The position numbers were made by a program, and so were the translations under genes. Below, piece by piece: positions 1 through 64,000 of a DNA stretch of 64,000 nt. Source of the DNA: a virus; IMG/VR virus record IMGVR_UViG_3300005577_000030, positions 1 to 64,000 of that record, one strand, 5' to 3'. Numbering within the stretch: the first letter of the stretch is position 1; the number at the start of each line of letters is the position of its first letter. The notes beneath the pieces are model-generated. The model was not told where the DNA came from. It worked only from the letters and a program-made list of their open reading frames with translations, and did not search any database.

Positions 1-1
1 A

Positions 2-193
2 AAATATACGTTAGAAAATTATATTTTATGTTCTTATTATTTTGAAGATAAAAATTGTGAAAAATCTTCTAATAAAATAGCTCATATAATATTAAATATT
101 AATAATTCTGATGTTAATTTTTCTTATACTACTTCTAAAAAAGAAATTATTTATTCTGCAAATGAAAGAATAATACAAAATATTATAGATTAA
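2..193 (+). CDS. Partial small protein with IIQNIID tail (left edge)
   Basis: This is the 3' end of a gene that begins before the window. The frame is open from base 2 to a TAA at 191-193 and gives 63 residues. The last 15 residues, IIYSANERIIQNIID, are almost the same as the end of the next gene (IIYSPNERIIQNIIE). Upstream parts also align loosely, for example KYTLENYILCSYYF with the corresponding KYDLHNYTICCYS of the neighbour, so the two are tandem paralogues. I recognise no domain and the function is unknown. It is the first visible member of an array of six small genes sharing a C-terminal tail. Confidence 0.7.
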   Translation, partial: KYTLENYILCSYYFEDKNCEKSSNKIAHIILNINNSDVNFSYTTSKKEIIYSANERIIQNIID

Positions 194-196
194 AAT

Positions 197-583
197 ATGC
201 AATTTGAAGATTTAATATATTATGTGGAAAAATTTAAGTTTCAACAAAAACTAGAGCATGGATATTATATTGATAATAATGTAGAAATTATATTAAATAC
301 TGCAGATTTTCAAGTAATTCTTGTTGATCAGTTAAATGAGACTGATAATGGATTTACTATTATCCATAATGATAATGGTATTTTAAAATACGATTTACAT
401 AATTATACTATATGTTGTTACAGTGATAATATTAAAAATATTAATAAAGAAATTTTATTAAATAGTGCTTTGATTATTTTGAATATTAAATGTATATTAG
501 ATGAAAATTATAGTTATCCTATTCATGTAGAAGAAATTATTTATTCACCAAATGAAAGAATTATACAAAACATTATAGAGTAA
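197..583 (+). CDS. Small protein of the C-terminal-tail array (member 1)
   Basis: A 128-residue acidic, Ile/Asn-rich protein starting with ATG three bases after the previous stop. No Shine-Dalgarno sequence is visible, so translation is probably coupled to the upstream gene. The C-terminal half resembles the partial gene to its left, which points to tandem duplication. It ends in NERIIQNIIE, the tail shared with slight variation by all six genes of the array. There is no signal peptide, membrane segment or catalytic motif that I recognise. Function unknown. Confidence 0.75.
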   Translation: MQFEDLIYYVEKFKFQQKLEHGYYIDNNVEIILNTADFQVILVDQLNETDNGFTIIHNDNGILKYDLHNYTICCYSDNIKNINKEILLNSALIILNIKCILDENYSYPIHVEEIIYSPNERIIQNIIE

Positions 584-590
584 ATATTAA

Positions 591-941
591 ATGTTTAATT
601 CCTGGATAAATATTTTAAATTTTTTAGAAAAAACAAATATTTTAGGTATTAATTTAAATGATTATTTTAATTACCATAAAGATAATTTTTTAAATGAAAT
701 AGATTTTGCTGAGAATATAATTCCCAGTGAGTTTTCTAATAAAATATTTGAAATTATTTTTGTAAATTCAAGTTCATTTATATTAAATTTTTTCCTTATC
801 AAAAATATAACAAATCGTTGGGATATGTATAATTTAATAATTAAAGCGTATTATAGATTTAAAATGAATTCTGATAAATTATTTGAAGAACATTTAAATA
901 ATGTAATAAATGAAAATATAATTGAGAATATAATAAATTAA
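591..941 (+). CDS. Small protein of the C-terminal-tail array (member 2)
   Basis: A 116-residue protein rich in Phe, Asn and Ile. Its body does not visibly resemble its neighbours, but it ends in NENIIENIIN, a variant of the tail common to the array. It starts with ATG 7 bases after the preceding stop and lacks a clear ribosome binding site. The sequence looks mostly helical, with alternating hydrophobic and Asn/Lys positions. No family recognised, function unknown. Confidence 0.7.
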   Translation: MFNSWINILNFLEKTNILGINLNDYFNYHKDNFLNEIDFAENIIPSEFSNKIFEIIFVNSSSFILNFFLIKNITNRWDMYNLIIKAYYRFKMNSDKLFEEHLNNVINENIIENIIN

Positions 942-942
942 A

Positions 943-1344
943 ATGGAAATAAATATTAAAATAATTCTTATTGAAGTTTTAGAATTAATTGAAAAGCAAA
1001 TTAAAAATTATGAATTTCTTTATTATTTTAATGTAAATTATTTCTCCTTACCAAATGAATTAAATAACTTATTAAACTCAACATCTGATGAATATATGAT
1101 TAAATATCATAATTCTATTGGTAGAGTAATTAGAAACTGTTATCTTTGTACTAAAGATGGTTCACTTCCTATATTGTATAATTATTTTTTGGAAAATAAT
1201 ATATCTCATCCAGATGATATGAGTGATTTTATTTTGAGAATGTTTTGGCATATAAAACATAATAATCTATCTTACATTGATGATATTGAAACATTAACTA
1301 ATAAATTGTTCAAAGAAAATATAATTAAAAATATAATTGAATGA
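943..1344 (+). CDS. Small protein of the C-terminal-tail array (member 3)
   Basis: A 133-residue protein starting with ATG one base after the previous stop and overlapping the next start by ATGA (1341-1344), so the genes look translationally coupled. The body has no recognised domain. The end, KENIIKNIIE, matches the array tail. Asp/Glu- and Asn-rich composition suggests a soluble cytoplasmic protein. Function unknown. Confidence 0.7.
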   Translation: MEINIKIILIEVLELIEKQIKNYEFLYYFNVNYFSLPNELNNLLNSTSDEYMIKYHNSIGRVIRNCYLCTKDGSLPILYNYFLENNISHPDDMSDFILRMFWHIKHNNLSYIDDIETLTNKLFKENIIKNIIE

Positions 1345-1631
1345 CTAATATAAGAAAATTAATTAAAGAATTAAATAATAAATATAATCATAATTTAAAA
1401 TGTATAGACGAGATTAAGATTATAAAATCTGGTTACATTATAGTTAGATTATCATGCAAAAAATGTAATTGGAATAATTATATTTATTTAGGTGATGTTG
1501 ATTATACTTTTGATAAAGAATACAATTTTACCAAGATTAAAAAAATAGAATGTCCAGAATACATAGAATATGCTTATGATTATGATATTTTAACTTGTGA
1601 TGAGCAAATAATAAAAAATATAATAGAATAA
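1341..1631 (+). CDS. Small Cys-containing protein of the C-terminal-tail array (member 4)
   Basis: A 96-residue protein whose ATG overlaps the TGA of the previous gene. It has a CKKC pair in the middle and two later single cysteines (IECPEY and LTCDEQ), which could bind one zinc ion; this is an inference from spacing only. It ends in DEQIIKNIIE, the shared array tail. No other feature recognised, function unknown. Confidence 0.7.
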   Translation: MTNIRKLIKELNNKYNHNLKCIDEIKIIKSGYIIVRLSCKKCNWNNYIYLGDVDYTFDKEYNFTKIKKIECPEYIEYAYDYDILTCDEQIIKNIIE

Positions 1632-1633
1632 AT

Positions 1634-1918
1634 ATGATTAAATATGCTGATATTAAATATTATATAGATAAATATAAAAATGAATGTTATAATAAAGGCC
1701 CAATTACATCAATTCATTTATCATCAGATATATATTTAAATTTATGTTCAGAATTAAATATTACAGATAGTTCTTATTTTATTTATGATGAGTATAAATT
1801 TAAATTAATGTGGCAAATGTATGAAAATTACATAATATTTTTTAGTTCGTACCCTATGGGTATAGGGTACGATGTTTTAAGTGAAGAAGAAAGAATTATT
1901 AAAGATATAATAGAATAA
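1634..1918 (+). CDS. Small protein of the C-terminal-tail array (member 5)
   Basis: A 94-residue Tyr/Ile-rich protein and the last gene of the array, ending in EERIIKDIIE. It starts two bases after the previous stop. The coding sequence contains a perfect GC-containing hairpin near its 3' end (1847-1872), and an intrinsic terminator follows about 20 bases after the stop. No recognised domain. Function unknown. Confidence 0.7.
   Translation: MIKYADIKYYIDKYKNECYNKGPITSIHLSSDIYLNLCSELNITDSSYFIYDEYKFKLMWQMYENYIIFFSSYPMGIGYDVLSEEERIIKDIIE
1847..1872 (+). other. Perfect 11-bp inverted repeat inside a coding sequence
   Basis: The arms tcgtaccctat and atagggtacga are perfectly complementary and are separated by the loop gggt. 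It encodes part of SSYPMGIGYDV. In sequence this AT-rich, a GC-containing 11-bp stem with a tetraloop is unusual. No U-tract follows, so it is not a standard terminator. It could pause the ribosome or polymerase, stabilise the mRNA 3' end together with the terminator just downstream, or bind a protein. Confidence 0.6.
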
Positions 1919-1938
1919 TAATTAAATTTAATATTCTG

Positions 1939-1975
1939 AAACCTGTAAGTAGCAATATTTACAGGTTTTTTCTTT
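1939..1975 (+). terminator. Intrinsic terminator closing the small-gene array
   Basis: The 10-base arm aaacctgtaa (1939-1948) pairs with ttacaggttt (1959-1968) around a 10-base loop, followed directly by a T-rich run. This is the normal form of a Rho-independent terminator. It sits 21 bases after the last array gene and 42 bases before the next gene, so it separates the array from the virion genes as a transcription unit. Confidence 0.75.
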
Positions 1976-2016
1976 TTCTGGCGCATAAAATCACATATTC
2001 GTAAATAGGAGTTTTT

Positions 2017-2496
2017 GTGGATAAAAAAGCAGAATTAGAACTACTTAGGGATATTAAATCAAAAATTAAACAAAGTGATGTTGTTATTGATTTATTTAAA
2101 ACTCATGAAGTACTTCTTGATTATTTAGACTTATTCCCCATGACTTTTGCGGATTTAGATGTATCTGCAAGAACTGATCATGGAATTATTTATTTTAACA
2201 AAAAATTATTAGAAAAACAAGACCAAATTGATCATTATATGGTTCATGAAGTAACCCATGTTCTTCAGCAGTGTTTTGGAGATGTTCCTACACAAGGTGC
2301 TAATGATGGCAGTTACCTTGATAATAAATATGAACAAGAAGGATTTCAAGAACAAACTGAATATTTAAGTGATACCCGTAATGATCATGTAGCTGAAAAA
2401 TATATTGATAAAGTTTTAGATCATCACGATATTGATTCAAAAAAAGAACGTCAAGAAAGAAAGAAGAAATTATTACAATTAGCTGATGGAAAATAA
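2017..2496 (+). CDS. Zinc-metallopeptidase-like protein (HEVTH)
   Basis: A 159-residue protein starting at GTG, with the ribosome binding site AGGAG about 5 bases upstream. Residues 77-81 are HEVTH, the HExxH zinc-peptidase signature, within a hydrophobic helix continuing as VLQQCFG. Acidic residues about 35 further on (EYLSDTRNDH) could supply the third ligand. The C-terminus is a charged Lys/Arg/Glu helix. Length and motif fit small neutral zinc proteases found in phage structural operons. It lies 3 bases before a connector-like virion gene, so it might process a virion protein. The peptidase activity and its substrate are inferences. Confidence 0.6.
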   Translation: MDKKAELELLRDIKSKIKQSDVVIDLFKTHEVLLDYLDLFPMTFADLDVSARTDHGIIYFNKKLLEKQDQIDHYMVHEVTHVLQQCFGDVPTQGANDGSYLDNKYEQEGFQEQTEYLSDTRNDHVAEKYIDKVLDHHDIDSKKERQERKKKLLQLADGK

Positions 2497-2499
2497 ATC

Positions 2500-5382
2500 A
2501 TGGTTTGCACAGTTAATAAACCCTATTATATTCCACAAAATCAGTCTGGAATAAGGTTAGTAAATTCTTTAGGTGATGCCAATAATATAGAAATATACTG
2601 GTATTCTGCTTATGTTGATAATTTAAATTTTAATTTAGCTTATAATATTTATTTTTCTACCGAAGAAGAAAATGTCTTTTTAGAAGGACCGAAATTTTTA
2701 TCAACTAATTTAAATGGATTATATACAAAAATTTCTGGATTTACTCCTGGAGATACTTATTATTTTGCCGTAAGAGCTACTGAATATCAATCAATTTGGT
2801 ATAATCCTAATTTTTTGCCTGATGCTGAAGATGGATATATGCTCAAAGTATATCCCGAAACATTATTAGCAGCAAATATTTCAAATTCTAGCACAATAAT
2901 ACCAATTACTGATATTGATTTATTTCCACCTATGGGCGTTATTCAAGTAGGTTATGAATATATTAGATATGATTCTAAAGATATTCCTAATTCCACTCTT
3001 TTAGTTGCAGAAAGAGGATTTTTAAATACTAATATTAGATCTCATACTATTGACGGATATGACGGTTACGATCAATTAAGTCCAATAGTTAGATTTTTTC
3101 AAGGTTGTGAAGAAGTAAATACATTAATAAATGAAGAAGCGTCGAATTTTAATTATAATAACTTCGCTTATACTTTAGCGGATGGATATAAAGAAGAAAC
3201 AAAAGACTTATTAACTACTGATTTAAGTTTTACGGAAGCTCAACAAATAGATTTTCCTGTTTATCCGCAAGAAGGATGGAGAAGAACTGATTTAGATGCA
3301 TTTTTTAAAGGACAATGTTTAGATACTTATTTTGGTGGAGAATCTGGATGTGCTGACGGATATAATGTAGGTAATCAAATTCGAAATGTATCAATTTCAG
3401 ATATTAATGATCAACGTCAAGAATTTATATTGAATTTTACTGGCGAACCTGTAGTTTTGGTTAAAAGATTATGGAAAGGTATTCGTTGTAGTTGCTATGA
3501 ACCAAATAAAGAAAGTGCAGAAAGTAGGTGTCCGAACTGTTTTGTACCAGGAACATTGGTAAATACTGAATTGGGATGGAGACCTATTGAAGATATAAAA
3601 ATAGGAGAAAGAGTATTATCTTCTGATGGTTATTATCATAAAGTATTAAGAACCTTTAAAAATGATTATAACGGAGAATTACTTTCAATTCAATCTTCAG
3701 TTTCCTCACAACCAATTTTAACAACTCCTGAACATCCATTTTTGGTAATGCGTGGAAAACACCAAAGTTTAATTTCTAAACCATGTGATTCTTCATGTGA
3801 TACATATATTAATAATGGAGATGGTGATGGAAATCAAAGGCCTCATAATGTACAAATTTTACCATCAGGAAATTGGTGGGCTAGAGTTCATACTGTTGAA
3901 GGTAAACGTATAACATTAGGTTCACATAAAACAAAAGAAGATGCTGTTAATGCAATAATAAATTATAAAAAAGAAAATTATAAATTAGGTCATAATTTAG
4001 ATTGGGATGAAGCTGAAAATATCAATAAATATGATTGGTTAGTTTCTAAATGGAACAGTGAAATTAAAGATGTTGATATAATAAATATACCTCAAGAATT
4101 TTTAAAAAACACAAAATTAGGATTGCAAAGAAATGGTGTTGATAAATTTGAATTAAACGAAGAATTTTTATGGATTATTGGTATTTATATTGCTGAAGGT
4201 AGTTGTTCCAAGAGATCATTGAATTTTGCTTTACATAAAGAAGAAACAGTATTTCAAAATAGAATCATAACATTTTTTCAAAAATTAGGCTATAATGCTA
4301 AATTAATTACTTCATCAGAAAATGGCGTTTGTGTTGTGGTAAATAGTACAACATTAGCTTTATGGTTTCCAAAATGGTTAGGGCATTTATGTTACAATAA
4401 ACGAATACCTCAAGAATTAATGCAATTACCGGTTGAAAAAACCTGGGCTTTAATTAAAGGAATTTATGATGGTGACGGATCTAAATCAGATCATGAAATT
4501 GGGCAAACTTCAAGAATATTAGCGCTACAATTAACTGAATTATTACATAGAGTTGGAGAGCAACCATTAATAAGACGCCAACGTTCAAAAGTTCTTACAC
4601 CAAAAGGTAATGTTAGAAAATTATGTTACATTGTATCATGGGCAGAAGATACATTGAAAAATTCTAATAGAAAATGTAGGTGGAATTTTAAAGGTGAAAT
4701 TTTAGCAAGAGTAAATGAGGTTGAAAAAATTCAATATAATGGTCCTGTTTATAATTTAGAAATTGAAGATGATCATTCATATATTGTTGAAGGTATCATT
4801 GTACATAATTGTCATGGGACATCTTTTATTACCGGCTTTGAGCAATTTTATAATCCACGAAGATCTGATGGTAGAATTATGGTGCGTTTTGGACCTTATA
4901 CAGACGATGTAAAGCAAGAAGATTCAGGGTTAGAATCAATTGCAATTCATGACTGTAGAGCTTTAACTACCCCTGTTATTAAAGATAGAGATTTTATTAT
5001 TCGTTTTAATGAAGATGGAACTGAAGAATATAGATATGAAGTTTTAGATGTTACTAGAAATAAAATATTTTATGGCGTTTCTGGTGTGCAAAATTTTAAA
5101 GCTCAAAGAATTAGAAAAACTGATCCTATTTATTCTTGGAGAGCGATTAGATCCACTGCCACAATGCCAAACAAAGTTAATACTTCAGTTGGATTATTAT
5201 TAGGACCTAATAATACATTTATTCCTCATACGCACCAAATTGTATTAAATGAAAATATTACAGCTTTATCACAAGTAAATCAAACTACATCAATGTCAAA
5301 TGGGCATAATCATCCTATAATTAATGGTGTTATTCAGTCTTCTCCGATTGATGGACATACACATCAGATTATTAATTTTTAA
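2500..5382 (+). CDS. Connector-like virion protein interrupted by an intein
   Basis: The reading frame of 960 codons consists of an N-extein (1-346), an intein (347-770) and a C-extein (771-960); the mature protein would have 536 residues. Residues about 25-95 look like a fibronectin-III-type fold (EIYWYSAYVDN, then GLYTKISGFTPGDTYYFAVRA). Cys330, Cys332, Cys344 and the Cys joined after splicing form CSC...CPNC, a probable zinc site. The C-extein (RIMVRFGPY, then RDFIIRFNEDGTEEYRYEVL) resembles head-tail connector or neck proteins of myoviruses, but I cannot name the family. The last 50 residues hold PHTHQ, GHNHP and GHTHQ clusters that may bind metal. Five DGY tripeptides occur outside the intein. 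Confidence 0.65.
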   Translation: MVCTVNKPYYIPQNQSGIRLVNSLGDANNIEIYWYSAYVDNLNFNLAYNIYFSTEEENVFLEGPKFLSTNLNGLYTKISGFTPGDTYYFAVRATEYQSIWYNPNFLPDAEDGYMLKVYPETLLAANISNSSTIIPITDIDLFPPMGVIQVGYEYIRYDSKDIPNSTLLVAERGFLNTNIRSHTIDGYDGYDQLSPIVRFFQGCEEVNTLINEEASNFNYNNFAYTLADGYKEETKDLLTTDLSFTEAQQIDFPVYPQEGWRRTDLDAFFKGQCLDTYFGGESGCADGYNVGNQIRNVSISDINDQRQEFILNFTGEPVVLVKRLWKGIRCSCYEPNKESAESRCPNCFVPGTLVNTELGWRPIEDIKIGERVLSSDGYYHKVLRTFKNDYNGELLSIQSSVSSQPILTTPEHPFLVMRGKHQSLISKPCDSSCDTYINNGDGDGNQRPHNVQILPSGNWWARVHTVEGKRITLGSHKTKEDAVNAIINYKKENYKLGHNLDWDEAENINKYDWLVSKWNSEIKDVDIINIPQEFLKNTKLGLQRNGVDKFELNEEFLWIIGIYIAEGSCSKRSLNFALHKEETVFQNRIITFFQKLGYNAKLITSSENGVCVVVNSTTLALWFPKWLGHLCYNKRIPQELMQLPVEKTWALIKGIYDGDGSKSDHEIGQTSRILALQLTELLHRVGEQPLIRRQRSKVLTPKGNVRKLCYIVSWAEDTLKNSNRKCRWNFKGEILARVNEVEKIQYNGPVYNLEIEDDHSYIVEGIIVHNCHGTSFITGFEQFYNPRRSDGRIMVRFGPYTDDVKQEDSGLESIAIHDCRALTTPVIKDRDFIIRFNEDGTEEYRYEVLDVTRNKIFYGVSGVQNFKAQRIRKTDPIYSWRAIRSTATMPNKVNTSVGLLLGPNNTFIPHTHQIVLNENITALSQVNQTTSMSNGHNHPIINGVIQSSPIDGHTHQIINF
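3538..4809 (+). mobile_element. LAGLIDADG intein with an AP2-like insert
   Basis: The intein has 424 residues. It starts with Cys1 (codon 347, CFVPGTLVNTELGWRPIEDI, block A) and ends with ...YIVEGIIVHN (penultimate His, final Asn), followed by Cys+1, so every residue for standard splicing is present. Two LAGLIDADG-type motifs occur: LWIIGIYIAEGS at 557-568 and LIKGIYDGDGS at 651-661, giving an apparently intact homing endonuclease. Residues about 450-495 (GNWWARVHTVEGKRITLGSH) look like an AP2-type DNA-binding domain between block B and the endonuclease. The insertion falls inside a CPNC motif, a conserved site typical of inteins. Confidence 0.9.
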
Positions 5383-5448
5383 CAATTAAATTGATAATAT
5401 CGCTGCATAATACAGTATTTTAATAGATTTTAAAAAAGGACTACGGAT

Positions 5449-5835
5449 ATGGATATTCAAAGTATATTTTCAATACAGACGGTATTTTTAGCTTTAGCAG
5501 TAGGCGTATTAACTCAAATGGTTAAAAATATAGTAGAAGCTAAATGGCCGAATTTACCCGCTAATAAAAATTGGGGCAAAGTATTTATTCCCAGTATATC
5601 ACTTGGAATTGGCATGGCATTATCTGCAGGTACAAGTGTCATTCCAGGATTCTTAGCTAATGCAGTTTTACAGGATAAAATTATATACGGTATTATATCT
5701 GGATTTTTCTCTTCTTATGTATTTAGAGCTGCAAATGCTTTTTTGAAAAAAGAAGTTCCGGATGAATCAATTAATCCTCCTGCAATTCCAGCTCCACCAA
5801 AAGTACCTTCTTTCCCTACTGATAAAGATAAATAA
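5449..5835 (+). CDS. Small membrane protein, holin-like
   Basis: A 128-residue protein with a good ribosome binding site (AAGGA) upstream of ATG. Hydrophobic segments lie at about residues 8-25, 47-70 and 77-96. A short charged tail is followed by a Pro-rich end (NPPAIPAPPKVPSFP). Size, two to three membrane spans and a polar C-terminus fit phage holins or small membrane anchors. No lysin gene is adjacent, so lysis function is a guess. Transport or superinfection-exclusion roles are possible alternatives. Confidence 0.45.
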   Translation: MDIQSIFSIQTVFLALAVGVLTQMVKNIVEAKWPNLPANKNWGKVFIPSISLGIGMALSAGTSVIPGFLANAVLQDKIIYGIISGFFSSYVFRAANAFLKKEVPDESINPPAIPAPPKVPSFPTDKDK

Positions 5836-5886
5836 AACGTTATATAATATAAATATGTTAACTAGAATTAATACAAGGTGTGATAA

Positions 5887-8800
5887 ATGAGTAATTTTCC
5901 TACAGTTTTAGATGATGATAATTCCATTTATCGTATTGATGATAATTTATCTGAATTAGGTGTTTTTACTATAAATCAACTAAGATCAGCTGTTTTTGCA
6001 ATTGAAGGTTATCTAGGATTAACTGGTCCTGGATCTTTATCTTCAATGTCAAGCCGTTTAGATGTATCATTAAATCCTGACGGAACAATTAAAGCATCTG
6101 CTCTTACAAGTGTTGGTTTAGCTACTTTACCAATTGTTAATTCTCAAGTTGGAACAAATGCTGGTATTTTAGAATCTAAACTTCATTTAGATTATGGAAC
6201 ATCGGATTTACATACCTTAATTCAAGCAAATTCTACATTGTTAAATTCTTTATCTGTATTTGAAGCAGCTTTAGAAGTTAAAGTTAATAGTCATATAGCT
6301 GGTGGTCCGGCTTCTAATTTAAGACATGTAGCTAGTCATATTGATATCAATGCTCATCCTACTGATTCACGAGATGGATCTTTTACTTGGGGTGGATTAA
6401 TTGATAAAGATGGCTATCAATTAACCGCTACTAATGTTGCTGGCGCCTTAGATCAAATTAATACAACTTTAACTGGACATCAAAATCAAGTACTTGACGC
6501 TCATCCTGCTTCAGCTATTTCTGTAGATACTTCTAATTTTTCAGAATTATTAGCTACTTCGGAAAATGTTCAACAAGTACTTGAAAACATTGATGATATT
6601 GAATTATTACAATTAGGCACTCATAGAGCTACTCAACATTCAAATGGAATTCCAAAAGCCGCAAGATCGTTAAATTTGAGTTCAGCTACTACATTGGGTT
6701 CGGATGGATATAATTTAGAGGTTGTTAGTTCTACACCTTGTCAAACTTTCGTTGCCCATAATCCTCCTGGTATTGCCCCTATAGATAATGTTTCTGTAGG
6801 AGATAGTATTATTACATTTAAGCCAGCAACAAATGTAGGGTCTGTATTTGATGCTAAATTTTCTCAAGTTAAAGTTGGCGATATTATTAGAATAAATTAT
6901 GGATCAATTGAAGATATTCGCAGGGTAGAATCAATTAGATTTACTCCAGGTTCAGAATGGGTTATTAGAATAAATGGAGTTAATTTAATTGATACTGATG
7001 GTTATACAGCTTTAGCTCGTATTGATCGTCCATTATATGATTCTAATACTAGCGGTGTATTGGCTGTAGCTGCCGCAAACCCTGTTCCTTTGGCTAGTTT
7101 TGCGATATTAGGAAGTGTAATTATAGGCGATCCGAGAGGGGCTACTGCTCTCGGTATGAATTTTGATGTTAATAAATTTACTTCTAAAAATTATAATTTA
7201 TATTTAGAATTATATCCTACAGGAAATCCTGCTGACCATGTTATTAAATTACCTGCTGTAGATGTAACTGGTAATGCTGGAGCTACTCCTGGATTATATA
7301 CTTTGGATGATATTGTTACTGCTACTAATAATGCATTTAGAGCTACAGGTTATAATTTTAGATTTATTGCTTATTCTGTAAATGGTAATTTTGGAATTAT
7401 GTTAGCAGATTCTATTGATGGAGCTTCTTTTGCTATTATTAATGGGTCTAATGCTACAGGTTCATTAACTAATGGAACTTATGTACATAATGTTATTGGC
7501 GATGCAGATGGACTTCATATTGATCCATTAGGTTTTGGATTTGAAAATGCAAATTTAGCCAGCCCTACGTATCAAGCTAGTTGGCTAGATGCTACTGCTG
7601 CTCAAATTCCTACTAAAATAATACATCCAGTTAAATCACGAAATTATATAGTTAACGGCCGTCCATTTGATAATTTTAAACAAAAAGATTTAACTACAAA
7701 TGGTTTCTGGGTTGCTGATATTGATTCAAAAAACATTACTGGTATATCTGTAGAAGTTACTTATAAAGTTAATACGGTTTTAGATACTGCAGGATTAAAA
7801 CCTGGTAAAACTATTATTGTTCAGCCAGCTGTTGGATATTCGGATCCACTTTATAAAGATGTTGATTATGGTAGATTTATTATTAAATCAGTTGTATTTA
7901 ATAATTGTCACTGTGTAAATGATTACACATTAATTACAGTTATAAATGGCGTGCATGGTACTAGTAATCCATTAAGTATAACTTCTAATACTGGTTTACC
8001 TGTAAGATTATATTTTGGTGAAGATTCAGTTGGTTTTGATGATCAAAATATAATTGATCAATCGGATACTTCTATAAATTATCATAGATTTCATGAAATT
8101 TATATCTCAGATCAAAAAACTACATTTTCTCATGAACGTGCAAGAATGGCATATACTACCGAAACGTCTAATTTATTAGATACTAGTAATTGGCATATTC
8201 TTTCAGTTTCGCCTAAGTTTAGAGGATATAAAGATACATCTGGATCATTATTAAATAAATACATTAGATTATTAATCACTAATTATAATAGTCAAAGTGG
8301 TGAATTTGATGGATATTTAGGAGAAAGAGATAATGTTACAAACCATATATTTAATACTGGTAGATTGATTCGTGGTAAAAAGAACGTTCCAGTTAAATTT
8401 TATGATGATACAGATTTAGATTATATTGAATTTGTTTTTAAAGATGAAAGTACAAGCTTACCTACTACTGTTATTCCAACCAATAAATGGCTGGATATTG
8501 AAATTTTTCCATCATTATTATTAGATCAAGAGCTTTTACCTTTAGCTAGTTGTGAAGTCAATTGGACTCCATTAGCTGGTAGAAATATAATTTCATACGT
8601 TAAAAATTTAAAGCAATATGGAAGTATTTCCGAGTTAGAATTTACACAATCAGCAGTTAATTTTATAACTTCTGGTGATAGATTCCTTCATGGAAATGGT
8701 ATTTTATCAGGATTTGATGCCGATATAGCTTTAGGTTCAAATAAAGTTTTAGTACATGGTGGTACTGCTTTAGTAAATGGTAAAATTGTAACTTCTAATA

Positions 8801-11256
8801 GTTCATTTATTAACATTCCACTTACTCTAACATCACAAGAATATGGTGATGGTGGTGGTAATATGGATTGGATTGTTTGTATTGATGAGTATGGTGGTAT
8901 AAAATATTATCCATTAGTTGAAAGTAAACGTGAATTATTAGTTATCGATCCAGATGCAGGCGTTAGTTATATAATTACATCTTATACATTTCCGGAATTA
9001 ATAAGTAATAAATCTGTAACTCCATTATATATAGTTAATGTTACTGTTACTGTCGTTGTGGGTAACAGTACTATTGTTTATAATTCATGTTCTGATGCGA
9101 GAAAATTTGTAAAAAATGAAACTAATTTAATTCCTCTTACTTGGGTAGGCAAAGAAATAAATGATTCAGATGTTTCTTCTACTACAGAATTAAATGGACA
9201 TTTTAACACTATCAATCAAATAATAACATGGATTAATTGGACTAAATCTCCGTCAAATTTAATTAAATTAAAGGGCAATATTATATTAAATAGTTCTTTA
9301 GATTTACGCTTTTTGCTTTATCCAACAGTTTTTGATGGTGAAAATGGAGCGAGTATTACTGTTAAAACAAATAGAGGTATATTACCTTCATTATTTGGAA
9401 ATATAACTTTTAAAAATATATCTTTTAATTGGATATTAGACAGTTTAACTTATGCAGCTGGAGATAATGTTAATTTAGATACATCAGGCTCTCCATCTTT
9501 AACTTCTTCTAATGGTCTTATCTATGTATTTAATGATTCTGATGATCTTAAAAACATAACTATTGATAATTGTGTATTTACTGGAACTTTTCCACAATCA
9601 CAAAGGCCACCATACATTGCATTTATCGCTAATACATTTAATGCAAGATTTAATAATATTAAAATCACAAATAATCAATTCAATGATCCATTTGGTTTAA
9701 ATAACCAATGCGCTATAGCTATTGTAAGCTTAGGGACTAGTAACATTAGTAGTAACTTAACTGATTCGGGTTTATCAAATTCTGTAATTGATAACAATAT
9801 TGCTAATAATAACCAAAGCATCATTGTTAGCACTTTAGCTAATAATACTCTTAATAGAACTGCATTTTTTTGTTCTAATGTAAATATTAGTCGAAATAGA
9901 GTTGGTGCTATCGGTTATTTAATAAGTTCATATTTCGAAAGTAGTTTAGTATCTGTTTATAAATTTGATTCTAGCGGATTAAATATATTTAATAATACAA
10001 CAACATATATTGGTACTTTAGATAGCACTGGTAAAATTTTAGATGACCATTTTTATTCTATTAATAATGTTGGTTCCGGTGATGTTATTATTAAAGATAA
10101 TTTTACATCACTTATTTTCTGTAATTTTTATCCATGTTATAACACCGGAAATACAGAATATGGTGAATCATTATTGATTTCTGGTAATAAATTAAGATTT
10201 CCAACTAATTTTAGTTCATTAATTACAGCTTATGGTTATCCAGATTCTAGCACTGCAATTTCTGTAGTTGGCTGGGTAAATAGACCTGGTGGTTCAACTA
10301 CATTACAAACTGATGCAAGAATAGTTCAAATATTAGATAATAATATTATTTATACTGTCAATTCAGTTTCTAATACTGTTTTATCTTATGATCGAGGCAT
10401 TAATGTAGAATCAACTGGCGCAATTATAAGAGGAAATGTAATTAGAAACTTCCACTTATATGGAATTAATTTTGATAATAATATTGACCGTAATAAACCT
10501 GTAAAAGTTGATATTGTAGGAAATCAACTTTATAATATAATTACTACGGCTACTCATTATATTGGCATGAGTGATAATGGTGGAAATAGTACTTACTTTA
10601 CCTGTGTAAATAACTTTTTTGATACAACAAGTACTAACGGTTTACCAGAATATATGATTGGAAGAGGCAATATAAATCCAACGAATTTTATTATTAAAGA
10701 TAATACCAATCAAACAGATTCATTTGCTATTAGAGCTATTGATTTTGGTAAAATTGTTTATGATGGCGGTGGTGTTAATTACGAACCTCTGTTTAATCCA
10801 AGTCCATTTATTGGCCCTGATTCTATTGCTTATTATCCTACTGGTAGTTTATCTAGTCCTGGTAATTTTTCACAACTAACTGTTAAGATGAATTTAAATT
10901 CATCAGGATTTACTTGGTTCCTTCCCATTTCATCTATTAAACAAAACGTTAAATTTAAATCCGCCAAAATATATTATACACAAATAGAAAATGCCAGTGT
11001 TACTAACCAATTGTTTTTAAGATTAAGAGATGCTAGATATTTTAGCGGATTAATACCTACAGGTGGACCAGATATTACTATTTCGATAGTTAGTACAAAT
11101 ATCACAGGTAATGCCAGTGGCTTTATTGAATTAAGTTTATCAACTCTGTATCAAATGACGGATAGTTTAAGTTTAGAAGTTATATTTGAGCCAGGAGGGG
11201 GAGTGGGAGATAGAACTCTCTACTTAGAACCATTATTGTATACTTTTATTTATTGA
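5887..11256 (+). CDS. Giant tail fibre or spike with beta-helix region
   Basis: A 1,789-residue protein starting at ATG after AAGGTG. The N-terminal part has Ala/Leu/Asn helical stretches and His-rich segments (SHIAGG, ASHIDINAHP, THRATQHSNG) typical of trimeric fibre shafts. The middle is beta-rich. Residues about 1,170-1,620 show short repeated Asn/Ile units such as NITIDNCVFTG, IKITNNQFND and NISRNRVG, characteristic of a right-handed parallel beta-helix as in tailspike depolymerases and pectate lyases. The last 170 residues look like a beta-sandwich cap. I infer receptor binding or surface-polysaccharide degradation; catalytic residues cannot be assigned by eye. Its stop overlaps the convergent lipoprotein gene by 7 bases. 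Confidence 0.7.
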   Translation: MSNFPTVLDDDNSIYRIDDNLSELGVFTINQLRSAVFAIEGYLGLTGPGSLSSMSSRLDVSLNPDGTIKASALTSVGLATLPIVNSQVGTNAGILESKLHLDYGTSDLHTLIQANSTLLNSLSVFEAALEVKVNSHIAGGPASNLRHVASHIDINAHPTDSRDGSFTWGGLIDKDGYQLTATNVAGALDQINTTLTGHQNQVLDAHPASAISVDTSNFSELLATSENVQQVLENIDDIELLQLGTHRATQHSNGIPKAARSLNLSSATTLGSDGYNLEVVSSTPCQTFVAHNPPGIAPIDNVSVGDSIITFKPATNVGSVFDAKFSQVKVGDIIRINYGSIEDIRRVESIRFTPGSEWVIRINGVNLIDTDGYTALARIDRPLYDSNTSGVLAVAAANPVPLASFAILGSVIIGDPRGATALGMNFDVNKFTSKNYNLYLELYPTGNPADHVIKLPAVDVTGNAGATPGLYTLDDIVTATNNAFRATGYNFRFIAYSVNGNFGIMLADSIDGASFAIINGSNATGSLTNGTYVHNVIGDADGLHIDPLGFGFENANLASPTYQASWLDATAAQIPTKIIHPVKSRNYIVNGRPFDNFKQKDLTTNGFWVADIDSKNITGISVEVTYKVNTVLDTAGLKPGKTIIVQPAVGYSDPLYKDVDYGRFIIKSVVFNNCHCVNDYTLITVINGVHGTSNPLSITSNTGLPVRLYFGEDSVGFDDQNIIDQSDTSINYHRFHEIYISDQKTTFSHERARMAYTTETSNLLDTSNWHILSVSPKFRGYKDTSGSLLNKYIRLLITNYNSQSGEFDGYLGERDNVTNHIFNTGRLIRGKKNVPVKFYDDTDLDYIEFVFKDESTSLPTTVIPTNKWLDIEIFPSLLLDQELLPLASCEVNWTPLAGRNIISYVKNLKQYGSISELEFTQSAVNFITSGDRFLHGNGILSGFDADIALGSNKVLVHGGTALVNGKIVTSNSSFINIPLTLTSQEYGDGGGNMDWIVCIDEYGGIKYYPLVESKRELLVIDPDAGVSYIITSYTFPELISNKSVTPLYIVNVTVTVVVGNSTIVYNSCSDARKFVKNETNLIPLTWVGKEINDSDVSSTTELNGHFNTINQIITWINWTKSPSNLIKLKGNIILNSSLDLRFLLYPTVFDGENGASITVKTNRGILPSLFGNITFKNISFNWILDSLTYAAGDNVNLDTSGSPSLTSSNGLIYVFNDSDDLKNITIDNCVFTGTFPQSQRPPYIAFIANTFNARFNNIKITNNQFNDPFGLNNQCAIAIVSLGTSNISSNLTDSGLSNSVIDNNIANNNQSIIVSTLANNTLNRTAFFCSNVNISRNRVGAIGYLISSYFESSLVSVYKFDSSGLNIFNNTTTYIGTLDSTGKILDDHFYSINNVGSGDVIIKDNFTSLIFCNFYPCYNTGNTEYGESLLISGNKLRFPTNFSSLITAYGYPDSSTAISVVGWVNRPGGSTTLQTDARIVQILDNNIIYTVNSVSNTVLSYDRGINVESTGAIIRGNVIRNFHLYGINFDNNIDRNKPVKVDIVGNQLYNIITTATHYIGMSDNGGNSTYFTCVNNFFDTTSTNGLPEYMIGRGNINPTNFIIKDNTNQTDSFAIRAIDFGKIVYDGGGVNYEPLFNPSPFIGPDSIAYYPTGSLSSPGNFSQLTVKMNLNSSGFTWFLPISSIKQNVKFKSAKIYYTQIENASVTNQLFLRLRDARYFSGLIPTGGPDITISIVSTNITGNASGFIELSLSTLYQMTDSLSLEVIFEPGGGVGDRTLYLEPLLYTFIY

Positions 11257-12080
11257 GAATCGCAACAAAAAACTATTCCATTTTGAAACTTTCCAGGAAC
11301 TAAAATACAGGAAGGGTCAGGTGGATTAGTTTCATAATCTGCTGGAGGATTAAAACATGCATATACTTGATATAAATTATATGGATAAGCTAAAGGGCAA
11401 GTTTTTCCAGGTAAATAATTACATCCGCCAGTACAAATATTAGCATCAATTGGTGGTAATAATTGTAAAATCGGCTGCTCTGGCATTTGTGTGTTTATTG
11501 TATAATGATGAAAACTATAATCATACGCGCCTCCACCTTCATAACAAACTTGATATGGATCTTTACAACTTCCACAATTAATTGTTCCACCACAATTATC
11601 TGACATCATACCGCATTCTACTACATTTACATTTTTATGATTATAATTTTCACTAATATTCTTTTGTACTGTATTTGGATATATTTGATTATATGAATTA
11701 TGAGAAGCTAAAGTTTTTGCATAATCTTCACAAGTTAAAGGTTTACAAGCAGCACCACCAGTTCCTGCATTTCCTCCGTGTGACATGCTTCCTCCAATAT
11801 TTACCATTCCAGAAGACCCACCTATATTACTCACTCCAGCTGTACTCCCTCCAGTTTCTAAATCAGAACCACCTATATTATTCATTCCAGCTGTACTCCC
11901 TCCAGTTTCTAAATCAGAACCACCAGTAGATAAACCAGCAGTTCCAGCATTACTAAATCCAGCTTCAGAATTAGCAAATCCGGCTTCACCTATATTATTT
12001 ACTGATTCAGCTGAAAATTTATCTCCACAACCACTTAAAATCATCATAATTCCAATAAATTTAAAAAGTTTCATTTTCAT
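11250..12080 (-). CDS. Lipoprotein moron with Gly/Ser/Thr repeats
   Basis: This is the only gene convincingly on the minus strand. It begins MKMKLFKFIGIMMILSGCGD: a lysine-rich start, a hydrophobic core and the lipobox LSGC, so it should be a signal peptidase II substrate lipidated on Cys18. A low-complexity Gly/Ser/Thr/Asn stretch with a 17-residue tandem repeat follows, then a Cys-rich domain (CKPLTCEDY, CGMMSDNCGGTINCGSC). That Cys/Gly pattern and GGSxGTGG linkers are, in my knowledge, common in secreted proteins of Myxococcota-type bacteria. A second ATG at 12074 lies better spaced from the AAGGAG site. With its own promoter and no neighbours on its strand, it looks like a moron expressed in the infected host, perhaps altering the cell surface. 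Confidence 0.75.
   Translation of the reverse strand: MKMKLFKFIGIMMILSGCGDKFSAESVNNIGEAGFANSEAGFSNAGTAGLSTGGSDLETGGSTAGMNNIGGSDLETGGSTAGVSNIGGSSGMVNIGGSMSHGGNAGTGGAACKPLTCEDYAKTLASHNSYNQIYPNTVQKNISENYNHKNVNVVECGMMSDNCGGTINCGSCKDPYQVCYEGGGAYDYSFHHYTINTQMPEQPILQLLPPIDANICTGGCNYLPGKTCPLAYPYNLYQVYACFNPPADYETNPPDPSCILVPGKFQNGIVFCCDSQ
11836..11937 (-). repeat. Tandem 51-bp repeat in the lipoprotein gene
   Basis: Two adjacent 51-base units share an identical run of about 38 bases (11836-11873 and 11887-11924). They encode GGSDLETGGSTAGMNNI and its near copy ending VSNI, with a further degenerate copy beyond. The repeat keeps the frame (17 codons), so copy number could vary without breaking the gene. 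It probably acts as a flexible spacer between the lipid anchor and the Cys-rich domain. Confidence 0.8.
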
Positions 12081-12095
12081 TTTCTCCTTGAACTT

Positions 12096-12124
12096 AAATT
12101 AAACACTCAAAAATCTATTGTCAA
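12096..12124 (-). promoter_or_regulatory. Sigma-70-type promoter of the lipoprotein gene
   Basis: On the minus strand a perfect -35 box TTGACA (12119-12124) is followed by a 17-base spacer and the -10-like hexamer TAATTT (12096-12101). The ribosome binding site AAGGAG (12084-12089) and the start codon lie just downstream. The exact -35 match with ideal spacing allows transcription by unmodified host RNA polymerase, independent of the rightward late operon. Confidence 0.65.
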
Positions 12125-12180
12125 GAGCATAGATAATTTAATATATTTCCTAGAAACTATAGATATTTATGCATTAATAT

Positions 12181-12987
12181 ATGGCTACTGGTGGTATTAA
12201 TTTTGGCTCAACTACTGATTTATATAAAATATATTCAATAGTTCAAAATAATTTTATTAGATATACTAAAGATATTATTCTATCCACTCTTAAGGAATTT
12301 TTTGCTAAAGATTCCATGTATCATTATGTTTATGATGAATACGGTTTTGCTAAAGTTAATGATCATACTGACCAAAATATTAATGCTGGCCTTCATGATG
12401 ATTTAACTACTAGAATTTATATAGGTGAATTAAATAGATTCAATGTAATTCACTATCCATCCGTTCTAGTTGGATTTACTGGCGCAAGATCCGTACCAAT
12501 TTCATTAAATCGCGATCAAGGAAGAGTTGATTATGTCACAACTACTTTCATTGATGGATACGGAAATGAAAAAACCGCCCAAACTCCCTACGCCTATATC
12601 CTGTCTGGCGCTTGGGAAGGATCTATCTCAATTGATGTTTACTCTAAAGGCGTTCGAGAAAAAGACGATCTTATCGAATTAATTTCCATATTATTCGTAG
12701 ATTTAGCTTGGAATAGCCTTTATCGAGCCGGTGTTGCCATAAAACCTAATGTCCAAATAGGGTCCTTAGGTTTTAGTGATGATAGAAATGATCGGCTTTA
12801 TAAACAATCTATTACGCTTGAATTTAGAACAGAATGGCGTAGAGAAATATTAGTTAAAAATATCCTCGAAGTTATAAATTTTTGCGCAGATTTTGGTGAA
12901 CTTTTAACCGACCCAGCTCAATTAGCTCCAAATTTGTCTATTAAAGAATCAATTAATTTATTAGATAACATAAATATTTTAGCTTAA
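12181..12987 (+). CDS. Virion protein upstream of sheath; possible tail terminator
   Basis: A 268-residue protein starting at ATG. Its first third is helical (LYKIYSIVQNNFIRYTKDII); the rest contains mixed beta segments (RIYIGELNRFNVIHYPSVLVG, GSISIDVYSKG, KQSITLEFRTEW). I recognise no family by sequence. Its position directly before the sheath gene and its size recall the sheath-terminator gp15 of T4 (about 270 residues), so tail terminator or neck protein is a positional inference. The second half uses more C-ending codons, as the sheath gene does. One DGY tripeptide (IDGYGNE) is present. Confidence 0.5.
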   Translation: MATGGINFGSTTDLYKIYSIVQNNFIRYTKDIILSTLKEFFAKDSMYHYVYDEYGFAKVNDHTDQNINAGLHDDLTTRIYIGELNRFNVIHYPSVLVGFTGARSVPISLNRDQGRVDYVTTTFIDGYGNEKTAQTPYAYILSGAWEGSISIDVYSKGVREKDDLIELISILFVDLAWNSLYRAGVAIKPNVQIGSLGFSDDRNDRLYKQSITLEFRTEWRREILVKNILEVINFCADFGELLTDPAQLAPNLSIKESINLLDNINILA

Positions 12988-13090
12988 CTAACAAAATTAT
13001 TAAAATAAGGGGATAATAACATATTATTTTGAGGTAATAATATCACATAAGATCAAGTTGTTATCAAATAATTTTTTTGAGGATTAATAA

Positions 13091-15547
13091 ATGTCAAATA
13101 TTCCTGGCGCACCAAACGCTCTTCCTAACACATATTCTGAAGTTACCACGTTATCAAGCGGTGTTTCTGTTCCTGGTGGCATTCGACTTGCCGCTATAAT
13201 GGGAGAAGGAGCTCGCGTCGAAACTCTTATCTCAAGCGCCAGAGGATCAGGAAATGATGGCCTTAATTCCACTTATACCAATACTACTGGTCGTGATGGT
13301 CGCCACTTCTTAGTCAGTAAATATCCTCTCATTAGCAATCGTACTACTCTTTATAAAAACGGTATCCCACTAGTAGGTTTAGAAGATTCCATTGATTCAA
13401 GTTCATTTCCCTCTCAATATGATTACCGTGTCGAAATTGCTACAGGTAGAATCGAATTACAAACTGCAGCTCTAGTTGATCAGGGTGGAGCTTTTTATTC
13501 AGCCTCTGCTCTTAACGTAGGTACAGGTACAATTAATTCATTACAACTTTTAGATGTTAACGCCCCTACTGAAACTTGGACTATCCGCTGCACTTCCGTT
13601 ATTCGTGATGGTTATGGCGCTCCTATTGATGGCTATGCTAAATTTATTGCTCAAGGTTCTGTTTCTGGTTTAGTTCTCGATGGTTATGGAAATCAAATCG
13701 TTTGGCAATCAAATGGCGTAACTGTTAATAATGGAATATTAACATTTAATATTACTGAAGGTTTAACTGCCCTCCGTGAAGGTGATAAATTTATTATTAA
13801 AGTTAAGAGTGGAGCCTTATTAAACGGTGATTCTCTTTCTGTTACTTATATCGCAGAAAGTGATATTAATGATATTGAATTTTTTGATGATATTAATAAA
13901 TTAACCGCAAAACATGGGTACTCAAGTTTAACTAATAGACTTTCTTTAGGTGCTCAATTAGCTTTTGCAAACGTTCCTCCAGGTGTATTTACTTGCCAAA
14001 CTGCTCCCTCTGTTCCCCGCCGAATTTCTTATTTATTAAAAGATTCAGCTACCGGGAAAGTTACTAAAGATGATTTAATGTTTGATCTTCCTATCGGCGT
14101 AACACCCGATCCAGACTCAAGAATTAATTTCTTTATTACCGATCCAGTTACAGGTATCGAAACTCAAATTGTACCGAATAAAACTGCATTCTATGACCCT
14201 ACGTTAACAACTACTCCTCAATCATTTATATTCGGTGCAGGTTATACTTTTTCTTATACTGTTGTTATGGAAAATTCAGTTATCAAAGAAAGTAATGATG
14301 GCGTATTAACTGTTACAACTGGTACTCAAGCCACTTTATCCAGCTCTAATGTAAGTTTTAATATTGATGATCTTAGTGGAACAAGAAGCGTTTATATTTA
14401 TGACGCAACTAATTCACAAAATAATGGCGTCGCTACCGTTGTTTCTGTTAAAAATGGTATCGTAACTCTAACTAAAGGTGGTGGTTTCGTTACTGAATCT
14501 CATATCGTTTTTGAAGTTACCGATTCTGCTGCGAAAACTGCTAAAATCTTATTTACCGATGATTTAGTATTAAGTTTAGGTCAATCATTACGCGCTACTC
14601 TAGTTGATGTTAAAGATGCAGATTTCTTTGATGTTGGCTGGACTACCGCTTATGAAGCTCTAGAAAAAATTGATTGTGATATCGTTGTTCCTCTTCCTTC
14701 TCAAACAATTTCCGCTATTTTCTCAGAAGGTAAACAACATGTTACCACTATGAGTAATATCGAAAATCAAAAAGAACGTGTATTATTTATCGGTGCAATT
14801 CGTGGTCTAGCTCCAGAAAATGTAATTGGTACCACTGATGCTGCCGTTGAAGATATCGGTGTTCTCGAAGGTATTCAAGGTGATGATGTATCCGAAGTAT
14901 TAGCCGGAAATGTTGAAGATCTCGCAAATTATGGTGTTCAAGCTGCTTATGGCGATACCTTTAGAGTTGTTTATTTCTACCCTGATGAAATCGTTGTTCA
15001 AATTGGCGCCGATAGAACCATAGTTGATGGCTTCTTTATCGCTGCTGCTGCTGCTGGTTTCTTATCTGGCGTAACTAATATCGCAATTCCGTTAACTAAT
15101 AAAACATTATCTGGATTTACGATTCTCCGTGATAAGATTTTCCGCCCAATTACATTACAGCAAATTGCAGCTGCTGGTATTACTTTATTACAACCAGTTT
15201 CTGGTGGTGGTAAAGTATTATGGGGTAAAACAACTACATTAAGTGGTTTCCCTGAAGAAGAAGAAATCAGCATCGTTTTTATTAGAGACCGTGTTGCTAA
15301 GATTATGAGAGCCAGTTTCTTAGGGTTTATTGGTGGAGCTGAATCAAGTGCTCTACAAGGATCTCTAATGTCACGTGCTACTGGTATATGCAATAGTTTG
15401 GTTACTCAGGGTCTAATTACTGCTTATAAAGGTTTGAAGATTGCCAGAGATTCTGTTGATCCGAGGCAATGGAACCTATCTCTTCAGATACAACCCACCT
15501 ATCCGGTCAATTGGATCTTTATTAATATCGGCATTGGCATTTTATAA
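13091..15547 (+). CDS. Contractile tail sheath protein
   Basis: An 818-residue protein. The N-terminus (SSGVSVPGGIRLAAIMGEG) and C-terminus (from about residue 733, RVAKIMRASFLGFIGG, then DPRQWNLSLQIQPTYPVNWI and a hydrophobic NIGIGIL end) match the form of myovirus sheath proteins, in which the conserved C-terminal domain inserts into neighbouring subunits. It is longer than T4 gp18 (659 residues), so variable surface domains are probably inserted in the middle (residues about 130-480, beta-rich). A 103-base leader holds an AT-rich inverted repeat and GAGG 8 bases before ATG. The frequent C-ending codons suggest high expression. Three DGY motifs occur. Confidence 0.9.
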   Translation: MSNIPGAPNALPNTYSEVTTLSSGVSVPGGIRLAAIMGEGARVETLISSARGSGNDGLNSTYTNTTGRDGRHFLVSKYPLISNRTTLYKNGIPLVGLEDSIDSSSFPSQYDYRVEIATGRIELQTAALVDQGGAFYSASALNVGTGTINSLQLLDVNAPTETWTIRCTSVIRDGYGAPIDGYAKFIAQGSVSGLVLDGYGNQIVWQSNGVTVNNGILTFNITEGLTALREGDKFIIKVKSGALLNGDSLSVTYIAESDINDIEFFDDINKLTAKHGYSSLTNRLSLGAQLAFANVPPGVFTCQTAPSVPRRISYLLKDSATGKVTKDDLMFDLPIGVTPDPDSRINFFITDPVTGIETQIVPNKTAFYDPTLTTTPQSFIFGAGYTFSYTVVMENSVIKESNDGVLTVTTGTQATLSSSNVSFNIDDLSGTRSVYIYDATNSQNNGVATVVSVKNGIVTLTKGGGFVTESHIVFEVTDSAAKTAKILFTDDLVLSLGQSLRATLVDVKDADFFDVGWTTAYEALEKIDCDIVVPLPSQTISAIFSEGKQHVTTMSNIENQKERVLFIGAIRGLAPENVIGTTDAAVEDIGVLEGIQGDDVSEVLAGNVEDLANYGVQAAYGDTFRVVYFYPDEIVVQIGADRTIVDGFFIAAAAAGFLSGVTNIAIPLTNKTLSGFTILRDKIFRPITLQQIAAAGITLLQPVSGGGKVLWGKTTTLSGFPEEEEISIVFIRDRVAKIMRASFLGFIGGAESSALQGSLMSRATGICNSLVTQGLITAYKGLKIARDSVDPRQWNLSLQIQPTYPVNWIFINIGIGIL

Positions 15548-15582
15548 AAAAATAAAATTTCAAAAATCGATATACTTTTGAA

Positions 15583-15620
15583 GTTGGTATGTATTTTATT
15601 ATGGAAGAATACATACCGAC
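15583..15620 (+). promoter_or_regulatory. Hairpin covering the start of the split HNH gene
   Basis: A 13-base left arm (15583-15595) pairs with a 13-base right arm (15608-15620) with a single G-U pair; the inner 10 pairs, ggtatgtatt and aatacatacc, are perfect. The 12-base loop contains the ATG at 15601, and the upstream ATG at 15589 is inside the left arm. It lies 36 bases after the sheath stop. Start occlusion is therefore likely when the mRNA is read through from the sheath promoter. No U-tract follows, so it is not a normal terminator. Confidence 0.65.
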
Positions 15621-15813
15621 ACCAGAAGTGATAGAAGAAATTAAACAATTACTTGAACAAAAGTGGTCTATTAATAAAATTGCCAAAAAATTCAATGTTG
15701 GTTGGAGAGTTATTAAAAAAATAGTTAATAAAAATAATTTTGTAAATAGACAATGTCATGCATCGATTCTAGAAAATGAAGAATTAGTAAATTCTATAAA
15801 AAAAATTATATGA
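15589..15813 (+). CDS. N-terminal fragment of a frameshifted HNH endonuclease
   Basis: A 74-residue frame (63 if the ATG at 15601 is used) encoding a helix-turn-helix: IEEIKQLLEQKWSINKIAKK followed by FNVGWRVIKKIVNKNN, as in homeodomain-like DNA-binding segments of homing enzymes. It ends at TGA just after a run of eight A (15798-15805). Removing one A would continue the frame as KKLYDEMVPLRGIAKELN, directly into the next gene. So this and the next frame look like one gene split by a single-base homopolymer indel, or joined by slippage. Confidence 0.6.
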   Translation: MYFIMEEYIPTPEVIEEIKQLLEQKWSINKIAKKFNVGWRVIKKIVNKNNFVNRQCHASILENEELVNSIKKII

Positions 15814-15817
15814 TGAA

Positions 15818-16549
15818 ATGGTTCCTTTAAGAGGGATTGCAAAAGAATTAAATTTATCTTTTAAATCAATACTTAAAATTTGTGAAAAATTAAATTTAAA
15901 TTATAGAGAATTAAAAGGTGGTAAAAAAGCAATAATTAGACCAACAGAAAAAATTTGTACAAATAATGATGGAAAAGGTTGTGGTATTAAAAAACCAATT
16001 GATCAATTTAGATGTTTAACCAGAACTAGAAATAGTGGAAACTCATATATTTATTATTCAACATATTGTTTAGAATGTGAACCTAAATATAATCTTGTTT
16101 CTTCTAGAAATCATTATAAAAATAATAAGCAAATATACAGGATGCGAAATAAAAGAATACGGGAAAAAATGAAAACAAATCCCGTTTTAAAATTACGAGC
16201 TAGAGTATCTGGAGCTGTGTTAAAGCAATTACGTAAGTACCATGGTTCAAAACAAAATAATTCAATTATGAAATATTTACCATATTCTATTAAAGAATTA
16301 GTTGATCATTTAGAGGCTCAATTTAAAGAACCTGGTAATGAATGGATGAATTGGGAAAATTATGGAAATTATAAGTTTGGAAAAGGCAGAAAGTGGCATA
16401 TTGATCATATAGTACCACAATCTGCTTTACCATTTGACTCTATGGAACATCCTAATTTTTTAAAATGTTGGGCTTTAGAAAACTTAAGACCATTAGACGC
16501 AGTTGAGAATATTTCAAAAGGAAATAAAATAATTAACATAAATAAATAA
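15818..16549 (+). CDS. HNH homing endonuclease, C-terminal part
   Basis: A 243-residue frame beginning with a second helix-turn-helix (LRGIAKELNLSFKSILKICE). Four cysteines in a zinc-ribbon arrangement follow (CTNNDGKGC, then YCLEC), then a basic region, and finally the nuclease core HIDHIVPQSAL with NLRPLDAVENISKGNK, matching the H-N-H metal-finger layout. It sits between sheath and tube genes, a typical place for free-standing homing endonucleases. The apparent ATG at 15818 is probably internal to the original reading frame (see the upstream fragment). Codons are mostly A/T-ending, unlike the C-rich sheath and G-rich tube genes on either side. Confidence 0.8.
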   Translation: MVPLRGIAKELNLSFKSILKICEKLNLNYRELKGGKKAIIRPTEKICTNNDGKGCGIKKPIDQFRCLTRTRNSGNSYIYYSTYCLECEPKYNLVSSRNHYKNNKQIYRMRNKRIREKMKTNPVLKLRARVSGAVLKQLRKYHGSKQNNSIMKYLPYSIKELVDHLEAQFKEPGNEWMNWENYGNYKFGKGRKWHIDHIVPQSALPFDSMEHPNFLKCWALENLRPLDAVENISKGNKIININK

Positions 16550-16613
16550 CAAGTATTTAAATAATGCAGGGTAAGTTATGCATATTAAAACATAATTTTA
16601 TGAGGAACTTATC

Positions 16614-17252
16614 ATGACACTTAGATTAAATAACCCTGGAACTACTAGAGTAGTTGATCCTGCCACTGGTAAAAATAGAACCGCCACTCATTTATCTACT
16701 AATATTAATATTTTAGTTGAAGGTATTGCTGTTGGAGCAATACAAAAAATGCAAGTTACTGAAAAGCGATCAATTAAAATGGTCGATGAGGTAGGGGGAG
16801 ATGGCCATGTGGACAGTGCACCTACATCGTCTACTGATGTAAGTGGTTCAATTGATCGTACTCGATTTGATGGTCAGAGAATTGCCGAAGCATTTATGAG
16901 AGGTTTCGTGCATGTTAAGTCTCAGCGTTTACCGTTTGATATTGAGATTCAGGATACGTTTAAGGGTGGTGATGATCAATCAGTTGTAATCACTACGATA
17001 AGAAACGTATGGATACAGAGTATTGATTATACATACCAAGCTGATAATTTTATAATTGTTGAAGGTATGAGTTGGGTAGCAGAGACGATCGATAGTATTA
17101 TGGGTTCAGGAGCTCCAGTTGTTGGGGACGTGAATGCACGAGGCGTAGCGTTAATAATCAATCCATTTGAGCGTCAGGCTGATATTGGGCTTTATCGTGG
17201 TGCATTGGATGGGGCTGGGTTATTAAATGCGATTGAGGGTTCTACGCTTTAA
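16614..17252 (+). CDS. Tail tube protein
   Basis: A 212-residue protein with ATG 7 bases after GAGG. Size, position after the sheath, and beta-rich sequence (NINILVEGIAVGAIQKMQVT, then FDIEIQDTF, then IIVEGMSWVAETI) fit the tail tube protein that stacks in hexameric rings inside the sheath. A central loop SIKMVDEVGGDGHVDSAPTS may be the inter-ring contact. Codon use shifts to G-ending codons (gag, aag, cag) compared with the sheath. I am fairly sure of the role from order and fold-like pattern, less from specific motif. Confidence 0.75.
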   Translation: MTLRLNNPGTTRVVDPATGKNRTATHLSTNINILVEGIAVGAIQKMQVTEKRSIKMVDEVGGDGHVDSAPTSSTDVSGSIDRTRFDGQRIAEAFMRGFVHVKSQRLPFDIEIQDTFKGGDDQSVVITTIRNVWIQSIDYTYQADNFIIVEGMSWVAETIDSIMGSGAPVVGDVNARGVALIINPFERQADIGLYRGALDGAGLLNAIEGSTL

Positions 17253-17376
17253 TAGGCTCCGTAGTTATATAAATTATAACATTTAATACTATTATTTTTA
17301 CAATTTAGAAAAATATATTATTTAGCATATTTATGACTAAATGATATATATTATATTATTAATTAAGGAGTATTAG

Positions 17377-18012
17377 ATGGCAAACATAGAAAGTCCGTTA
17401 GGTACAGTTACGCATTCAGCTGGGAAGAGAGTATTAACAGTTGATGATCAGTCTGAGGATTTTGAAACGAGAACATTTTCGTCAAATAATTCTGATGAAG
17501 AATTTGAGTCTAGATTTAGTAAAGAAGAGTTAGAGCAATTAGCGGCAGATCGAGATAGATTAAGAAGTACTCGAAAGGAAGCACAAGCTCAAAAAAATAA
17601 AATACCTGAAGCGGTAAAGAAGCGATTAGAAATTTTAACTGGTATTGGTAGATTAACTGAAGATATTGTTGTTGATAATGTAACATTTTCTATTAGATCA
17701 TTAAAGCCGAAAGAGAATAGAGAGATAGTGGAGCATGCGGCAACGAAGGATTTAACGGTTAGTCAGGCGTTTGATATTAGAAGTCAGACGATAGCTAGAG
17801 CATTATATAAAATAGATGGTCAGCTGATAGGGGCAGTATTAAATGATAACTCAATAGAAGGTAGAGTTAATTTTGTTGAGGAGATATTAGAGGAATCGTT
17901 AGTAAATCATTTATATAATAGATATCAAGAGTTATTGGTACAGAATAAAAAGAAATTTTCGAGTTTGGGTGATACAGAAGAAGAGGTGCTTGAGAACGTA
18001 AAAAAATTGTAA
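17377..18012 (+). CDS. Tail assembly chaperone, zero-frame product (gpG-like)
   Basis: A 211-residue protein with a strong AAGGAG site 7 bases before ATG. It has an acidic N-terminus, a charged helix (about 45-75) and a conserved-looking middle (VDNVTFSIRSLKPKENREIV) typical of tail assembly chaperones encoded between tube and tape measure. It ends at TAA 18010-18012 just after the slippery heptamer A AAA AAA. A fraction of ribosomes is expected to slip and read on into the -1 frame. The chaperone would coat the tape measure protein during tail assembly. Confidence 0.75.
   Translation: MANIESPLGTVTHSAGKRVLTVDDQSEDFETRTFSSNNSDEEFESRFSKEELEQLAADRDRLRSTRKEAQAQKNKIPEAVKKRLEILTGIGRLTEDIVVDNVTFSIRSLKPKENREIVEHAATKDLTVSQAFDIRSQTIARALYKIDGQLIGAVLNDNSIEGRVNFVEEILEESLVNHLYNRYQELLVQNKKKFSSLGDTEEEVLENVKKL
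18000..18006 (+). promoter_or_regulatory. Programmed -1 frameshift site (A AAA AAA)
   Basis: In the upstream frame the codons read gtA AAA AAA ttg taa, so the heptamer A AAA AAA is in the exact phase of a canonical -1 slippery sequence. After slipping, reading continues AAA AAA ATT GTA AAA GAG without a stop to 18386, giving KKIVKESDHRFIWFLCQKYQ. Tail chaperone pairs such as lambda G/GT use this mechanism at the same genome position. I saw no clear downstream pseudoknot. Confidence 0.8.
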
Positions 18013-18386
18013 AAGAGTCCGATCATAGATTCATTTGGTTTTTGTGTCAGAAGTATCAAAAATTGCCGGATGATGATTGGTTTGAAGAAATCGATCCTAT
18101 GGTGTGGCTCTGGATGTATATGAGTTGGATAGAAGATCAAAATTCGAAGCATAAATTTGCTAGAGATTATTCTGTATTTTTGGGTTCATTTAGTAATCCA
18201 GAAGCGGCGAAGCAAATTAATAAGAGAGATGATCCTGATTATGCATTGGATGATGAAGAATTTGAGAAGTCTTGGGAAAGAGTTATAGCTGATAGAGATA
18301 AAGTAATTAATAATGACGTAAATAAAGTTGAAAATGAAGGTAAATTAAGGCATAGAAGAAGAGTCTCTAAAAAGGTAATTAAATAA
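18006..18386 (+). CDS. Tail assembly chaperone, -1 frame extension (gpT-like)
   Basis: The frame has no good start: the only initiation codon near its beginning is TTG at 18042, without a ribosome binding site. It is open back through the slippery site, so it is best read as the extension of the 17377 gene. The fusion would have about 336 residues (210 from the first frame plus 126). The extension is Trp/Asp/Glu-rich at first (DDDWFEEIDPMVWLWMYMSW) and basic at the end (RHRRRVSKKVIK), as expected for the tape-measure-binding part. It overlaps the tape measure start by TAATG. Confidence 0.75.
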   Translation: MVKESDHRFIWFLCQKYQKLPDDDWFEEIDPMVWLWMYMSWIEDQNSKHKFARDYSVFLGSFSNPEAAKQINKRDDPDYALDDEEFEKSWERVIADRDKVINNDVNKVENEGKLRHRRRVSKKVIK

Positions 18387-20551
18387 TGGCTGACATAAAT
18401 GATGTTAAATCTGTAACTGATCTGTTATCACAAGTAACGGATGGTTTTAAGGATTTTTTTTCAAATTTAGAAAGTACATTAGAAAAATTATCTGGAATAC
18501 CTACACTTTTGGGTGGGGCGGATAACAGTTTAAATAAGGTAATAGATTCTTCAAAATTAGCAAATCGATCATTAAGTGAAACGAATGCTACGAGTTTAAA
18601 TTTAACTAAGACGATAACAGATTTTGGCTCAAGTTCAATTTCTGTATTTAAGGCATTTTCTGAAGGTAGTCATGAAAGTATTGATGCATTAGGAGATGTT
18701 AATAAAGGTATTACTACAGTTATTTCTTCAGTGGGATTATTAACATTAGGTGGGTCAAATGCGTTTTCTGGATTAAATGATGCTTCTAAATATACAATAA
18801 GTAATTTAAATGATTCTTTTATTCCTGTTTTAAATAGAGCATTTAGTTTATTAAATATAGGAACAGGTGATGGTCTTACGAGGACAATAAAAGATATTGC
18901 GACTAGTGGGGTTTTAGCTGTAGATTCGATTAATAATTTAGAAACATCATTGTTGGCTTTACATGCTCAAAGTGGTGATTTAACTACGGTATTGGATAAG
19001 ACTGGATCATCACAAAGTAATCTAACTAAATTAACTGATGAATATATTGCATCAATAGCGAGAACGGTAAATCAAACTGGTGCATCAATAAATACGGTAA
19101 TAAATTATTCCAAGGAAATATTGAAAATTCCTGGATTATATAATGAAATAATAAAGACTCCATTGGGGGAAAATTTAAGTTTTACTGAAGCAGCAATGAA
19201 GGCTACAGCAGGATCTACACAAGATTTAGGTGCTACTTTAGAGATTGCGAAGCAGCAGATGTTAAATTTTAAAAATAGTGGACAATCTTCATTAGAGTTA
19301 TTGAGTAGAATGCAATCAGTAAGTCAGTCATTAGCAGTACCGTTTAATTTAATTCAGAGTCAAGTAAAACAAACGGCGGATCAATTTAAATTTTTGGGAG
19401 ATAATACTCAAGGTGCATTAACGATATTTAATCAAGTTGGAGAGGGGTTACAAAAATCAAAAATTGGTCCTGGAGCTATGGCGGAGTTAGTTAATGATGT
19501 TGTTGGGTCTATAGGGCAATTAGATATAGCGCAGAAATCATTTTTATCGGCTCAATCTGGTGGGGCGGGAGGTTTGCAGGGTGGATATCAAATTGATCAA
19601 TTATTATCAGAGGGGAAGATAAATGAAGTCTATTCAAAGATAGAGGCTTCATTACGTCAGGAATTTGGTGGTAAGATAACTACATTAAAAGAGGGAGCTA
19701 GTGATGCTGGTTCTGCTCAGCAATTAACAAAAGAGGTTGCATTTTTAACACAGGGTCCGTTTGGTCAAATTGTTAAGAGTAGTCAAGAAGCGTATAAATT
19801 ATTAGAGAGTTTTAAGGCTGGAATTACGCCAGTTAAAGCTCCTACAGAATCTGAATTAAAAACAGGATTAAGTCAAACAATTGATAAGGGTTCAGAATTA
19901 GAGAAGAATCAATATACTGAATTGCAAAAAATATCCAATAATACTGATATTTTTAGATTATATGCTCAAAAAGAATTGGGCCAAAATGTAAGAGAAGTAA
20001 CAAAAACTGAGTTAAATAATGTAGCAAATCCGACATCATTGGAAGAGTCTACACAAAATGCTCCGAATGCAAGTAAAGCTTTATTATATACTGGTACGGA
20101 TATTGTTGCTGGAGTTAAGGATGTATTTAATAAATTAACTAGTACAAATTTAGTAGAACCAACAAATATAGAAAGTAATTTAAAAAATAGAATAAATGTA
20201 GAAGCACCAACTGAGTCATTAAAAACGATAACTAATAATATATTTCAACCTACGCCTGTGGAGATTAATTCATCAAGAAATAATCAAAATAATATACCGC
20301 AAGTTATTTCTCCAGATATAAATGCACAAAGAAATAGAGATGAAATATTGAAACAGCAGCAAGAAGAGAGACCTGATACAGTTTTGGCTAGTTCAAAGGG
20401 TGATCAGACATTAATAATTAAAGTTAATAGTACTGGATTAAGTGGAGTTGAGGAAGAAAGAATAATTGCAAAGGCTAGAGTTAGTACAATTAAGGCAATA
20501 GAAACGAGTGATCATAATTCTAGTATAGTTGGTCATCAGGGTAATCAATAG
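18386..20551 (+). CDS. Tape measure protein
   Basis: A 721-residue, Ser/Thr/Leu-rich, largely helical protein directly after the chaperone pair, which is the universal place of the tape measure gene. Residues 1-170 contain helical heptad-like stretches (LLSQVTDGFKDFFSNLESTL), the middle is Gln/Leu/Ala-rich, and the last 150 residues are Asn/Pro-rich and probably flexible. At the usual 1.5 angstrom per residue it would set a tail of roughly 100 nm. No peptidase or lysozyme domain is visible. Many codons end in G. The role is inferred mainly from context. Confidence 0.65.
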   Translation: MADINDVKSVTDLLSQVTDGFKDFFSNLESTLEKLSGIPTLLGGADNSLNKVIDSSKLANRSLSETNATSLNLTKTITDFGSSSISVFKAFSEGSHESIDALGDVNKGITTVISSVGLLTLGGSNAFSGLNDASKYTISNLNDSFIPVLNRAFSLLNIGTGDGLTRTIKDIATSGVLAVDSINNLETSLLALHAQSGDLTTVLDKTGSSQSNLTKLTDEYIASIARTVNQTGASINTVINYSKEILKIPGLYNEIIKTPLGENLSFTEAAMKATAGSTQDLGATLEIAKQQMLNFKNSGQSSLELLSRMQSVSQSLAVPFNLIQSQVKQTADQFKFLGDNTQGALTIFNQVGEGLQKSKIGPGAMAELVNDVVGSIGQLDIAQKSFLSAQSGGAGGLQGGYQIDQLLSEGKINEVYSKIEASLRQEFGGKITTLKEGASDAGSAQQLTKEVAFLTQGPFGQIVKSSQEAYKLLESFKAGITPVKAPTESELKTGLSQTIDKGSELEKNQYTELQKISNNTDIFRLYAQKELGQNVREVTKTELNNVANPTSLEESTQNAPNASKALLYTGTDIVAGVKDVFNKLTSTNLVEPTNIESNLKNRINVEAPTESLKTITNNIFQPTPVEINSSRNNQNNIPQVISPDINAQRNRDEILKQQQEERPDTVLASSKGDQTLIIKVNSTGLSGVEEERIIAKARVSTIKAIETSDHNSSIVGHQGNQ

Positions 20552-20559
20552 GAAAATAT

Positions 20560-21546
20560 ATGGCATTTCAACCTTTACAACCATCAGATCCATTTGAAAC
20601 AGCTGGAAGATTAAGTGGAAATTCGAAGAGTAATTTTTCGTCTAGTTATAATTCTGGACAAAATTTTACAGCAACACAAGGGCCGGCGCAGAGTGGATTT
20701 GGAACTCGTCAAAGTCAGGTACCAAATAATAGGGCAGCTGGGACGAAGAGAAATTTAATGCGATGGTTGGTTCCAGAGATGCCGATAGTTGAGATGTATG
20801 TAAATCCGCAATCTGTTAGTTATAATTATTCTAAGCAGATAACTGAGCAAAGAACGAAAGGTGGTTATGTACTTCAATATTGGGGAGAAAATTTAACTAC
20901 ATTAACATTGGGAGGAACTACTGGGACATCTGGTATTGAGGGAATTAATGTTTTATATGATGTATATAGGAATGAGCAATTGATGTTTGATCCGTATGCA
21001 TTAGTTTTACAATCTCAAGTTGATGCTCAGGCCCAAAGTGATACGAATTTTGATTTATTTGGAAATTCTGCATTAAATCCTAGTGGTCCAAATAGTTTTA
21101 ATGGAGTTGCGAATTTATTAACTGGTAAATCAAATGTAAATACAGGTACACGTCCTAAGCCTACATTAGCATCTATGGCTTTTACAGTTGAATTATATTG
21201 GTCTGGAGAGGTTTATAGAGGATATTTTAAGGATTTTACAGTAGTTGAAAGAGCTGATAATTTGGGAATGTTTGATTATACGATTAATTTTAGGGTGACA
21301 CAGAAGCGTGGATTTAGGCAGAACTTTTTGGGATGGCACAGATCGGCAACGAGTGGCCCGAGTAATTCAAATCCTAATTATGGAACGCCTCATAGTTTTG
21401 CCGCTTCATTGGATGCGATACCTACAGCTCAGAGAAACAGTGTTGATCAGCCTGGGTTAAATAGTCCATTTGTTGATATAGGTAGAAATACGAATAGTAA
21501 TCTTAATGATCAAGGAAATGCTGTTATTAATGCATTTGATGTATAA
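20560..21546 (+). CDS. Baseplate/tail-tube junction protein
   Basis: A 328-residue protein. After a flexible Ser/Gln/Asn-rich N-terminus (about 1-55) it shows PEMPIVEMYVNPQSVSYNYS and TKGGYVLQYWGENLTTLTLG, a pattern I associate with baseplate proteins of contractile tails that sit between tube and hub. Residues 205-265 (FTVELYWSGEVYRGYFKDFT) continue the beta-rich fold. The C-terminal 60 residues are again low-complexity. It lies immediately after the tape measure and overlaps the hub gene by TAATG. Confidence 0.6.
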   Translation: MAFQPLQPSDPFETAGRLSGNSKSNFSSSYNSGQNFTATQGPAQSGFGTRQSQVPNNRAAGTKRNLMRWLVPEMPIVEMYVNPQSVSYNYSKQITEQRTKGGYVLQYWGENLTTLTLGGTTGTSGIEGINVLYDVYRNEQLMFDPYALVLQSQVDAQAQSDTNFDLFGNSALNPSGPNSFNGVANLLTGKSNVNTGTRPKPTLASMAFTVELYWSGEVYRGYFKDFTVVERADNLGMFDYTINFRVTQKRGFRQNFLGWHRSATSGPSNSNPNYGTPHSFAASLDAIPTAQRNSVDQPGLNSPFVDIGRNTNSNLNDQGNAVINAFDV

Positions 21547-24500
21547 TGAGTTTTTTAGGTAATATAAGTACAGCAGGAAATAAATTATTAGGAGCGATAA
21601 ATGAACAATTTACTCCTGGTGAAAATACTCCAAGAAGTTTAGATTCGGTAGATCCATCTGATCCGGATAGAACTACGAATTTTGGTACTTTGGGTGATTT
21701 TGCGTCAAAAATAGATAAAAGTGCATTACGCTCATATGTGGAAACTGGATTAATTAGAAATGTAAAACCACATAATTTAGAAATATTAATGCAGGAACCT
21801 GAGTTAACAGTAATTGTTAAAAAGCGATTATTTTCATCATTAATTGATAATTATAGATTTGAATTAATGTCACCTGAAGATAAGTTATTTATAAGGGCTA
21901 GTAAAAAATTATTTAAAAATAAATGTCAGGCTATAGCAACATATGAAAAATTAACAAAGATTGATCGTATTGTAAAAAATACTGGAATTTTAAATGAATT
22001 TTTGGTACCTCAAATTATAGCGGGTATTAATGGATTAAGCGCATTAGGTGTAAATATAGTAGATGGAAAAACTAAAAATATATTAGATACATTGCAAAAA
22101 GTAATGAGTTTTTCTGATCCTTCTCAAATTACAAATTGGAATGTGGCAAATGATCCTGCTTTTTATTCAGAGATGGGTGAGGGCACTGGTACATTTGATT
22201 TAACGTTAATTTCGAGTATAAATACAACAACTTCAACGAAATTTGGTAATGGAAGTTGTAGTTTAACAATTGAAGATCCGTACAATTTAATGTCAATAAC
22301 GGAAGAAGATATTGAAAAAGCTTTAGCAGATGCTTCTAGTATATTTAATAGTAGCAGTTTTTTTAGAGAAACCCAAGATACATTAGATAAAATTATTAGT
22401 GATTATAAAAAACAATTAAATGATTCTAGGGTGCGAAGAGGTGCTGCTCCGATTAATTTTTTGATTAATGATGATACGATATTATATAGAAGAGTTCGGG
22501 CAATTGTTGATGAAATTGGGCAAGAAATATTTTTTAATTACGATCCTGGTGTTTTAGGTGTAGCGTCATCAGTTGATGTAGATGATAAGGGATTGCCTGT
22601 ATTAAATCAATTAAATTCTGGAGAGTTGAAATTATTTATAAGTATAACAAAAAATATTTATCAATTATTAAATTTACAAAGATCAACTCAGTCTCAATTA
22701 AATAATTTGGATGATGCCACTCATGAAAATGTAAATTATGTACGAGATAAGATGACATTGCATTACATGGGTAAAACGATAATTCAAACTATGGATGTAA
22801 TTCATGTTTTTATGAGTTCTAAAACAAGTTTGGATAATAAGGTAATAGGATTTGATAAAGCTAGTTTAAGTGGTGGTAGTTTATTAGGAGCTTTGAATAA
22901 TGCTACAAATAATCTTCAACAAAGTTTTAATAATATTGCTGGTTTTTTTGGTGGTAATGTTCAGAATACTATGATTGAAGCGGAGAAAGATGCAATAGTT
23001 GGGGCAGAATTTCCGACATGGCTTTGGTTATTATTAAGAAATACATTTACGAGACAATCAGCTGGAGTTCAGGTTTTTACTGGAGTAGTTGGTCCGGCTA
23101 CTAGTTCATATAATGCTAGTGATGGAAAATATATAGTAAATATTTCAGCTGAAGATAATACCAAATATATGAGAATGGGTCAAATTAATATTAAACCTTC
23201 TACAGATGTTTATAATGGTCCTTTGTATGATCCGTTAACTCCATTTAAATTAGATTTTGATGCTTCTACTGGGTTTCAAAATGGTGAATTTCCTGAATTA
23301 TTAGATGAAAATAAAAAATTATTACAATCTGGATTAATTAAGTTTAAAAATGGACCAATGCGTGGAAGTATTGCGTCTGAAAGTTTATATAAATTACAAA
23401 ATGGAGAACCTGTACAGGGAAGTTCTTCTTTGAATTATAGAGTTGTATTAAATGATCCTGATGGTTTTATTTATCGTTGGAAATCAGGAATTGGTGCATT
23501 AACTACTTTTGGTACTCCTAATCCATTAACTTCTATAGATACTAAATTAGGGCAATCATTAACAAAAGATCCATTTGCTGGTCAAGATGTAATGAATGTA
23601 TTGTCATTATTAGTAACAGGTCAGCCATATAATTATAATACTTTCGTTGTTTCTGGAATTAAGTCTGGTAATTTATCTAGAGATGATATTCTAAATCAAG
23701 ATGGATCGGTTTCTTTTTATAGAGGTTTGGTGGCAAGTTTAACTAAGGATAATTTAACTTGGGGTAATTTCATTCCATTTAAGCATGAAATTATTAATGA
23801 AAGAAGTTTAAATTTTCTAGTTAAGGGACAATTTGATGTTAGTACGGCTAATACTAAATTAAATGATTTATTGCAACAGAGAGCTAATTTTCTTGATCAA
23901 TTGAGTTTAACAGCAAATGGGAAAGAATTTGCGACTAATCCTCAGGCATTTGCGATAAATTCAAATTATGTTCCTAAATTATCAAATACTGAAATTACAG
24001 CAAATGATCCAGCGGTAATTGCGGCTCAATCTATAGTTAATATAAATAAAGAAATAGCGGTTATTACAAATGATTTATTTAATTATTTATCATTGGCAAA
24101 TATTAATAATGGATCTTTAAAGTTTTACGGTGATGATATTTCTTATGATCCTAATATTTCTGATGATAATTCTTTAACTGAAGAGCAAAAAGTTAAAAAT
24201 AGAAAAGAATTTAGAAAAAAATTAAATTATTTAACTCAAAGACGATTATGGAAAGTTAAAGCTAATGAGGATGTTAATTTATTTATTGTAGATGATCAAT
24301 ATGATAAAAATTATGATATTCAGGCTTTTGAGAAAACATTAGCTGGAAAATTAAGTTTATTAAATCCTGAATATACACAAGTTGGAGATCAAATACCAAG
24401 AATTGCTGCAGAATTGGGATTAGAAGTATTTGCAGATTCTCAGGGTCACATTAGAGCTCGTCCACCTGCTTATAATAAAGTTCCTAGTTCTGTTTTTTAT

Positions 24501-26420
24501 AAAATGATTAGGCAGACAATTGAAAAGAAAAAGAGAATATTTCCAAAAGTATTAGAAAGTTTATTTGTAAATCAAGTAGATGGAACAAAAGAACAATTAG
24601 AAATTAATGAAGATCAAATAAGATATAGATGTGCACTATTGAGTTTTAATGATGATGAAAGTTCAGAAAAATTCTTAAGTGGAAACGGTTCTAGTTTTAA
24701 ATTTGTAACTGGGTCTGATGGATTTTTAGGTGGTCGAGATTTAAAAAATATGTTTCAAGAAGCTAATCCAGATTTAAAAGAAGGATTAACTTATAAACCA
24801 TTAAAATCTATTAATTCAGTTCTTTCTGGACAGTTAAAACAGACTGCTATATTTAATTTTCAAATTAAGATTACAGCAGTTCAAACAAATAGTATTTTTG
24901 CTGCTGGAGTTAATGTTTCACGAGCTACAGAAATTGCGAATAGATTAAAAACAAAAGGAATTACAGTTACAAATCCTATCACCACTCAAATTACAACTCA
25001 AGTAGCGGCACTAGGGTTAATTGATGAAATAGCTAGATTAATTGCTGAGAGACAGAATTTAATAAAAACTATATCTAATGCTATGAAGAATCTTAGTGAT
25101 GGAGTTGCTGTAAATACTGATCCGAAAAAAGCAAGAGCATTACTTTATCCAGCAATTAACACAAAAACAACTATGCCTGATTTATTAGAGCATATGATTG
25201 AGGATGAAGATAATGATGATTTAGGTCCAGGATCAGGGGCTAGATATATAATTAGAGATAATCAAATTTTAGACTTAAGTATTACGGAAAATGCTCCAGA
25301 ATATACCAGTGTAGAAGTTCATGGATTATTTGCAGAGGGTTTGGCTTCTCCTCCAAACGCATTTAATTCTAATTCTGGTGGTAATTTAATTTCTAGTGCA
25401 TTTGCTACAGATTATGATTTATGGAGAATGTATGGATTTAAAAAATCTCAACCAATTCCAGCGCATTCTTTATCTGATCCTGATTCGCAACTTGCCCCAT
25501 TAGCTGTATTTCTTTTAAATAGAGCTAGAAAAAATATATTAAGAGGAAATTGCAGTATTATTGGAAATGAATATATGCAAGCTGGTGAAGTTATATATAT
25601 AGAAAGTAAAAATTTATTATTTTATGTAGAAGATGTCAAACATTCTTTTTCTTATAGCGGACAATTTCAAACATCATTAAGTTTAAGTTTTGGTCATGCT
25701 CCTGGTGAATATATACCTACTATGTTAGATATAATTGGTAAAGCCTTATATTCTAAAAAACATAATGCAAATTTGGTTAGGCATGTTCGTCAGGGTTATG
25801 CAAATGGAGAAATTCCAATTACTTCATTAATAACAGAAAATAATATTGCAAATTCTGATATGGATAATTTAATTGGCGGTACATTTGGTAATCAGAATAG
25901 AAAAAATTTAATTAATATGGTAGTATCAGCTAGTGGTATTTTAACTCCAAATGTAGGTAAAAAACCAGTCTTAGAATTAAGAATTTATTATAATTCTGCT
26001 GCTGATACAAATTTAATTAATATAGCAAATACCGTACATGATTGGATATTAAATCCTACTTCTAAATCTTTGGGAGGTGATTTATTACCAGATGCAAAAT
26101 ATGATGGAAAAATTGGATTAAATCCTGAAGATATTAAAGTTGTTCAAGTGAAATTAGATGATACTAGTGTTTCTGCTTCTCCTTCACCTCAAGCTTGGAA
26201 TTTGGTAAGAAATGCTATAGATACAAAGCCATTTCCATTTAATCCCGCTATTGAGACTCAGGAACAAAATGTATTGTTCCATAATATTATTGATGCTTGG
26301 GTAACATTTGAAGATATTCCGCAAACTGTAGCTACTTCAAAAATTGCTATTGGGACGAATCAAGATGCAATAGCGGCAGAGCAAAAATTATTAAATGATA
26401 TAGGTGCTAAGAATGGGTAG
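21546..26420 (+). CDS. Very large baseplate hub protein
   Basis: A 1,624-residue protein. Around residues 955-985 it has AAELGLEVFADSQGHIRARP, and around 1,345-1,390 GEVIYIESKNLLFYVEDVKH followed by SFSYSGQFQTSLSLSFGHAP. These are patterns typical of gp27/gp44-type hub domains. The N-terminal 500 residues are helical and contain no catalytic motif I recognise. Its place between the tube-junction protein and the OB-fold spike agrees with a hub. At about 1,600 residues it is far longer than T4 gp27 (391), so it probably carries extra domains. Its end overlaps the spike gene by 8 bases. Confidence 0.55.
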   Translation: MSFLGNISTAGNKLLGAINEQFTPGENTPRSLDSVDPSDPDRTTNFGTLGDFASKIDKSALRSYVETGLIRNVKPHNLEILMQEPELTVIVKKRLFSSLIDNYRFELMSPEDKLFIRASKKLFKNKCQAIATYEKLTKIDRIVKNTGILNEFLVPQIIAGINGLSALGVNIVDGKTKNILDTLQKVMSFSDPSQITNWNVANDPAFYSEMGEGTGTFDLTLISSINTTTSTKFGNGSCSLTIEDPYNLMSITEEDIEKALADASSIFNSSSFFRETQDTLDKIISDYKKQLNDSRVRRGAAPINFLINDDTILYRRVRAIVDEIGQEIFFNYDPGVLGVASSVDVDDKGLPVLNQLNSGELKLFISITKNIYQLLNLQRSTQSQLNNLDDATHENVNYVRDKMTLHYMGKTIIQTMDVIHVFMSSKTSLDNKVIGFDKASLSGGSLLGALNNATNNLQQSFNNIAGFFGGNVQNTMIEAEKDAIVGAEFPTWLWLLLRNTFTRQSAGVQVFTGVVGPATSSYNASDGKYIVNISAEDNTKYMRMGQINIKPSTDVYNGPLYDPLTPFKLDFDASTGFQNGEFPELLDENKKLLQSGLIKFKNGPMRGSIASESLYKLQNGEPVQGSSSLNYRVVLNDPDGFIYRWKSGIGALTTFGTPNPLTSIDTKLGQSLTKDPFAGQDVMNVLSLLVTGQPYNYNTFVVSGIKSGNLSRDDILNQDGSVSFYRGLVASLTKDNLTWGNFIPFKHEIINERSLNFLVKGQFDVSTANTKLNDLLQQRANFLDQLSLTANGKEFATNPQAFAINSNYVPKLSNTEITANDPAVIAAQSIVNINKEIAVITNDLFNYLSLANINNGSLKFYGDDISYDPNISDDNSLTEEQKVKNRKEFRKKLNYLTQRRLWKVKANEDVNLFIVDDQYDKNYDIQAFEKTLAGKLSLLNPEYTQVGDQIPRIAAELGLEVFADSQGHIRARPPAYNKVPSSVFYKMIRQTIEKKKRIFPKVLESLFVNQVDGTKEQLEINEDQIRYRCALLSFNDDESSEKFLSGNGSSFKFVTGSDGFLGGRDLKNMFQEANPDLKEGLTYKPLKSINSVLSGQLKQTAIFNFQIKITAVQTNSIFAAGVNVSRATEIANRLKTKGITVTNPITTQITTQVAALGLIDEIARLIAERQNLIKTISNAMKNLSDGVAVNTDPKKARALLYPAINTKTTMPDLLEHMIEDEDNDDLGPGSGARYIIRDNQILDLSITENAPEYTSVEVHGLFAEGLASPPNAFNSNSGGNLISSAFATDYDLWRMYGFKKSQPIPAHSLSDPDSQLAPLAVFLLNRARKNILRGNCSIIGNEYMQAGEVIYIESKNLLFYVEDVKHSFSYSGQFQTSLSLSFGHAPGEYIPTMLDIIGKALYSKKHNANLVRHVRQGYANGEIPITSLITENNIANSDMDNLIGGTFGNQNRKNLINMVVSASGILTPNVGKKPVLELRIYYNSAADTNLINIANTVHDWILNPTSKSLGGDLLPDAKYDGKIGLNPEDIKVVQVKLDDTSVSASPSPQAWNLVRNAIDTKPFPFNPAIETQEQNVLFHNIIDAWVTFEDIPQTVATSKIAIGTNQDAIAAEQKLLNDIGAKNG

Positions 26421-28398
26421 TACAGGCGGAAAATTAGGATTATTAAGTGAGGCTATCATTGATAGTTACAATGATAATGGAACTGTTAATGTAAAAATAC
26501 CTACAAATGATAGTTTAATTGTAGCTTCATTACCTTTGGCATTTTGTAGTCCTAATGGGGCTTTTATTGGCGGTTATCCTTCGATTGGTACCTCTGTATC
26601 TATTTCGTATGGTCAGGGCAAATATTTTATATCTTCTTATTTACCTACATCTAAAGTATTTAATAATTCTACTCGAAATTTAATGAGTGAATTTGGTCCT
26701 GGTAAAATTCTATTACAGACTGAAAAAGCTGCAAATAGAATTTTAATGGATCCGAATGATGGAATTTCAATAGGGACTTCAGTTGCTAATGAAAAAATTG
26801 ATAATAAAAGAAGTATTTGGAGTCATAATTTATCTACAGAAATGTCTTTTACGGCAGCACATCGTTCAATAATCGGTGTAATTCAAAGAGATATAAAAGA
26901 AAATTCAACAAGAAATATTTCTAGTTCGATATTAGACTCTCATGAATATAGTGATTCATTAGTTAATATTGGTATGGATCCTACTACAACAATATCAATT
27001 AATAGTACGAGTAATTTAATTAGAAATTTGCCTTTAGTTGAAAATCATGAAATTATTTATGAATTTCAGAATTTTGATAATGGAATAACATTTACTAATG
27101 ATGAAGATGAAGCTGGCAGGTATATTTCTAAAAAACCTGCAAAAAGACCTACACAAGTATTAAGAAAAGATAGTAGGACAGATATTTTTAATTTGAATTT
27201 AAATAATCCTAATCATTTAATGGAAATATTAAAAGGTACTGGAGTTGATTTATATGGTAATATATTAGATTTAAATAGAAATGTTTTACCAATAGGATTA
27301 TTAGATTCATTTAGTTTATTAAAAAATTCGGATAAAAAAGATGCATTTAGTAAAATTAGAGCTTTACATAGAAAAAGTTTAGCATTTCATTTTGAATTAA
27401 ATGCTAGAAAACAAACAGGAAATGATGATGTAAGTCAAATTCCAAATCCTATTTCGGTTGAAAATTATGGAAGAGATCGAAGTAGATTATTTATTGATAT
27501 TGATAAAGAGGGGCAATTTAAAATAAATATTCCGGCATCAAGTGAAACTGGAAATGTGCCTTTATTAACTAGATATGAGACTGCTTCAACATATGCGGCA
27601 AATTTAGGTTTAGTAAATGATCCTGATGTTTTAATAAAAGAATCAAATAATAAAGATATTTTGCATCAAGATTTTAGTAATGCTTCTACAGTATTTTTAA
27701 AATCAGATTTAGATGGATATGAAGGTCCAATAGATATATTAAAAAATAAACCGATAAATTTAGGTACAGCTTATCATGATATTAAAAAAACAATATTACA
27801 GCATCAAAATACAGGTAGAGAGACATTAATTAATTATTTTGATGATGGGCAAATATATTTAAATACTATAGGATATTTAGATAAAGTAGTAAGTGATACA
27901 GTATTTGTACATGGTCCTAATGCAAATGCTGGAGGAAGATCTGGAACTTTTAATTTTGATGGCATGATTTCGTATTCTATTGGGGCAAATACAGTAGATC
28001 GTCAATCGGTTTGGGCAGATTATGCTGGTGGAATTGTAAGTAATGTTGGAAGGGATTTAAGAGGGAATAGTCTTTTAACAACATTTGATGGAGCTGTTCG
28101 TTGGCAAATTGGATCTACTGGAGTTTCGGGAGATTCTAGATTTAAAAATGAAAATAATGCTCATATGGCTGGAACGTTAGATATTAGAGTTGTTGATGGA
28201 ACTGGTCAATTATCTATAATAAGAGTTGATTCAAAAGGTATTTCTATTGCTTCGGCTGGTAGATTGGAAATAGCTGCTGAACAAGATTTAATATTAAGAT
28301 CTAACGGTAATATCTTGATGGAGAGCAAGAATTGTATCTTTTACCCGGAAAATAATATGGGTCGTATTGTTAAGAGAAATGGAATTCCTGAAATTTAA
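26413..28398 (+). CDS. Baseplate central spike, gp5/VgrG-like
   Basis: The ATG at 26413 is preferred to the GTG at 26404, giving 661 residues. Residues about 5-85 (LLSEAIIDSYNDNGTVNVKI, FIGGYPSIGTSVSISYGQGK) form a plausible OB-fold, as in gp5/VgrG spikes. The C-terminus (GRLEIAAEQDLILRSNGNIL) has the alternating pattern of a triple-stranded beta-prism needle. The middle is Asn/Asp-rich without a lysozyme motif. It should trimerise and puncture the outer membrane under the hub. Confidence 0.6.
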   Translation: MGSTGGKLGLLSEAIIDSYNDNGTVNVKIPTNDSLIVASLPLAFCSPNGAFIGGYPSIGTSVSISYGQGKYFISSYLPTSKVFNNSTRNLMSEFGPGKILLQTEKAANRILMDPNDGISIGTSVANEKIDNKRSIWSHNLSTEMSFTAAHRSIIGVIQRDIKENSTRNISSSILDSHEYSDSLVNIGMDPTTTISINSTSNLIRNLPLVENHEIIYEFQNFDNGITFTNDEDEAGRYISKKPAKRPTQVLRKDSRTDIFNLNLNNPNHLMEILKGTGVDLYGNILDLNRNVLPIGLLDSFSLLKNSDKKDAFSKIRALHRKSLAFHFELNARKQTGNDDVSQIPNPISVENYGRDRSRLFIDIDKEGQFKINIPASSETGNVPLLTRYETASTYAANLGLVNDPDVLIKESNNKDILHQDFSNASTVFLKSDLDGYEGPIDILKNKPINLGTAYHDIKKTILQHQNTGRETLINYFDDGQIYLNTIGYLDKVVSDTVFVHGPNANAGGRSGTFNFDGMISYSIGANTVDRQSVWADYAGGIVSNVGRDLRGNSLLTTFDGAVRWQIGSTGVSGDSRFKNENNAHMAGTLDIRVVDGTGQLSIIRVDSKGISIASAGRLEIAAEQDLILRSNGNILMESKNCIFYPENNMGRIVKRNGIPEI

Positions 28399-28446
28399 AG
28401 ATATATAGATAGAGTTAATAAATGATAAAACTGTTTGGAAATATTT

Positions 28447-30600
28447 ATGCCGTGTAATCCTAATGATACAACAATTAATGTACCTGCTGCCCCTGGTGTC
28501 CCAATTAATGGATTCGGTATACCTTTTTCGCCTCCCCAATTGCCATTAAAAGGAATTGAGCTTCCAAATATTGAATCAGTTTTAGATTTAGTCAATGAAT
28601 TCACGGCCCGTTTTCCATCTTCAGATTTTAAACCAAATTTAGATGATGGGACAAATACAGTTTTAACAGCTTTAATGAGTTTGTTAGATCAAGTAGCTCC
28701 ATTTTTATCTTTATATAAATTTTTTCAACCAGCGATAAATATGCTTTTATGCTTATTGGAAATTCTTTGTGCATTTCCTAATCCATTTAAAATGTTTAGA
28801 GCTATGCGTCGATTATTTAAACGATGCTTACCTGATTTAATGAAGTTATTTCCATTTTTAGCTTTATTAGTAATGATTTTATCTTTATTATTAATTATAT
28901 TAGCTTTAATCGAATACATTATAGCTATGGTAGAAAAGCTAATTGAAGATTTATTAGCTAATATTATTACGTTAGAAAAAGGTTTATCATTACAAGATGA
29001 TGATGCTGTATCAGCTACTGCAAGAAAAATTGCTCAATTACTTTGTTTAATGGAAAATTTATTTTCTGTATTAATTGCTATTTCTTCTATTATTAGTATT
29101 ATTCAAGCTTTAGCGGGGATTAGTGGAAAAAGTGCTTGTGGTGGTGGTGGTGCTCCTTCTGCTGGAGATGAAAGTTGTTGTTCTTCGGATGTTTGCCCTC
29201 CATTTGTCACAGATAATCCTGATGGCATTGTTGGAATTAGTGGCGAATTAATTTATTATAATAGAATAAATACTGATCTGCGAGGAATATTTGGTGCTCT
29301 TACAGCTGAACAAGCTGGAGCATTTAATTTACCAGCTCTTAGAAATGAATCTTGGCAATTTATAAATCAGGCTACAAATCAGCCCTATCCATTTAAGGAT
29401 ATAATTACGGCAATTAATGGTGGTGATATTTTCTTTCCTGAGGGAGTAACATTTAATAAAAATACTCGACCAAATAAAGCTCCATATACTTTAGATTTAA
29501 CTTTAACAGATTTTGATCCTAAAGTTTTTCTTAATTATGAATTAAGTGCAGGTAGAGATTTCTTAATAAAAGATTTAATTATTACTGAAAAACCTTATAT
29601 TGGAGTATTAGATTTTGATAATAATTTAAATTATTCATTAAATAGCAATGGTACTTTTAATTTAGCTGGTGGTTTAGTATATGAAATTGATCAAGTTACA
29701 AAAGCAGTAAATCCTTATTATGTAAATGGAGCTCATGCAACAATTGAAAGTTTTATTCATCATAATCCTAAATTTGGGTATTTGCCGGCAATTGATGATG
29801 GATACATGATTGGCGATGTTAAATTTACATTAAATATTAATCATGAAACTTTAATACATTATGGATTAATTACGTTAGGTTGTCATCCAGATATTGCTCA
29901 AGAACGATTTGTAGCTAATACAAGTATTGAGTCTATTGGCTTTGATGCAATATCTGTTAAATTACCTGATGTTGGAGCGAATGGAATTTTACCAGATGCT
30001 TTAGGGGCTCAAAAATGCACAGCGGCGGCAATTGAAAAATTAAGAGCTAGTGTATCTCCAGAAAATGTAGCAATATTTCAAGCAGAAATTGATGCATGTT
30101 TAAGTCAATTACGTTCAGAGGTATTACAATCTTACTGTAATATTTTAAGAGCTGGGGTTAGTGCATATGAAAGTACTATTAAGATAAATAATGATATAGA
30201 ATTTATTACTCGTCCAATTAAAGTTGATGTACAATTATTAGATCCAAATGGTACATTAATTTCATTTAATATTCCTCCGAGTTGTATTCCAGAGATGGAA
30301 GAAGCACTTCAAGGAAATGTTACATTAGGTAAAATTTCTGACTTTAAATATGATGGAACTTCTACATTTAAAGCTGAAATAACTAGTAAAGAAGCTGGTA
30401 ATGGTGAATTAACTGTTACTTTTGATGGAAATACCTTTAAAAAAATAATTGGAACAGATGAAACGCCAAGTATTATTAAAGATAATATCTTAGCTTATCA
30501 ATTTATTAGTACAAGTATTATTTCTAAGGTTCCTGGGTCTTCTACTTACGAAGAACAAGTACGTCGTGATGATAGTGATATTGCTGGAGATAATCCATGA
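28447..30600 (+). CDS. Hydrophobic baseplate-region protein
   Basis: The start at ATG 28447 (GGA 9 bases upstream) is preferred to the TTG at 28435; the product has 717 residues. Hydrophobic segments lie at about 86-110 (AINMLLCLLEILCAF), 131-163 (FLALLVMILSLLLIILALIE) and 204-226 (SVLIAISSIISIIQALAGIS), followed by a Cys-rich piece (SACGGGGAPSAGDESCCSSD). The C-terminal 450 residues look soluble. Strongly hydrophobic stretches are rare in baseplate proteins. It could be a membrane-active component released during infection. No family recognised; virion location is inferred from its neighbours. Confidence 0.5.
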   Translation: MPCNPNDTTINVPAAPGVPINGFGIPFSPPQLPLKGIELPNIESVLDLVNEFTARFPSSDFKPNLDDGTNTVLTALMSLLDQVAPFLSLYKFFQPAINMLLCLLEILCAFPNPFKMFRAMRRLFKRCLPDLMKLFPFLALLVMILSLLLIILALIEYIIAMVEKLIEDLLANIITLEKGLSLQDDDAVSATARKIAQLLCLMENLFSVLIAISSIISIIQALAGISGKSACGGGGAPSAGDESCCSSDVCPPFVTDNPDGIVGISGELIYYNRINTDLRGIFGALTAEQAGAFNLPALRNESWQFINQATNQPYPFKDIITAINGGDIFFPEGVTFNKNTRPNKAPYTLDLTLTDFDPKVFLNYELSAGRDFLIKDLIITEKPYIGVLDFDNNLNYSLNSNGTFNLAGGLVYEIDQVTKAVNPYYVNGAHATIESFIHHNPKFGYLPAIDDGYMIGDVKFTLNINHETLIHYGLITLGCHPDIAQERFVANTSIESIGFDAISVKLPDVGANGILPDALGAQKCTAAAIEKLRASVSPENVAIFQAEIDACLSQLRSEVLQSYCNILRAGVSAYESTIKINNDIEFITRPIKVDVQLLDPNGTLISFNIPPSCIPEMEEALQGNVTLGKISDFKYDGTSTFKAEITSKEAGNGELTVTFDGNTFKKIIGTDETPSIIKDNILAYQFISTSIISKVPGSSTYEEQVRRDDSDIAGDNP

Positions 30601-32276
30601 GTGATATAAATATAGAAATAATTCAAGAATCAGGTTTTGATGATATTCAAAATGTTATTACTGATATTGAAGAATTATCAAAGCAATATGTAGGACAAAT
30701 TGATTTATTAAAAAGTATTTTTAAACCAGCTACATCTAATTCTGTATCTATTGCAAAAAATATTATTAATGTAGCAGATATTAATATTGACCATCCTCCA
30801 GAAAGTAGGACCCATTGTTTTTATAGAATGATTGGATTTCCTGTTTTAGCACCTGATGGATCATTTTATAATCCAGGATATGAACCGAATATAGGAAGTT
30901 CATTAGAAAAAAGATCAAAGGTTAATGCAGCTTTTTTAGCTAATAAACAATTAACTATGATTATGCAACAAAGAGAATTATCGGTTTTAACTAGGCGTAA
31001 TATTTTTGCTAATCAAGATATGAATTCTACAATATATGCTTTAGGATTAAGATATATTAAAACATTCTCAGGATATTTTGATAAAAATTCTATGGGCTCA
31101 GATCCTCTTAAAGGAGATCCGCAAGTATTTACAATAAAGTCTAGAGTTGATGGTTTAGTTGATTTTTATCAAAATAATAATGTTGTAAATACTACAAATT
31201 CATTTAGTAAACAAAATCATATACTTAGGCCATTCGTTGTAGATCCGTTAATTGCAGAGACGGTTAATCCTGTAGAGAATAGAATTTGTGTTCCATTTTT
31301 AAATACAAAAGAAGATACAAAAATTAATATTCATTCAGCTCCTCTTAAAAGACCTATAATAGAATTTATTTGTAGATTGAGGTTACAGCAAGATAATAAA
31401 ACTGATACATATTTTATAAATCAGGTTAATAAATTAATTTCTGGAACGAGTTCAAATTCTAATAGTTCTTTACAGGATATTAAAAATACAATTTTAGCTT
31501 TATCTGGAAATGATAATTTATCTGAATTAAAGGATAATACGTTATTTTTGGATAATATTAATAATTTTTCAAGTGTACAGACAGCTACATTAAATATGTT
31601 AATTAAAACTATTAAAGGATTAGTATTTCAATTAGACGCAACAATAAGAAATTTAGATATAATTACGAGAAAAATTGATTTTCAACCTATTCCTAATAAA
31701 GAAGGGCCAGAATTTGGTGGAGGTATTAGAAGTACAATAAATTCAGTTTATGATCAAAAAATAGCTAACTTAACTATATTAAATTTAAATAATCAAAGAC
31801 AGCAACAATTAATTGCGGATAAATTGGGCGGTGGAAATGAATTATTTGCTAGCGCTGTAATTGCTTCTAGTCAAAAAAATTACAAAACTGAAATAAATAA
31901 TTTACAAAGACAGAAGGATGATTTGGCCAATGAAGCTTTAAATAATTTAGCTGATATTGAAAGAATTTGTGGAGAAGTGAGTGGACTAGGATTAATTGAT
32001 ATTTTAGCAATTTATACGGCATTATGGGCCATAGATATAGATTCATTAATTGGTTTACTTGATGATAAAGCATTTAATAGACTTTATGATTTTAATGTTG
32101 AGTTAAGAACAAAAGAAGTAGAAGCTAGAAAATCTAGTGGATCAAGTGCAGTTACTTGTTTTGATGCATTAAAAAATTTTGAAACTAGTTTATTTAATAT
32201 ATTATCATTTGCAGATAAAATATTAGAAATGGCAGAAAGTTCACCATCAATAAATTCTGATAGTTATATTTATTAA
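30597..32276 (+). CDS. Putative baseplate structural protein, coiled-coil
   Basis: A 559-residue protein overlapping the previous stop by ATGA. It begins with an acidic helix (FDDIQNVITDIEELSKQYVG) and has long helical stretches in the second half (LNNQRQQQLIADKLGGGNEL, then NLQRQKDDLANEALNNLADI) compatible with coiled coils. No enzyme motif is seen. It lies between the hydrophobic protein and the gp25-like wedge, so I infer a baseplate or tail-assembly role without knowing which. Confidence 0.45.
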   Translation: MSDINIEIIQESGFDDIQNVITDIEELSKQYVGQIDLLKSIFKPATSNSVSIAKNIINVADINIDHPPESRTHCFYRMIGFPVLAPDGSFYNPGYEPNIGSSLEKRSKVNAAFLANKQLTMIMQQRELSVLTRRNIFANQDMNSTIYALGLRYIKTFSGYFDKNSMGSDPLKGDPQVFTIKSRVDGLVDFYQNNNVVNTTNSFSKQNHILRPFVVDPLIAETVNPVENRICVPFLNTKEDTKINIHSAPLKRPIIEFICRLRLQQDNKTDTYFINQVNKLISGTSSNSNSSLQDIKNTILALSGNDNLSELKDNTLFLDNINNFSSVQTATLNMLIKTIKGLVFQLDATIRNLDIITRKIDFQPIPNKEGPEFGGGIRSTINSVYDQKIANLTILNLNNQRQQQLIADKLGGGNELFASAVIASSQKNYKTEINNLQRQKDDLANEALNNLADIERICGEVSGLGLIDILAIYTALWAIDIDSLIGLLDDKAFNRLYDFNVELRTKEVEARKSSGSSAVTCFDALKNFETSLFNILSFADKILEMAESSPSINSDSYIY

Positions 32277-32283
32277 GGAAATA

Positions 32284-32712
32284 ATGTCTTTTGATTTAAA
32301 AATACTTAATGGAGATTTGGTTATCGGAACGAATGCTGATTTAGCTCAGGTTCAAGATACTGAAAAATTAATTCAGGATGTATTAAAAATATTAATGACA
32401 GAGGTGGGAGCTAATCCCTGGTTTCCCTGGTATGGCTCTTTATTATCAGGATCAATGGTAGGTTCTCCGTTTGATTCTAAATTTATTGCTACTATGGCAG
32501 AAAATCAGATTCGATCAAGTTTAGAAATAATTCAAGGATTACAAAGAGATCAAGCTACTAAACAATTAGTAACACCAAGTGAGTTATTGGCAGCCATTAA
32601 AAGTGTAAATGTGGCAAGAAATCAAATAAACCCTATGTTTTTTTCTATAAGTTTGGCAATTTTAACTAAAAATTTAACAGTAGCAAATACTAAATTTAAT
32701 GTAACACTTTAA
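32284..32712 (+). CDS. Baseplate wedge protein, gp25/GPW family
   Basis: A 142-residue protein with AAGGAA 4 bases before ATG. GDLVIGTNADLAQVQDTEKL followed by IQDVLKILMTEVGANPWFP is the core of the gp25/W family of baseplate wedge proteins, which links the sheath to the baseplate. Length fits (T4 gp25 has 132 residues). The usual neighbour, a gp6/J-type wedge protein, follows directly. Confidence 0.85.
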   Translation: MSFDLKILNGDLVIGTNADLAQVQDTEKLIQDVLKILMTEVGANPWFPWYGSLLSGSMVGSPFDSKFIATMAENQIRSSLEIIQGLQRDQATKQLVTPSELLAAIKSVNVARNQINPMFFSISLAILTKNLTVANTKFNVTL

Positions 32713-32757
32713 ACTAATTAAATCGCATATTTATGATTTATACTAATTAGGAATTTA

Positions 32758-35700
32758 ATGGCACGTATTCGGAGCTCAAACGAAATAATATTAGCATTAT
32801 TAGATTTTTATCGAAATGCTCAACCTAACTTGGATACAAAACCAGGGACAGTATCTAGAGATCTTTTGGTTGATGGTTTTGCTTCTCAATTATCTCGCTT
32901 ATATGAAGAGTTAGCCCGAACATCTTCATTACAATCCTTACGATTAGCTTTAGGTTCAGATTTAGTTAACTTAGCCAGCAATTTTGGAGTTTTTAAAAAA
33001 AATGGCTCCAAATCTAGTGGTCCAGTATTATTCACATTTAATTCATTAACTTCCGATATACCAATTAATAAAGGTGATATTGTTACTGCCAGAAATGGTG
33101 CAACATTTGTGGTATCAAATGGTTTAGTAGTTAGCTCAGTTTTTGCTAATTCATTTAAGGCTATAGCATCTCAATTCAGAACTGATTTAGATTTAGCAGG
33201 AATTTCTGATCAATATGCTGTTCAGGTACAAGTTGAAGCAACAGCAACTGGAATTCAAGGAAATATTTCGAAATATTCTATAGTTTCAACATCTACTTCT
33301 GGTGTAAGTAATGTACTTAACGTAGTTCCTTTTGGCGGTGGAAAGGCAGCCGAAGATGAATCAGCGTTTAGAAGTAGAATTTTATCGGTATTTTCCGGGT
33401 CAAATACGGGAACTTCTTTAGGATATAAAAATGCTGTGTTAAGTGATCCGGCTACAATAGATGCTGTAGTTATTGAACCTGGCGATACATTAATGACTAG
33501 GGATGGAACTCAAGTATTTACAGCTGAAAATGGAACAAAAACTATTATTTCTGAAGGATCTGGTGGTAAAATTGATATTTATGTATTCGGAGCTAGATTA
33601 CAAGAAGTATTAGATAGTTATATTTATAGAGATTTAAGTAATACTGGAAATGCTACAAATCCGGCTAACAATTTTGTATTGGGGCAATTATCTACTGATG
33701 ATAATAAAACGGTAACTAAAAAACGTTTAGATGATCTGGCTAATGGAATTTTACCATCACAACCAATAAATAATGTAATTCAAGTTAGCGGTTCATTAAG
33801 TGGTAATAATTTTATTGAAAAATCAGTTGATAGTTTGGGTAGAGTATCAGGCAACTATGAAATTATAAAAGATACTGGTGCATATGGTGGTAGTCCATGG
33901 GGATTTGATAAATTATCTTGGATTTCTGACAGAGTTTCTGGATTTAAAGAAGATACTACAAAAGGTATATTTGACGGCCAAGATTCATTATCATTTTCTG
34001 ATATTACTGAAATCCAAACAATTCAGCAAAATATTAGTATTGTAAATGAAAATAGTAAAGTTTTGCCGTCAGATCGTTCAATGATTCAATTATCACATTA
34101 TCCTATTTCTAATGTAACTAGAGTATTTAACGTATCAACAGGCGAAAGATATGTTATTGTAAATCAAAATCCTAATGGAACAGGATCAGTAAATAATACC
34201 GGAAAAATTCAAATATCAGGTGGAAGTTTACCAGCTGTTAATGATATTTTACAAACTGATTATACTTGGTTATTTACATATGATCCAAATTTTGATTATG
34301 ATAATAAGGCTAATAAAAATAATATTAGGGCAGTTCAAGATAGCGTAGATTGGGGATTTTCTAATATTGTAAAGCGAGAACAGGCTACATTAATTACTAC
34401 AAGTTCCACCTTAACTGTAACTACAACTCATCCAATAAATAGTGTTATTAGTGTTAATGTATTTAAAAATGAAACCAACGCTGTTTCATATGTTTCGAAT
34501 AGACTTTCAGTTGTTGTAAATTTTCCTGTTACGAATGTGGTTAGTGTAATTAGAACTTCAGATAATGCTGAATTATGGAATACAAATAAATTAGACGGTA
34601 CATTTAGTGGATTTACTATATTTTTACCAACAGATACATCGGCCAGTGTAGGTAATTTAATAGAAGTTGTTTATAATGCTGTTGATGTTTTTAATGTAGA
34701 TAATAGTGAGGGAAGTTTTAATGATAATAAAATTACAATAGTTCCTAGTGCTACTGCTATAGCTGGTACTATTGTTGAAGTAAATTATATAGCAAATATA
34801 AATACATTATTACCATCATTAACTCTAGCTAATTTACCTGCAATAAGAGCTGGAAATTATTTTAATACTACAAATTTAAATAATATTGGAAATCAACCGA
34901 CTAGTCATATATTTTCTAATACGGGCGGTATAATTCAAAATTTAAGAAGTGCTCCAACAAGACTTGCTTTAACAATTTCTGGATCAATTTCTCCCGGAGT
35001 TATTACCGTATCTGGAACTACCATTTTTGGAGTTTTAGATGTTGTGTATACTGTAGGAACATCTGGATTAAAACAAGATTTAAGATCTGCTTTACGGACA
35101 GCTTTAGGATTAACTTCAGTATCGGATATTCCTTCTAATTTAAAAATAGCTAGATTAATTAGTTTAGAAAAAGTAGAAACTACATCAAATTTAGATGTAT
35201 TAAATATATTAAATAGTTTTGATATTAAGGGATATGGAATACGAGAAAATACATTTGTTAAAAATGAAGCTGTGGCTGATTTAACATTAGGTGTTACAGA
35301 AATATCTTTACCAAATACGGTAAATAATAATGATAATTTACCGCAAGTTGGTGAACGATTAAAAGTTTCATTTTATTATATATTAGAAAATTCTTCAGAA
35401 AATGTATTATTTTCAAAGGGTGGAACGCTTTATACTAATAAATCTTTTGCTTTTGTTGATTCTGTTGTTATTTCAAGTGGTTTTACTTCTGGATCATCTA
35501 GTTCCGCGTTATTAACTATTTCTAATCAAAATCAACCTACAACTGGTTCAAGATATAGTGTAATTTATGATTATATTGCGCCAAAACAAAATGAAAGAAT
35601 TACTATTGATTATAATTACAATCAATTAATAGGTGATGCAACATTGGCTGTAGAAAATACTAGGCCAATAAACGCTGATGTTTTGGTAAAAGAATCACCT

Positions 35701-36000
35701 TCTATAAAAGTTGATATAGAAATGAATATTGTGTTAACTGATGATTTTATAAATAATGGAAACACTGTGAAACAAAATGTTCAAGATATTGTAACTTCAA
35801 CATTAAATTCTAATAAATTAGGTTTGACTATTGATTCATCTGATTTAATTAATGCTGCATATACAATAGATGGTGTTGATAGAGTTAGAGTATTATTTTT
35901 TAATAAATCAGATTTGGCCGGAAGTGTATTAAGTATTACGGCACAGAAGAATGAATATATAGTTGCAAATGATGTTGTTATAAATATAGAAACGAGATAA
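32758..36000 (+). CDS. Baseplate J-like wedge protein (gp6/gp47 type)
   Basis: A 1,080-residue protein. Its first 240 residues carry baseplate-J signs: an N-terminal helical segment (LLDFYRNAQPNLDTKPGTVS, RDLLVDGFASQLSRLYEELA), then DIPINKGDIVTARNGATFVV, VQVEATATGIQGNISKYSI and PFGGGKAAEDESAFRSRIL. The remaining two thirds, beta-rich with repeated Val/Ser/Asn patterns, are additional domains not found in short J proteins. Its C-terminal 100 residues (VKVDIEMNIVLTDDFINNGN) return to the J type. Together with gp25 it forms the wedge ring. It overlaps the next gene by TAATG. Confidence 0.8.
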   Translation: MARIRSSNEIILALLDFYRNAQPNLDTKPGTVSRDLLVDGFASQLSRLYEELARTSSLQSLRLALGSDLVNLASNFGVFKKNGSKSSGPVLFTFNSLTSDIPINKGDIVTARNGATFVVSNGLVVSSVFANSFKAIASQFRTDLDLAGISDQYAVQVQVEATATGIQGNISKYSIVSTSTSGVSNVLNVVPFGGGKAAEDESAFRSRILSVFSGSNTGTSLGYKNAVLSDPATIDAVVIEPGDTLMTRDGTQVFTAENGTKTIISEGSGGKIDIYVFGARLQEVLDSYIYRDLSNTGNATNPANNFVLGQLSTDDNKTVTKKRLDDLANGILPSQPINNVIQVSGSLSGNNFIEKSVDSLGRVSGNYEIIKDTGAYGGSPWGFDKLSWISDRVSGFKEDTTKGIFDGQDSLSFSDITEIQTIQQNISIVNENSKVLPSDRSMIQLSHYPISNVTRVFNVSTGERYVIVNQNPNGTGSVNNTGKIQISGGSLPAVNDILQTDYTWLFTYDPNFDYDNKANKNNIRAVQDSVDWGFSNIVKREQATLITTSSTLTVTTTHPINSVISVNVFKNETNAVSYVSNRLSVVVNFPVTNVVSVIRTSDNAELWNTNKLDGTFSGFTIFLPTDTSASVGNLIEVVYNAVDVFNVDNSEGSFNDNKITIVPSATAIAGTIVEVNYIANINTLLPSLTLANLPAIRAGNYFNTTNLNNIGNQPTSHIFSNTGGIIQNLRSAPTRLALTISGSISPGVITVSGTTIFGVLDVVYTVGTSGLKQDLRSALRTALGLTSVSDIPSNLKIARLISLEKVETTSNLDVLNILNSFDIKGYGIRENTFVKNEAVADLTLGVTEISLPNTVNNNDNLPQVGERLKVSFYYILENSSENVLFSKGGTLYTNKSFAFVDSVVISSGFTSGSSSSALLTISNQNQPTTGSRYSVIYDYIAPKQNERITIDYNYNQLIGDATLAVENTRPINADVLVKESPSIKVDIEMNIVLTDDFINNGNTVKQNVQDIVTSTLNSNKLGLTIDSSDLINAAYTIDGVDRVRVLFFNKSDLAGSVLSITAQKNEYIVANDVVINIETR

Positions 36001-39000
36001 TGGCTAATATTAGATTAACTAGAATAAAAGTATCAGATAGTACAACAATTAAAGCTGAATTTAATGCAAGTTTAAGTTCTTTAATTGGTGTAAATAATAT
36101 AACTGTAACTTCAGGTACTCCAGGAGTTCCAAATGCTGAAGTTTTAAAAGTTAAAGTTTCTGATACAGTTTTAATTATAACAACTAGACCGTTGACTCCT
36201 TTTATAGCTTATTTTGTAGAATTTAAATCTGTACCAAATTTTCAATTTAAATCAAAAGATGGCCAATCATTTTTATTTGAAGATGGAAAAACAAATCGTG
36301 CTACAGTTTATGGAGTATCTGACCCGGCCGATCCTATTAAAAGTTCATTAACTGATTATTTAAAAGGTAATGTATATAATATAGATGAAAATACTTTAGT
36401 TAATACGATATTAAATTCACAAAGTTCTAATTTAAGTAGAGCTTTATATGATATTGGCCAATTAAAAAATGATAATTACTTAGAAGTATTAATTGAAGAT
36501 GAAATTAAGGTTCGTGGCTCTGGACCCTATGATAGATTAAATGAAGAAGGGGCTTTTGAAATTATTAGAGTTGGAACAAAAGCTAGTGGTTCAACCTCTT
36601 TTATGGAATTTAATTTTCAAAGTTTTCCGCATAGCAAAATATCATTATTGAAATCTTCTATTGTTAATGAAAGATTAAGTGCAAGTAATAATTCTACAGG
36701 TTTTAATGATTTCATATTAACTGTTTCAAAATATCCAGTTATCACTTTAACTAGTTTAAAAGTAGCATATCAAAATGGTGGTTCAAGTACATATGATATT
36801 AATACTTTTGGATATCAATTAAAAGATCCAAGTTATGATCCAGATAGAGCTTCTACTTATTTACTTTTAAATGACAATCAAATTAGACTAAGTGAATTAA
36901 TATTAAATTCAGATTTTATTCTTCCAAAACCAGGCGATACAGTTTATGTAAGTTATGAATTTAAATCATTAGGTAAAATTATTAGTGAAGATACTATAGC
37001 TGTATCGCAAATAATTGATGCAGTGCGTGAAGTTATTCCGCCATTAAAAAATGATTTTTCTTTAATGAATGCATTATTAGTTGATAATGATGGAAATACC
37101 CCTACAATAGATGGCGTTATATTTTTAGATCCATTATCTAATCCTCCATTTTCTGATGTGCATCCTGCATTTTCTACCGAAATTCCTTATAAATTAGAAA
37201 GATTACCGTCTTTTCCTGGAGAATATTCAATTGATTATGTTAATGGAAGAGTATTTTGTTATGGTGTAAGTGAAAAATTAAAAGATGGATCAGGTAATTT
37301 TCCTCCCGTAGCTACATATAAGTATAAAAAATTATATGATAATAGATTAGATTATACATTTAATAATGAAACATCTGATTTAGTAGCTTCACCTTTAAGG
37401 GAATTAATAGGTGAAAATGTAACTGTATCTTTTAGTTATGAACAAACATTGGTTCCAGGCATTGACTATAAAGCTCAAGTTCATCAAGAAATAATTAATG
37501 AAAGAATTGAAAATAGATTAAAAACATTAGGTTCATTAGGTGTTGAAAATACACCTATTACAAATACGTTTAGAATATTTAATGAAACTAGTGGTGAAAT
37601 TTATCCAATAACTAGATTTAATGATAATACTGTATTTTTTACTTACAGTAATCCTCCAGCAATATTAAATATAAATAGAGAACGAGTTTCATTTACTGAC
37701 GTTTTGAATGAATTATTAATAGTTAATAATGAATTAATTAATGCTTCTAGTGTTAGAATATTTAAAATAACTTTACAAAATAATCAAATTATAAATGGAA
37801 CTGAAGATGGAATAGGGGCTAGTTTTAATTCTAGTGCTTCATTTAGCAGGACGGATATATTTGAAAAAGAAATTTATTTTGATGGACAAGAATTAACATT
37901 AACTAATAATTTAAATAAATTGGTAATAGGAAATTATCAAATAGATTATGTTAATGGTATTTTATATGTAGCTACTTCTAATTCTCAAGATTTAGATTTA
38001 GGTACAATTAATTATAAAAAAGCAACTATTTCAACAAAAAATAAACATATAATTAGCGTTTCTAATTTATATAATAGTATTAGTTCATTAAAGGGAATTA
38101 ATAAAACTTTAGATTATAATAGTTTCAGTGATAGTGAAATTGTACCTAGTAAATTAGATCGTTCAGATGAAAGATTTTTAAATGGTGATGTAACATTATC
38201 TTATTTTGTTAATAATGGGACTATATTTGTAACGGATAATATTAAAAATGTTAGAGGTTTATATGATGCTTATGATTTAAATAATCATACTCCAATAAAT
38301 TTTGCTGACACTACTACTGTTGCATCTAATATAATTACATTAAATCCAAATGGCCTTCAGAAAAAAGATACATTAAATATTGGGTCATTAGCACAAATTA
38401 CCGTTCCTTTTATTAGTAATGGCGTAGAAATTGTGAGTGTTTCTAGTGTAATTAGAATTAGTGATGGAGCTCAACTTTGGGATAATTCAGGAAGTTTTTC
38501 AGGATATGTTATTTCATTATCAGGTACGGGTTCACCTTTAATTGGCCAAGCTGTAGTTGTAATTTATAATATTCAATTAAATGGGGCAGCTACACCAATT
38601 GTAGATTATAATCGTGGAGATTATTTTGTTGATTATTCTTATTTGGCAGATGAAATTTTAGTAAGTTATGAATACGGTGATAATTTAATTGATTTTAGAG
38701 AATCAGGAACATTAGATGAAGGTGATCAATATTATGTAACTTATAAAGTTGGAGCTTTGCGAGATGCGTTATTAAAGAATTTTGGTAGTTTAGTTAATTT
38801 ACCTATAATGAATAATTTTGACATTTCATTACCAAGAGAAAATTATCGAAATGCATTACAGGGAGCCTTGCAATCATTTCCTAAAGGCCCAACTATAGCT
38901 GCAATTAAAAAATTAGTTTCCAGTATAACTAAAATTGATCCAGCGTTAACTGAATCTGTATTTGATATTTGGTCTTTAGGCATAAGTAGATTATTTCAAA

Positions 39001-42000
39001 ATAGAGCTACGATTACTGGTAATCCTACTTTATTAGCAGCTAAATTTGATAACGGCGTATTAATTGATAAATCAGATCAAACAATTTCATTTCCAATGAC
39101 CAGTAATTTAAAATTGGAAAACGGGTCACTTAGATGTTGGGTTATTCCGGAGTGGGATGGATTAGATAATGATGCTACACTGACATTTTCTAAAATATTA
39201 AAAGATGGTTATCAATTATCTGCTTCAAATATATTTATAGGATCAGATAGTCATAATCCTATTTTTGATATAAATAATACATTTTCAGTAAATAAAGATG
39301 ATGAATTAACTTCTATTGGTTTGCCATCAAACATTTACACAAAAACTGGTATTTTTATTTATTATGATAATGTAGCTAAACGTTGGAAAGTATTAGCTAA
39401 AGATTCTACTTCTTCAAACCATACTTATTCTGCTGAAATAAATTCATCAGGTGAAGTTTATGATGTTAAATACATAGAAGGATTAGGGGAATCTACAGAT
39501 GTTTTAAGAAGCTTTACTAATAAAATTCAATTTACATTTAATATTGGAACTAGTGAATCAAGTAGTCCTGATGGATATACAATAGGTGATGGATATATGG
39601 CCGGGTATTCTTTTGATGGAATTACTTTTATGGCTGATGATTTGCATTATTTATTTGATTTTGGTAAAGATGAAACTACCGAACGATTTTCATTATTTAA
39701 AGATGGTAGAGGATATTTAAATTTTGAGGTTTGGGATAAAGGTAATAAATTTAGAAAAAATTCTTATAGAGTTAGTGCTGATATTTCTGGATGGTCTGCA
39801 GGAGAAAAGCATTTAGTTGGCATTTCTTGGAAAATTAATTCATCAAATAGACAAGATGAAATGCATTTATTTATTGATGGATTTGAAGTTCCAAATATTA
39901 TGAGATATGGTGGTAGACCAGTCGCTTCATCAACTGATCGTTTTAGAGTTATAAAACCAGAAATTATTGCTGGAACGGTTGCTAAAAAATCTATTTTAGG
40001 TAATGATTTAACTACAACAGCTGGTTCAAATATAGTTACTTCTGGTTCAATTTCATTTCAAACACTCGGAATTGTTCCTACAGATACAATAGAAATTTTA
40101 GAATTAGGTTTTGGCTTATACACAATAACTGGTGTAACAGGAAATACATTAACTTTAAATAATCCTGTTCCAACATCTTTTTCTGATGCTAGATTTTCAG
40201 TAAATCAATTATCTGTAGTAGTATCTTCAGAAATTGATACTTCAGCTAATATAGCTGTTTCAATATTAAGGGGAACTGAGGAAATTGAAATTCCTGGATT
40301 GCGAGCGGATTTACCATCTTATAGAATTAGTAAAGATTCTCAAAATCAAAATATATTAACCATATTGGGTAATGCTAATGTAGGCGATCAAATTGTAGTA
40401 AGAACATTAGGATTAAATCATAGACGTTGTAGAGAAACAGTTTATCTTTGGGGTAATACGACTAATGTATTAAAAACTCAATTGCCACCTCCAATAAATC
40501 TTGATGAAGTTAAAATTTATCCAGTATTACTGCCATTAGTAACAATTGGGCCAAGCAATTCAACAATTTCTGCTGGTAAATTTGTAGCTGTATTTACTCC
40601 TAGTCAGCCATCTAATGCATCAGAAGGCAGAACATTATCTGTAAGAATGACTGGTGGAAATATAGATTTTACTACAGCGGCTACAGTTACAATAGTAGGT
40701 GTGGCAGCTTCAGGTCCAGCAACGGTTATTTTATCATTTTCTGCTCCTGGAACTCAATTAACTGTTCAAAAATGGAAAACAATTACTTCTATAACTGCAA
40801 CTATTAAGCCTTTTGTAATTAGTCAAAATTCAGGCTCTGTGGAAGTTAAAGAGGCATATTCACTTACAAATTCTGAAAATAATAATTTATTTCCAGTAAT
40901 TAGATTTAGTTATAAAACTCAAAATGGTAGAACTTTATTTGGAACAGGATCTTCTGCTATTACTGATGATAATGGATTATTTGCTGATTCGGATATTGGT
41001 AATAAAATTATTATTACTTCCCCTGCCCCTGTAGCCGGAACATATTTAATTACCGATAGAATTGATGAAAAAACGATTACAGTTACCCCTAATCCAGGAT
41101 CTGCCTTTAGTAATGGAGTTTATAGTATTTATAATGTTTCAATTGGTAGAAGTGGATTTCAGAATGGATTTTTTACTTTTGAAACAGCTGGTTTAACCAA
41201 TGTTCCATATTATTTACATGAAGGATTATTTCAATTTGATTATACAACATATTTAGAAATAGCATTTAATCCACTAACTGATTATAAATTATATATTGGT
41301 TCAGATTTAAATGGCAATAATCAAGCAAAAGCAATATTGGATGAGTTTGTAACTACTTCAAATATGCTAACTGATGTTCGAGTTGGAGAATCAATTGCTG
41401 TAAATCAAAAATCATTTACTACTGATTATAATGCATTAAGACCTTATTCGGTAGATAAAAATACATTAATGTTATTAAGATTTAATGATAATACATTTAT
41501 AAACGAAGCGCCATTTTATACTACAGCTATAAAAGATTTTATTCAATCCGGTGATAGTATTAACGATAAATTTAGTCAATCTGTTGTTATTAATAACAAC
41601 CCTTTAATTTTTGATAATAAAGGATTATTATCAACTAGTTCAGAAGGAACAATTGAATTTTGGGTTAGTCCGATTTTTGACACATATAATGATCCAAAAA
41701 TTAGATTCTATTTTGATGCCTCTGGGTCTTTTATAGAAGAAATGATTAGTTTAACTAGTGGTACAGTTAAAGTGAATAATTTAATACAAAATGTAGTTAG
41801 CGTTAGATTAATTACAGATGTAGATAATAGTGGAGTTAATTATTTTGATGGTGGCAGTATTGCGTCAGATTTTAAAACAATAAATCTTGGAATAGCATTA
41901 CCATATCAGCAAACACCAGTTAAAATTGTATATGTTCCCTCTGGATTAAATGGAAATCGGCTTTCAATTTATAAGGATACAGCCGGATTTATTACATTTA

Positions 42001-42653
42001 GTGTTAAATCGGGCGGAGTAGATTATCAAGTTCGTCAGCCTGTTTTTTGGGCTCGGAATACTTGGCATAGAGTTAAGGCTACATATTTATTTAATTCAGC
42101 AAATAATAGAGATGAAATTAGATTATTTGTAGATGGTGAAGAACGTGGTGTTATATTATTCGGAACAGGTTTAGTTTTCGGTACAGAGACAGTTTTCGGT
42201 CAAGGATTAGCTGGATTAAGTGAAACGAGATTGATTACAGATATTAATTTTACAGATCCGGTAAATCAAATATATATTGGTTCAGATTTTATGATGGCAA
42301 ATTGCGCTCAAGCTAGAATAGATAATTTTAAAATAAGTAATATAAGGCAACCGTCATTTATTTTGGCAGGACAGGCCAAAGATATTAATTATAGTTCAAA
42401 TATATCTACAGTTTATCCAGTAATTGAAGATGCTTTTACTACATTTTTAATGAATTTCGATCAATTAATTCAAAAATCTGAAGATTTTGCTGTATTAAGA
42501 GATGAACTATTTGGCATATTTAATTTTACTTTACAAATCATAGATTCATTTGGTATAGTTATAGATAATGCAAAATTGAAACAAGTTTTAGAAAGTCTTA
42601 TTTTTGCTCTTAAACCGGCTCAAAGTCGCGTAAATTTGGAATATATAACATGA
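36000..42653 (+). CDS. Giant baseplate/fibre protein with LamG-like domains
   Basis: A 2,217-residue protein. Two concanavalin/LamG-like beta-sandwich domains can be seen: about 1,030-1,310 (ENGSLRCWVIPEWDGLDN ... DEMHLFIDGFEVPN) and about 1,820-2,120 (EGTIEFWVSPIFDTYND ... DEIRLFVDGEERGVI ... QIYIGSDFM). A partial one ends near 1,790 (YKLYIGSDLNGNNQAKAILD). The N-terminal 900 residues are repeated beta domains with motifs like FSYEQTLVPGIDYKAQ. LamG-type domains usually bind carbohydrate, so I infer a baseplate-attached adhesin. The C-terminal 90 residues are helical. It follows the J-like wedge and overlaps the next gene by ATGA. Confidence 0.65.
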   Translation: MANIRLTRIKVSDSTTIKAEFNASLSSLIGVNNITVTSGTPGVPNAEVLKVKVSDTVLIITTRPLTPFIAYFVEFKSVPNFQFKSKDGQSFLFEDGKTNRATVYGVSDPADPIKSSLTDYLKGNVYNIDENTLVNTILNSQSSNLSRALYDIGQLKNDNYLEVLIEDEIKVRGSGPYDRLNEEGAFEIIRVGTKASGSTSFMEFNFQSFPHSKISLLKSSIVNERLSASNNSTGFNDFILTVSKYPVITLTSLKVAYQNGGSSTYDINTFGYQLKDPSYDPDRASTYLLLNDNQIRLSELILNSDFILPKPGDTVYVSYEFKSLGKIISEDTIAVSQIIDAVREVIPPLKNDFSLMNALLVDNDGNTPTIDGVIFLDPLSNPPFSDVHPAFSTEIPYKLERLPSFPGEYSIDYVNGRVFCYGVSEKLKDGSGNFPPVATYKYKKLYDNRLDYTFNNETSDLVASPLRELIGENVTVSFSYEQTLVPGIDYKAQVHQEIINERIENRLKTLGSLGVENTPITNTFRIFNETSGEIYPITRFNDNTVFFTYSNPPAILNINRERVSFTDVLNELLIVNNELINASSVRIFKITLQNNQIINGTEDGIGASFNSSASFSRTDIFEKEIYFDGQELTLTNNLNKLVIGNYQIDYVNGILYVATSNSQDLDLGTINYKKATISTKNKHIISVSNLYNSISSLKGINKTLDYNSFSDSEIVPSKLDRSDERFLNGDVTLSYFVNNGTIFVTDNIKNVRGLYDAYDLNNHTPINFADTTTVASNIITLNPNGLQKKDTLNIGSLAQITVPFISNGVEIVSVSSVIRISDGAQLWDNSGSFSGYVISLSGTGSPLIGQAVVVIYNIQLNGAATPIVDYNRGDYFVDYSYLADEILVSYEYGDNLIDFRESGTLDEGDQYYVTYKVGALRDALLKNFGSLVNLPIMNNFDISLPRENYRNALQGALQSFPKGPTIAAIKKLVSSITKIDPALTESVFDIWSLGISRLFQNRATITGNPTLLAAKFDNGVLIDKSDQTISFPMTSNLKLENGSLRCWVIPEWDGLDNDATLTFSKILKDGYQLSASNIFIGSDSHNPIFDINNTFSVNKDDELTSIGLPSNIYTKTGIFIYYDNVAKRWKVLAKDSTSSNHTYSAEINSSGEVYDVKYIEGLGESTDVLRSFTNKIQFTFNIGTSESSSPDGYTIGDGYMAGYSFDGITFMADDLHYLFDFGKDETTERFSLFKDGRGYLNFEVWDKGNKFRKNSYRVSADISGWSAGEKHLVGISWKINSSNRQDEMHLFIDGFEVPNIMRYGGRPVASSTDRFRVIKPEIIAGTVAKKSILGNDLTTTAGSNIVTSGSISFQTLGIVPTDTIEILELGFGLYTITGVTGNTLTLNNPVPTSFSDARFSVNQLSVVVSSEIDTSANIAVSILRGTEEIEIPGLRADLPSYRISKDSQNQNILTILGNANVGDQIVVRTLGLNHRRCRETVYLWGNTTNVLKTQLPPPINLDEVKIYPVLLPLVTIGPSNSTISAGKFVAVFTPSQPSNASEGRTLSVRMTGGNIDFTTAATVTIVGVAASGPATVILSFSAPGTQLTVQKWKTITSITATIKPFVISQNSGSVEVKEAYSLTNSENNNLFPVIRFSYKTQNGRTLFGTGSSAITDDNGLFADSDIGNKIIITSPAPVAGTYLITDRIDEKTITVTPNPGSAFSNGVYSIYNVSIGRSGFQNGFFTFETAGLTNVPYYLHEGLFQFDYTTYLEIAFNPLTDYKLYIGSDLNGNNQAKAILDEFVTTSNMLTDVRVGESIAVNQKSFTTDYNALRPYSVDKNTLMLLRFNDNTFINEAPFYTTAIKDFIQSGDSINDKFSQSVVINNNPLIFDNKGLLSTSSEGTIEFWVSPIFDTYNDPKIRFYFDASGSFIEEMISLTSGTVKVNNLIQNVVSVRLITDVDNSGVNYFDGGSIASDFKTINLGIALPYQQTPVKIVYVPSGLNGNRLSIYKDTAGFITFSVKSGGVDYQVRQPVFWARNTWHRVKATYLFNSANNRDEIRLFVDGEERGVILFGTGLVFGTETVFGQGLAGLSETRLITDINFTDPVNQIYIGSDFMMANCAQARIDNFKISNIRQPSFILAGQAKDINYSSNISTVYPVIEDAFTTFLMNFDQLIQKSEDFAVLRDELFGIFNFTLQIIDSFGIVIDNAKLKQVLESLIFALKPAQSRVNLEYIT

Positions 42654-45544
42654 CACGTAGAATTCCCATAAGTACTGTTCAAAATTTATATCATGATGCT
42701 CAGCGAGTGGATAAAAATGATTTAGATGTAGAGCAAAATTATAATACACAAACAAATGCAGCAATTGTTAATAATTTTTTTGGGTCCGGTGTATTAGTTA
42801 ATAGTCCAGAACAAACTATATTATTTGATTCAAATAATTTGGATGTAATACAAGCTGCATTAGCGGCAGCCAATAAATTTGATGGCAGTGGAATTAATCC
42901 AACTTTTCAGCCATCAGATAATAATTTGGGCAATCAAATAGAGATTGAATTATTAGATTCTGAAATATTTGGAAGGTTAACAACTAGTGTATTAATTATA
43001 GGTTTATCTTTTAATGATGAATTAATTTATGATAGATTTATATTTCATAGAAACGAAAAACAAGTCTCAAGTAAACACTATAAAAAAATATTAACTATAT
43101 TATTTAACGATTTTATGGGAAACAATAATTGTTCTAGAAATAATGGTGGAAGAATTATTGTTCGTGAAGCTTTTTCATTTCAATTATCTAGAGATGCCAT
43201 TATGGTTTCTCAAGATGTAGAACCGAATATATTTTTTAGAGATTTTAAAGTTGCTGATGGATATGTAGGTTTATATCATACAATACAAAATGCTATTGGA
43301 TCTGCTTATAACGCTGACGATTTGCAAATAAATATTACTGGAGCAGGTAGAAGAAGTATTGGCCCAAATGATGTAACAACGCAAGTAGGGCAAAAATTTT
43401 TAGCAACTACGAATAATATTCAAAAAGTTACATTTTTAATGGGAGCTTACAGAAATGATTCAGTTCCTGTGGCAAATCGATTTGATTGGGCAGGTGATTT
43501 AATTGTTAGTATATATCCATTACAAACTACTGTCAGTTGTCCTACAGATATTATTCCTGAATTAGCAATAGATTTTGATCCGGCTAGAACACCTTTAGTT
43601 GAAGTTAGTTTTAGTCAATCTGAGTTAAGGGATTTAGGATATGTGTTAACTGATGTAGCTCAACCTGTAGATTTTATTTTTAATTCTACAAAAATAGCAA
43701 ATGCTGGCGGGATTATTATTGGTAATTATTATGCAGTAACATTTAGACGATCTGGTTCTTCTTCAAGTGGAACAATATTTGTAGAAACTGGAGCAAATTG
43801 GATTGATAATTCCCGTTTAACTGTATTTAATAATGTTTGGGTTGATACAAATGAAGAAGATTTATGGTTTCAGATTTGGTCTGATGCAGCAAAAGTAGCA
43901 GATGGTCAAGGGTTTGATGCTGGAAATGGTATGTTATTTGAAAAAACCAAAATTGATGAAAAAACTGGAGCTACAGTTGATAATCAAGTTGGTCATTTTT
44001 CTTTTAGTACTACTGGTCAAGGTACAATAAATACAGGAATTATACAAGCTATTTTAAATGATAGCGTATCTATTCAAGATGAACGGACTGGAAATCCTAC
44101 ATTTTCTAGAAAACAATTTGTACCATCGTTTAGCTTTGTAGATAATGCAAATTTAGCTAAATTAAATAGTATTTCAGAGCCATTAATTATTGGATCAGTT
44201 GCTGATAATAATCCTAAAATAAATCCATCACTTAATAAAACTCAAAAAATTCCAGGGTTAGTTAAAAATGATTCTTTTTGTATTTTAAATCCTGATCCTG
44301 ATTTATTAAGTTTACAATTAATTGGCAGTAAATTAATTCCTAATACCAGTAAAGCTTATGATTATCGAATATTTAAAGTTCAATATTGTGTAGATGGTTA
44401 TGGTGATGTTAATGGTGATGGTATCATTGATGATAGTGATGTTACAAGAGCTTCTGAATTATTAGGCGAGGGTATTAATATAACTAGCACTCAGACTAAA
44501 ATTGTAAATGGTCAAATTGACACATTAGAATTATTGCGAGCAGATGTTGATGGAGATGGAGTTATAACTACAAATGACGTTAATTTGATACAAAATTATG
44601 TAAATCGTTCAAATAATACATTTCCTGTTGGCTCAAGTTTTACTCATATGTGTTTATTGGTTCAACAAAGTATTGGTAGAAGTGATGGATATTATGATTG
44701 TACACAAGGTTATATAAGATTAGATGGATATGTTGGTGCCAATAAAGTCTTGGCTTCTTCATTAGACCCTACAGTATTAATTTATGATGGTTATTATACA
44801 AATGTAATTATGAATCAAACGGATACATCGTGGAATACTGTGCCATTTTCACCAATTAATTATCAGATTAAATTTCAATCATTTTGGCAAGATTATTTAT
44901 TAACATTAAGGAGTAATGCCAGGCTAATCCCTACGACATTTACATATAAAAACGGAATTATACCCGAAGACTGTTCTGTACTTTCATCATTTAATTGCGT
45001 TGATAAAGTTGGTTTAATACCTACAGTTGATTCGGGCAGAAATGATTATTTCGTTCCTGATAATTTAATTCTTGGCAAAGGTGAAATTTTAAGACCTGAT
45101 GGAAGTAGTTATAAGACTGATTTTGAAATAGGCACAATTATATTAGAACTTCCATCTTCTTCAATTTCTGAAAAATCTATAAATATATTTGATGCATTTG
45201 TGGCCGATGTAGGTGATGGTAGGACGGCTTCTGGGTATAATGCATTAAGATATTCTGATTGTTCTACAGTAAAACCTTTAGATATATTAAATAATAAAAT
45301 TAGATTTGATGTTTCTATACAATCTATTAATCATGATAAAACAGCACCAGATGATATTATTGGAGTATATGTTGATCAAAGTACCGGTTTAATGAATTTA
45401 ACTTCTAAACATACGTTATCTGATCCTATTTTTGCTGATCTGAGAACTAGAATTCAAATTTTAGTATACTTAAAGAAAGGCGGCTGGAACAATGCGGCAT
45501 TAGTTGTTTTAGGTAATGAAGTAACCGGATTATTCGCTTCATAA
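42650..45544 (+). CDS. Virion protein with dockerin-like calcium-binding pair
   Basis: A 964-residue protein. The first 300 residues are mixed alpha/beta (LLDSEIFGRLTTSVLIIGLS). At about 580-655 it has two EF-hand-like loops: GDVNGDGIIDDSDVTRASEL (Asp586 on) and ADVDGDGVITTNDVNLIQNY (Asp632 on). The DxNxDGxIxxxD loop followed by a helix, twice, about 46 residues apart, is the form of a type I dockerin, which in cellulosomes binds a cohesin with calcium. Five DGY tripeptides surround it. Position at the end of the tail operon suggests a fibre or baseplate-attached part. Whether the pair docks a cohesin or only stabilises the fold is open. Confidence 0.65.
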   Translation: MTRRIPISTVQNLYHDAQRVDKNDLDVEQNYNTQTNAAIVNNFFGSGVLVNSPEQTILFDSNNLDVIQAALAAANKFDGSGINPTFQPSDNNLGNQIEIELLDSEIFGRLTTSVLIIGLSFNDELIYDRFIFHRNEKQVSSKHYKKILTILFNDFMGNNNCSRNNGGRIIVREAFSFQLSRDAIMVSQDVEPNIFFRDFKVADGYVGLYHTIQNAIGSAYNADDLQINITGAGRRSIGPNDVTTQVGQKFLATTNNIQKVTFLMGAYRNDSVPVANRFDWAGDLIVSIYPLQTTVSCPTDIIPELAIDFDPARTPLVEVSFSQSELRDLGYVLTDVAQPVDFIFNSTKIANAGGIIIGNYYAVTFRRSGSSSSGTIFVETGANWIDNSRLTVFNNVWVDTNEEDLWFQIWSDAAKVADGQGFDAGNGMLFEKTKIDEKTGATVDNQVGHFSFSTTGQGTINTGIIQAILNDSVSIQDERTGNPTFSRKQFVPSFSFVDNANLAKLNSISEPLIIGSVADNNPKINPSLNKTQKIPGLVKNDSFCILNPDPDLLSLQLIGSKLIPNTSKAYDYRIFKVQYCVDGYGDVNGDGIIDDSDVTRASELLGEGINITSTQTKIVNGQIDTLELLRADVDGDGVITTNDVNLIQNYVNRSNNTFPVGSSFTHMCLLVQQSIGRSDGYYDCTQGYIRLDGYVGANKVLASSLDPTVLIYDGYYTNVIMNQTDTSWNTVPFSPINYQIKFQSFWQDYLLTLRSNARLIPTTFTYKNGIIPEDCSVLSSFNCVDKVGLIPTVDSGRNDYFVPDNLILGKGEILRPDGSSYKTDFEIGTIILELPSSSISEKSINIFDAFVADVGDGRTASGYNALRYSDCSTVKPLDILNNKIRFDVSIQSINHDKTAPDDIIGVYVDQSTGLMNLTSKHTLSDPIFADLRTRIQILVYLKKGGWNNAALVVLGNEVTGLFAS

Positions 45545-45556
45545 GGTAAAAATAAA

Positions 45557-46147
45557 ATGACAATGCTATCAATTTCAGTTCCAGAGAATATTTCTAAAAT
45601 ATTACAATCAATATCATTAAATAGCGAAATAATCCAAGGAGACAAGTCTGATCATTGTACTTGTTTTTATTTTGAAGATGACGGTATGGAGATTGAAACT
45701 GTATTAAAAATAATACCATTAGTTTATAAAATTACACAGAAAATTAAACCATTTATTGTAAATATTAAATCTTATGATAGTTTTTCTGAAGGTAAATATG
45801 GGTTTCCAATTGTTTCAAAAATAAATAGTAAAGAATTAATTAAATTACGCAATGATATTAAAGATATATTTGAAGAAAACGATATAGATTTTTCTAAAAA
45901 ATTTCCAAAATTTGTACCGCATATTACTCTAGCTTACGCAAAAAAAGAATGTTCTGGAAAATTTGATGAGATAGCATTTCCGGTTCAATCTATTTCTTTA
46001 TATTATAATACTGATTCTAAACAAAAAGAAAATCTATATGTCGAGTTTCCGTTTGGCAAAATAATTAAAAATTCAAGTTCGTTTCTTGACCATTTTGCCG
46101 GATATTTTGAAAAACTTGCCTACAATAAAAATTTCTTCAAAGCATAA
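45557..46147 (+). CDS. 2H phosphoesterase (LigT / 2'-5' RNA ligase-like)
   Basis: A 196-residue protein with two catalytic HxT motifs: SDHCTCFYF (His33) and VPHITLAYA (His122). Spacing of about 90 residues and the surrounding hydrophobic strands fit the 2H phosphoesterase superfamily. Members hydrolyse 2',3'-cyclic or 2'-5'-linked nucleotides; phage Acb1 of this superfamily destroys CBASS cyclic-nucleotide signals. An anti-defence role is possible, but RNA repair or another cyclic phosphodiesterase activity fits the motifs equally. It starts 12 bases after the dockerin protein and reads with it. Confidence 0.75.
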   Translation: MTMLSISVPENISKILQSISLNSEIIQGDKSDHCTCFYFEDDGMEIETVLKIIPLVYKITQKIKPFIVNIKSYDSFSEGKYGFPIVSKINSKELIKLRNDIKDIFEENDIDFSKKFPKFVPHITLAYAKKECSGKFDEIAFPVQSISLYYNTDSKQKENLYVEFPFGKIIKNSSSFLDHFAGYFEKLAYNKNFFKA

Positions 46148-46349
46148 AAATTATATATTAATAAAAAATTTAAAATTCTATTTAAATAGAAGTTCACGCA
46201 AAGATTTTATATTAAAAATAATAAGTGGAGATCCTCCTACATATTTTTTATTATCTCATAATTCTGGAGAATTTGCTCCGGATAGAGTTAATCGATTATT
46301 AATTATGAATAGAGTAAATGTAAAAAGAAAATTTAAAAGAGTAAAATGA
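46086..46349 (+). CDS. Small basic protein, start uncertain
   Basis: An open frame of 87 codons whose end overlaps the next ATG by ATGA. It has no ATG near its beginning; the first start-like codon is TTG at 46086, which would overlap the previous gene by 62 bases, and other TTG codons lie at 46095, 46107 and 46116. The body (KDFILKIISGDPPTYFLLSH, then basic NRVNVKRKFKRVK) looks protein-like. Function unknown. The ATGA coupling is the best evidence that it is translated. Confidence 0.4.
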   Translation: MTILPDILKNLPTIKISSKHKNYILIKNLKFYLNRSSRKDFILKIISGDPPTYFLLSHNSGEFAPDRVNRLLIMNRVNVKRKFKRVK

Positions 46350-46561
46350 GAATAAGAAATTTAAATAAAAATTTGGAAATATTAAGAGCTGTATCATGTT
46401 CTAAAACATCTATGTCATCATATGATTATAATACATCTAGAATTTTTCATATTAATTATAAATTAATAAATTTTTTACATATTAATATTATTAATAAAAG
46501 ATCAATTGAAGAAAATGTTATAAAGGCAGTTTTGCAATATAAATGTAAAATAAAAAATTAA
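46346..46561 (+). CDS. Small hypothetical protein
   Basis: A 71-residue basic, Ile/Asn-rich protein coupled to the previous gene by ATGA and ending 11 bases before the first glycosyltransferase. No motif, signal or membrane segment recognised. Function unknown. Its place at the junction of the tail operon and the glycan locus is the only context. Confidence 0.45.
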   Translation: MRIRNLNKNLEILRAVSCSKTSMSSYDYNTSRIFHINYKLINFLHINIINKRSIEENVIKAVLQYKCKIKN

Positions 46562-46572
46562 GAAAGTATTGA

Positions 46573-47673
46573 ATGAAGGTAAAAATACAACAATTTTTAT
46601 TTGGTAAAAATCATAGTTGGAGTGTAGTTGGAAAAGAAATTGGCCGAGAATTAATTCATCGCGGTCATGAAGTTCATTTTATTTCTACTGATGGAATTAA
46701 TAAAGAATTTATAGATTCTGATCTAGCTAAATATATTAAATATTATCCAGATAATAATTATGATATAAATTATTCTTATACCGCCCCAAAGAATTTTATT
46801 AATTATTTAAATGGAAATAAAGGAATTAGATTAGGATGCTGGAATTATGAATGGCCGTATATGCCGCGAACTTTTGTTCAAGCTATAGCGTCTAAAAATA
46901 ATGTAGATAAATTTTTACCATCATCTAAATGGTTTTATGATATTTGTTTGCAAAATAAAATTCCAGAAGAAAAACTTTGTTTAATGCCTCATGGTATTGA
47001 TGTTGATAAATTTATTAACGCTGTACCAATGCAATTAAAAACTGATAAAAAAATTAAAATATTAATTAATGTCACTCAATTACATATAAGAAAAAATTTA
47101 CCAGGTACATTAAAAGCTATTGGAGAAGCATTAAATAAAAATGATGATGTATGTTTGGTATTGAAGGTTTCAGATACTAAACCAAAAATGGCATTTGAAT
47201 TATCTTTTTCGCAAGTTTTTAATGAATTTAATAAAAAATATCCAAATCATGTAGAATGTTTAATATTAAAAGAATATATTCCAAATATAGAATGTTTATA
47301 TAAAGCTTGTGATATTTTATTTTTATTAAGTCATGCTGAAGCTTATTCTTTAACTCATGCAGAAGGTTTAATTTCTGGGCAGGTGGTTTTTTCTAGTAAT
47401 TATGGAGGAGCCTTAGATTTTTTAAATGATAATAATTCATTTTTGATTCCAGGTAAAATGGTGAGAGCCCCTACTTTATCTCAATATTGGGAACCTAATG
47501 TTTTGAATGGACATTTTGAACCTGATGTAAAAATTGCCGCTGAAAAACTACGATATTGTATAGATAATTTTGAAACTGTTAAAAAAGAAAAATTATCATT
47601 TGTAACTAAAAATGATATAGATAATTTTAGATGGGGCAAACAAGTTGATATTTTAGAAGGATTAGTTAAATGA
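46573..47673 (+). CDS. GT4-type glycosyltransferase
   Basis: A 366-residue GT-B enzyme. The N-terminal domain shows GRELIHRGHEVHFIST, the linker has MPHGIDVDKF, and the C-terminal domain has NVTQLHIRKNLPGTLKAIGE and the E-x7-E motif EAYSLTHAE followed by GLISGQVVFSSNYGGALDFL. These are the marks of family GT4 retaining transferases using a nucleotide sugar. It is the first gene of the glycan locus and overlaps the following GT2 gene by ATGA. Confidence 0.85.
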   Translation: MKVKIQQFLFGKNHSWSVVGKEIGRELIHRGHEVHFISTDGINKEFIDSDLAKYIKYYPDNNYDINYSYTAPKNFINYLNGNKGIRLGCWNYEWPYMPRTFVQAIASKNNVDKFLPSSKWFYDICLQNKIPEEKLCLMPHGIDVDKFINAVPMQLKTDKKIKILINVTQLHIRKNLPGTLKAIGEALNKNDDVCLVLKVSDTKPKMAFELSFSQVFNEFNKKYPNHVECLILKEYIPNIECLYKACDILFLLSHAEAYSLTHAEGLISGQVVFSSNYGGALDFLNDNNSFLIPGKMVRAPTLSQYWEPNVLNGHFEPDVKIAAEKLRYCIDNFETVKKEKLSFVTKNDIDNFRWGKQVDILEGLVK

Positions 47674-48413
47674 AAGTATCTATAATAATACCTGTATTTA
47701 ATAATTGGAATTTAACTAAAGCTTGTTTAAATGATTTATCTAAATTACCTGATGATCATGAAATTATTTTAGTTGATAATGGATCTACAGATGAAACTAA
47801 AAATATATTAAATTTATCTAAAAATCAATTACCAGTTAATTTTGTTTTAATTAGAAATGAAGATAATTTAGGATTTGCTAAAAGTTCAAATCAAGGAGCT
47901 AAAATAGCAAAAGGTGAATATTTAATATTTTTAAATAATGACATTAGGGTTAAAAAAGATTTAAGTAATTGGACAAATTTATTAACTAAAGTAGCTGAAA
48001 ATGATTGTTTGGTTAGTCCTACAGTAGGTTTATTAAATGCTAGCTTTAATTTTATAAATGAAAATAATATTAGAGAAAGTGATGATATAATAAATAATGT
48101 AGATGAATTTAAATATTATAATCGATATCCAAATTCAATTATTTATTTAAGTGGATGGTGTTTATGTGCTAAAAAAGAAATATTTAATAAATTAATAATA
48201 AATGATTATGATGGACCGTTTACTGAAGAATTTTTTACTTATTTTGAAGATACTGATTTAAGTATTCGGGCTAAAAAATTAAATATAAAAAAGGCTCAAG
48301 TATATATTCCATTAGTACATTTTGGAAGAATGACAAGTACAAAAGTAGGATTACAAAGTTTATATAGAGTAGCAAGGGAAAAATTCATAAATAAATGGAA
48401 GAACCAACTTTAG
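47670..48413 (+). CDS. GT2-family glycosyltransferase
   Basis: A 247-residue GT-A enzyme. SIIIPVFNNWNLTKACLND at the N-terminus, LVDNGSTDET (UDP/dTDP-sugar site), NNDIRV as the DxD-equivalent and FEDTDLSIRAKK as the acceptor/catalytic segment are all present. The closest look is to rhamnosyltransferase-like GT2 proteins. No membrane segment, so it is cytoplasmic. It overlaps both its neighbours and probably adds one sugar to a lipid- or protein-linked glycan. Confidence 0.85.
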   Translation: MKVSIIIPVFNNWNLTKACLNDLSKLPDDHEIILVDNGSTDETKNILNLSKNQLPVNFVLIRNEDNLGFAKSSNQGAKIAKGEYLIFLNNDIRVKKDLSNWTNLLTKVAENDCLVSPTVGLLNASFNFINENNIRESDDIINNVDEFKYYNRYPNSIIYLSGWCLCAKKEIFNKLIINDYDGPFTEEFFTYFEDTDLSIRAKKLNIKKAQVYIPLVHFGRMTSTKVGLQSLYRVAREKFINKWKNQL

Positions 48414-48538
48414 AAAATCAAATATATTTTATATGTAGTGTATTTATGAGGATAGTATTATTTTCATTATTTGGCTTATTTTTCTGTATATATGTAATAT
48501 TGATCCTTATATTGGCTATAAAATTATTATTTCCATGA
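48395..48538 (+). CDS. 47-residue single-span membrane peptide
   Basis: ATG at 48395 opens a 47-codon frame overlapping the end of the GT2 gene by 19 bases. It begins MEEPTLENQIYF and continues as an unbroken hydrophobic stretch (VLFSLFGLFFCIYVILILIL) ending in LLFP. Its stop overlaps another ATG (ATGA, 48535) that opens a 20-codon frame running into the next GT gene start. The long hydrophobic run speaks for a real membrane peptide, perhaps anchoring the glycan enzymes. It is short and lacks a clear ribosome binding site, so it remains tentative. Confidence 0.4.
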   Translation: MEEPTLENQIYFICSVFMRIVLFSLFGLFFCIYVILILILAIKLLFP

Positions 48539-48589
48539 CTTTATTAGGTGCTGTTATTGGGGTTGGTGATGTTTTGAAGAGGATGAGTA

Positions 48590-49417
48590 ATGGTTAATTT
48601 GCACGTATTTACTTTATCATGGAATGGTTTAGATAAATTAAATAAATTAAAAACTGGTTTATTTGATAATTTAAATTACATAAAAGAAAATAAAAATATT
48701 AATTATTTATGGAATATACGTGATAATGGAAGTAAAGATAATACAGTAAAAGAAGTTAATTCATGGATTTCTGAAGGTTTACCGATTAATCTTACAGAAG
48801 TTGGACATAATCGATTAAATTTTTCACAGGGAATGAATTGTATTTTTAAAAATATCATTTATTCTGATAATGATTTAATATTATTGTTAAATAATGATAT
48901 TACATTTGAAGATAATAAATCACTTTTTAATATGTTGAATTTAATGAAAGACGATGTTGGAATTGTGGGTTCTAAATTATTATTTACAGGAACTAATAAA
49001 TTACAACATGCTGGAATTGTATATTCAAATTATCGTGGTGGTAATGCTTGGAATTATCGAACTGGAGAAATTGATGATAGTGATGCTTCAAAAAATCGAT
49101 ATTTTCAAGGAGTGTCTGGAGCTGTATTATTAACTAAAGCTAAAATTTATGAAGAAGTAAATGGATTATCAGAAGATTTACATTGGGCTTTTGATGATTG
49201 TGATTATGGTTTAAAAATCAAACAATTAGGTAAAAAAATTATATATTGTGGAGATACTAAAATTTTTCATGAAAATTCAGCTTCATTAAAAAAGAATCCG
49301 GTTAATACTTTATTTTTAAATGAAAATTTAAGAATATTTAAAACTAGGTGGTTTGGCAAATATGAAATTGATCATGATAAGTATTTAAAAAATAAAAATT
49401 ATAATGAAATTAAATGA
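48590..49417 (+). CDS. GT2-family glycosyltransferase
   Basis: A 275-residue GT-A enzyme. It has IRDNGSKDNT, LLNNDITFED (DxD-equivalent), LQHAGIVYSN, RYFQGVSGAVLLTKAKIYEE and FDDCDYGLKIKQLGKKI, the order seen in large GT2 transferases of the rhamnosyltransferase/wcaA type. Its ATG lies shortly after GAGG. It overlaps the following gene by ATGA. Donor and acceptor cannot be read from sequence. Confidence 0.85.
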   Translation: MVNLHVFTLSWNGLDKLNKLKTGLFDNLNYIKENKNINYLWNIRDNGSKDNTVKEVNSWISEGLPINLTEVGHNRLNFSQGMNCIFKNIIYSDNDLILLLNNDITFEDNKSLFNMLNLMKDDVGIVGSKLLFTGTNKLQHAGIVYSNYRGGNAWNYRTGEIDDSDASKNRYFQGVSGAVLLTKAKIYEEVNGLSEDLHWAFDDCDYGLKIKQLGKKIIYCGDTKIFHENSASLKKNPVNTLFLNENLRIFKTRWFGKYEIDHDKYLKNKNYNEIK

Positions 49418-50370
49418 GTGTTTGTTATTTTCCTTTTTGTCCTGGTATTCCTTGGCAATTAAATTCAAGTAGAGTAGTCCAACCTACATTAAATAGTGAA
49501 ATTTGGTTTAAAGCTATAAATGATAAAAATCCTATAATTACTTGTTTTGGTGGATTATTTGAAACTTTTTTTGCTTTATCTTATGCAGAAGCTTTAAATA
49601 AATTAATACCCACCAAAAAATTAATATTTAATGGCAATCCTACATTTAATAAATTAATTAGTTTAAATGGTTTAGCCACTTCGGGAAATTTAATTTCTAA
49701 AAGTGAAGTTGAACAATATCCATTACCATTATTTTTCGATCAAGAAAATAATGTTTATTTTAATTGTTTATTTAATTATTTAAAAATTTATAATAATATT
49801 AATGTTTACGCATACAAAAATTTAAAAGCATTAAGTAAACAAATATTTATAAATTCATGTTTACCTTGGAATATTAATTATATACCTAAATTAAGAAACT
49901 TAATAGAACCACCTGAATTTGCTAAATGGAAATTATCTAAAAAATTTAATATAGATAAGCCCTTTGTATTAATTTTTCCAGATAAAACAGGATTATCTGA
50001 GCATCCACAATCTGCATTAAAATGGTCAATAAATGATATTAAATCATTTATATCAATGATTTATGGTTCTGGAATGGAGTCAGTAATTGTAACAAAAAAT
50101 ATTGGAAGATATACAGGAATTAATAGTTTGGTTATTGAGCCAAATTTAGAGCATATTTTTTATTTAATTGAAAAATGTGGCGTTATATTAGCAGAAGAGA
50201 TAGATTTTTTATTAATCAGTTTAATGATTTCGAAAAATGCAACAGTGGTTAGTAGGAAAAATAAATATCAATATTCTATTAAATCTAATAAAAAATTTTA
50301 TAAAACTGATATAAAAATAATTGAAAGTAAAAAATTAATTCCATTTGAAGTTTATAAAGCAATTAAATAA
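49414..50370 (+). CDS. Possible GT9-like (heptosyltransferase-fold) protein
   Basis: A 318-residue protein. NPIITCFGGLFETFFALSYA near residue 40 resembles the N-terminal Rossmann start of GT-B enzymes, and FVLIFPDKTGLSEHPQSALK near residue 190 plus VILAEEIDFLLISLMISKNA near 265 recall the C-terminal domain of GT9 heptosyltransferases. The match is loose. Its position inside a run of glycosyltransferases supports a transferase or related role. Confidence 0.5.
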   Translation: MSVCYFPFCPGIPWQLNSSRVVQPTLNSEIWFKAINDKNPIITCFGGLFETFFALSYAEALNKLIPTKKLIFNGNPTFNKLISLNGLATSGNLISKSEVEQYPLPLFFDQENNVYFNCLFNYLKIYNNINVYAYKNLKALSKQIFINSCLPWNINYIPKLRNLIEPPEFAKWKLSKKFNIDKPFVLIFPDKTGLSEHPQSALKWSINDIKSFISMIYGSGMESVIVTKNIGRYTGINSLVIEPNLEHIFYLIEKCGVILAEEIDFLLISLMISKNATVVSRKNKYQYSIKSNKKFYKTDIKIIESKKLIPFEVYKAIK

Positions 50371-50393
50371 TTTGATTGTAAATTAAAGGTAGT

Positions 50394-51146
50394 ATGAAAA
50401 TAGCAGAATCTGTAATTTCTATTATGATGGTCACTTATAATCGTTTAGAATTAACTAAACAAACTATAACTAATATTTATGAAACTGTAAAAACTCCATT
50501 TGAATTTGTTATTATTGATAACGCTTCTACTGATGGAACCATAGAATATTTAAATGAATTAAATAAACAATATAATAATATACATTTAAAATTTAATAAA
50601 ATAAATAAGGGAATTGGTTGGGGAAGGTCTCAAGCTCTTTTATTGGCGGACACATTAAATACAGAATGGTATGTTACTATAGATAATGATGTTTTATTTC
50701 ATAGTGGCTGGTTAGATGAGTGTATTGAAATATTAACTCATAATAAACATTTTGGAGCTATTGGTGTAAGTTTTGAACCTACAGTGTATCCAATTATTAA
50801 GTCAAATGGATATGAATTTGAATATAAATCTAAAGGTAATTTAGGAACAGCATGTATGGTTTTTCATAAATCATTACATAAAATGATTGGATTTTTTAAT
50901 ACTACATTTGATAAATATGCTCATGAAGATGCCGATTGGGGAAATAGAGTTGTTTTTGCTGGATTAAAATTAGGATATATTAAAACTCATGGTACTCATA
51001 TAGGTGAAGGGGTAAATGATCAAGGCACTTATCGTGAGTTTAAAAATAAACAACATCAAGATAACCTTCAAAAATATTATAAAGATTATACATTATATGC
51101 TTCTGGTAAAAAATCATTATATATTCCATTTAAGGATAATGAATGA
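50394..51146 (+). CDS. GT2-family glycosyltransferase
   Basis: A 250-residue GT-A enzyme. SIMMVTYNRLELTKQTITNI, VIIDNASTDGTIEYLNEL, WYVTIDNDVLFHSGW (DND as the metal-binding triad) and DKYAHEDADWGNRVVFAGLK are the standard GT2 elements. It is preceded by AAAGGTAGT and overlaps the next gene by ATGA. The last 30 residues are basic. Specificity unknown. Confidence 0.85.
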   Translation: MKIAESVISIMMVTYNRLELTKQTITNIYETVKTPFEFVIIDNASTDGTIEYLNELNKQYNNIHLKFNKINKGIGWGRSQALLLADTLNTEWYVTIDNDVLFHSGWLDECIEILTHNKHFGAIGVSFEPTVYPIIKSNGYEFEYKSKGNLGTACMVFHKSLHKMIGFFNTTFDKYAHEDADWGNRVVFAGLKLGYIKTHGTHIGEGVNDQGTYREFKNKQHQDNLQKYYKDYTLYASGKKSLYIPFKDNE

Positions 51147-53224
51147 ATGATATTGAATTAAATGGATTAGAAATAAAACCATATATTCATTCTCAAAAAA
51201 ATTGCCGACCCTCAGCTTCTGGCTATGTTATGGAGGCTTTAGATTCTTCTTTTATTATAGATTTATCAAATTTTCAAAATATATCTAAGATTGCAATTAT
51301 AACTAAACGAATATCTGGAAATGGTAAAGTTATTATAAATGATTTAAACTTTGATGTTTTATCTAAAGATTCCAATATATTAGAAATAGGTCCCACAAAA
51401 ACATTAACTTTTTTAAGGAATGATTTATGTATTGGTAAAATTATTATTGCTAATATTAAAATATCAATAAATGATGTACAATTAAATATTAATCCATCAT
51501 TTATTGATCAAAGAATTATTGCTCAAAATCCAGAAAATTGGCGAAATTTACTTATGAAGTGTGGGGAAATAAGGGGAATTAAGTTAGTTAATAATAAGCT
51601 ATTAGTTTCAGAAGGTGCCTTTATTCAAAAAAGCGATTTAATAAATTATATCGAAACTGAACCACCCAATTGTTTTATTAAATCAGATGTGATTAAATTC
51701 ATATATCCTTGTGAAATAACGAATATTTCATTTAGTGAAAATACAATATTAGTCGATAAATCAAATACAATTTATAAACATTTTAATGAGCCTGTTAATA
51801 CTATGATTAATGTATTACCTAGTATTTTAGCTAATGACAACTTTACCGCAAAAGAAAATATGACAAAAAGTGATAATATTATATATGATTCTTTAGAAAA
51901 TGGTATAAATCCATCAACATTAACTAAAGTTGATGATGTAGAGGCCCATCAAGGTAAAAATAATAAAGGGGCTATTATTAAAAAAGATGGAACTTTTTGT
52001 GTTCCGTTGTCTATGTTGCAACCAAATATGCAGTATGTAGTTGTTGTTAATATTAAGAAAATAAATGGAAATGGTAAATTTGGTATTCAAATAACTACAA
52101 CTGATAATATTCCTAAAGGTTCAGTTGTTACAGTTGCTACAGATCGTGAAACAGAATTATATCTTAAATTAAATACTGATTCTGAACCGACCCCTGGAAA
52201 TTCCTATATGTTAAAATTCTTCCGTCCAGAAGAATCTAGTTTTGGAGATTTATTATTAAATCGTTTGATGGTAATTAGCGGTATTGCTTTGGCTAATTTA
52301 GTTAATCCACAAAATAATAAACCAGCTCAAATTAAAGTAAGTAAATTTAATAATAAAAATGAAACAGACCCAATTAGAGGATTAGCTAAACTTTATCATA
52401 GAAATTTACCACATAAAAAAACTAATCCTATTTTTAATTACTCTGGAGAAATTTCTCTTAAAAGCAGTTCAGCTATCAATTGGTTTAATAAATTAAGTCC
52501 TCTTTGTTCTAAAATAAAAGTTACAGATAATGCAAAAATATTATTTAGTGAACTAACTTCCTTAAATTCAGCTGATATTATATTTTTGGAACCATTTACG
52601 GAAGACATATCATCTGAAGATATGAATATTTTACAATGTGCAAAAATTATTATTTCTTCATCCTCAGAAAATGTAAAATTATTAACCGAATTATTTCCAA
52701 ATGTTTCAGTTAAATTGCTAGAACGTACTTGGCCAATGATTGAATCAACGCCAATAAAACATTTACCTAAAGATTATTGTGTAATGTTTCACAGAAATGC
52801 TGAAATTACACATAAAGTTGTAAGTAATTATCCTAATAATTATCCACCATTAGTATTAATCGGGGCACAACATTCTTATAATGAAAATATAATTCAATTA
52901 AATGAATATATTAGTTATGATAAAATTTTAGACGTATTAATTAATTGTAAAATTCTAATTGATTTTCCTGAATATAATCAGTATATGTCAGGATTGTTAT
53001 CATTAGCTTTTGATTATGGTATCCCTGTTGTTACTTCTAATAATTTTGGAAAAGATAAATATAATTGTAAATTTTTAATATCAAATAAAAATGATAAAAT
53101 TAATTTGCCAGAAGTCGAGAATATTCAAAAAGCAATAGTTGAATTATTAGAATTTAAAAAACTTGAAGTTAATTCAGAACATAATAAAAAATTAGATGAA
53201 TTATTTTCAACAATATTTAATTGA
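51143..53224 (+). CDS. Two-part protein: beta domains plus GT-B-like C-terminus
   Basis: A 693-residue protein. Residues 1-130 (GYVMEALDSSFIIDLSNFQN) and about 250-400 (KKDGTFCVPLSMLQPNMQYV) look like beta-sandwich domains similar to carbohydrate-binding modules. The C-terminal 250 residues look like GT-B halves (ADIIFLEPFTEDISSEDMNI, DYCVMFHRNAE, LINCKILIDFPEYNQYMSGL, AFDYGIPVVTSNNFG). I infer a glycosyltransferase with acceptor-binding modules. It could instead be a glycan-binding protein. It overlaps its upstream neighbour by ATGA. Confidence 0.5.
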   Translation: MNDIELNGLEIKPYIHSQKNCRPSASGYVMEALDSSFIIDLSNFQNISKIAIITKRISGNGKVIINDLNFDVLSKDSNILEIGPTKTLTFLRNDLCIGKIIIANIKISINDVQLNINPSFIDQRIIAQNPENWRNLLMKCGEIRGIKLVNNKLLVSEGAFIQKSDLINYIETEPPNCFIKSDVIKFIYPCEITNISFSENTILVDKSNTIYKHFNEPVNTMINVLPSILANDNFTAKENMTKSDNIIYDSLENGINPSTLTKVDDVEAHQGKNNKGAIIKKDGTFCVPLSMLQPNMQYVVVVNIKKINGNGKFGIQITTTDNIPKGSVVTVATDRETELYLKLNTDSEPTPGNSYMLKFFRPEESSFGDLLLNRLMVISGIALANLVNPQNNKPAQIKVSKFNNKNETDPIRGLAKLYHRNLPHKKTNPIFNYSGEISLKSSSAINWFNKLSPLCSKIKVTDNAKILFSELTSLNSADIIFLEPFTEDISSEDMNILQCAKIIISSSSENVKLLTELFPNVSVKLLERTWPMIESTPIKHLPKDYCVMFHRNAEITHKVVSNYPNNYPPLVLIGAQHSYNENIIQLNEYISYDKILDVLINCKILIDFPEYNQYMSGLLSLAFDYGIPVVTSNNFGKDKYNCKFLISNKNDKINLPEVENIQKAIVELLEFKKLEVNSEHNKKLDELFSTIFN

Positions 53225-53230
53225 GGTATA

Positions 53231-54187
53231 ATGACTGAAAAAGTAAAAGTTAATTTAATTTATACTCCCCAAAATGTTGATGCTACATCTCCTAGATTTC
53301 AAAATGAATTTGGTGAATTATGGATGAATGCACATCATAAATCAGATATGCATAATATTAGTATGAGTTTTTATTCAGCTAATTATCCAAACCCGATAGC
53401 TTTAGGTGATTCAATATATGTAATTGAACCTAAATGTGTTTCAGAGCGAGATTATGAAATTGAATTTTTAGAACGATTTAAATATATTTTTACTTGGGCT
53501 GATAATGCTTTTAAAAATACTAGAATTCAAAATAAAATAATTCCATTAAATCATCCAAGTTGTTGGGGTATGGATAAACAAGGTTTTGAAAATAGAAAAA
53601 AACAATGGGCTTCTTGGAATAATAGAAGGGATGAAATTACTTTTATTGCTAATAATAAAGCTTCAACACATAGAACAGAATTATATAGTGTTAGAGTTAT
53701 GTTAGCTCAATGGCTAAATAATAATTCAGAGAAATATAAAGTTAGTTGGTATGCTCAAGGAAATATTACTCAGCCATATTTTAAAGGTACAATTGGGGAA
53801 AAATCAGAAGTATTAAATAATGTCAAATTTTCTATTTGTACTGAAAATTGCTATGATGAAAAATATAGCTCTAATTATTTTACTGAGAAAATGCCTGAAG
53901 TTTGGTTTTCAGGAGCCGTTCCAATTTATACAGGATGTTATAATATAGATAAATTTGGCTTTCATCCGGATTCTTACATTGATTTACGAAAATTTATGGA
54001 TCATAAAGCAATTAAATATAGAGAATTATTAAATGAAATAAATTCTTTTAATGAAGAAAAATACAATAAATATTTAGAAGCTGTTAATTATAATATATAT
54101 AATGCAGATTTATTTAATATAATTTCGGAAGAAAAAGTCATGAGTAAAATGATTGAAACTTTTTATAAGGAAAAGAATGGACTATAA
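53231..54187 (+). CDS. GT10-family (alpha-1,3-fucosyltransferase-like) enzyme
   Basis: A 318-residue protein. The segment KFSICTENCYDEKYSSNYFT followed by EKMPEVWFSGAVPIYTG corresponds to the donor-binding signature of GT10 fucosyltransferases (ENs...YxTEK...aGxVPIyxG). FIANNKASTHRTELYSVRVM fits the preceding helix. GT10 enzymes use GDP-fucose or a related GDP-sugar. The protein lacks a membrane anchor, as bacterial GT10 enzymes often do. It partly overlaps the next GT2 gene. Confidence 0.8.
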   Translation: MTEKVKVNLIYTPQNVDATSPRFQNEFGELWMNAHHKSDMHNISMSFYSANYPNPIALGDSIYVIEPKCVSERDYEIEFLERFKYIFTWADNAFKNTRIQNKIIPLNHPSCWGMDKQGFENRKKQWASWNNRRDEITFIANNKASTHRTELYSVRVMLAQWLNNNSEKYKVSWYAQGNITQPYFKGTIGEKSEVLNNVKFSICTENCYDEKYSSNYFTEKMPEVWFSGAVPIYTGCYNIDKFGFHPDSYIDLRKFMDHKAIKYRELLNEINSFNEEKYNKYLEAVNYNIYNADLFNIISEEKVMSKMIETFYKEKNGL

Positions 54188-54926
54188 AAATTTTGTAATT
54201 ATTATTCCTTCATATAATAATGCTAAATGGTATGAGCAAAATGTAATTTCTGCTATGCAACAAAATTATCCTAAAGATAAATTTAGAGTAATATATACCA
54301 ATGATGCGTCTATAGATGATACTGGTACTTTAGTTAATAATTTAATTGAAAAACATAAATGGGATAACATTAAATTAATTAATAATATTGAAAGATTAGG
54401 TGCTTTACATAATATATATAATATGATTCATTCTTGTAATGATGATGAAATTATTGTTGATTTGGATGCAGATGATACTTTAGCCGGCCCACATGTATTA
54501 GAAAGATTAAATCAAGAATATCAAAATCCTAATGTATGGATGACGTGGGGTTCCTATTTAGATTCTTGTAATATGACTCGTGGATGTTGTAAACCATATG
54601 AGCAAACTGTTATTGATAGGAATGCTTATCATGTTGTTCCCTGGAGATGTTCTCATTTACGAACAAGGATAGCTAAATTATTTAAATTAGTTAAAAAAGA
54701 AGATTTAATGTATCAAGGTAAATTTTTTATGTCCGCTTGGGATCTTTCTTATCAATTAAGAATGTTAAGTATGGCTGGTGGGAGATTTTCTTATATAAAT
54801 GATATTTTGTATATTTATAATAATGATAATCCTATTTCTGATTATAAAGTAAGAGCACAAGAACAAGCTTTTTTTGATCAGTATATTAGACGTCAAAAAC
54901 CTTATGAAAAAATAGATTCATTATGA
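54177..54926 (+). CDS. GT2-family glycosyltransferase
   Basis: ATG at 54177 (MDYKNFVIIIPSYNN) is preferred to the upstream ATG at 54153, which would overlap the previous gene by 35 bases; AAGGA precedes the chosen start. The 249-residue product has VIIIPSYNNAKWYEQNVISA, YTNDASIDDTG and IVDLDADDTLAG (DADD as the metal site), clear GT2 marks. FMSAWDLSYQLRMLSMAGGR serves as the acceptor segment. Overlaps the following GT11 gene by ATGA. Confidence 0.85.
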   Translation: MDYKNFVIIIPSYNNAKWYEQNVISAMQQNYPKDKFRVIYTNDASIDDTGTLVNNLIEKHKWDNIKLINNIERLGALHNIYNMIHSCNDDEIIVDLDADDTLAGPHVLERLNQEYQNPNVWMTWGSYLDSCNMTRGCCKPYEQTVIDRNAYHVVPWRCSHLRTRIAKLFKLVKKEDLMYQGKFFMSAWDLSYQLRMLSMAGGRFSYINDILYIYNNDNPISDYKVRAQEQAFFDQYIRRQKPYEKIDSL

Positions 54927-55651
54927 GTATTACTTTTTCTGATTTAGGTAAAATGGGACGCTTGGGTAATATATTATTTCAAGCATCTGCTACTATTGCT
55001 TTAGCATTAGATAATAATGTAGATTATCAATTTCCTAAATTTTGGTCTGATCGTAAATATTTTAATATACCAGAAGAAAAATTTGTAGATAAATTATATT
55101 ATTTAAATAATTACAAAGAATTAAATTACCATTATAATAAAATAATATTTAAAGATAATTTAAATTTAAATGGATATTTTCAAAGTTATTATTATTTTAA
55201 TTCTCAAGATAAAATAATAAAAAAATTATTAACACCTAATATTATAATTAATAAACAAGATTATGTTAGTTTGCATGTTAGGCGAACTGATTATTTAATT
55301 CACAATAATTGTTATAAAATATTAAATAGAAATAATTATTATGATAAAGCAATGGAAATTTCTAGTGGAAAGAAATTTTTAATATTTTCTGATGATATAA
55401 ATTGGTGTAAACAAAATTTTACTGGTAATGAATTTGATTTTGTAGAGGGTAATAATGCACCAACAGATTTAAAGTTAATGGCAAATTGTTTGGGTGGAAA
55501 TATAATTGCAAATAGTAGTTTTTCATGGTGGGGAGCCTATCTTAATGAAAATATTAATAATTGCGTTATATCTCCTAATGATTGGTTTGGTCCTGAGTTG
55601 TCAATGAATAATACTAAAGATTTATATTTGCCGAGTTGGATAAGGATTTAA
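54923..55651 (+). CDS. GT11-family (alpha-1,2-fucosyltransferase-like) enzyme
   Basis: A 242-residue protein with the GT11 signatures in order: GRLGNILFQASATIALAL at the start, LNGYFQSYYYF, SLHVRRTDYL (HxRRxDY GDP-binding motif), FLIFSDDINWCKQNF, and ANSSFSWWGAYLN near the C-terminus. All motifs are intact, so the enzyme should be active with GDP-L-fucose or a close GDP-sugar. No GDP-fucose synthesis genes (gmd, fcl) are seen in the window, so the donor may come from the host or from genes beyond the right edge. Confidence 0.9.
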   Translation: MSITFSDLGKMGRLGNILFQASATIALALDNNVDYQFPKFWSDRKYFNIPEEKFVDKLYYLNNYKELNYHYNKIIFKDNLNLNGYFQSYYYFNSQDKIIKKLLTPNIIINKQDYVSLHVRRTDYLIHNNCYKILNRNNYYDKAMEISSGKKFLIFSDDINWCKQNFTGNEFDFVEGNNAPTDLKLMANCLGGNIIANSSFSWWGAYLNENINNCVISPNDWFGPELSMNNTKDLYLPSWIRI

Positions 55652-55656
55652 GAGAA

Positions 55657-56637
55657 ATGAGAGTATTATATTTACCTTTAAATTATGGAAGTACAGTTCA
55701 GGACGGAGTATATGACGCATTTAATCAATTAAATTGTCAATTAGAAATATTTGATTATTTTGAACATTATAATAATGCCGGAAATAATCAAAGAAATGTT
55801 AGGCAAATGTTAATTGAGGTAGCAAAACGATTTAGACCTGATTTAATTTATTGTCAAATTCAACATACAGTTATTATTGATGCCGATACAATTAATGGAA
55901 TTAGGAATTATTGTCCAATGGTTAAAATAGTTAATTATACTATTGATGCCAGAAATTATATTCCTGGTCCATATTTTAGTGTGTCTAGAATTTCTGATCT
56001 TAATTTAATTACATCAACTGGACAATTACAAATGTATAAGGATAATAATGTTCCTAATATACATTATTTGCAAGTTGGTTATAATCCTAAACATTATTTT
56101 CCTGAAGTTGAAGCTAAATCATCATATGAATTTGATACAGTATTTTTAGCTAATGTTAATAATGTTGAAAATTATCCTGGTCATTCTCAAAGAATTGATA
56201 CAGTACATGCGTTAAGAAAAGCTTTTGGAAATAGATTTGGTTTATTTGGTCACGGTTGGCCTAAAGAATTAAAATCTCTAGGGTCTGTTGATATAAATTT
56301 AGCTGTTAAAAATGTATATGCAAATAGTTTTTCTACAATCAGTGTGAGTCATTTTAATGAAATTACTCATTATTTTTCTGATAGATTATTAATGTGTTTA
56401 GCTTCCGGCAGACCTACTGTTTCTTGGCATTTTCCAGGTTATGAAAGTTATTTTGTTAATAAGCAAGATTTATTAATTGGAAATAGTCCTGATGAAATTG
56501 TAAATAATGTTAAATGGTTGTTAGAAAATCCTGATAGAGCTAATTTAATTGGTCAAAATGGAGCAAGTAAAGTATTTTGTGAACATACATATTTAAGCAG
56601 AATTAAAGAAATGCTTGAAATGATCGGATTACAATAA
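55657..56637 (+). CDS. CgeB-like GT-B glycosyltransferase
   Basis: ATG at 55657 (MRVLYLPLNYGS) is preferred to 55636, which overlaps the previous gene; the product has 326 residues. VAKRFRPDLIYCQIQHTVII, TSTGQLQMYKDNN, YLQVGYNPKHYFP (as in CgeB-type proteins) and SDRLLMCLASGRPTVSWHFP plus DEIVNNVKWLLENPDRANLI match the CgeB-like/GT4-related glycosyltransferase group. Activity and sugar unknown. Fits the run of glycosyltransferases. Confidence 0.75.
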   Translation: MRVLYLPLNYGSTVQDGVYDAFNQLNCQLEIFDYFEHYNNAGNNQRNVRQMLIEVAKRFRPDLIYCQIQHTVIIDADTINGIRNYCPMVKIVNYTIDARNYIPGPYFSVSRISDLNLITSTGQLQMYKDNNVPNIHYLQVGYNPKHYFPEVEAKSSYEFDTVFLANVNNVENYPGHSQRIDTVHALRKAFGNRFGLFGHGWPKELKSLGSVDINLAVKNVYANSFSTISVSHFNEITHYFSDRLLMCLASGRPTVSWHFPGYESYFVNKQDLLIGNSPDEIVNNVKWLLENPDRANLIGQNGASKVFCEHTYLSRIKEMLEMIGLQ

Positions 56638-56645
56638 GGAATATT

Positions 56646-56750
56646 TTGTTTGGGTATCAATATAGTGCTAAATTAACTCCCGAGGAAAGACAAAGAATTA
56701 TTAATTCAATCATTAAAAATATTAAAAAATCAAGATATATTTGTTATTAA
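56646..56750 (+). CDS. Possible 34-residue basic peptide
   Basis: A TTG start at 56646 preceded by AAGGA at good spacing opens 34 codons (FGYQYSAKLTPEERQRIINS, then a Lys-rich helix) that end 6 bases before the carbamoyltransferase start. The gap would otherwise be 119 bases. The sequence looks like an amphipathic basic helix. Tentative: a short frame in AT-rich DNA can arise by chance, but the ribosome binding site is better than most nearby. Confidence 0.3.
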   Translation: MFGYQYSAKLTPEERQRIINSIIKNIKKSRYICY

Positions 56751-56756
56751 GGAAAT

Positions 56757-58337
56757 ATGGAACCGTTAATTGCTGCATTTTTTTCTCATGATTCTTCTAT
56801 TTGTATAAGAGATACTAATGGAAAATTTACAATATTTGAATTTGAACGTTTATTAAAAGAGCGTTTTGTTAAATTAACTGGAAGAAAAGATTTAAAGAAT
56901 ATTTTAATTAATCTTAAAGAAATAATAAAAAAAGATTATAATATTGAATCATTTAATATTTGTTATCATTTAGGGTTGACCGAAGAAGAAAAAATAATAT
57001 TAAATGAAGTATGGGGTATTTCGGATTTTCATGAAACTGGCCATCATTTATCACATGCTTCTTGTGCTTATTATCAAGCTCCATTTAATGAATGTTTAGT
57101 AATGTCATATGATGGTGGTGGATATGATGGCGGTTTTGAAGATGAAAGAATTGGCTATTTTAATGTTTATTATGTAAATGATGGTATTTTTAAAAAGATA
57201 AATCATATAAAGTATGATTTAGGTACGGCTTATGGTTTATCAGCTATTCCTATAAGTGAAGTTCAAAAAACAGAAGAAAATTGGGAAGAACGCTTTTTAT
57301 CATTTAGTGGTAAAATGATGGGTTTAGTTGGATACGGTTCTGTTAGAGAAGAATGGCTAATTCCATTTAAGAATTTTTATAAAGAGCATAAGCATGTTTC
57401 TTTAATTGATTTAAATAAAAGTTTAGCTCCATCTATTAATTTACCTTTAAATATTAATAGTTTAAGTGGACAAGATAGTTATGATTTTGCAGCTACTTCA
57501 CAGAGAGCATTTGAAGAAGTAATATATAAAGAAATTATTCATTTAATAAATTGTTATAAATTACCCATATGCTTAACAGGTGGCTGTGCATTAAATGTAA
57601 TATTAAATCAAAAATTAAGTGATTTGTTAGGTAATGATAAAGTATTTATTCCACCAAATCCAAGTGATTGTGGATTAACTTTTGGAATGCTTGCTTATAA
57701 AACATCTCCGCAAAATGCTATAAATTTAATGTATGACGGATTTCCTATATTAGATATTGATGAATTATCTAAATATGTAAAAAAATATAATGCTAAAAAA
57801 ATAAAATTACCTGAATTAGCCAAATTATTATATGATGGTAAAATTATTGGATTAATGAGAGGAAAATCTGAAGTAGGACCGAGGGCTTTAGGAAATCGAA
57901 GCATTTTATGTGACCCTTCTTATTCAGATATGAAAGATACATTAAATCATAAAATTAAATTTAGAGAATGGTTTAGGCCATTTGCCCCAATATCTAAATT
58001 AGAAAATGCCAATAAATATTTTGAATTTAATGGTGACGCTTCTTTTATGTCTTTTTCTCCTAAAGTTAGAAAAGAATATTTAGGTAAAATACCAGCTGTA
58101 GTTCATAAGGATAATACAGCTAGATTGCAAACCATCTCTGAAAAGCAAAATAAATACATATATGATTTATTAACTGAATTTGAAAATTTGCGTGGCATTG
58201 GGTGTTTATTAAATACTTCTTTTAATATAAAAGGAAAGCCAATATTAACTACGATTAAAGATGCAATTGAAGTATTGGAAACTACACAAATAGATGCTGT
58301 GATTATTGAAGATTATTTATTTGAAAGAATTAAATGA
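56757..58337 (+). CDS. Carbamoyltransferase, NodU/CmcH/TobZ family
   Basis: A 526-residue protein with AAGGAAAT before ATG. The N-terminal YrdC/Kae1-like part has HDSS at 15, HHLSHASCAYY (metal-binding His pair) and SYDGGGYDGG. The C-terminal part has GKSEVGPRALGNRSILCDPS, KFREWFRPFAPIS, DNTARLQT and LNTSFNIKGKPI. These are the hallmarks of O-carbamoyltransferases that move carbamoyl from carbamoyl phosphate via carbamoyl-AMP. Length fits the family (about 550). In a glycan locus it probably carbamoylates a sugar hydroxyl. All key motifs look intact. Confidence 0.9.
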   Translation: MEPLIAAFFSHDSSICIRDTNGKFTIFEFERLLKERFVKLTGRKDLKNILINLKEIIKKDYNIESFNICYHLGLTEEEKIILNEVWGISDFHETGHHLSHASCAYYQAPFNECLVMSYDGGGYDGGFEDERIGYFNVYYVNDGIFKKINHIKYDLGTAYGLSAIPISEVQKTEENWEERFLSFSGKMMGLVGYGSVREEWLIPFKNFYKEHKHVSLIDLNKSLAPSINLPLNINSLSGQDSYDFAATSQRAFEEVIYKEIIHLINCYKLPICLTGGCALNVILNQKLSDLLGNDKVFIPPNPSDCGLTFGMLAYKTSPQNAINLMYDGFPILDIDELSKYVKKYNAKKIKLPELAKLLYDGKIIGLMRGKSEVGPRALGNRSILCDPSYSDMKDTLNHKIKFREWFRPFAPISKLENANKYFEFNGDASFMSFSPKVRKEYLGKIPAVVHKDNTARLQTISEKQNKYIYDLLTEFENLRGIGCLLNTSFNIKGKPILTTIKDAIEVLETTQIDAVIIEDYLFERIK

Positions 58338-59101
58338 AAGACATACAATTTACTTTTGGAATAATTACACAATCTACTACAGAGGCGTCTGAACATTTAA
58401 AATTATCCATTAATTCTATTATTAATTTAAATATTCCCGAATATCAAATTATTATTATAGGAGATGGATTTAATTTAAAAAATGATAATTTTTTATTATC
58501 ACTTAATAATATTAAAATAATAGACTTTGATTATACAATTAAAAAAGATTGGATAACAAGAAAGAAAAATTTAATTACACAAAATGCTAAATATGAAAAT
58601 ATAGTTTACCAACATGATTATATTTCTTATGAACAAGATTGGTATGAAGGCTTTAAAGTATATGGTGATGATTTTAAAGCTTGTATGACTAAGATATTAA
58701 ATAATGATAATACGCGTTTTAGGGATTGGGTATTATTCCCTTGGCATCATTGTTACGGTGAGAATTATATTAAAAAGGCTAAAGAATTGTGGGAATTTGC
58801 TAATATTCAAAATAATGAAAGTATGATTCCTTATAATGAAACGCGATTTAGTAGATTTCAATATTTTTCAGGATCTTACTGGGTAGCTAAAAAACAAATA
58901 ATGTTAGAAATACCTTTAGATGAAGGATTAGTTTGGGGGCAGGGGGAGGATTGTGTATGGTCATCTCAATTTAGCTCAAAATATAATTTTAGTATGAATG
59001 CAAATTCTACGGTTAAACTATTAAAATGGAAACAAGATGCATTTAGTATAATTCGTCCAGAATGCTATGAAAAAGCCATTAAATACATTGAAAATAGCTA
59101 A
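58334..59101 (+). CDS. GT-A-fold glycosyltransferase-like protein
   Basis: A 255-residue protein overlapping the carbamoyltransferase stop by ATGA. It begins FTFGIITQSTTEASEHLKLS and continues YQIIIIGDGFN; further motifs are VYQHDYISYEQDWYEGF and VWGQGEDCVWSSQFSSKYNF, the latter like the WGxED acceptor motif of GT-A enzymes. The DxD position (QHDYI) is unusual, so the family cannot be fixed. I infer a GT2-related transferase. Confidence 0.6.
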   Translation: MKDIQFTFGIITQSTTEASEHLKLSINSIINLNIPEYQIIIIGDGFNLKNDNFLLSLNNIKIIDFDYTIKKDWITRKKNLITQNAKYENIVYQHDYISYEQDWYEGFKVYGDDFKACMTKILNNDNTRFRDWVLFPWHHCYGENYIKKAKELWEFANIQNNESMIPYNETRFSRFQYFSGSYWVAKKQIMLEIPLDEGLVWGQGEDCVWSSQFSSKYNFSMNANSTVKLLKWKQDAFSIIRPECYEKAIKYIENS

Positions 59102-59118
59102 TATTGTTATATTAAGAT

Positions 59119-59925
59119 ATGGTTAAAAAAGTTGTAGTTTCCATACCTGTTCATGAAGAACCGTTAGTAGTAGCAGATCATTTAAGAAATATTAAAAAAT
59201 TTGTACCTGATTCATTTGTAGTTCTTCATGCTTCGGCGGATAGTCCAAGTCCATTTAAAAACATATTGAATGATATGTCTAAAAATGAATTTGATGGATT
59301 TATGTATGTTAATGATATTTCTTATCATACCCATGCACCGAATGAAGCTGGATCTGTTTATGGATTAAGTACAGTACATTCATCTAATTTTCAATTTGCA
59401 AATAAAGTAATTTCAGATTTTGATGTTTTTGCTTTAGAAACATCAAATGACATGTTTGTAAGAAAAGGTGTTGAACGACTTTGGAATAACTTTAAATGTG
59501 GATGTGGTGCTAGAAAAAATGATTTATCCGCTTATAGAAATGTTCGCGAAAAAGAAGTGATTGATATACTTAATATTGTTATACCATTAAAAACTATTGA
59601 AATTCATGCTCAGGAGGGAACATTTTATCCCAAAGAAGTGTTTAGTGAAATTTCAAATATTATATTAAATAAGCTTGGTGGATTTATTGCACATGAAGAA
59701 TTAGTACTTCATACATTGGCATTTAATTTATTTCCTGAATTATATGATAGTAATTGTGGTGAGGGATATATGTTTCATAATGCAACTCATTATGCCACTA
59801 CTAATGAAGATATTTTAAAAGTTAAAAATGGAATATTAAATAATAAATATGCCGTTAAAAGAGTTCCTAGAAGGATAAATGATCCTTGTAGAATTTTTGT
59901 TAATAAGGTTAATGAAAATGAATAA
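59119..59925 (+). CDS. GT14-like (core-2/I-branching-type) protein
   Basis: A 268-residue protein. VVVSIPVHEEPLVVADHLRN and SFVVLHASADSPSPFKN resemble the start of GT14-like branching enzymes, and SVYGLSTVHSSNFQFANKVI with FALETSNDMFVRKG could be the donor site region. The match is suggestive, not firm. A run of Cys (FKCGCGAR) is unusual. Likely another transferase of the locus. Its end overlaps the HAD gene by 8 bases. Confidence 0.5.
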   Translation: MVKKVVVSIPVHEEPLVVADHLRNIKKFVPDSFVVLHASADSPSPFKNILNDMSKNEFDGFMYVNDISYHTHAPNEAGSVYGLSTVHSSNFQFANKVISDFDVFALETSNDMFVRKGVERLWNNFKCGCGARKNDLSAYRNVREKEVIDILNIVIPLKTIEIHAQEGTFYPKEVFSEISNIILNKLGGFIAHEELVLHTLAFNLFPELYDSNCGEGYMFHNATHYATTNEDILKVKNGILNNKYAVKRVPRRINDPCRIFVNKVNENE

Positions 59926-60277
59926 AAGACCTTATACACTTATTATAGATATAGATGGAACATTAATTAAACATTCTGGTGATATTTGTCATCAATATAC
60001 AGAAGAAATTGAAATTTTGCCAGGTGTTATTGAAAAATGGAAAGAATTTGATATTGCAGGTCATAATATAATATTAATAACTGGAAGAAGAGAAAGTAAT
60101 AGAAAATTTATTGAAGAAAAATTACAAGATGCAGGATTGTTTTGGGATCAATTAATAATGGGTGTCGGGGGAGGAAATCGGATTTTAATTAATGATCTAA
60201 AACCTTTAAGTGAAGAACCTACAGCAATAGCTATAAATGTAAGACGAAATACAGGATTAAAGGATATAAAAATATGA
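59918..60277 (+). CDS. HAD-family phosphatase (capsule-locus type)
   Basis: Start chosen at ATG 59918 because AAGG lies 9 bases upstream; ATG 59912 is the alternative. The 119-residue product shows IIDIDGTLI (HAD motif I, Asp nucleophile and Asp+2), ILITGRRESN (motif II) and ILINDLKP in place of motif IV. The small size without cap domain matches HAD phosphatases found in capsule loci. It probably dephosphorylates a sugar phosphate or similar. Overlaps the cupin gene by ATGA. Confidence 0.75.
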   Translation: MNKRPYTLIIDIDGTLIKHSGDICHQYTEEIEILPGVIEKWKEFDIAGHNIILITGRRESNRKFIEEKLQDAGLFWDQLIMGVGGGNRILINDLKPLSEEPTAIAINVRRNTGLKDIKI

Positions 60278-60615
60278 AATTTGTAGAAAAACCTTGGGGT
60301 TCTGAAAAAATCATTATATTAAATAATATTGTATTAAAAGAATTATTTATGAAGGCCGGTTGTAAATGTAGTTTACAATATCATAATTTTAAAAATGAAA
60401 TTATCAGAGTTTTAAGTGGTAAATTAAAATTATCTTATTCACCAAATAAAGAAACATCATTAATTAATTTAGAATTATCGCCTGGTGATAGTTTTGCTAT
60501 TGAACACGGAATTATACATAGAATGGAGGCTATTGAAGACTCAATTTATATTGAAGCATCATCTAATGAATTAGATGATGTTATTCGACTTGAGGATTCA
60601 TATGGCCGAGTATAA
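60274..60615 (+). CDS. Cupin, mannose-6-phosphate-isomerase-like
   Basis: A 113-residue single cupin domain. EKPWGSEKIII, CSLQYHNFKNEIIRVLSGKL, LSPGDSFAIEHGIIHRMEAI (cupin motifs 1 and 2 with His and Glu ligands) and the ending DDVIRLEDSYGR match type II phosphomannose isomerase C-terminal cupins and related sugar isomerases. It could interconvert sugar phosphates feeding a GDP- or NDP-sugar; a binding role is also possible. It lies between a HAD phosphatase and the nucleotidyltransferase-kinase. Confidence 0.75.
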   Translation: MKFVEKPWGSEKIIILNNIVLKELFMKAGCKCSLQYHNFKNEIIRVLSGKLKLSYSPNKETSLINLELSPGDSFAIEHGIIHRMEAIEDSIYIEASSNELDDVIRLEDSYGRV

Positions 60616-62167
60616 AGTTCTTTTAACAGCCTCCGGTATTGGTCAAAGACTCGGCGATTTAACTAAATATACTAATAAATCTTTAGTTAAAATTGGTAAA
60701 AAACCAGCTATAAGCTATATAATCGAACGATATCCAGATGATGTAGAAATTATTGTTACATTAGGTTATTTCGGAAATCAAGTAAAAGAATTTTTAACAT
60801 TAGCTTATCCTGAAAAAAAGTTTAATTTTATTAATGTTGATAAATATGAAGGTTACGGCAGTAGTTTATTATATTCAATGTTATGTGCAAAAGACGAATT
60901 ACAATGTCCATTTATATTTCATGCTTGTGATTCTATTATTTTAGATGAACCTATTCCATCATTAGAAGATAATTGGCTTGGCGGGTATAATAAAACTGAT
61001 AGTGCTCAATATAGAACATTTAATATTGAAAATGAATTTGTTAAAAAAATCAATGAAAAAGGTGAAATGTCCTATGATTTTGAATACATAGGCGTTTGTG
61101 GTATAAAGGATTTTGATTTATTCTGGAAAACAGCTGAAAAAATTTATTTTAATTATTCAGAAGACAGTTCATTATCTGATTGTCATATATTTAAATTTAT
61201 GATTAAAAAAATAATATTTAAATACTACATATTTAATTCATGGTTAGATATTGGAAATATTTATTCTTTAAAGAAAGCGCGAGAATTTATTTATGATAAA
61301 TTTGAAATTTTAGATAAATTAGATGAATCAATTTTTATAATTAATAATTTTGTTATTAAATTTTTTTATGATGTTAATATAGTTAAAAATCGCGTTATTC
61401 GTGGTGAAAGTTTACTTCCAAACGTTCCTAAAATAACAGGATCAACAAATCATTTTTATAAATATGATTATGTTGAAGGTAAATTATTTTCTAAATCAGT
61501 TAATGAAGTTAAATTTAAACAATTTTTAGAATGGGCTAATAAAGAAATATGGTCAAATAAAATTATAGAAAATTTTAAAGAAAGCTGCTTTGATTTTTAT
61601 ATTACGAAAACTTATAATAGAGTGAATAAATTTTTAATAAATAATAATATTATTGATAAACAAGATTGCATTAATGGAATTTTAGTACCGTCTATTGCTG
61701 ATTTAATGAAATTAGTAAAAGAATATAATATCATTGACGGAATACCAGTTAATTTTCATGGAGATTTTATTTTGGATAATATTATTGAAACTGATGATGG
61801 ATTTATGCTTTTAGATTGGCGACAAGATTTTTCAGGAAAAACTTCTGGCGGAGATTTATTTTATGATTTAGCCAAATTAAATCATAATCTTACAGTGAAT
61901 CATGATGTAATTAATAAAAATTTATTCGAAATACATGTAAATAAAGACAATTCTATTAATTGTGATATTTTAATTAATTATAAATTAGTTGAATGTAATA
62001 AAATTCTTAAAGAATTTATTAAAAATAATAAATATGATTATAAAAAAATACAAATAATTACAGGATTAATTTGGATTAATATGAGCCCCTTACATCATTA
62101 TCCATTTGATCAATTTTTATTTTATTTTGGTAAATATAATTTATTTAAAGCTTTAGGAATGGAATGA
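60602..62167 (+). CDS. Sugar nucleotidyltransferase fused to a kinase domain
   Basis: Start chosen at ATG 60602 (MAEYKVLLTASGIGQRLGDL) with GAGG upstream; the longer frame from 60575 overlaps the cupin more. The 521-residue product has an N-terminal nucleotidyltransferase (TASGIGQRLGDLTKYTNKSL with Lys in the KP motif, FHACDSIIL as metal site) over residues 1-240. The C-terminal half resembles aminoglycoside/choline-kinase-type phosphotransferases: VNFHGDFILDNI near 385 (HGDxxxxN) and LLDWRQDFSG near 403. It may phosphorylate and then activate a sugar or alditol with NTP. Substrate unknown. Confidence 0.75.
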   Translation: MAEYKVLLTASGIGQRLGDLTKYTNKSLVKIGKKPAISYIIERYPDDVEIIVTLGYFGNQVKEFLTLAYPEKKFNFINVDKYEGYGSSLLYSMLCAKDELQCPFIFHACDSIILDEPIPSLEDNWLGGYNKTDSAQYRTFNIENEFVKKINEKGEMSYDFEYIGVCGIKDFDLFWKTAEKIYFNYSEDSSLSDCHIFKFMIKKIIFKYYIFNSWLDIGNIYSLKKAREFIYDKFEILDKLDESIFIINNFVIKFFYDVNIVKNRVIRGESLLPNVPKITGSTNHFYKYDYVEGKLFSKSVNEVKFKQFLEWANKEIWSNKIIENFKESCFDFYITKTYNRVNKFLINNNIIDKQDCINGILVPSIADLMKLVKEYNIIDGIPVNFHGDFILDNIIETDDGFMLLDWRQDFSGKTSGGDLFYDLAKLNHNLTVNHDVINKNLFEIHVNKDNSINCDILINYKLVECNKILKEFIKNNKYDYKKIQIITGLIWINMSPLHHYPFDQFLFYFGKYNLFKALGME

Positions 62168-63171
62168 ATAGAAATGGTTTAAAAGAAATTAAATTATATG
62201 TCGGTCCAATGACAAAAAATGTTGTTGATGCAGTTATTGAATTTGCGAATAAATTTAATATTAAAATAGGGTTTATTCCATCTAGAAGGCAAATCGAATT
62301 TGATCAATCTGGATATGTTAATAATTGGACCACCAGAACTTTTATGCAATATATTAGGTCAAAAACCAATTTAATAGGTTTAGAAAGAGATCATGGTGGT
62401 CCTAATCAAGGTTTAACTAATGATGATGGATTTGCTAGTTTATTTCAGGATACTCAGAATTTTGATATTGTTCATATTGATGTTTGGAAAAAATATCCCA
62501 ATTTTGATGATGGTGTTAAAAAAACTATAGAATATATTAAATATTGCCATAATGTAAATCATCTTACTTTGTTTGAAGTTGGTACTGAGCAAAGTATTAG
62601 GCCATTTAATTTATTCGAATTAGATAATTTTTTATTTGAACTCCAGCATAATTTAACTAATGAAGAATTTAGTAAAATACTTTATTGTGTTATTCAATCT
62701 GGCACTTCTTTAAAAGGAACAATTAATACTGGAAAATATGATTCTGTAAAATTAAAAGATATGTGCTATATTGTAAATAAATATAATATATTATCTAAAG
62801 AACATAATTCCGATTTTGTTGATATAAATGAAATATATGATAGATATAATAATGGATTAAATGCTATTAATATTGCTCCAGAATTTGGACAGATTGAAAC
62901 TAATTGCATTTTGGAATTAATTAATAATAATGCTTATTTATTAAATATATTTTATACAATATGTCTAAATTCTAATCGATGGGTTAAATGGGTAGCTTCA
63001 AATTTTAAGCCTGAAGATAATAAAATTGAATTAATTAAAATCTGTGGACATTATGTATTATCTGATCCGAAAATGAAAGAAATTATAAGTAAATTTCCTG
63101 AATTGTCTGATTTAGTCAAACAAGGTGTATTTGAAAAGTTATATAGTATATTAACTCCAAGGATATCATGA
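62164..63171 (+). CDS. GatZ/KbaZ-like TIM-barrel protein
   Basis: A 335-residue protein. IKIGFIPSRRQIEFDQSGYV, LIGLERDHGGPNQGLTNDDG, FDIVHIDVWKKYP and TLFEVGTEQSIRPFNLFELD are arranged as in class II tagatose-bisphosphate aldolase subunits (GatZ/KbaZ), whose typical motif is GGDHxGPN. It could make or cleave a keto-sugar phosphate for the NDP-sugar, but family members often lack activity alone. ATGA overlaps join it to both neighbours. Other TIM-barrel aldolases are the alternative. Confidence 0.6.
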   Translation: MNRNGLKEIKLYVGPMTKNVVDAVIEFANKFNIKIGFIPSRRQIEFDQSGYVNNWTTRTFMQYIRSKTNLIGLERDHGGPNQGLTNDDGFASLFQDTQNFDIVHIDVWKKYPNFDDGVKKTIEYIKYCHNVNHLTLFEVGTEQSIRPFNLFELDNFLFELQHNLTNEEFSKILYCVIQSGTSLKGTINTGKYDSVKLKDMCYIVNKYNILSKEHNSDFVDINEIYDRYNNGLNAINIAPEFGQIETNCILELINNNAYLLNIFYTICLNSNRWVKWVASNFKPEDNKIELIKICGHYVLSDPKMKEIISKFPELSDLVKQGVFEKLYSILTPRIS

Positions 63172-63800
63172 TAAAAGGAATTTTATACGATTTAGATAAT
63201 ACTTTATGTTATTGTGCTGATTGGCATAAATTAGCCTTAAATAAAGCATTAAAAGAAATATGTGGATTTGAAATTTCAGAAGATGAACATATTTCTACAT
63301 TTAATGGATTACCAACCAAAAAGAAATTAGATTTATTAATTAATCAAAGACGAATTAAAATAAATGATTATGATTTAATTTCTCAAAAAAAACAAGAATA
63401 TACAAAAGATATAATTTTTGAAGAAGCAATTGTAGACCCAATAAAAGTTAAATTACATCGGCAAAATAAATTAAATGGATTAAAATCAGCATGTGTTACT
63501 AATAGTATTACTGAAACAGCAGCATTAATTTTAGAGAAAACTGGACAATTACAATATATGGATTTTTTAATTTCTAATGAAGTAGTTAAATATCCTAAAC
63601 CGCACGGAGAAGGATATATTATCTCTATGATTAAATTAGGAATTTATCCTTCTGAAACTCTTATCGTAGAAGATAGTCCTGTTGGAATTCAAGCTGCAAA
63701 ATCTACTGGAGCTCATGTCTGGGAAGTTAAAGATTCTATTGAAGTTACTTATGAAAATTTCCAGCAATTTATAAGTTCAATAAATATAAGAAAGGTATAA
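63168..63800 (+). CDS. HAD-family hydrolase (phosphoglucomutase-like subfamily)
   Basis: A 210-residue protein. YDLDNTLCYC gives the nucleophile Asp and Asp+2, SACVTNSITET is motif II, KYPKPHGEGY holds the motif III lysine and IVEDSPVGIQAAKSTGAHV is motif IV. The layout with an alpha-helical cap between motifs I and II matches beta-phosphoglucomutase-like and phosphatase members. It probably removes a phosphate in the precursor pathway with its neighbours. Its stop touches the next ATG. Confidence 0.8.
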   Translation: MIKGILYDLDNTLCYCADWHKLALNKALKEICGFEISEDEHISTFNGLPTKKKLDLLINQRRIKINDYDLISQKKQEYTKDIIFEEAIVDPIKVKLHRQNKLNGLKSACVTNSITETAALILEKTGQLQYMDFLISNEVVKYPKPHGEGYIISMIKLGIYPSETLIVEDSPVGIQAAKSTGAHVWEVKDSIEVTYENFQQFISSINIRKV

Positions 63801-64000
63801 ATGGCTTTAAATATTTTGGTGCCTATGGGTGGAAAGGGCCGGAGGTTCGCAAATCTTGGGTACACATTCCCTAAACCATTAATAGAAGTTCAAGGTAAAC
63901 CTATGATTCAAGTTGTTGTTGAAAATTTGAATTTAGATGGAAAGTATATATTTTTGGTTTCTAGAGAACATTATACAAAATATGCTTTAAATTATTTATT
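63801..64000 (+). CDS. Sugar nucleotidyltransferase, 5' part (right edge)
   Basis: ATG at 63801 follows the previous stop directly, with AAAGG about 5 bases before. The 66 visible codons begin MALNILVPMGGKGRRFANLG and continue YTFPKPLIEVQGKPMIQVVV, the GxGxRF...KPL signature of nucleotide-sugar pyrophosphorylases. The gene runs past the window. It is a second, separate nucleotidyltransferase, so at least two activated sugars may be made, and the locus continues to the right. Confidence 0.8.
   Translation, partial: MALNILVPMGGKGRRFANLGYTFPKPLIEVQGKPMIQVVVENLNLDGKYIFLVSREHYTKYALNYL

Follow-up and report, generated by a model that had tools for sequence, protein, structure and literature searches.

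A C-terminal peptide shared by unrelated small proteins of a giant-phage lineage suggests a common docking signal

The window, that is the whole stretch of DNA analysed, covers the initial 64 kb of a virus record 84,595 bases long (G000; IMGVR_UViG_3300005577_000030) and opens with six small plus-strand genes (array A, window 2–1918) whose products end in ERIIQNIID, ERIIQNIIE, ENIIENIIN, ENIIKNIIE, EQIIKNIIE and ERIIKDIIE respectively. Gene 1 (2–193; tail-coding DNA at 164–190) is truncated at its 5′ side by the contig end and is a paralogue of gene 2 (197–583, 128 amino acids, tail DNA at 554–580), with 44% identity over 52 residues; gene 2 is without a known domain. Gene 3 (591–941, 116 amino acids, tail DNA at 912–938) is weakly DUF6794-like and gives a weak match over 35 residues (E 0.001) to gene 4 (943–1344, 133 amino acids, tail DNA at 1315–1341), the body of which is a DUF6794 domain (PF20594, Pfam E 2.1e-11). 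Gene 5 (1341–1631, 96 amino acids, tail DNA at 1602–1628) overlaps the end of gene 4 in the sequence ATGA and encodes a zinc-ribbon-type protein (CxxC...LTC) from a family that is expanded beyond the window in array B, where 14 further tail genes, all paralogues of an H...CxxC...C zinc-ribbon type, occupy positions 73,447–76,378 of the record. Gene 5 joins this family by profile comparison (hhalign E 1.4e-8, with the tail included in the alignment). Gene 6 (1634–1918, 94 amino acids, tail DNA at 1889–1915) is without a known domain and had no match in the family libraries searched; it keeps the tail even though no coupled gene lies downstream. An intrinsic-terminator-like hairpin on the plus strand (1938–1969) closes the array ahead of the structural genes, and the scan that located it found two hairpins against 0.1 expected from shuffles.

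NCBIfam gave no match for the six window genes, the zinc family or three other tail proteins, PHROG matches were weak only, and no Rfam family was detected in window 1–6000. Other features of the region include an 11-pair hairpin within the coding part of gene 6 (1847–1872), an intein-like stretch (CFVPGTLVNTELGWRPIEDI ... IIVHNC; window 2500–5382) within a structural protein, and a ribonucleotide reductase at record position 80,786 that also enters an intein-like segment (weak PF14890 match). A long run of glycosyltransferase- and sugar-nucleotide-type genes (45557–64000) is largely collinear with two larger records, G002 and G003.

An earlier note on this DNA had read the six C-termini exactly as given above, had paired genes 1 and 2, and had suggested searching relatives for the tail. 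Scanning 2.9 million viral contigs for the pattern yielded few records: matches were repeated in G001 (IMGVR_UViG_3300005577_000027, 131 kb), G002 (3300028920_000022, 459 kb), G003 (3300027740_000003, 435 kb), G004 (3300012228_000091) and G006 (3300020201_000067), and single in G005 (3300020203_000032). Predicted tail genes number 19, 23, 54, 79, 3, 6 and 5 in G000 to G006 (n = 189 in seven records), which for the first four corresponds to 19/84, 23/234, 54/871 and 79/797 predicted genes; these are simple ORF calls, among which short ORFs may be spurious, and the strict tail rule misses near variants, many of which were seen. The same test placed 9 residues upstream gave 0–1 per record. In G000 to G003, 14, 16, 45 and 55 proteins respectively end in the full 9-residue motif, compared with 0.000–0.013 expected from its internal frequency (for G000, 14 of 84 C-termini against 0.006), and reversed-pattern control scans gave no matches. 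No tail was found in the cultured giant phages phage G, Atu_ph07 and SCTP-2, nor in pT24, and an uncultured 642-kb phage has one match. The strict pattern matched three times in 84,980 genomes of bacteria and archaea, each antisense to another gene, and these were rejected as chance; single matches in the viral contigs L046, L047, L055, L059 and L060 also look like chance. A literature search for a described shared C-terminal phage motif, covering mostly open-access journal papers, returned nothing relevant.

G000 is collinear with 272–352 kb of G002 and with 210–283 kb of G003, and G001 is collinear with other parts of both; because of this collinearity, the records are fragments and large members of one lineage of uncultured phages of about 435–460 kb. 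When a 2217-amino-acid structural protein was used as a query for relatives, two loci were returned. Cultured relatives are remote (phage G baseplate protein, 30%; Bacillus phage terminases, 26%; Tenacibaculum phage ribonucleotide reductase, 54%). DUF6794 was found in 31 of 297 genomes of the phylum Bacteroidota, and this distribution together with the reductase match hints at a Bacteroidota host. In G002 and G003 the homologues of the genes flanking array B lie close to each other, and tail genes were not found there; the arrays are therefore lineage-specific insertions at different places. The lineage also encodes DnaJ, trigger factor and peptide deformylase (L032 1947–2876 and 13426–14622; L033 6226–6726). 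Tail genes adjoin DnaJ in G001, G003, G004 and G006; these cases may reflect a single hot spot common to the records, and they point to a partner only weakly. In G003, nine proteins from several loci carry CSSC in their first 13 residues, possibly a second shared terminal motif.

The proteins that carry the tail are diverse. Trimming the last 13 residues left 184 bodies that grouped into 71 sequence clusters: a zinc cluster with 80 proteins, 61 singletons and a few small families. This number is an upper bound on families, since gene 5 is a singleton there yet belongs to the zinc family by hhalign, and further near-tail proteins were likewise linked. Recognizable bodies include DUF6794, the DUF4116 solenoid, RuvC, the zinc ribbon and strongly hydrophobic membrane proteins; the DUF4116 and DUF6794 tail proteins exceed the Pfam cut-offs, and for the zinc family neither sequence nor fold comparison turned up a convincing relative of known structure (best fold match E 1.5). 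A RuvC-type resolvase (L061 3647–4210) ends in REQMIKDIVE, and its orthologues in four sister phages have different C-terminal ends that lack the tail. The DUF4116 proteins of G003 have it, whereas those of SCTP-2, Atu_ph07 and Slicky01 do not, and all 11 of the 11 ORFs read at Bacteroidota DUF6794 loci are likewise without it. These two families supply the bodies of some tail proteins, but their relatives outside the lineage are tail-less. The proposal that one terminal peptide is common to unrelated proteins is borne out by these folds. The companion statement that the array A bodies are unrelated beyond the first pair needs qualifying, as gene 5 falls within the zinc family and gene 3 bears a weak resemblance to gene 4.

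The tail follows the consensus [L/I][T/S]x[D/E][E/D]x(I/M)I(K/R)(N/D/E)II(E/K), with E, D, N or K as its final residue. In the 20 tails of G000 (6 from array A and 14 from array B), the codons of both Ile pairs are constant at positions 1 and 2, apart from two exceptions, and differ at position 3; each Ile site is served by more than one synonymous codon. The peptide is thus what is conserved, as the earlier note had concluded from codons that differ between genes. Position −4 depends on the phage: G000 and G001 mostly have N there, G002 mostly E or D and G003 mostly D, and zinc bodies do not differ from non-zinc bodies in this. Such phage-specific variants would be expected if all tails of one phage fit one partner, although duplication or gene conversion inside each genome could also produce them, as could base composition (AAT versus GAT). 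AlphaFold2 placed a C-terminal helix in both families modelled, the zinc ribbon and the DUF4116 solenoid. In the DUF4116 model the repeats have a pLDDT of about 94–98 and residues 181–190 one of 73, and this lower value is consistent with an exposed C-terminus. The mean helical moment is 0.41 for the tail compared with 0.29 for body 11-mers, 21% of which reach the tail mean.

We propose, with moderate confidence, that the tail is a C-terminal docking tag, an amphipathic helix of about 9–13 residues that would dock onto a single shared partner, in all likelihood a phage-encoded one; both the existence of this partner and binding as the function are what we infer. What the sequences themselves show is the peptide, its place at the extreme C-terminus, its occurrence across unrelated folds, its confinement to a single lineage of huge phages, its absence from homologues elsewhere and its variation from phage to phage. 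Such a tag would let many fast-evolving accessory proteins share a partner while their bodies do different jobs, and would set where those bodies go or what they attach to. Against this proposal, besides the other possible sources of the phage-specific variants, stand the body 11-mers that reach the mean helical moment of the tail, the selection on some tail codons at the DNA level, and the zinc family, in which the last cysteine follows the T/S of the tail; here the tail is next to the final zinc ligand, so that it may simply belong to the fold.

A specific form of the tag, which we consider unlikely, would be a capsid-packaging signal whose bearers are loaded into the head and injected, as a C-terminal counterpart of the capsid-targeting sequence at the N-terminus of the T4 internal proteins, the nearest known parallel. 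These proteins (Ip1–3 and relatives) are small and diverse, are encoded at variable loci and share only a short terminal peptide (PMC12373910, PMC3012670), an architecture that the tail proteins mirror in having one terminal peptide on otherwise unrelated small proteins. The T4 peptide, however, is N-terminal, is cut off by the prohead protease and occurs on a handful of proteins per phage, whereas the tail is C-terminal, lacks a recognizable cleavage site, is predicted on 23–79 genes each in G001 to G003, and is also found on hydrophobic membrane proteins and a RuvC resolvase. No comparable shared N-terminal peptide was found in G002 or G003. A similar N-terminal arrangement may occur in SCTP-2, a 440-kb Salicola phage in which several DUF4116-region proteins share an N-terminal peptide where the DUF4116 proteins of G003 have the C-terminal tail, but the SCTP-2 peptide is itself a putative signal. 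This peptide, MK[VI]xHITQYLFES or MKxKHITQYLFES or a shorter form, starts several SCTP-2 genes (L085 5697–19227), some with other bodies, has 8 sites in the record and resembles a capsid-targeting sequence.

Another possibility, which we consider doubtful, is that the tail is a degron or adaptor-binding tag giving early accessory proteins a short life. Its extreme C-terminal place on all kinds of protein, membrane proteins included, would suit a protease signal. The ssrA peptide is added by tmRNA and ends in LAA; C-terminal degrons of this type resemble the tail as short C-terminal peptides recognized independently of the body, but the tail is genetically encoded, ends in E, D, N or K, and occurs only in phages. 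Since the bacterial genomes searched have no such tail, a host protease would have to recognize a phage-only signal.

That the tails bind one another, as self-association helices that assemble the small proteins into mixed oligomers, is also improbable in our judgement. The Ile pairs at i, i+1, i+4 and i+5 would form one hydrophobic face, the genes stand in operon-like rows and are probably co-expressed, and self-association would likewise predict phage-specific variants. Nevertheless, 9–13 residues are short for a stable coiled coil, and many tail genes stand alone.

The sequence encoding the tail might instead be what matters, with a functionless peptide arising as a by-product of a junction for translation coupling and recombination that combines a Shine–Dalgarno site with an ATGA overlap. 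Tail genes do overlap the next gene by 1–4 bases far more often than other genes (101/187 versus 339/1826). At the Lys/Arg codon at position −5, AAG, AGG and CGG are preferred in G002 and G003 only (where the residue is Lys, AAG makes up 58% in G003 versus 10% in bodies) and give AAGGA- or GGGA-like sites, as these phages use; some tail codon choices are under selection at the DNA level. As an explanation of the tail itself, though, this is very improbable and largely refuted. The motif keeps a fixed place relative to its own stop codon, whereas the gap to the next start can be anything from −4 to more than 200 bases; in at least 22 cases the gene after a tail gene lies 25 or more bases off, and 12 tail genes face the opposite strand; gene 6 carries a tail and is followed by a terminator hairpin; the 339 other overlapping genes manage without a tail; G000 and G001 keep the peptide without its Shine–Dalgarno version; and changes in the Ile codons are almost confined to position 3. 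The DNA of the tail, which often bears the Shine–Dalgarno site and the start of the next gene, serves here in a second, subordinate role. Least credible is that the tail genes are ordinary paralogues, members of a single family that evolves so fast that its bodies are no longer recognizably alike: this applies to the zinc family, a true expansion that holds 80 of the 184 bodies in one cluster and includes gene 5, but is refuted for the whole set by the independent tail-less homologues of the DUF4116, DUF6794 and RuvC bodies, and the six genes of array A are not ordinary full-length paralogues.

The docking tag remains our preferred explanation, and the earlier interpretation, in which the tag may serve sorting, docking or degradation, is supported in large part. 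Neither of the two outcomes that the note had named as refuting it came about, since the six genes are no ordinary paralogues over their whole length and related phages do have the tail. Its additional suggestion of a cassette system gains partial support from the overlapping genes, the embedded ribosome-binding sites and the lineage-specific insertion between genes that are neighbours elsewhere. Because tail DNA often carries the Shine–Dalgarno site and start of the following gene, tail genes on this reading stack as overlapping cassettes, which come and go in blocks. Among jumbo phages, the Chimalliviridae have a known system that selects many cargo proteins in a phage-specific way, the PicA-dependent nuclear import, in which a surface is recognized and no N- or C-terminal signal has been found (PMC11087766). 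Import of this kind was weighed for the present lineage and gained no support: the phiKZ shell protein gp54 had no sequence match in G001 to G003, but shell proteins diverge strongly.

More tentatively, and at somewhat less than even confidence, we envisage a phage-encoded hub that recognizes this one C-terminal helix and gathers many interchangeable accessory proteins, amounting to as much as about 10% of the proteome, so that they are packaged, injected or built into a common complex, with new bodies joining by gaining the tail. A shared tail on up to a tenth of the proteins, most of them small and without other kinship, points to a hitherto undescribed docking signal that they have in common. 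One short motif groups otherwise dissimilar small proteins of giant phages into what would be a single functional set; if the tag recruits them to a hub or to the capsid, many candidate injected or anti-host proteins could be named from their sequence alone, and the tail itself would be a small and possibly transferable tag.
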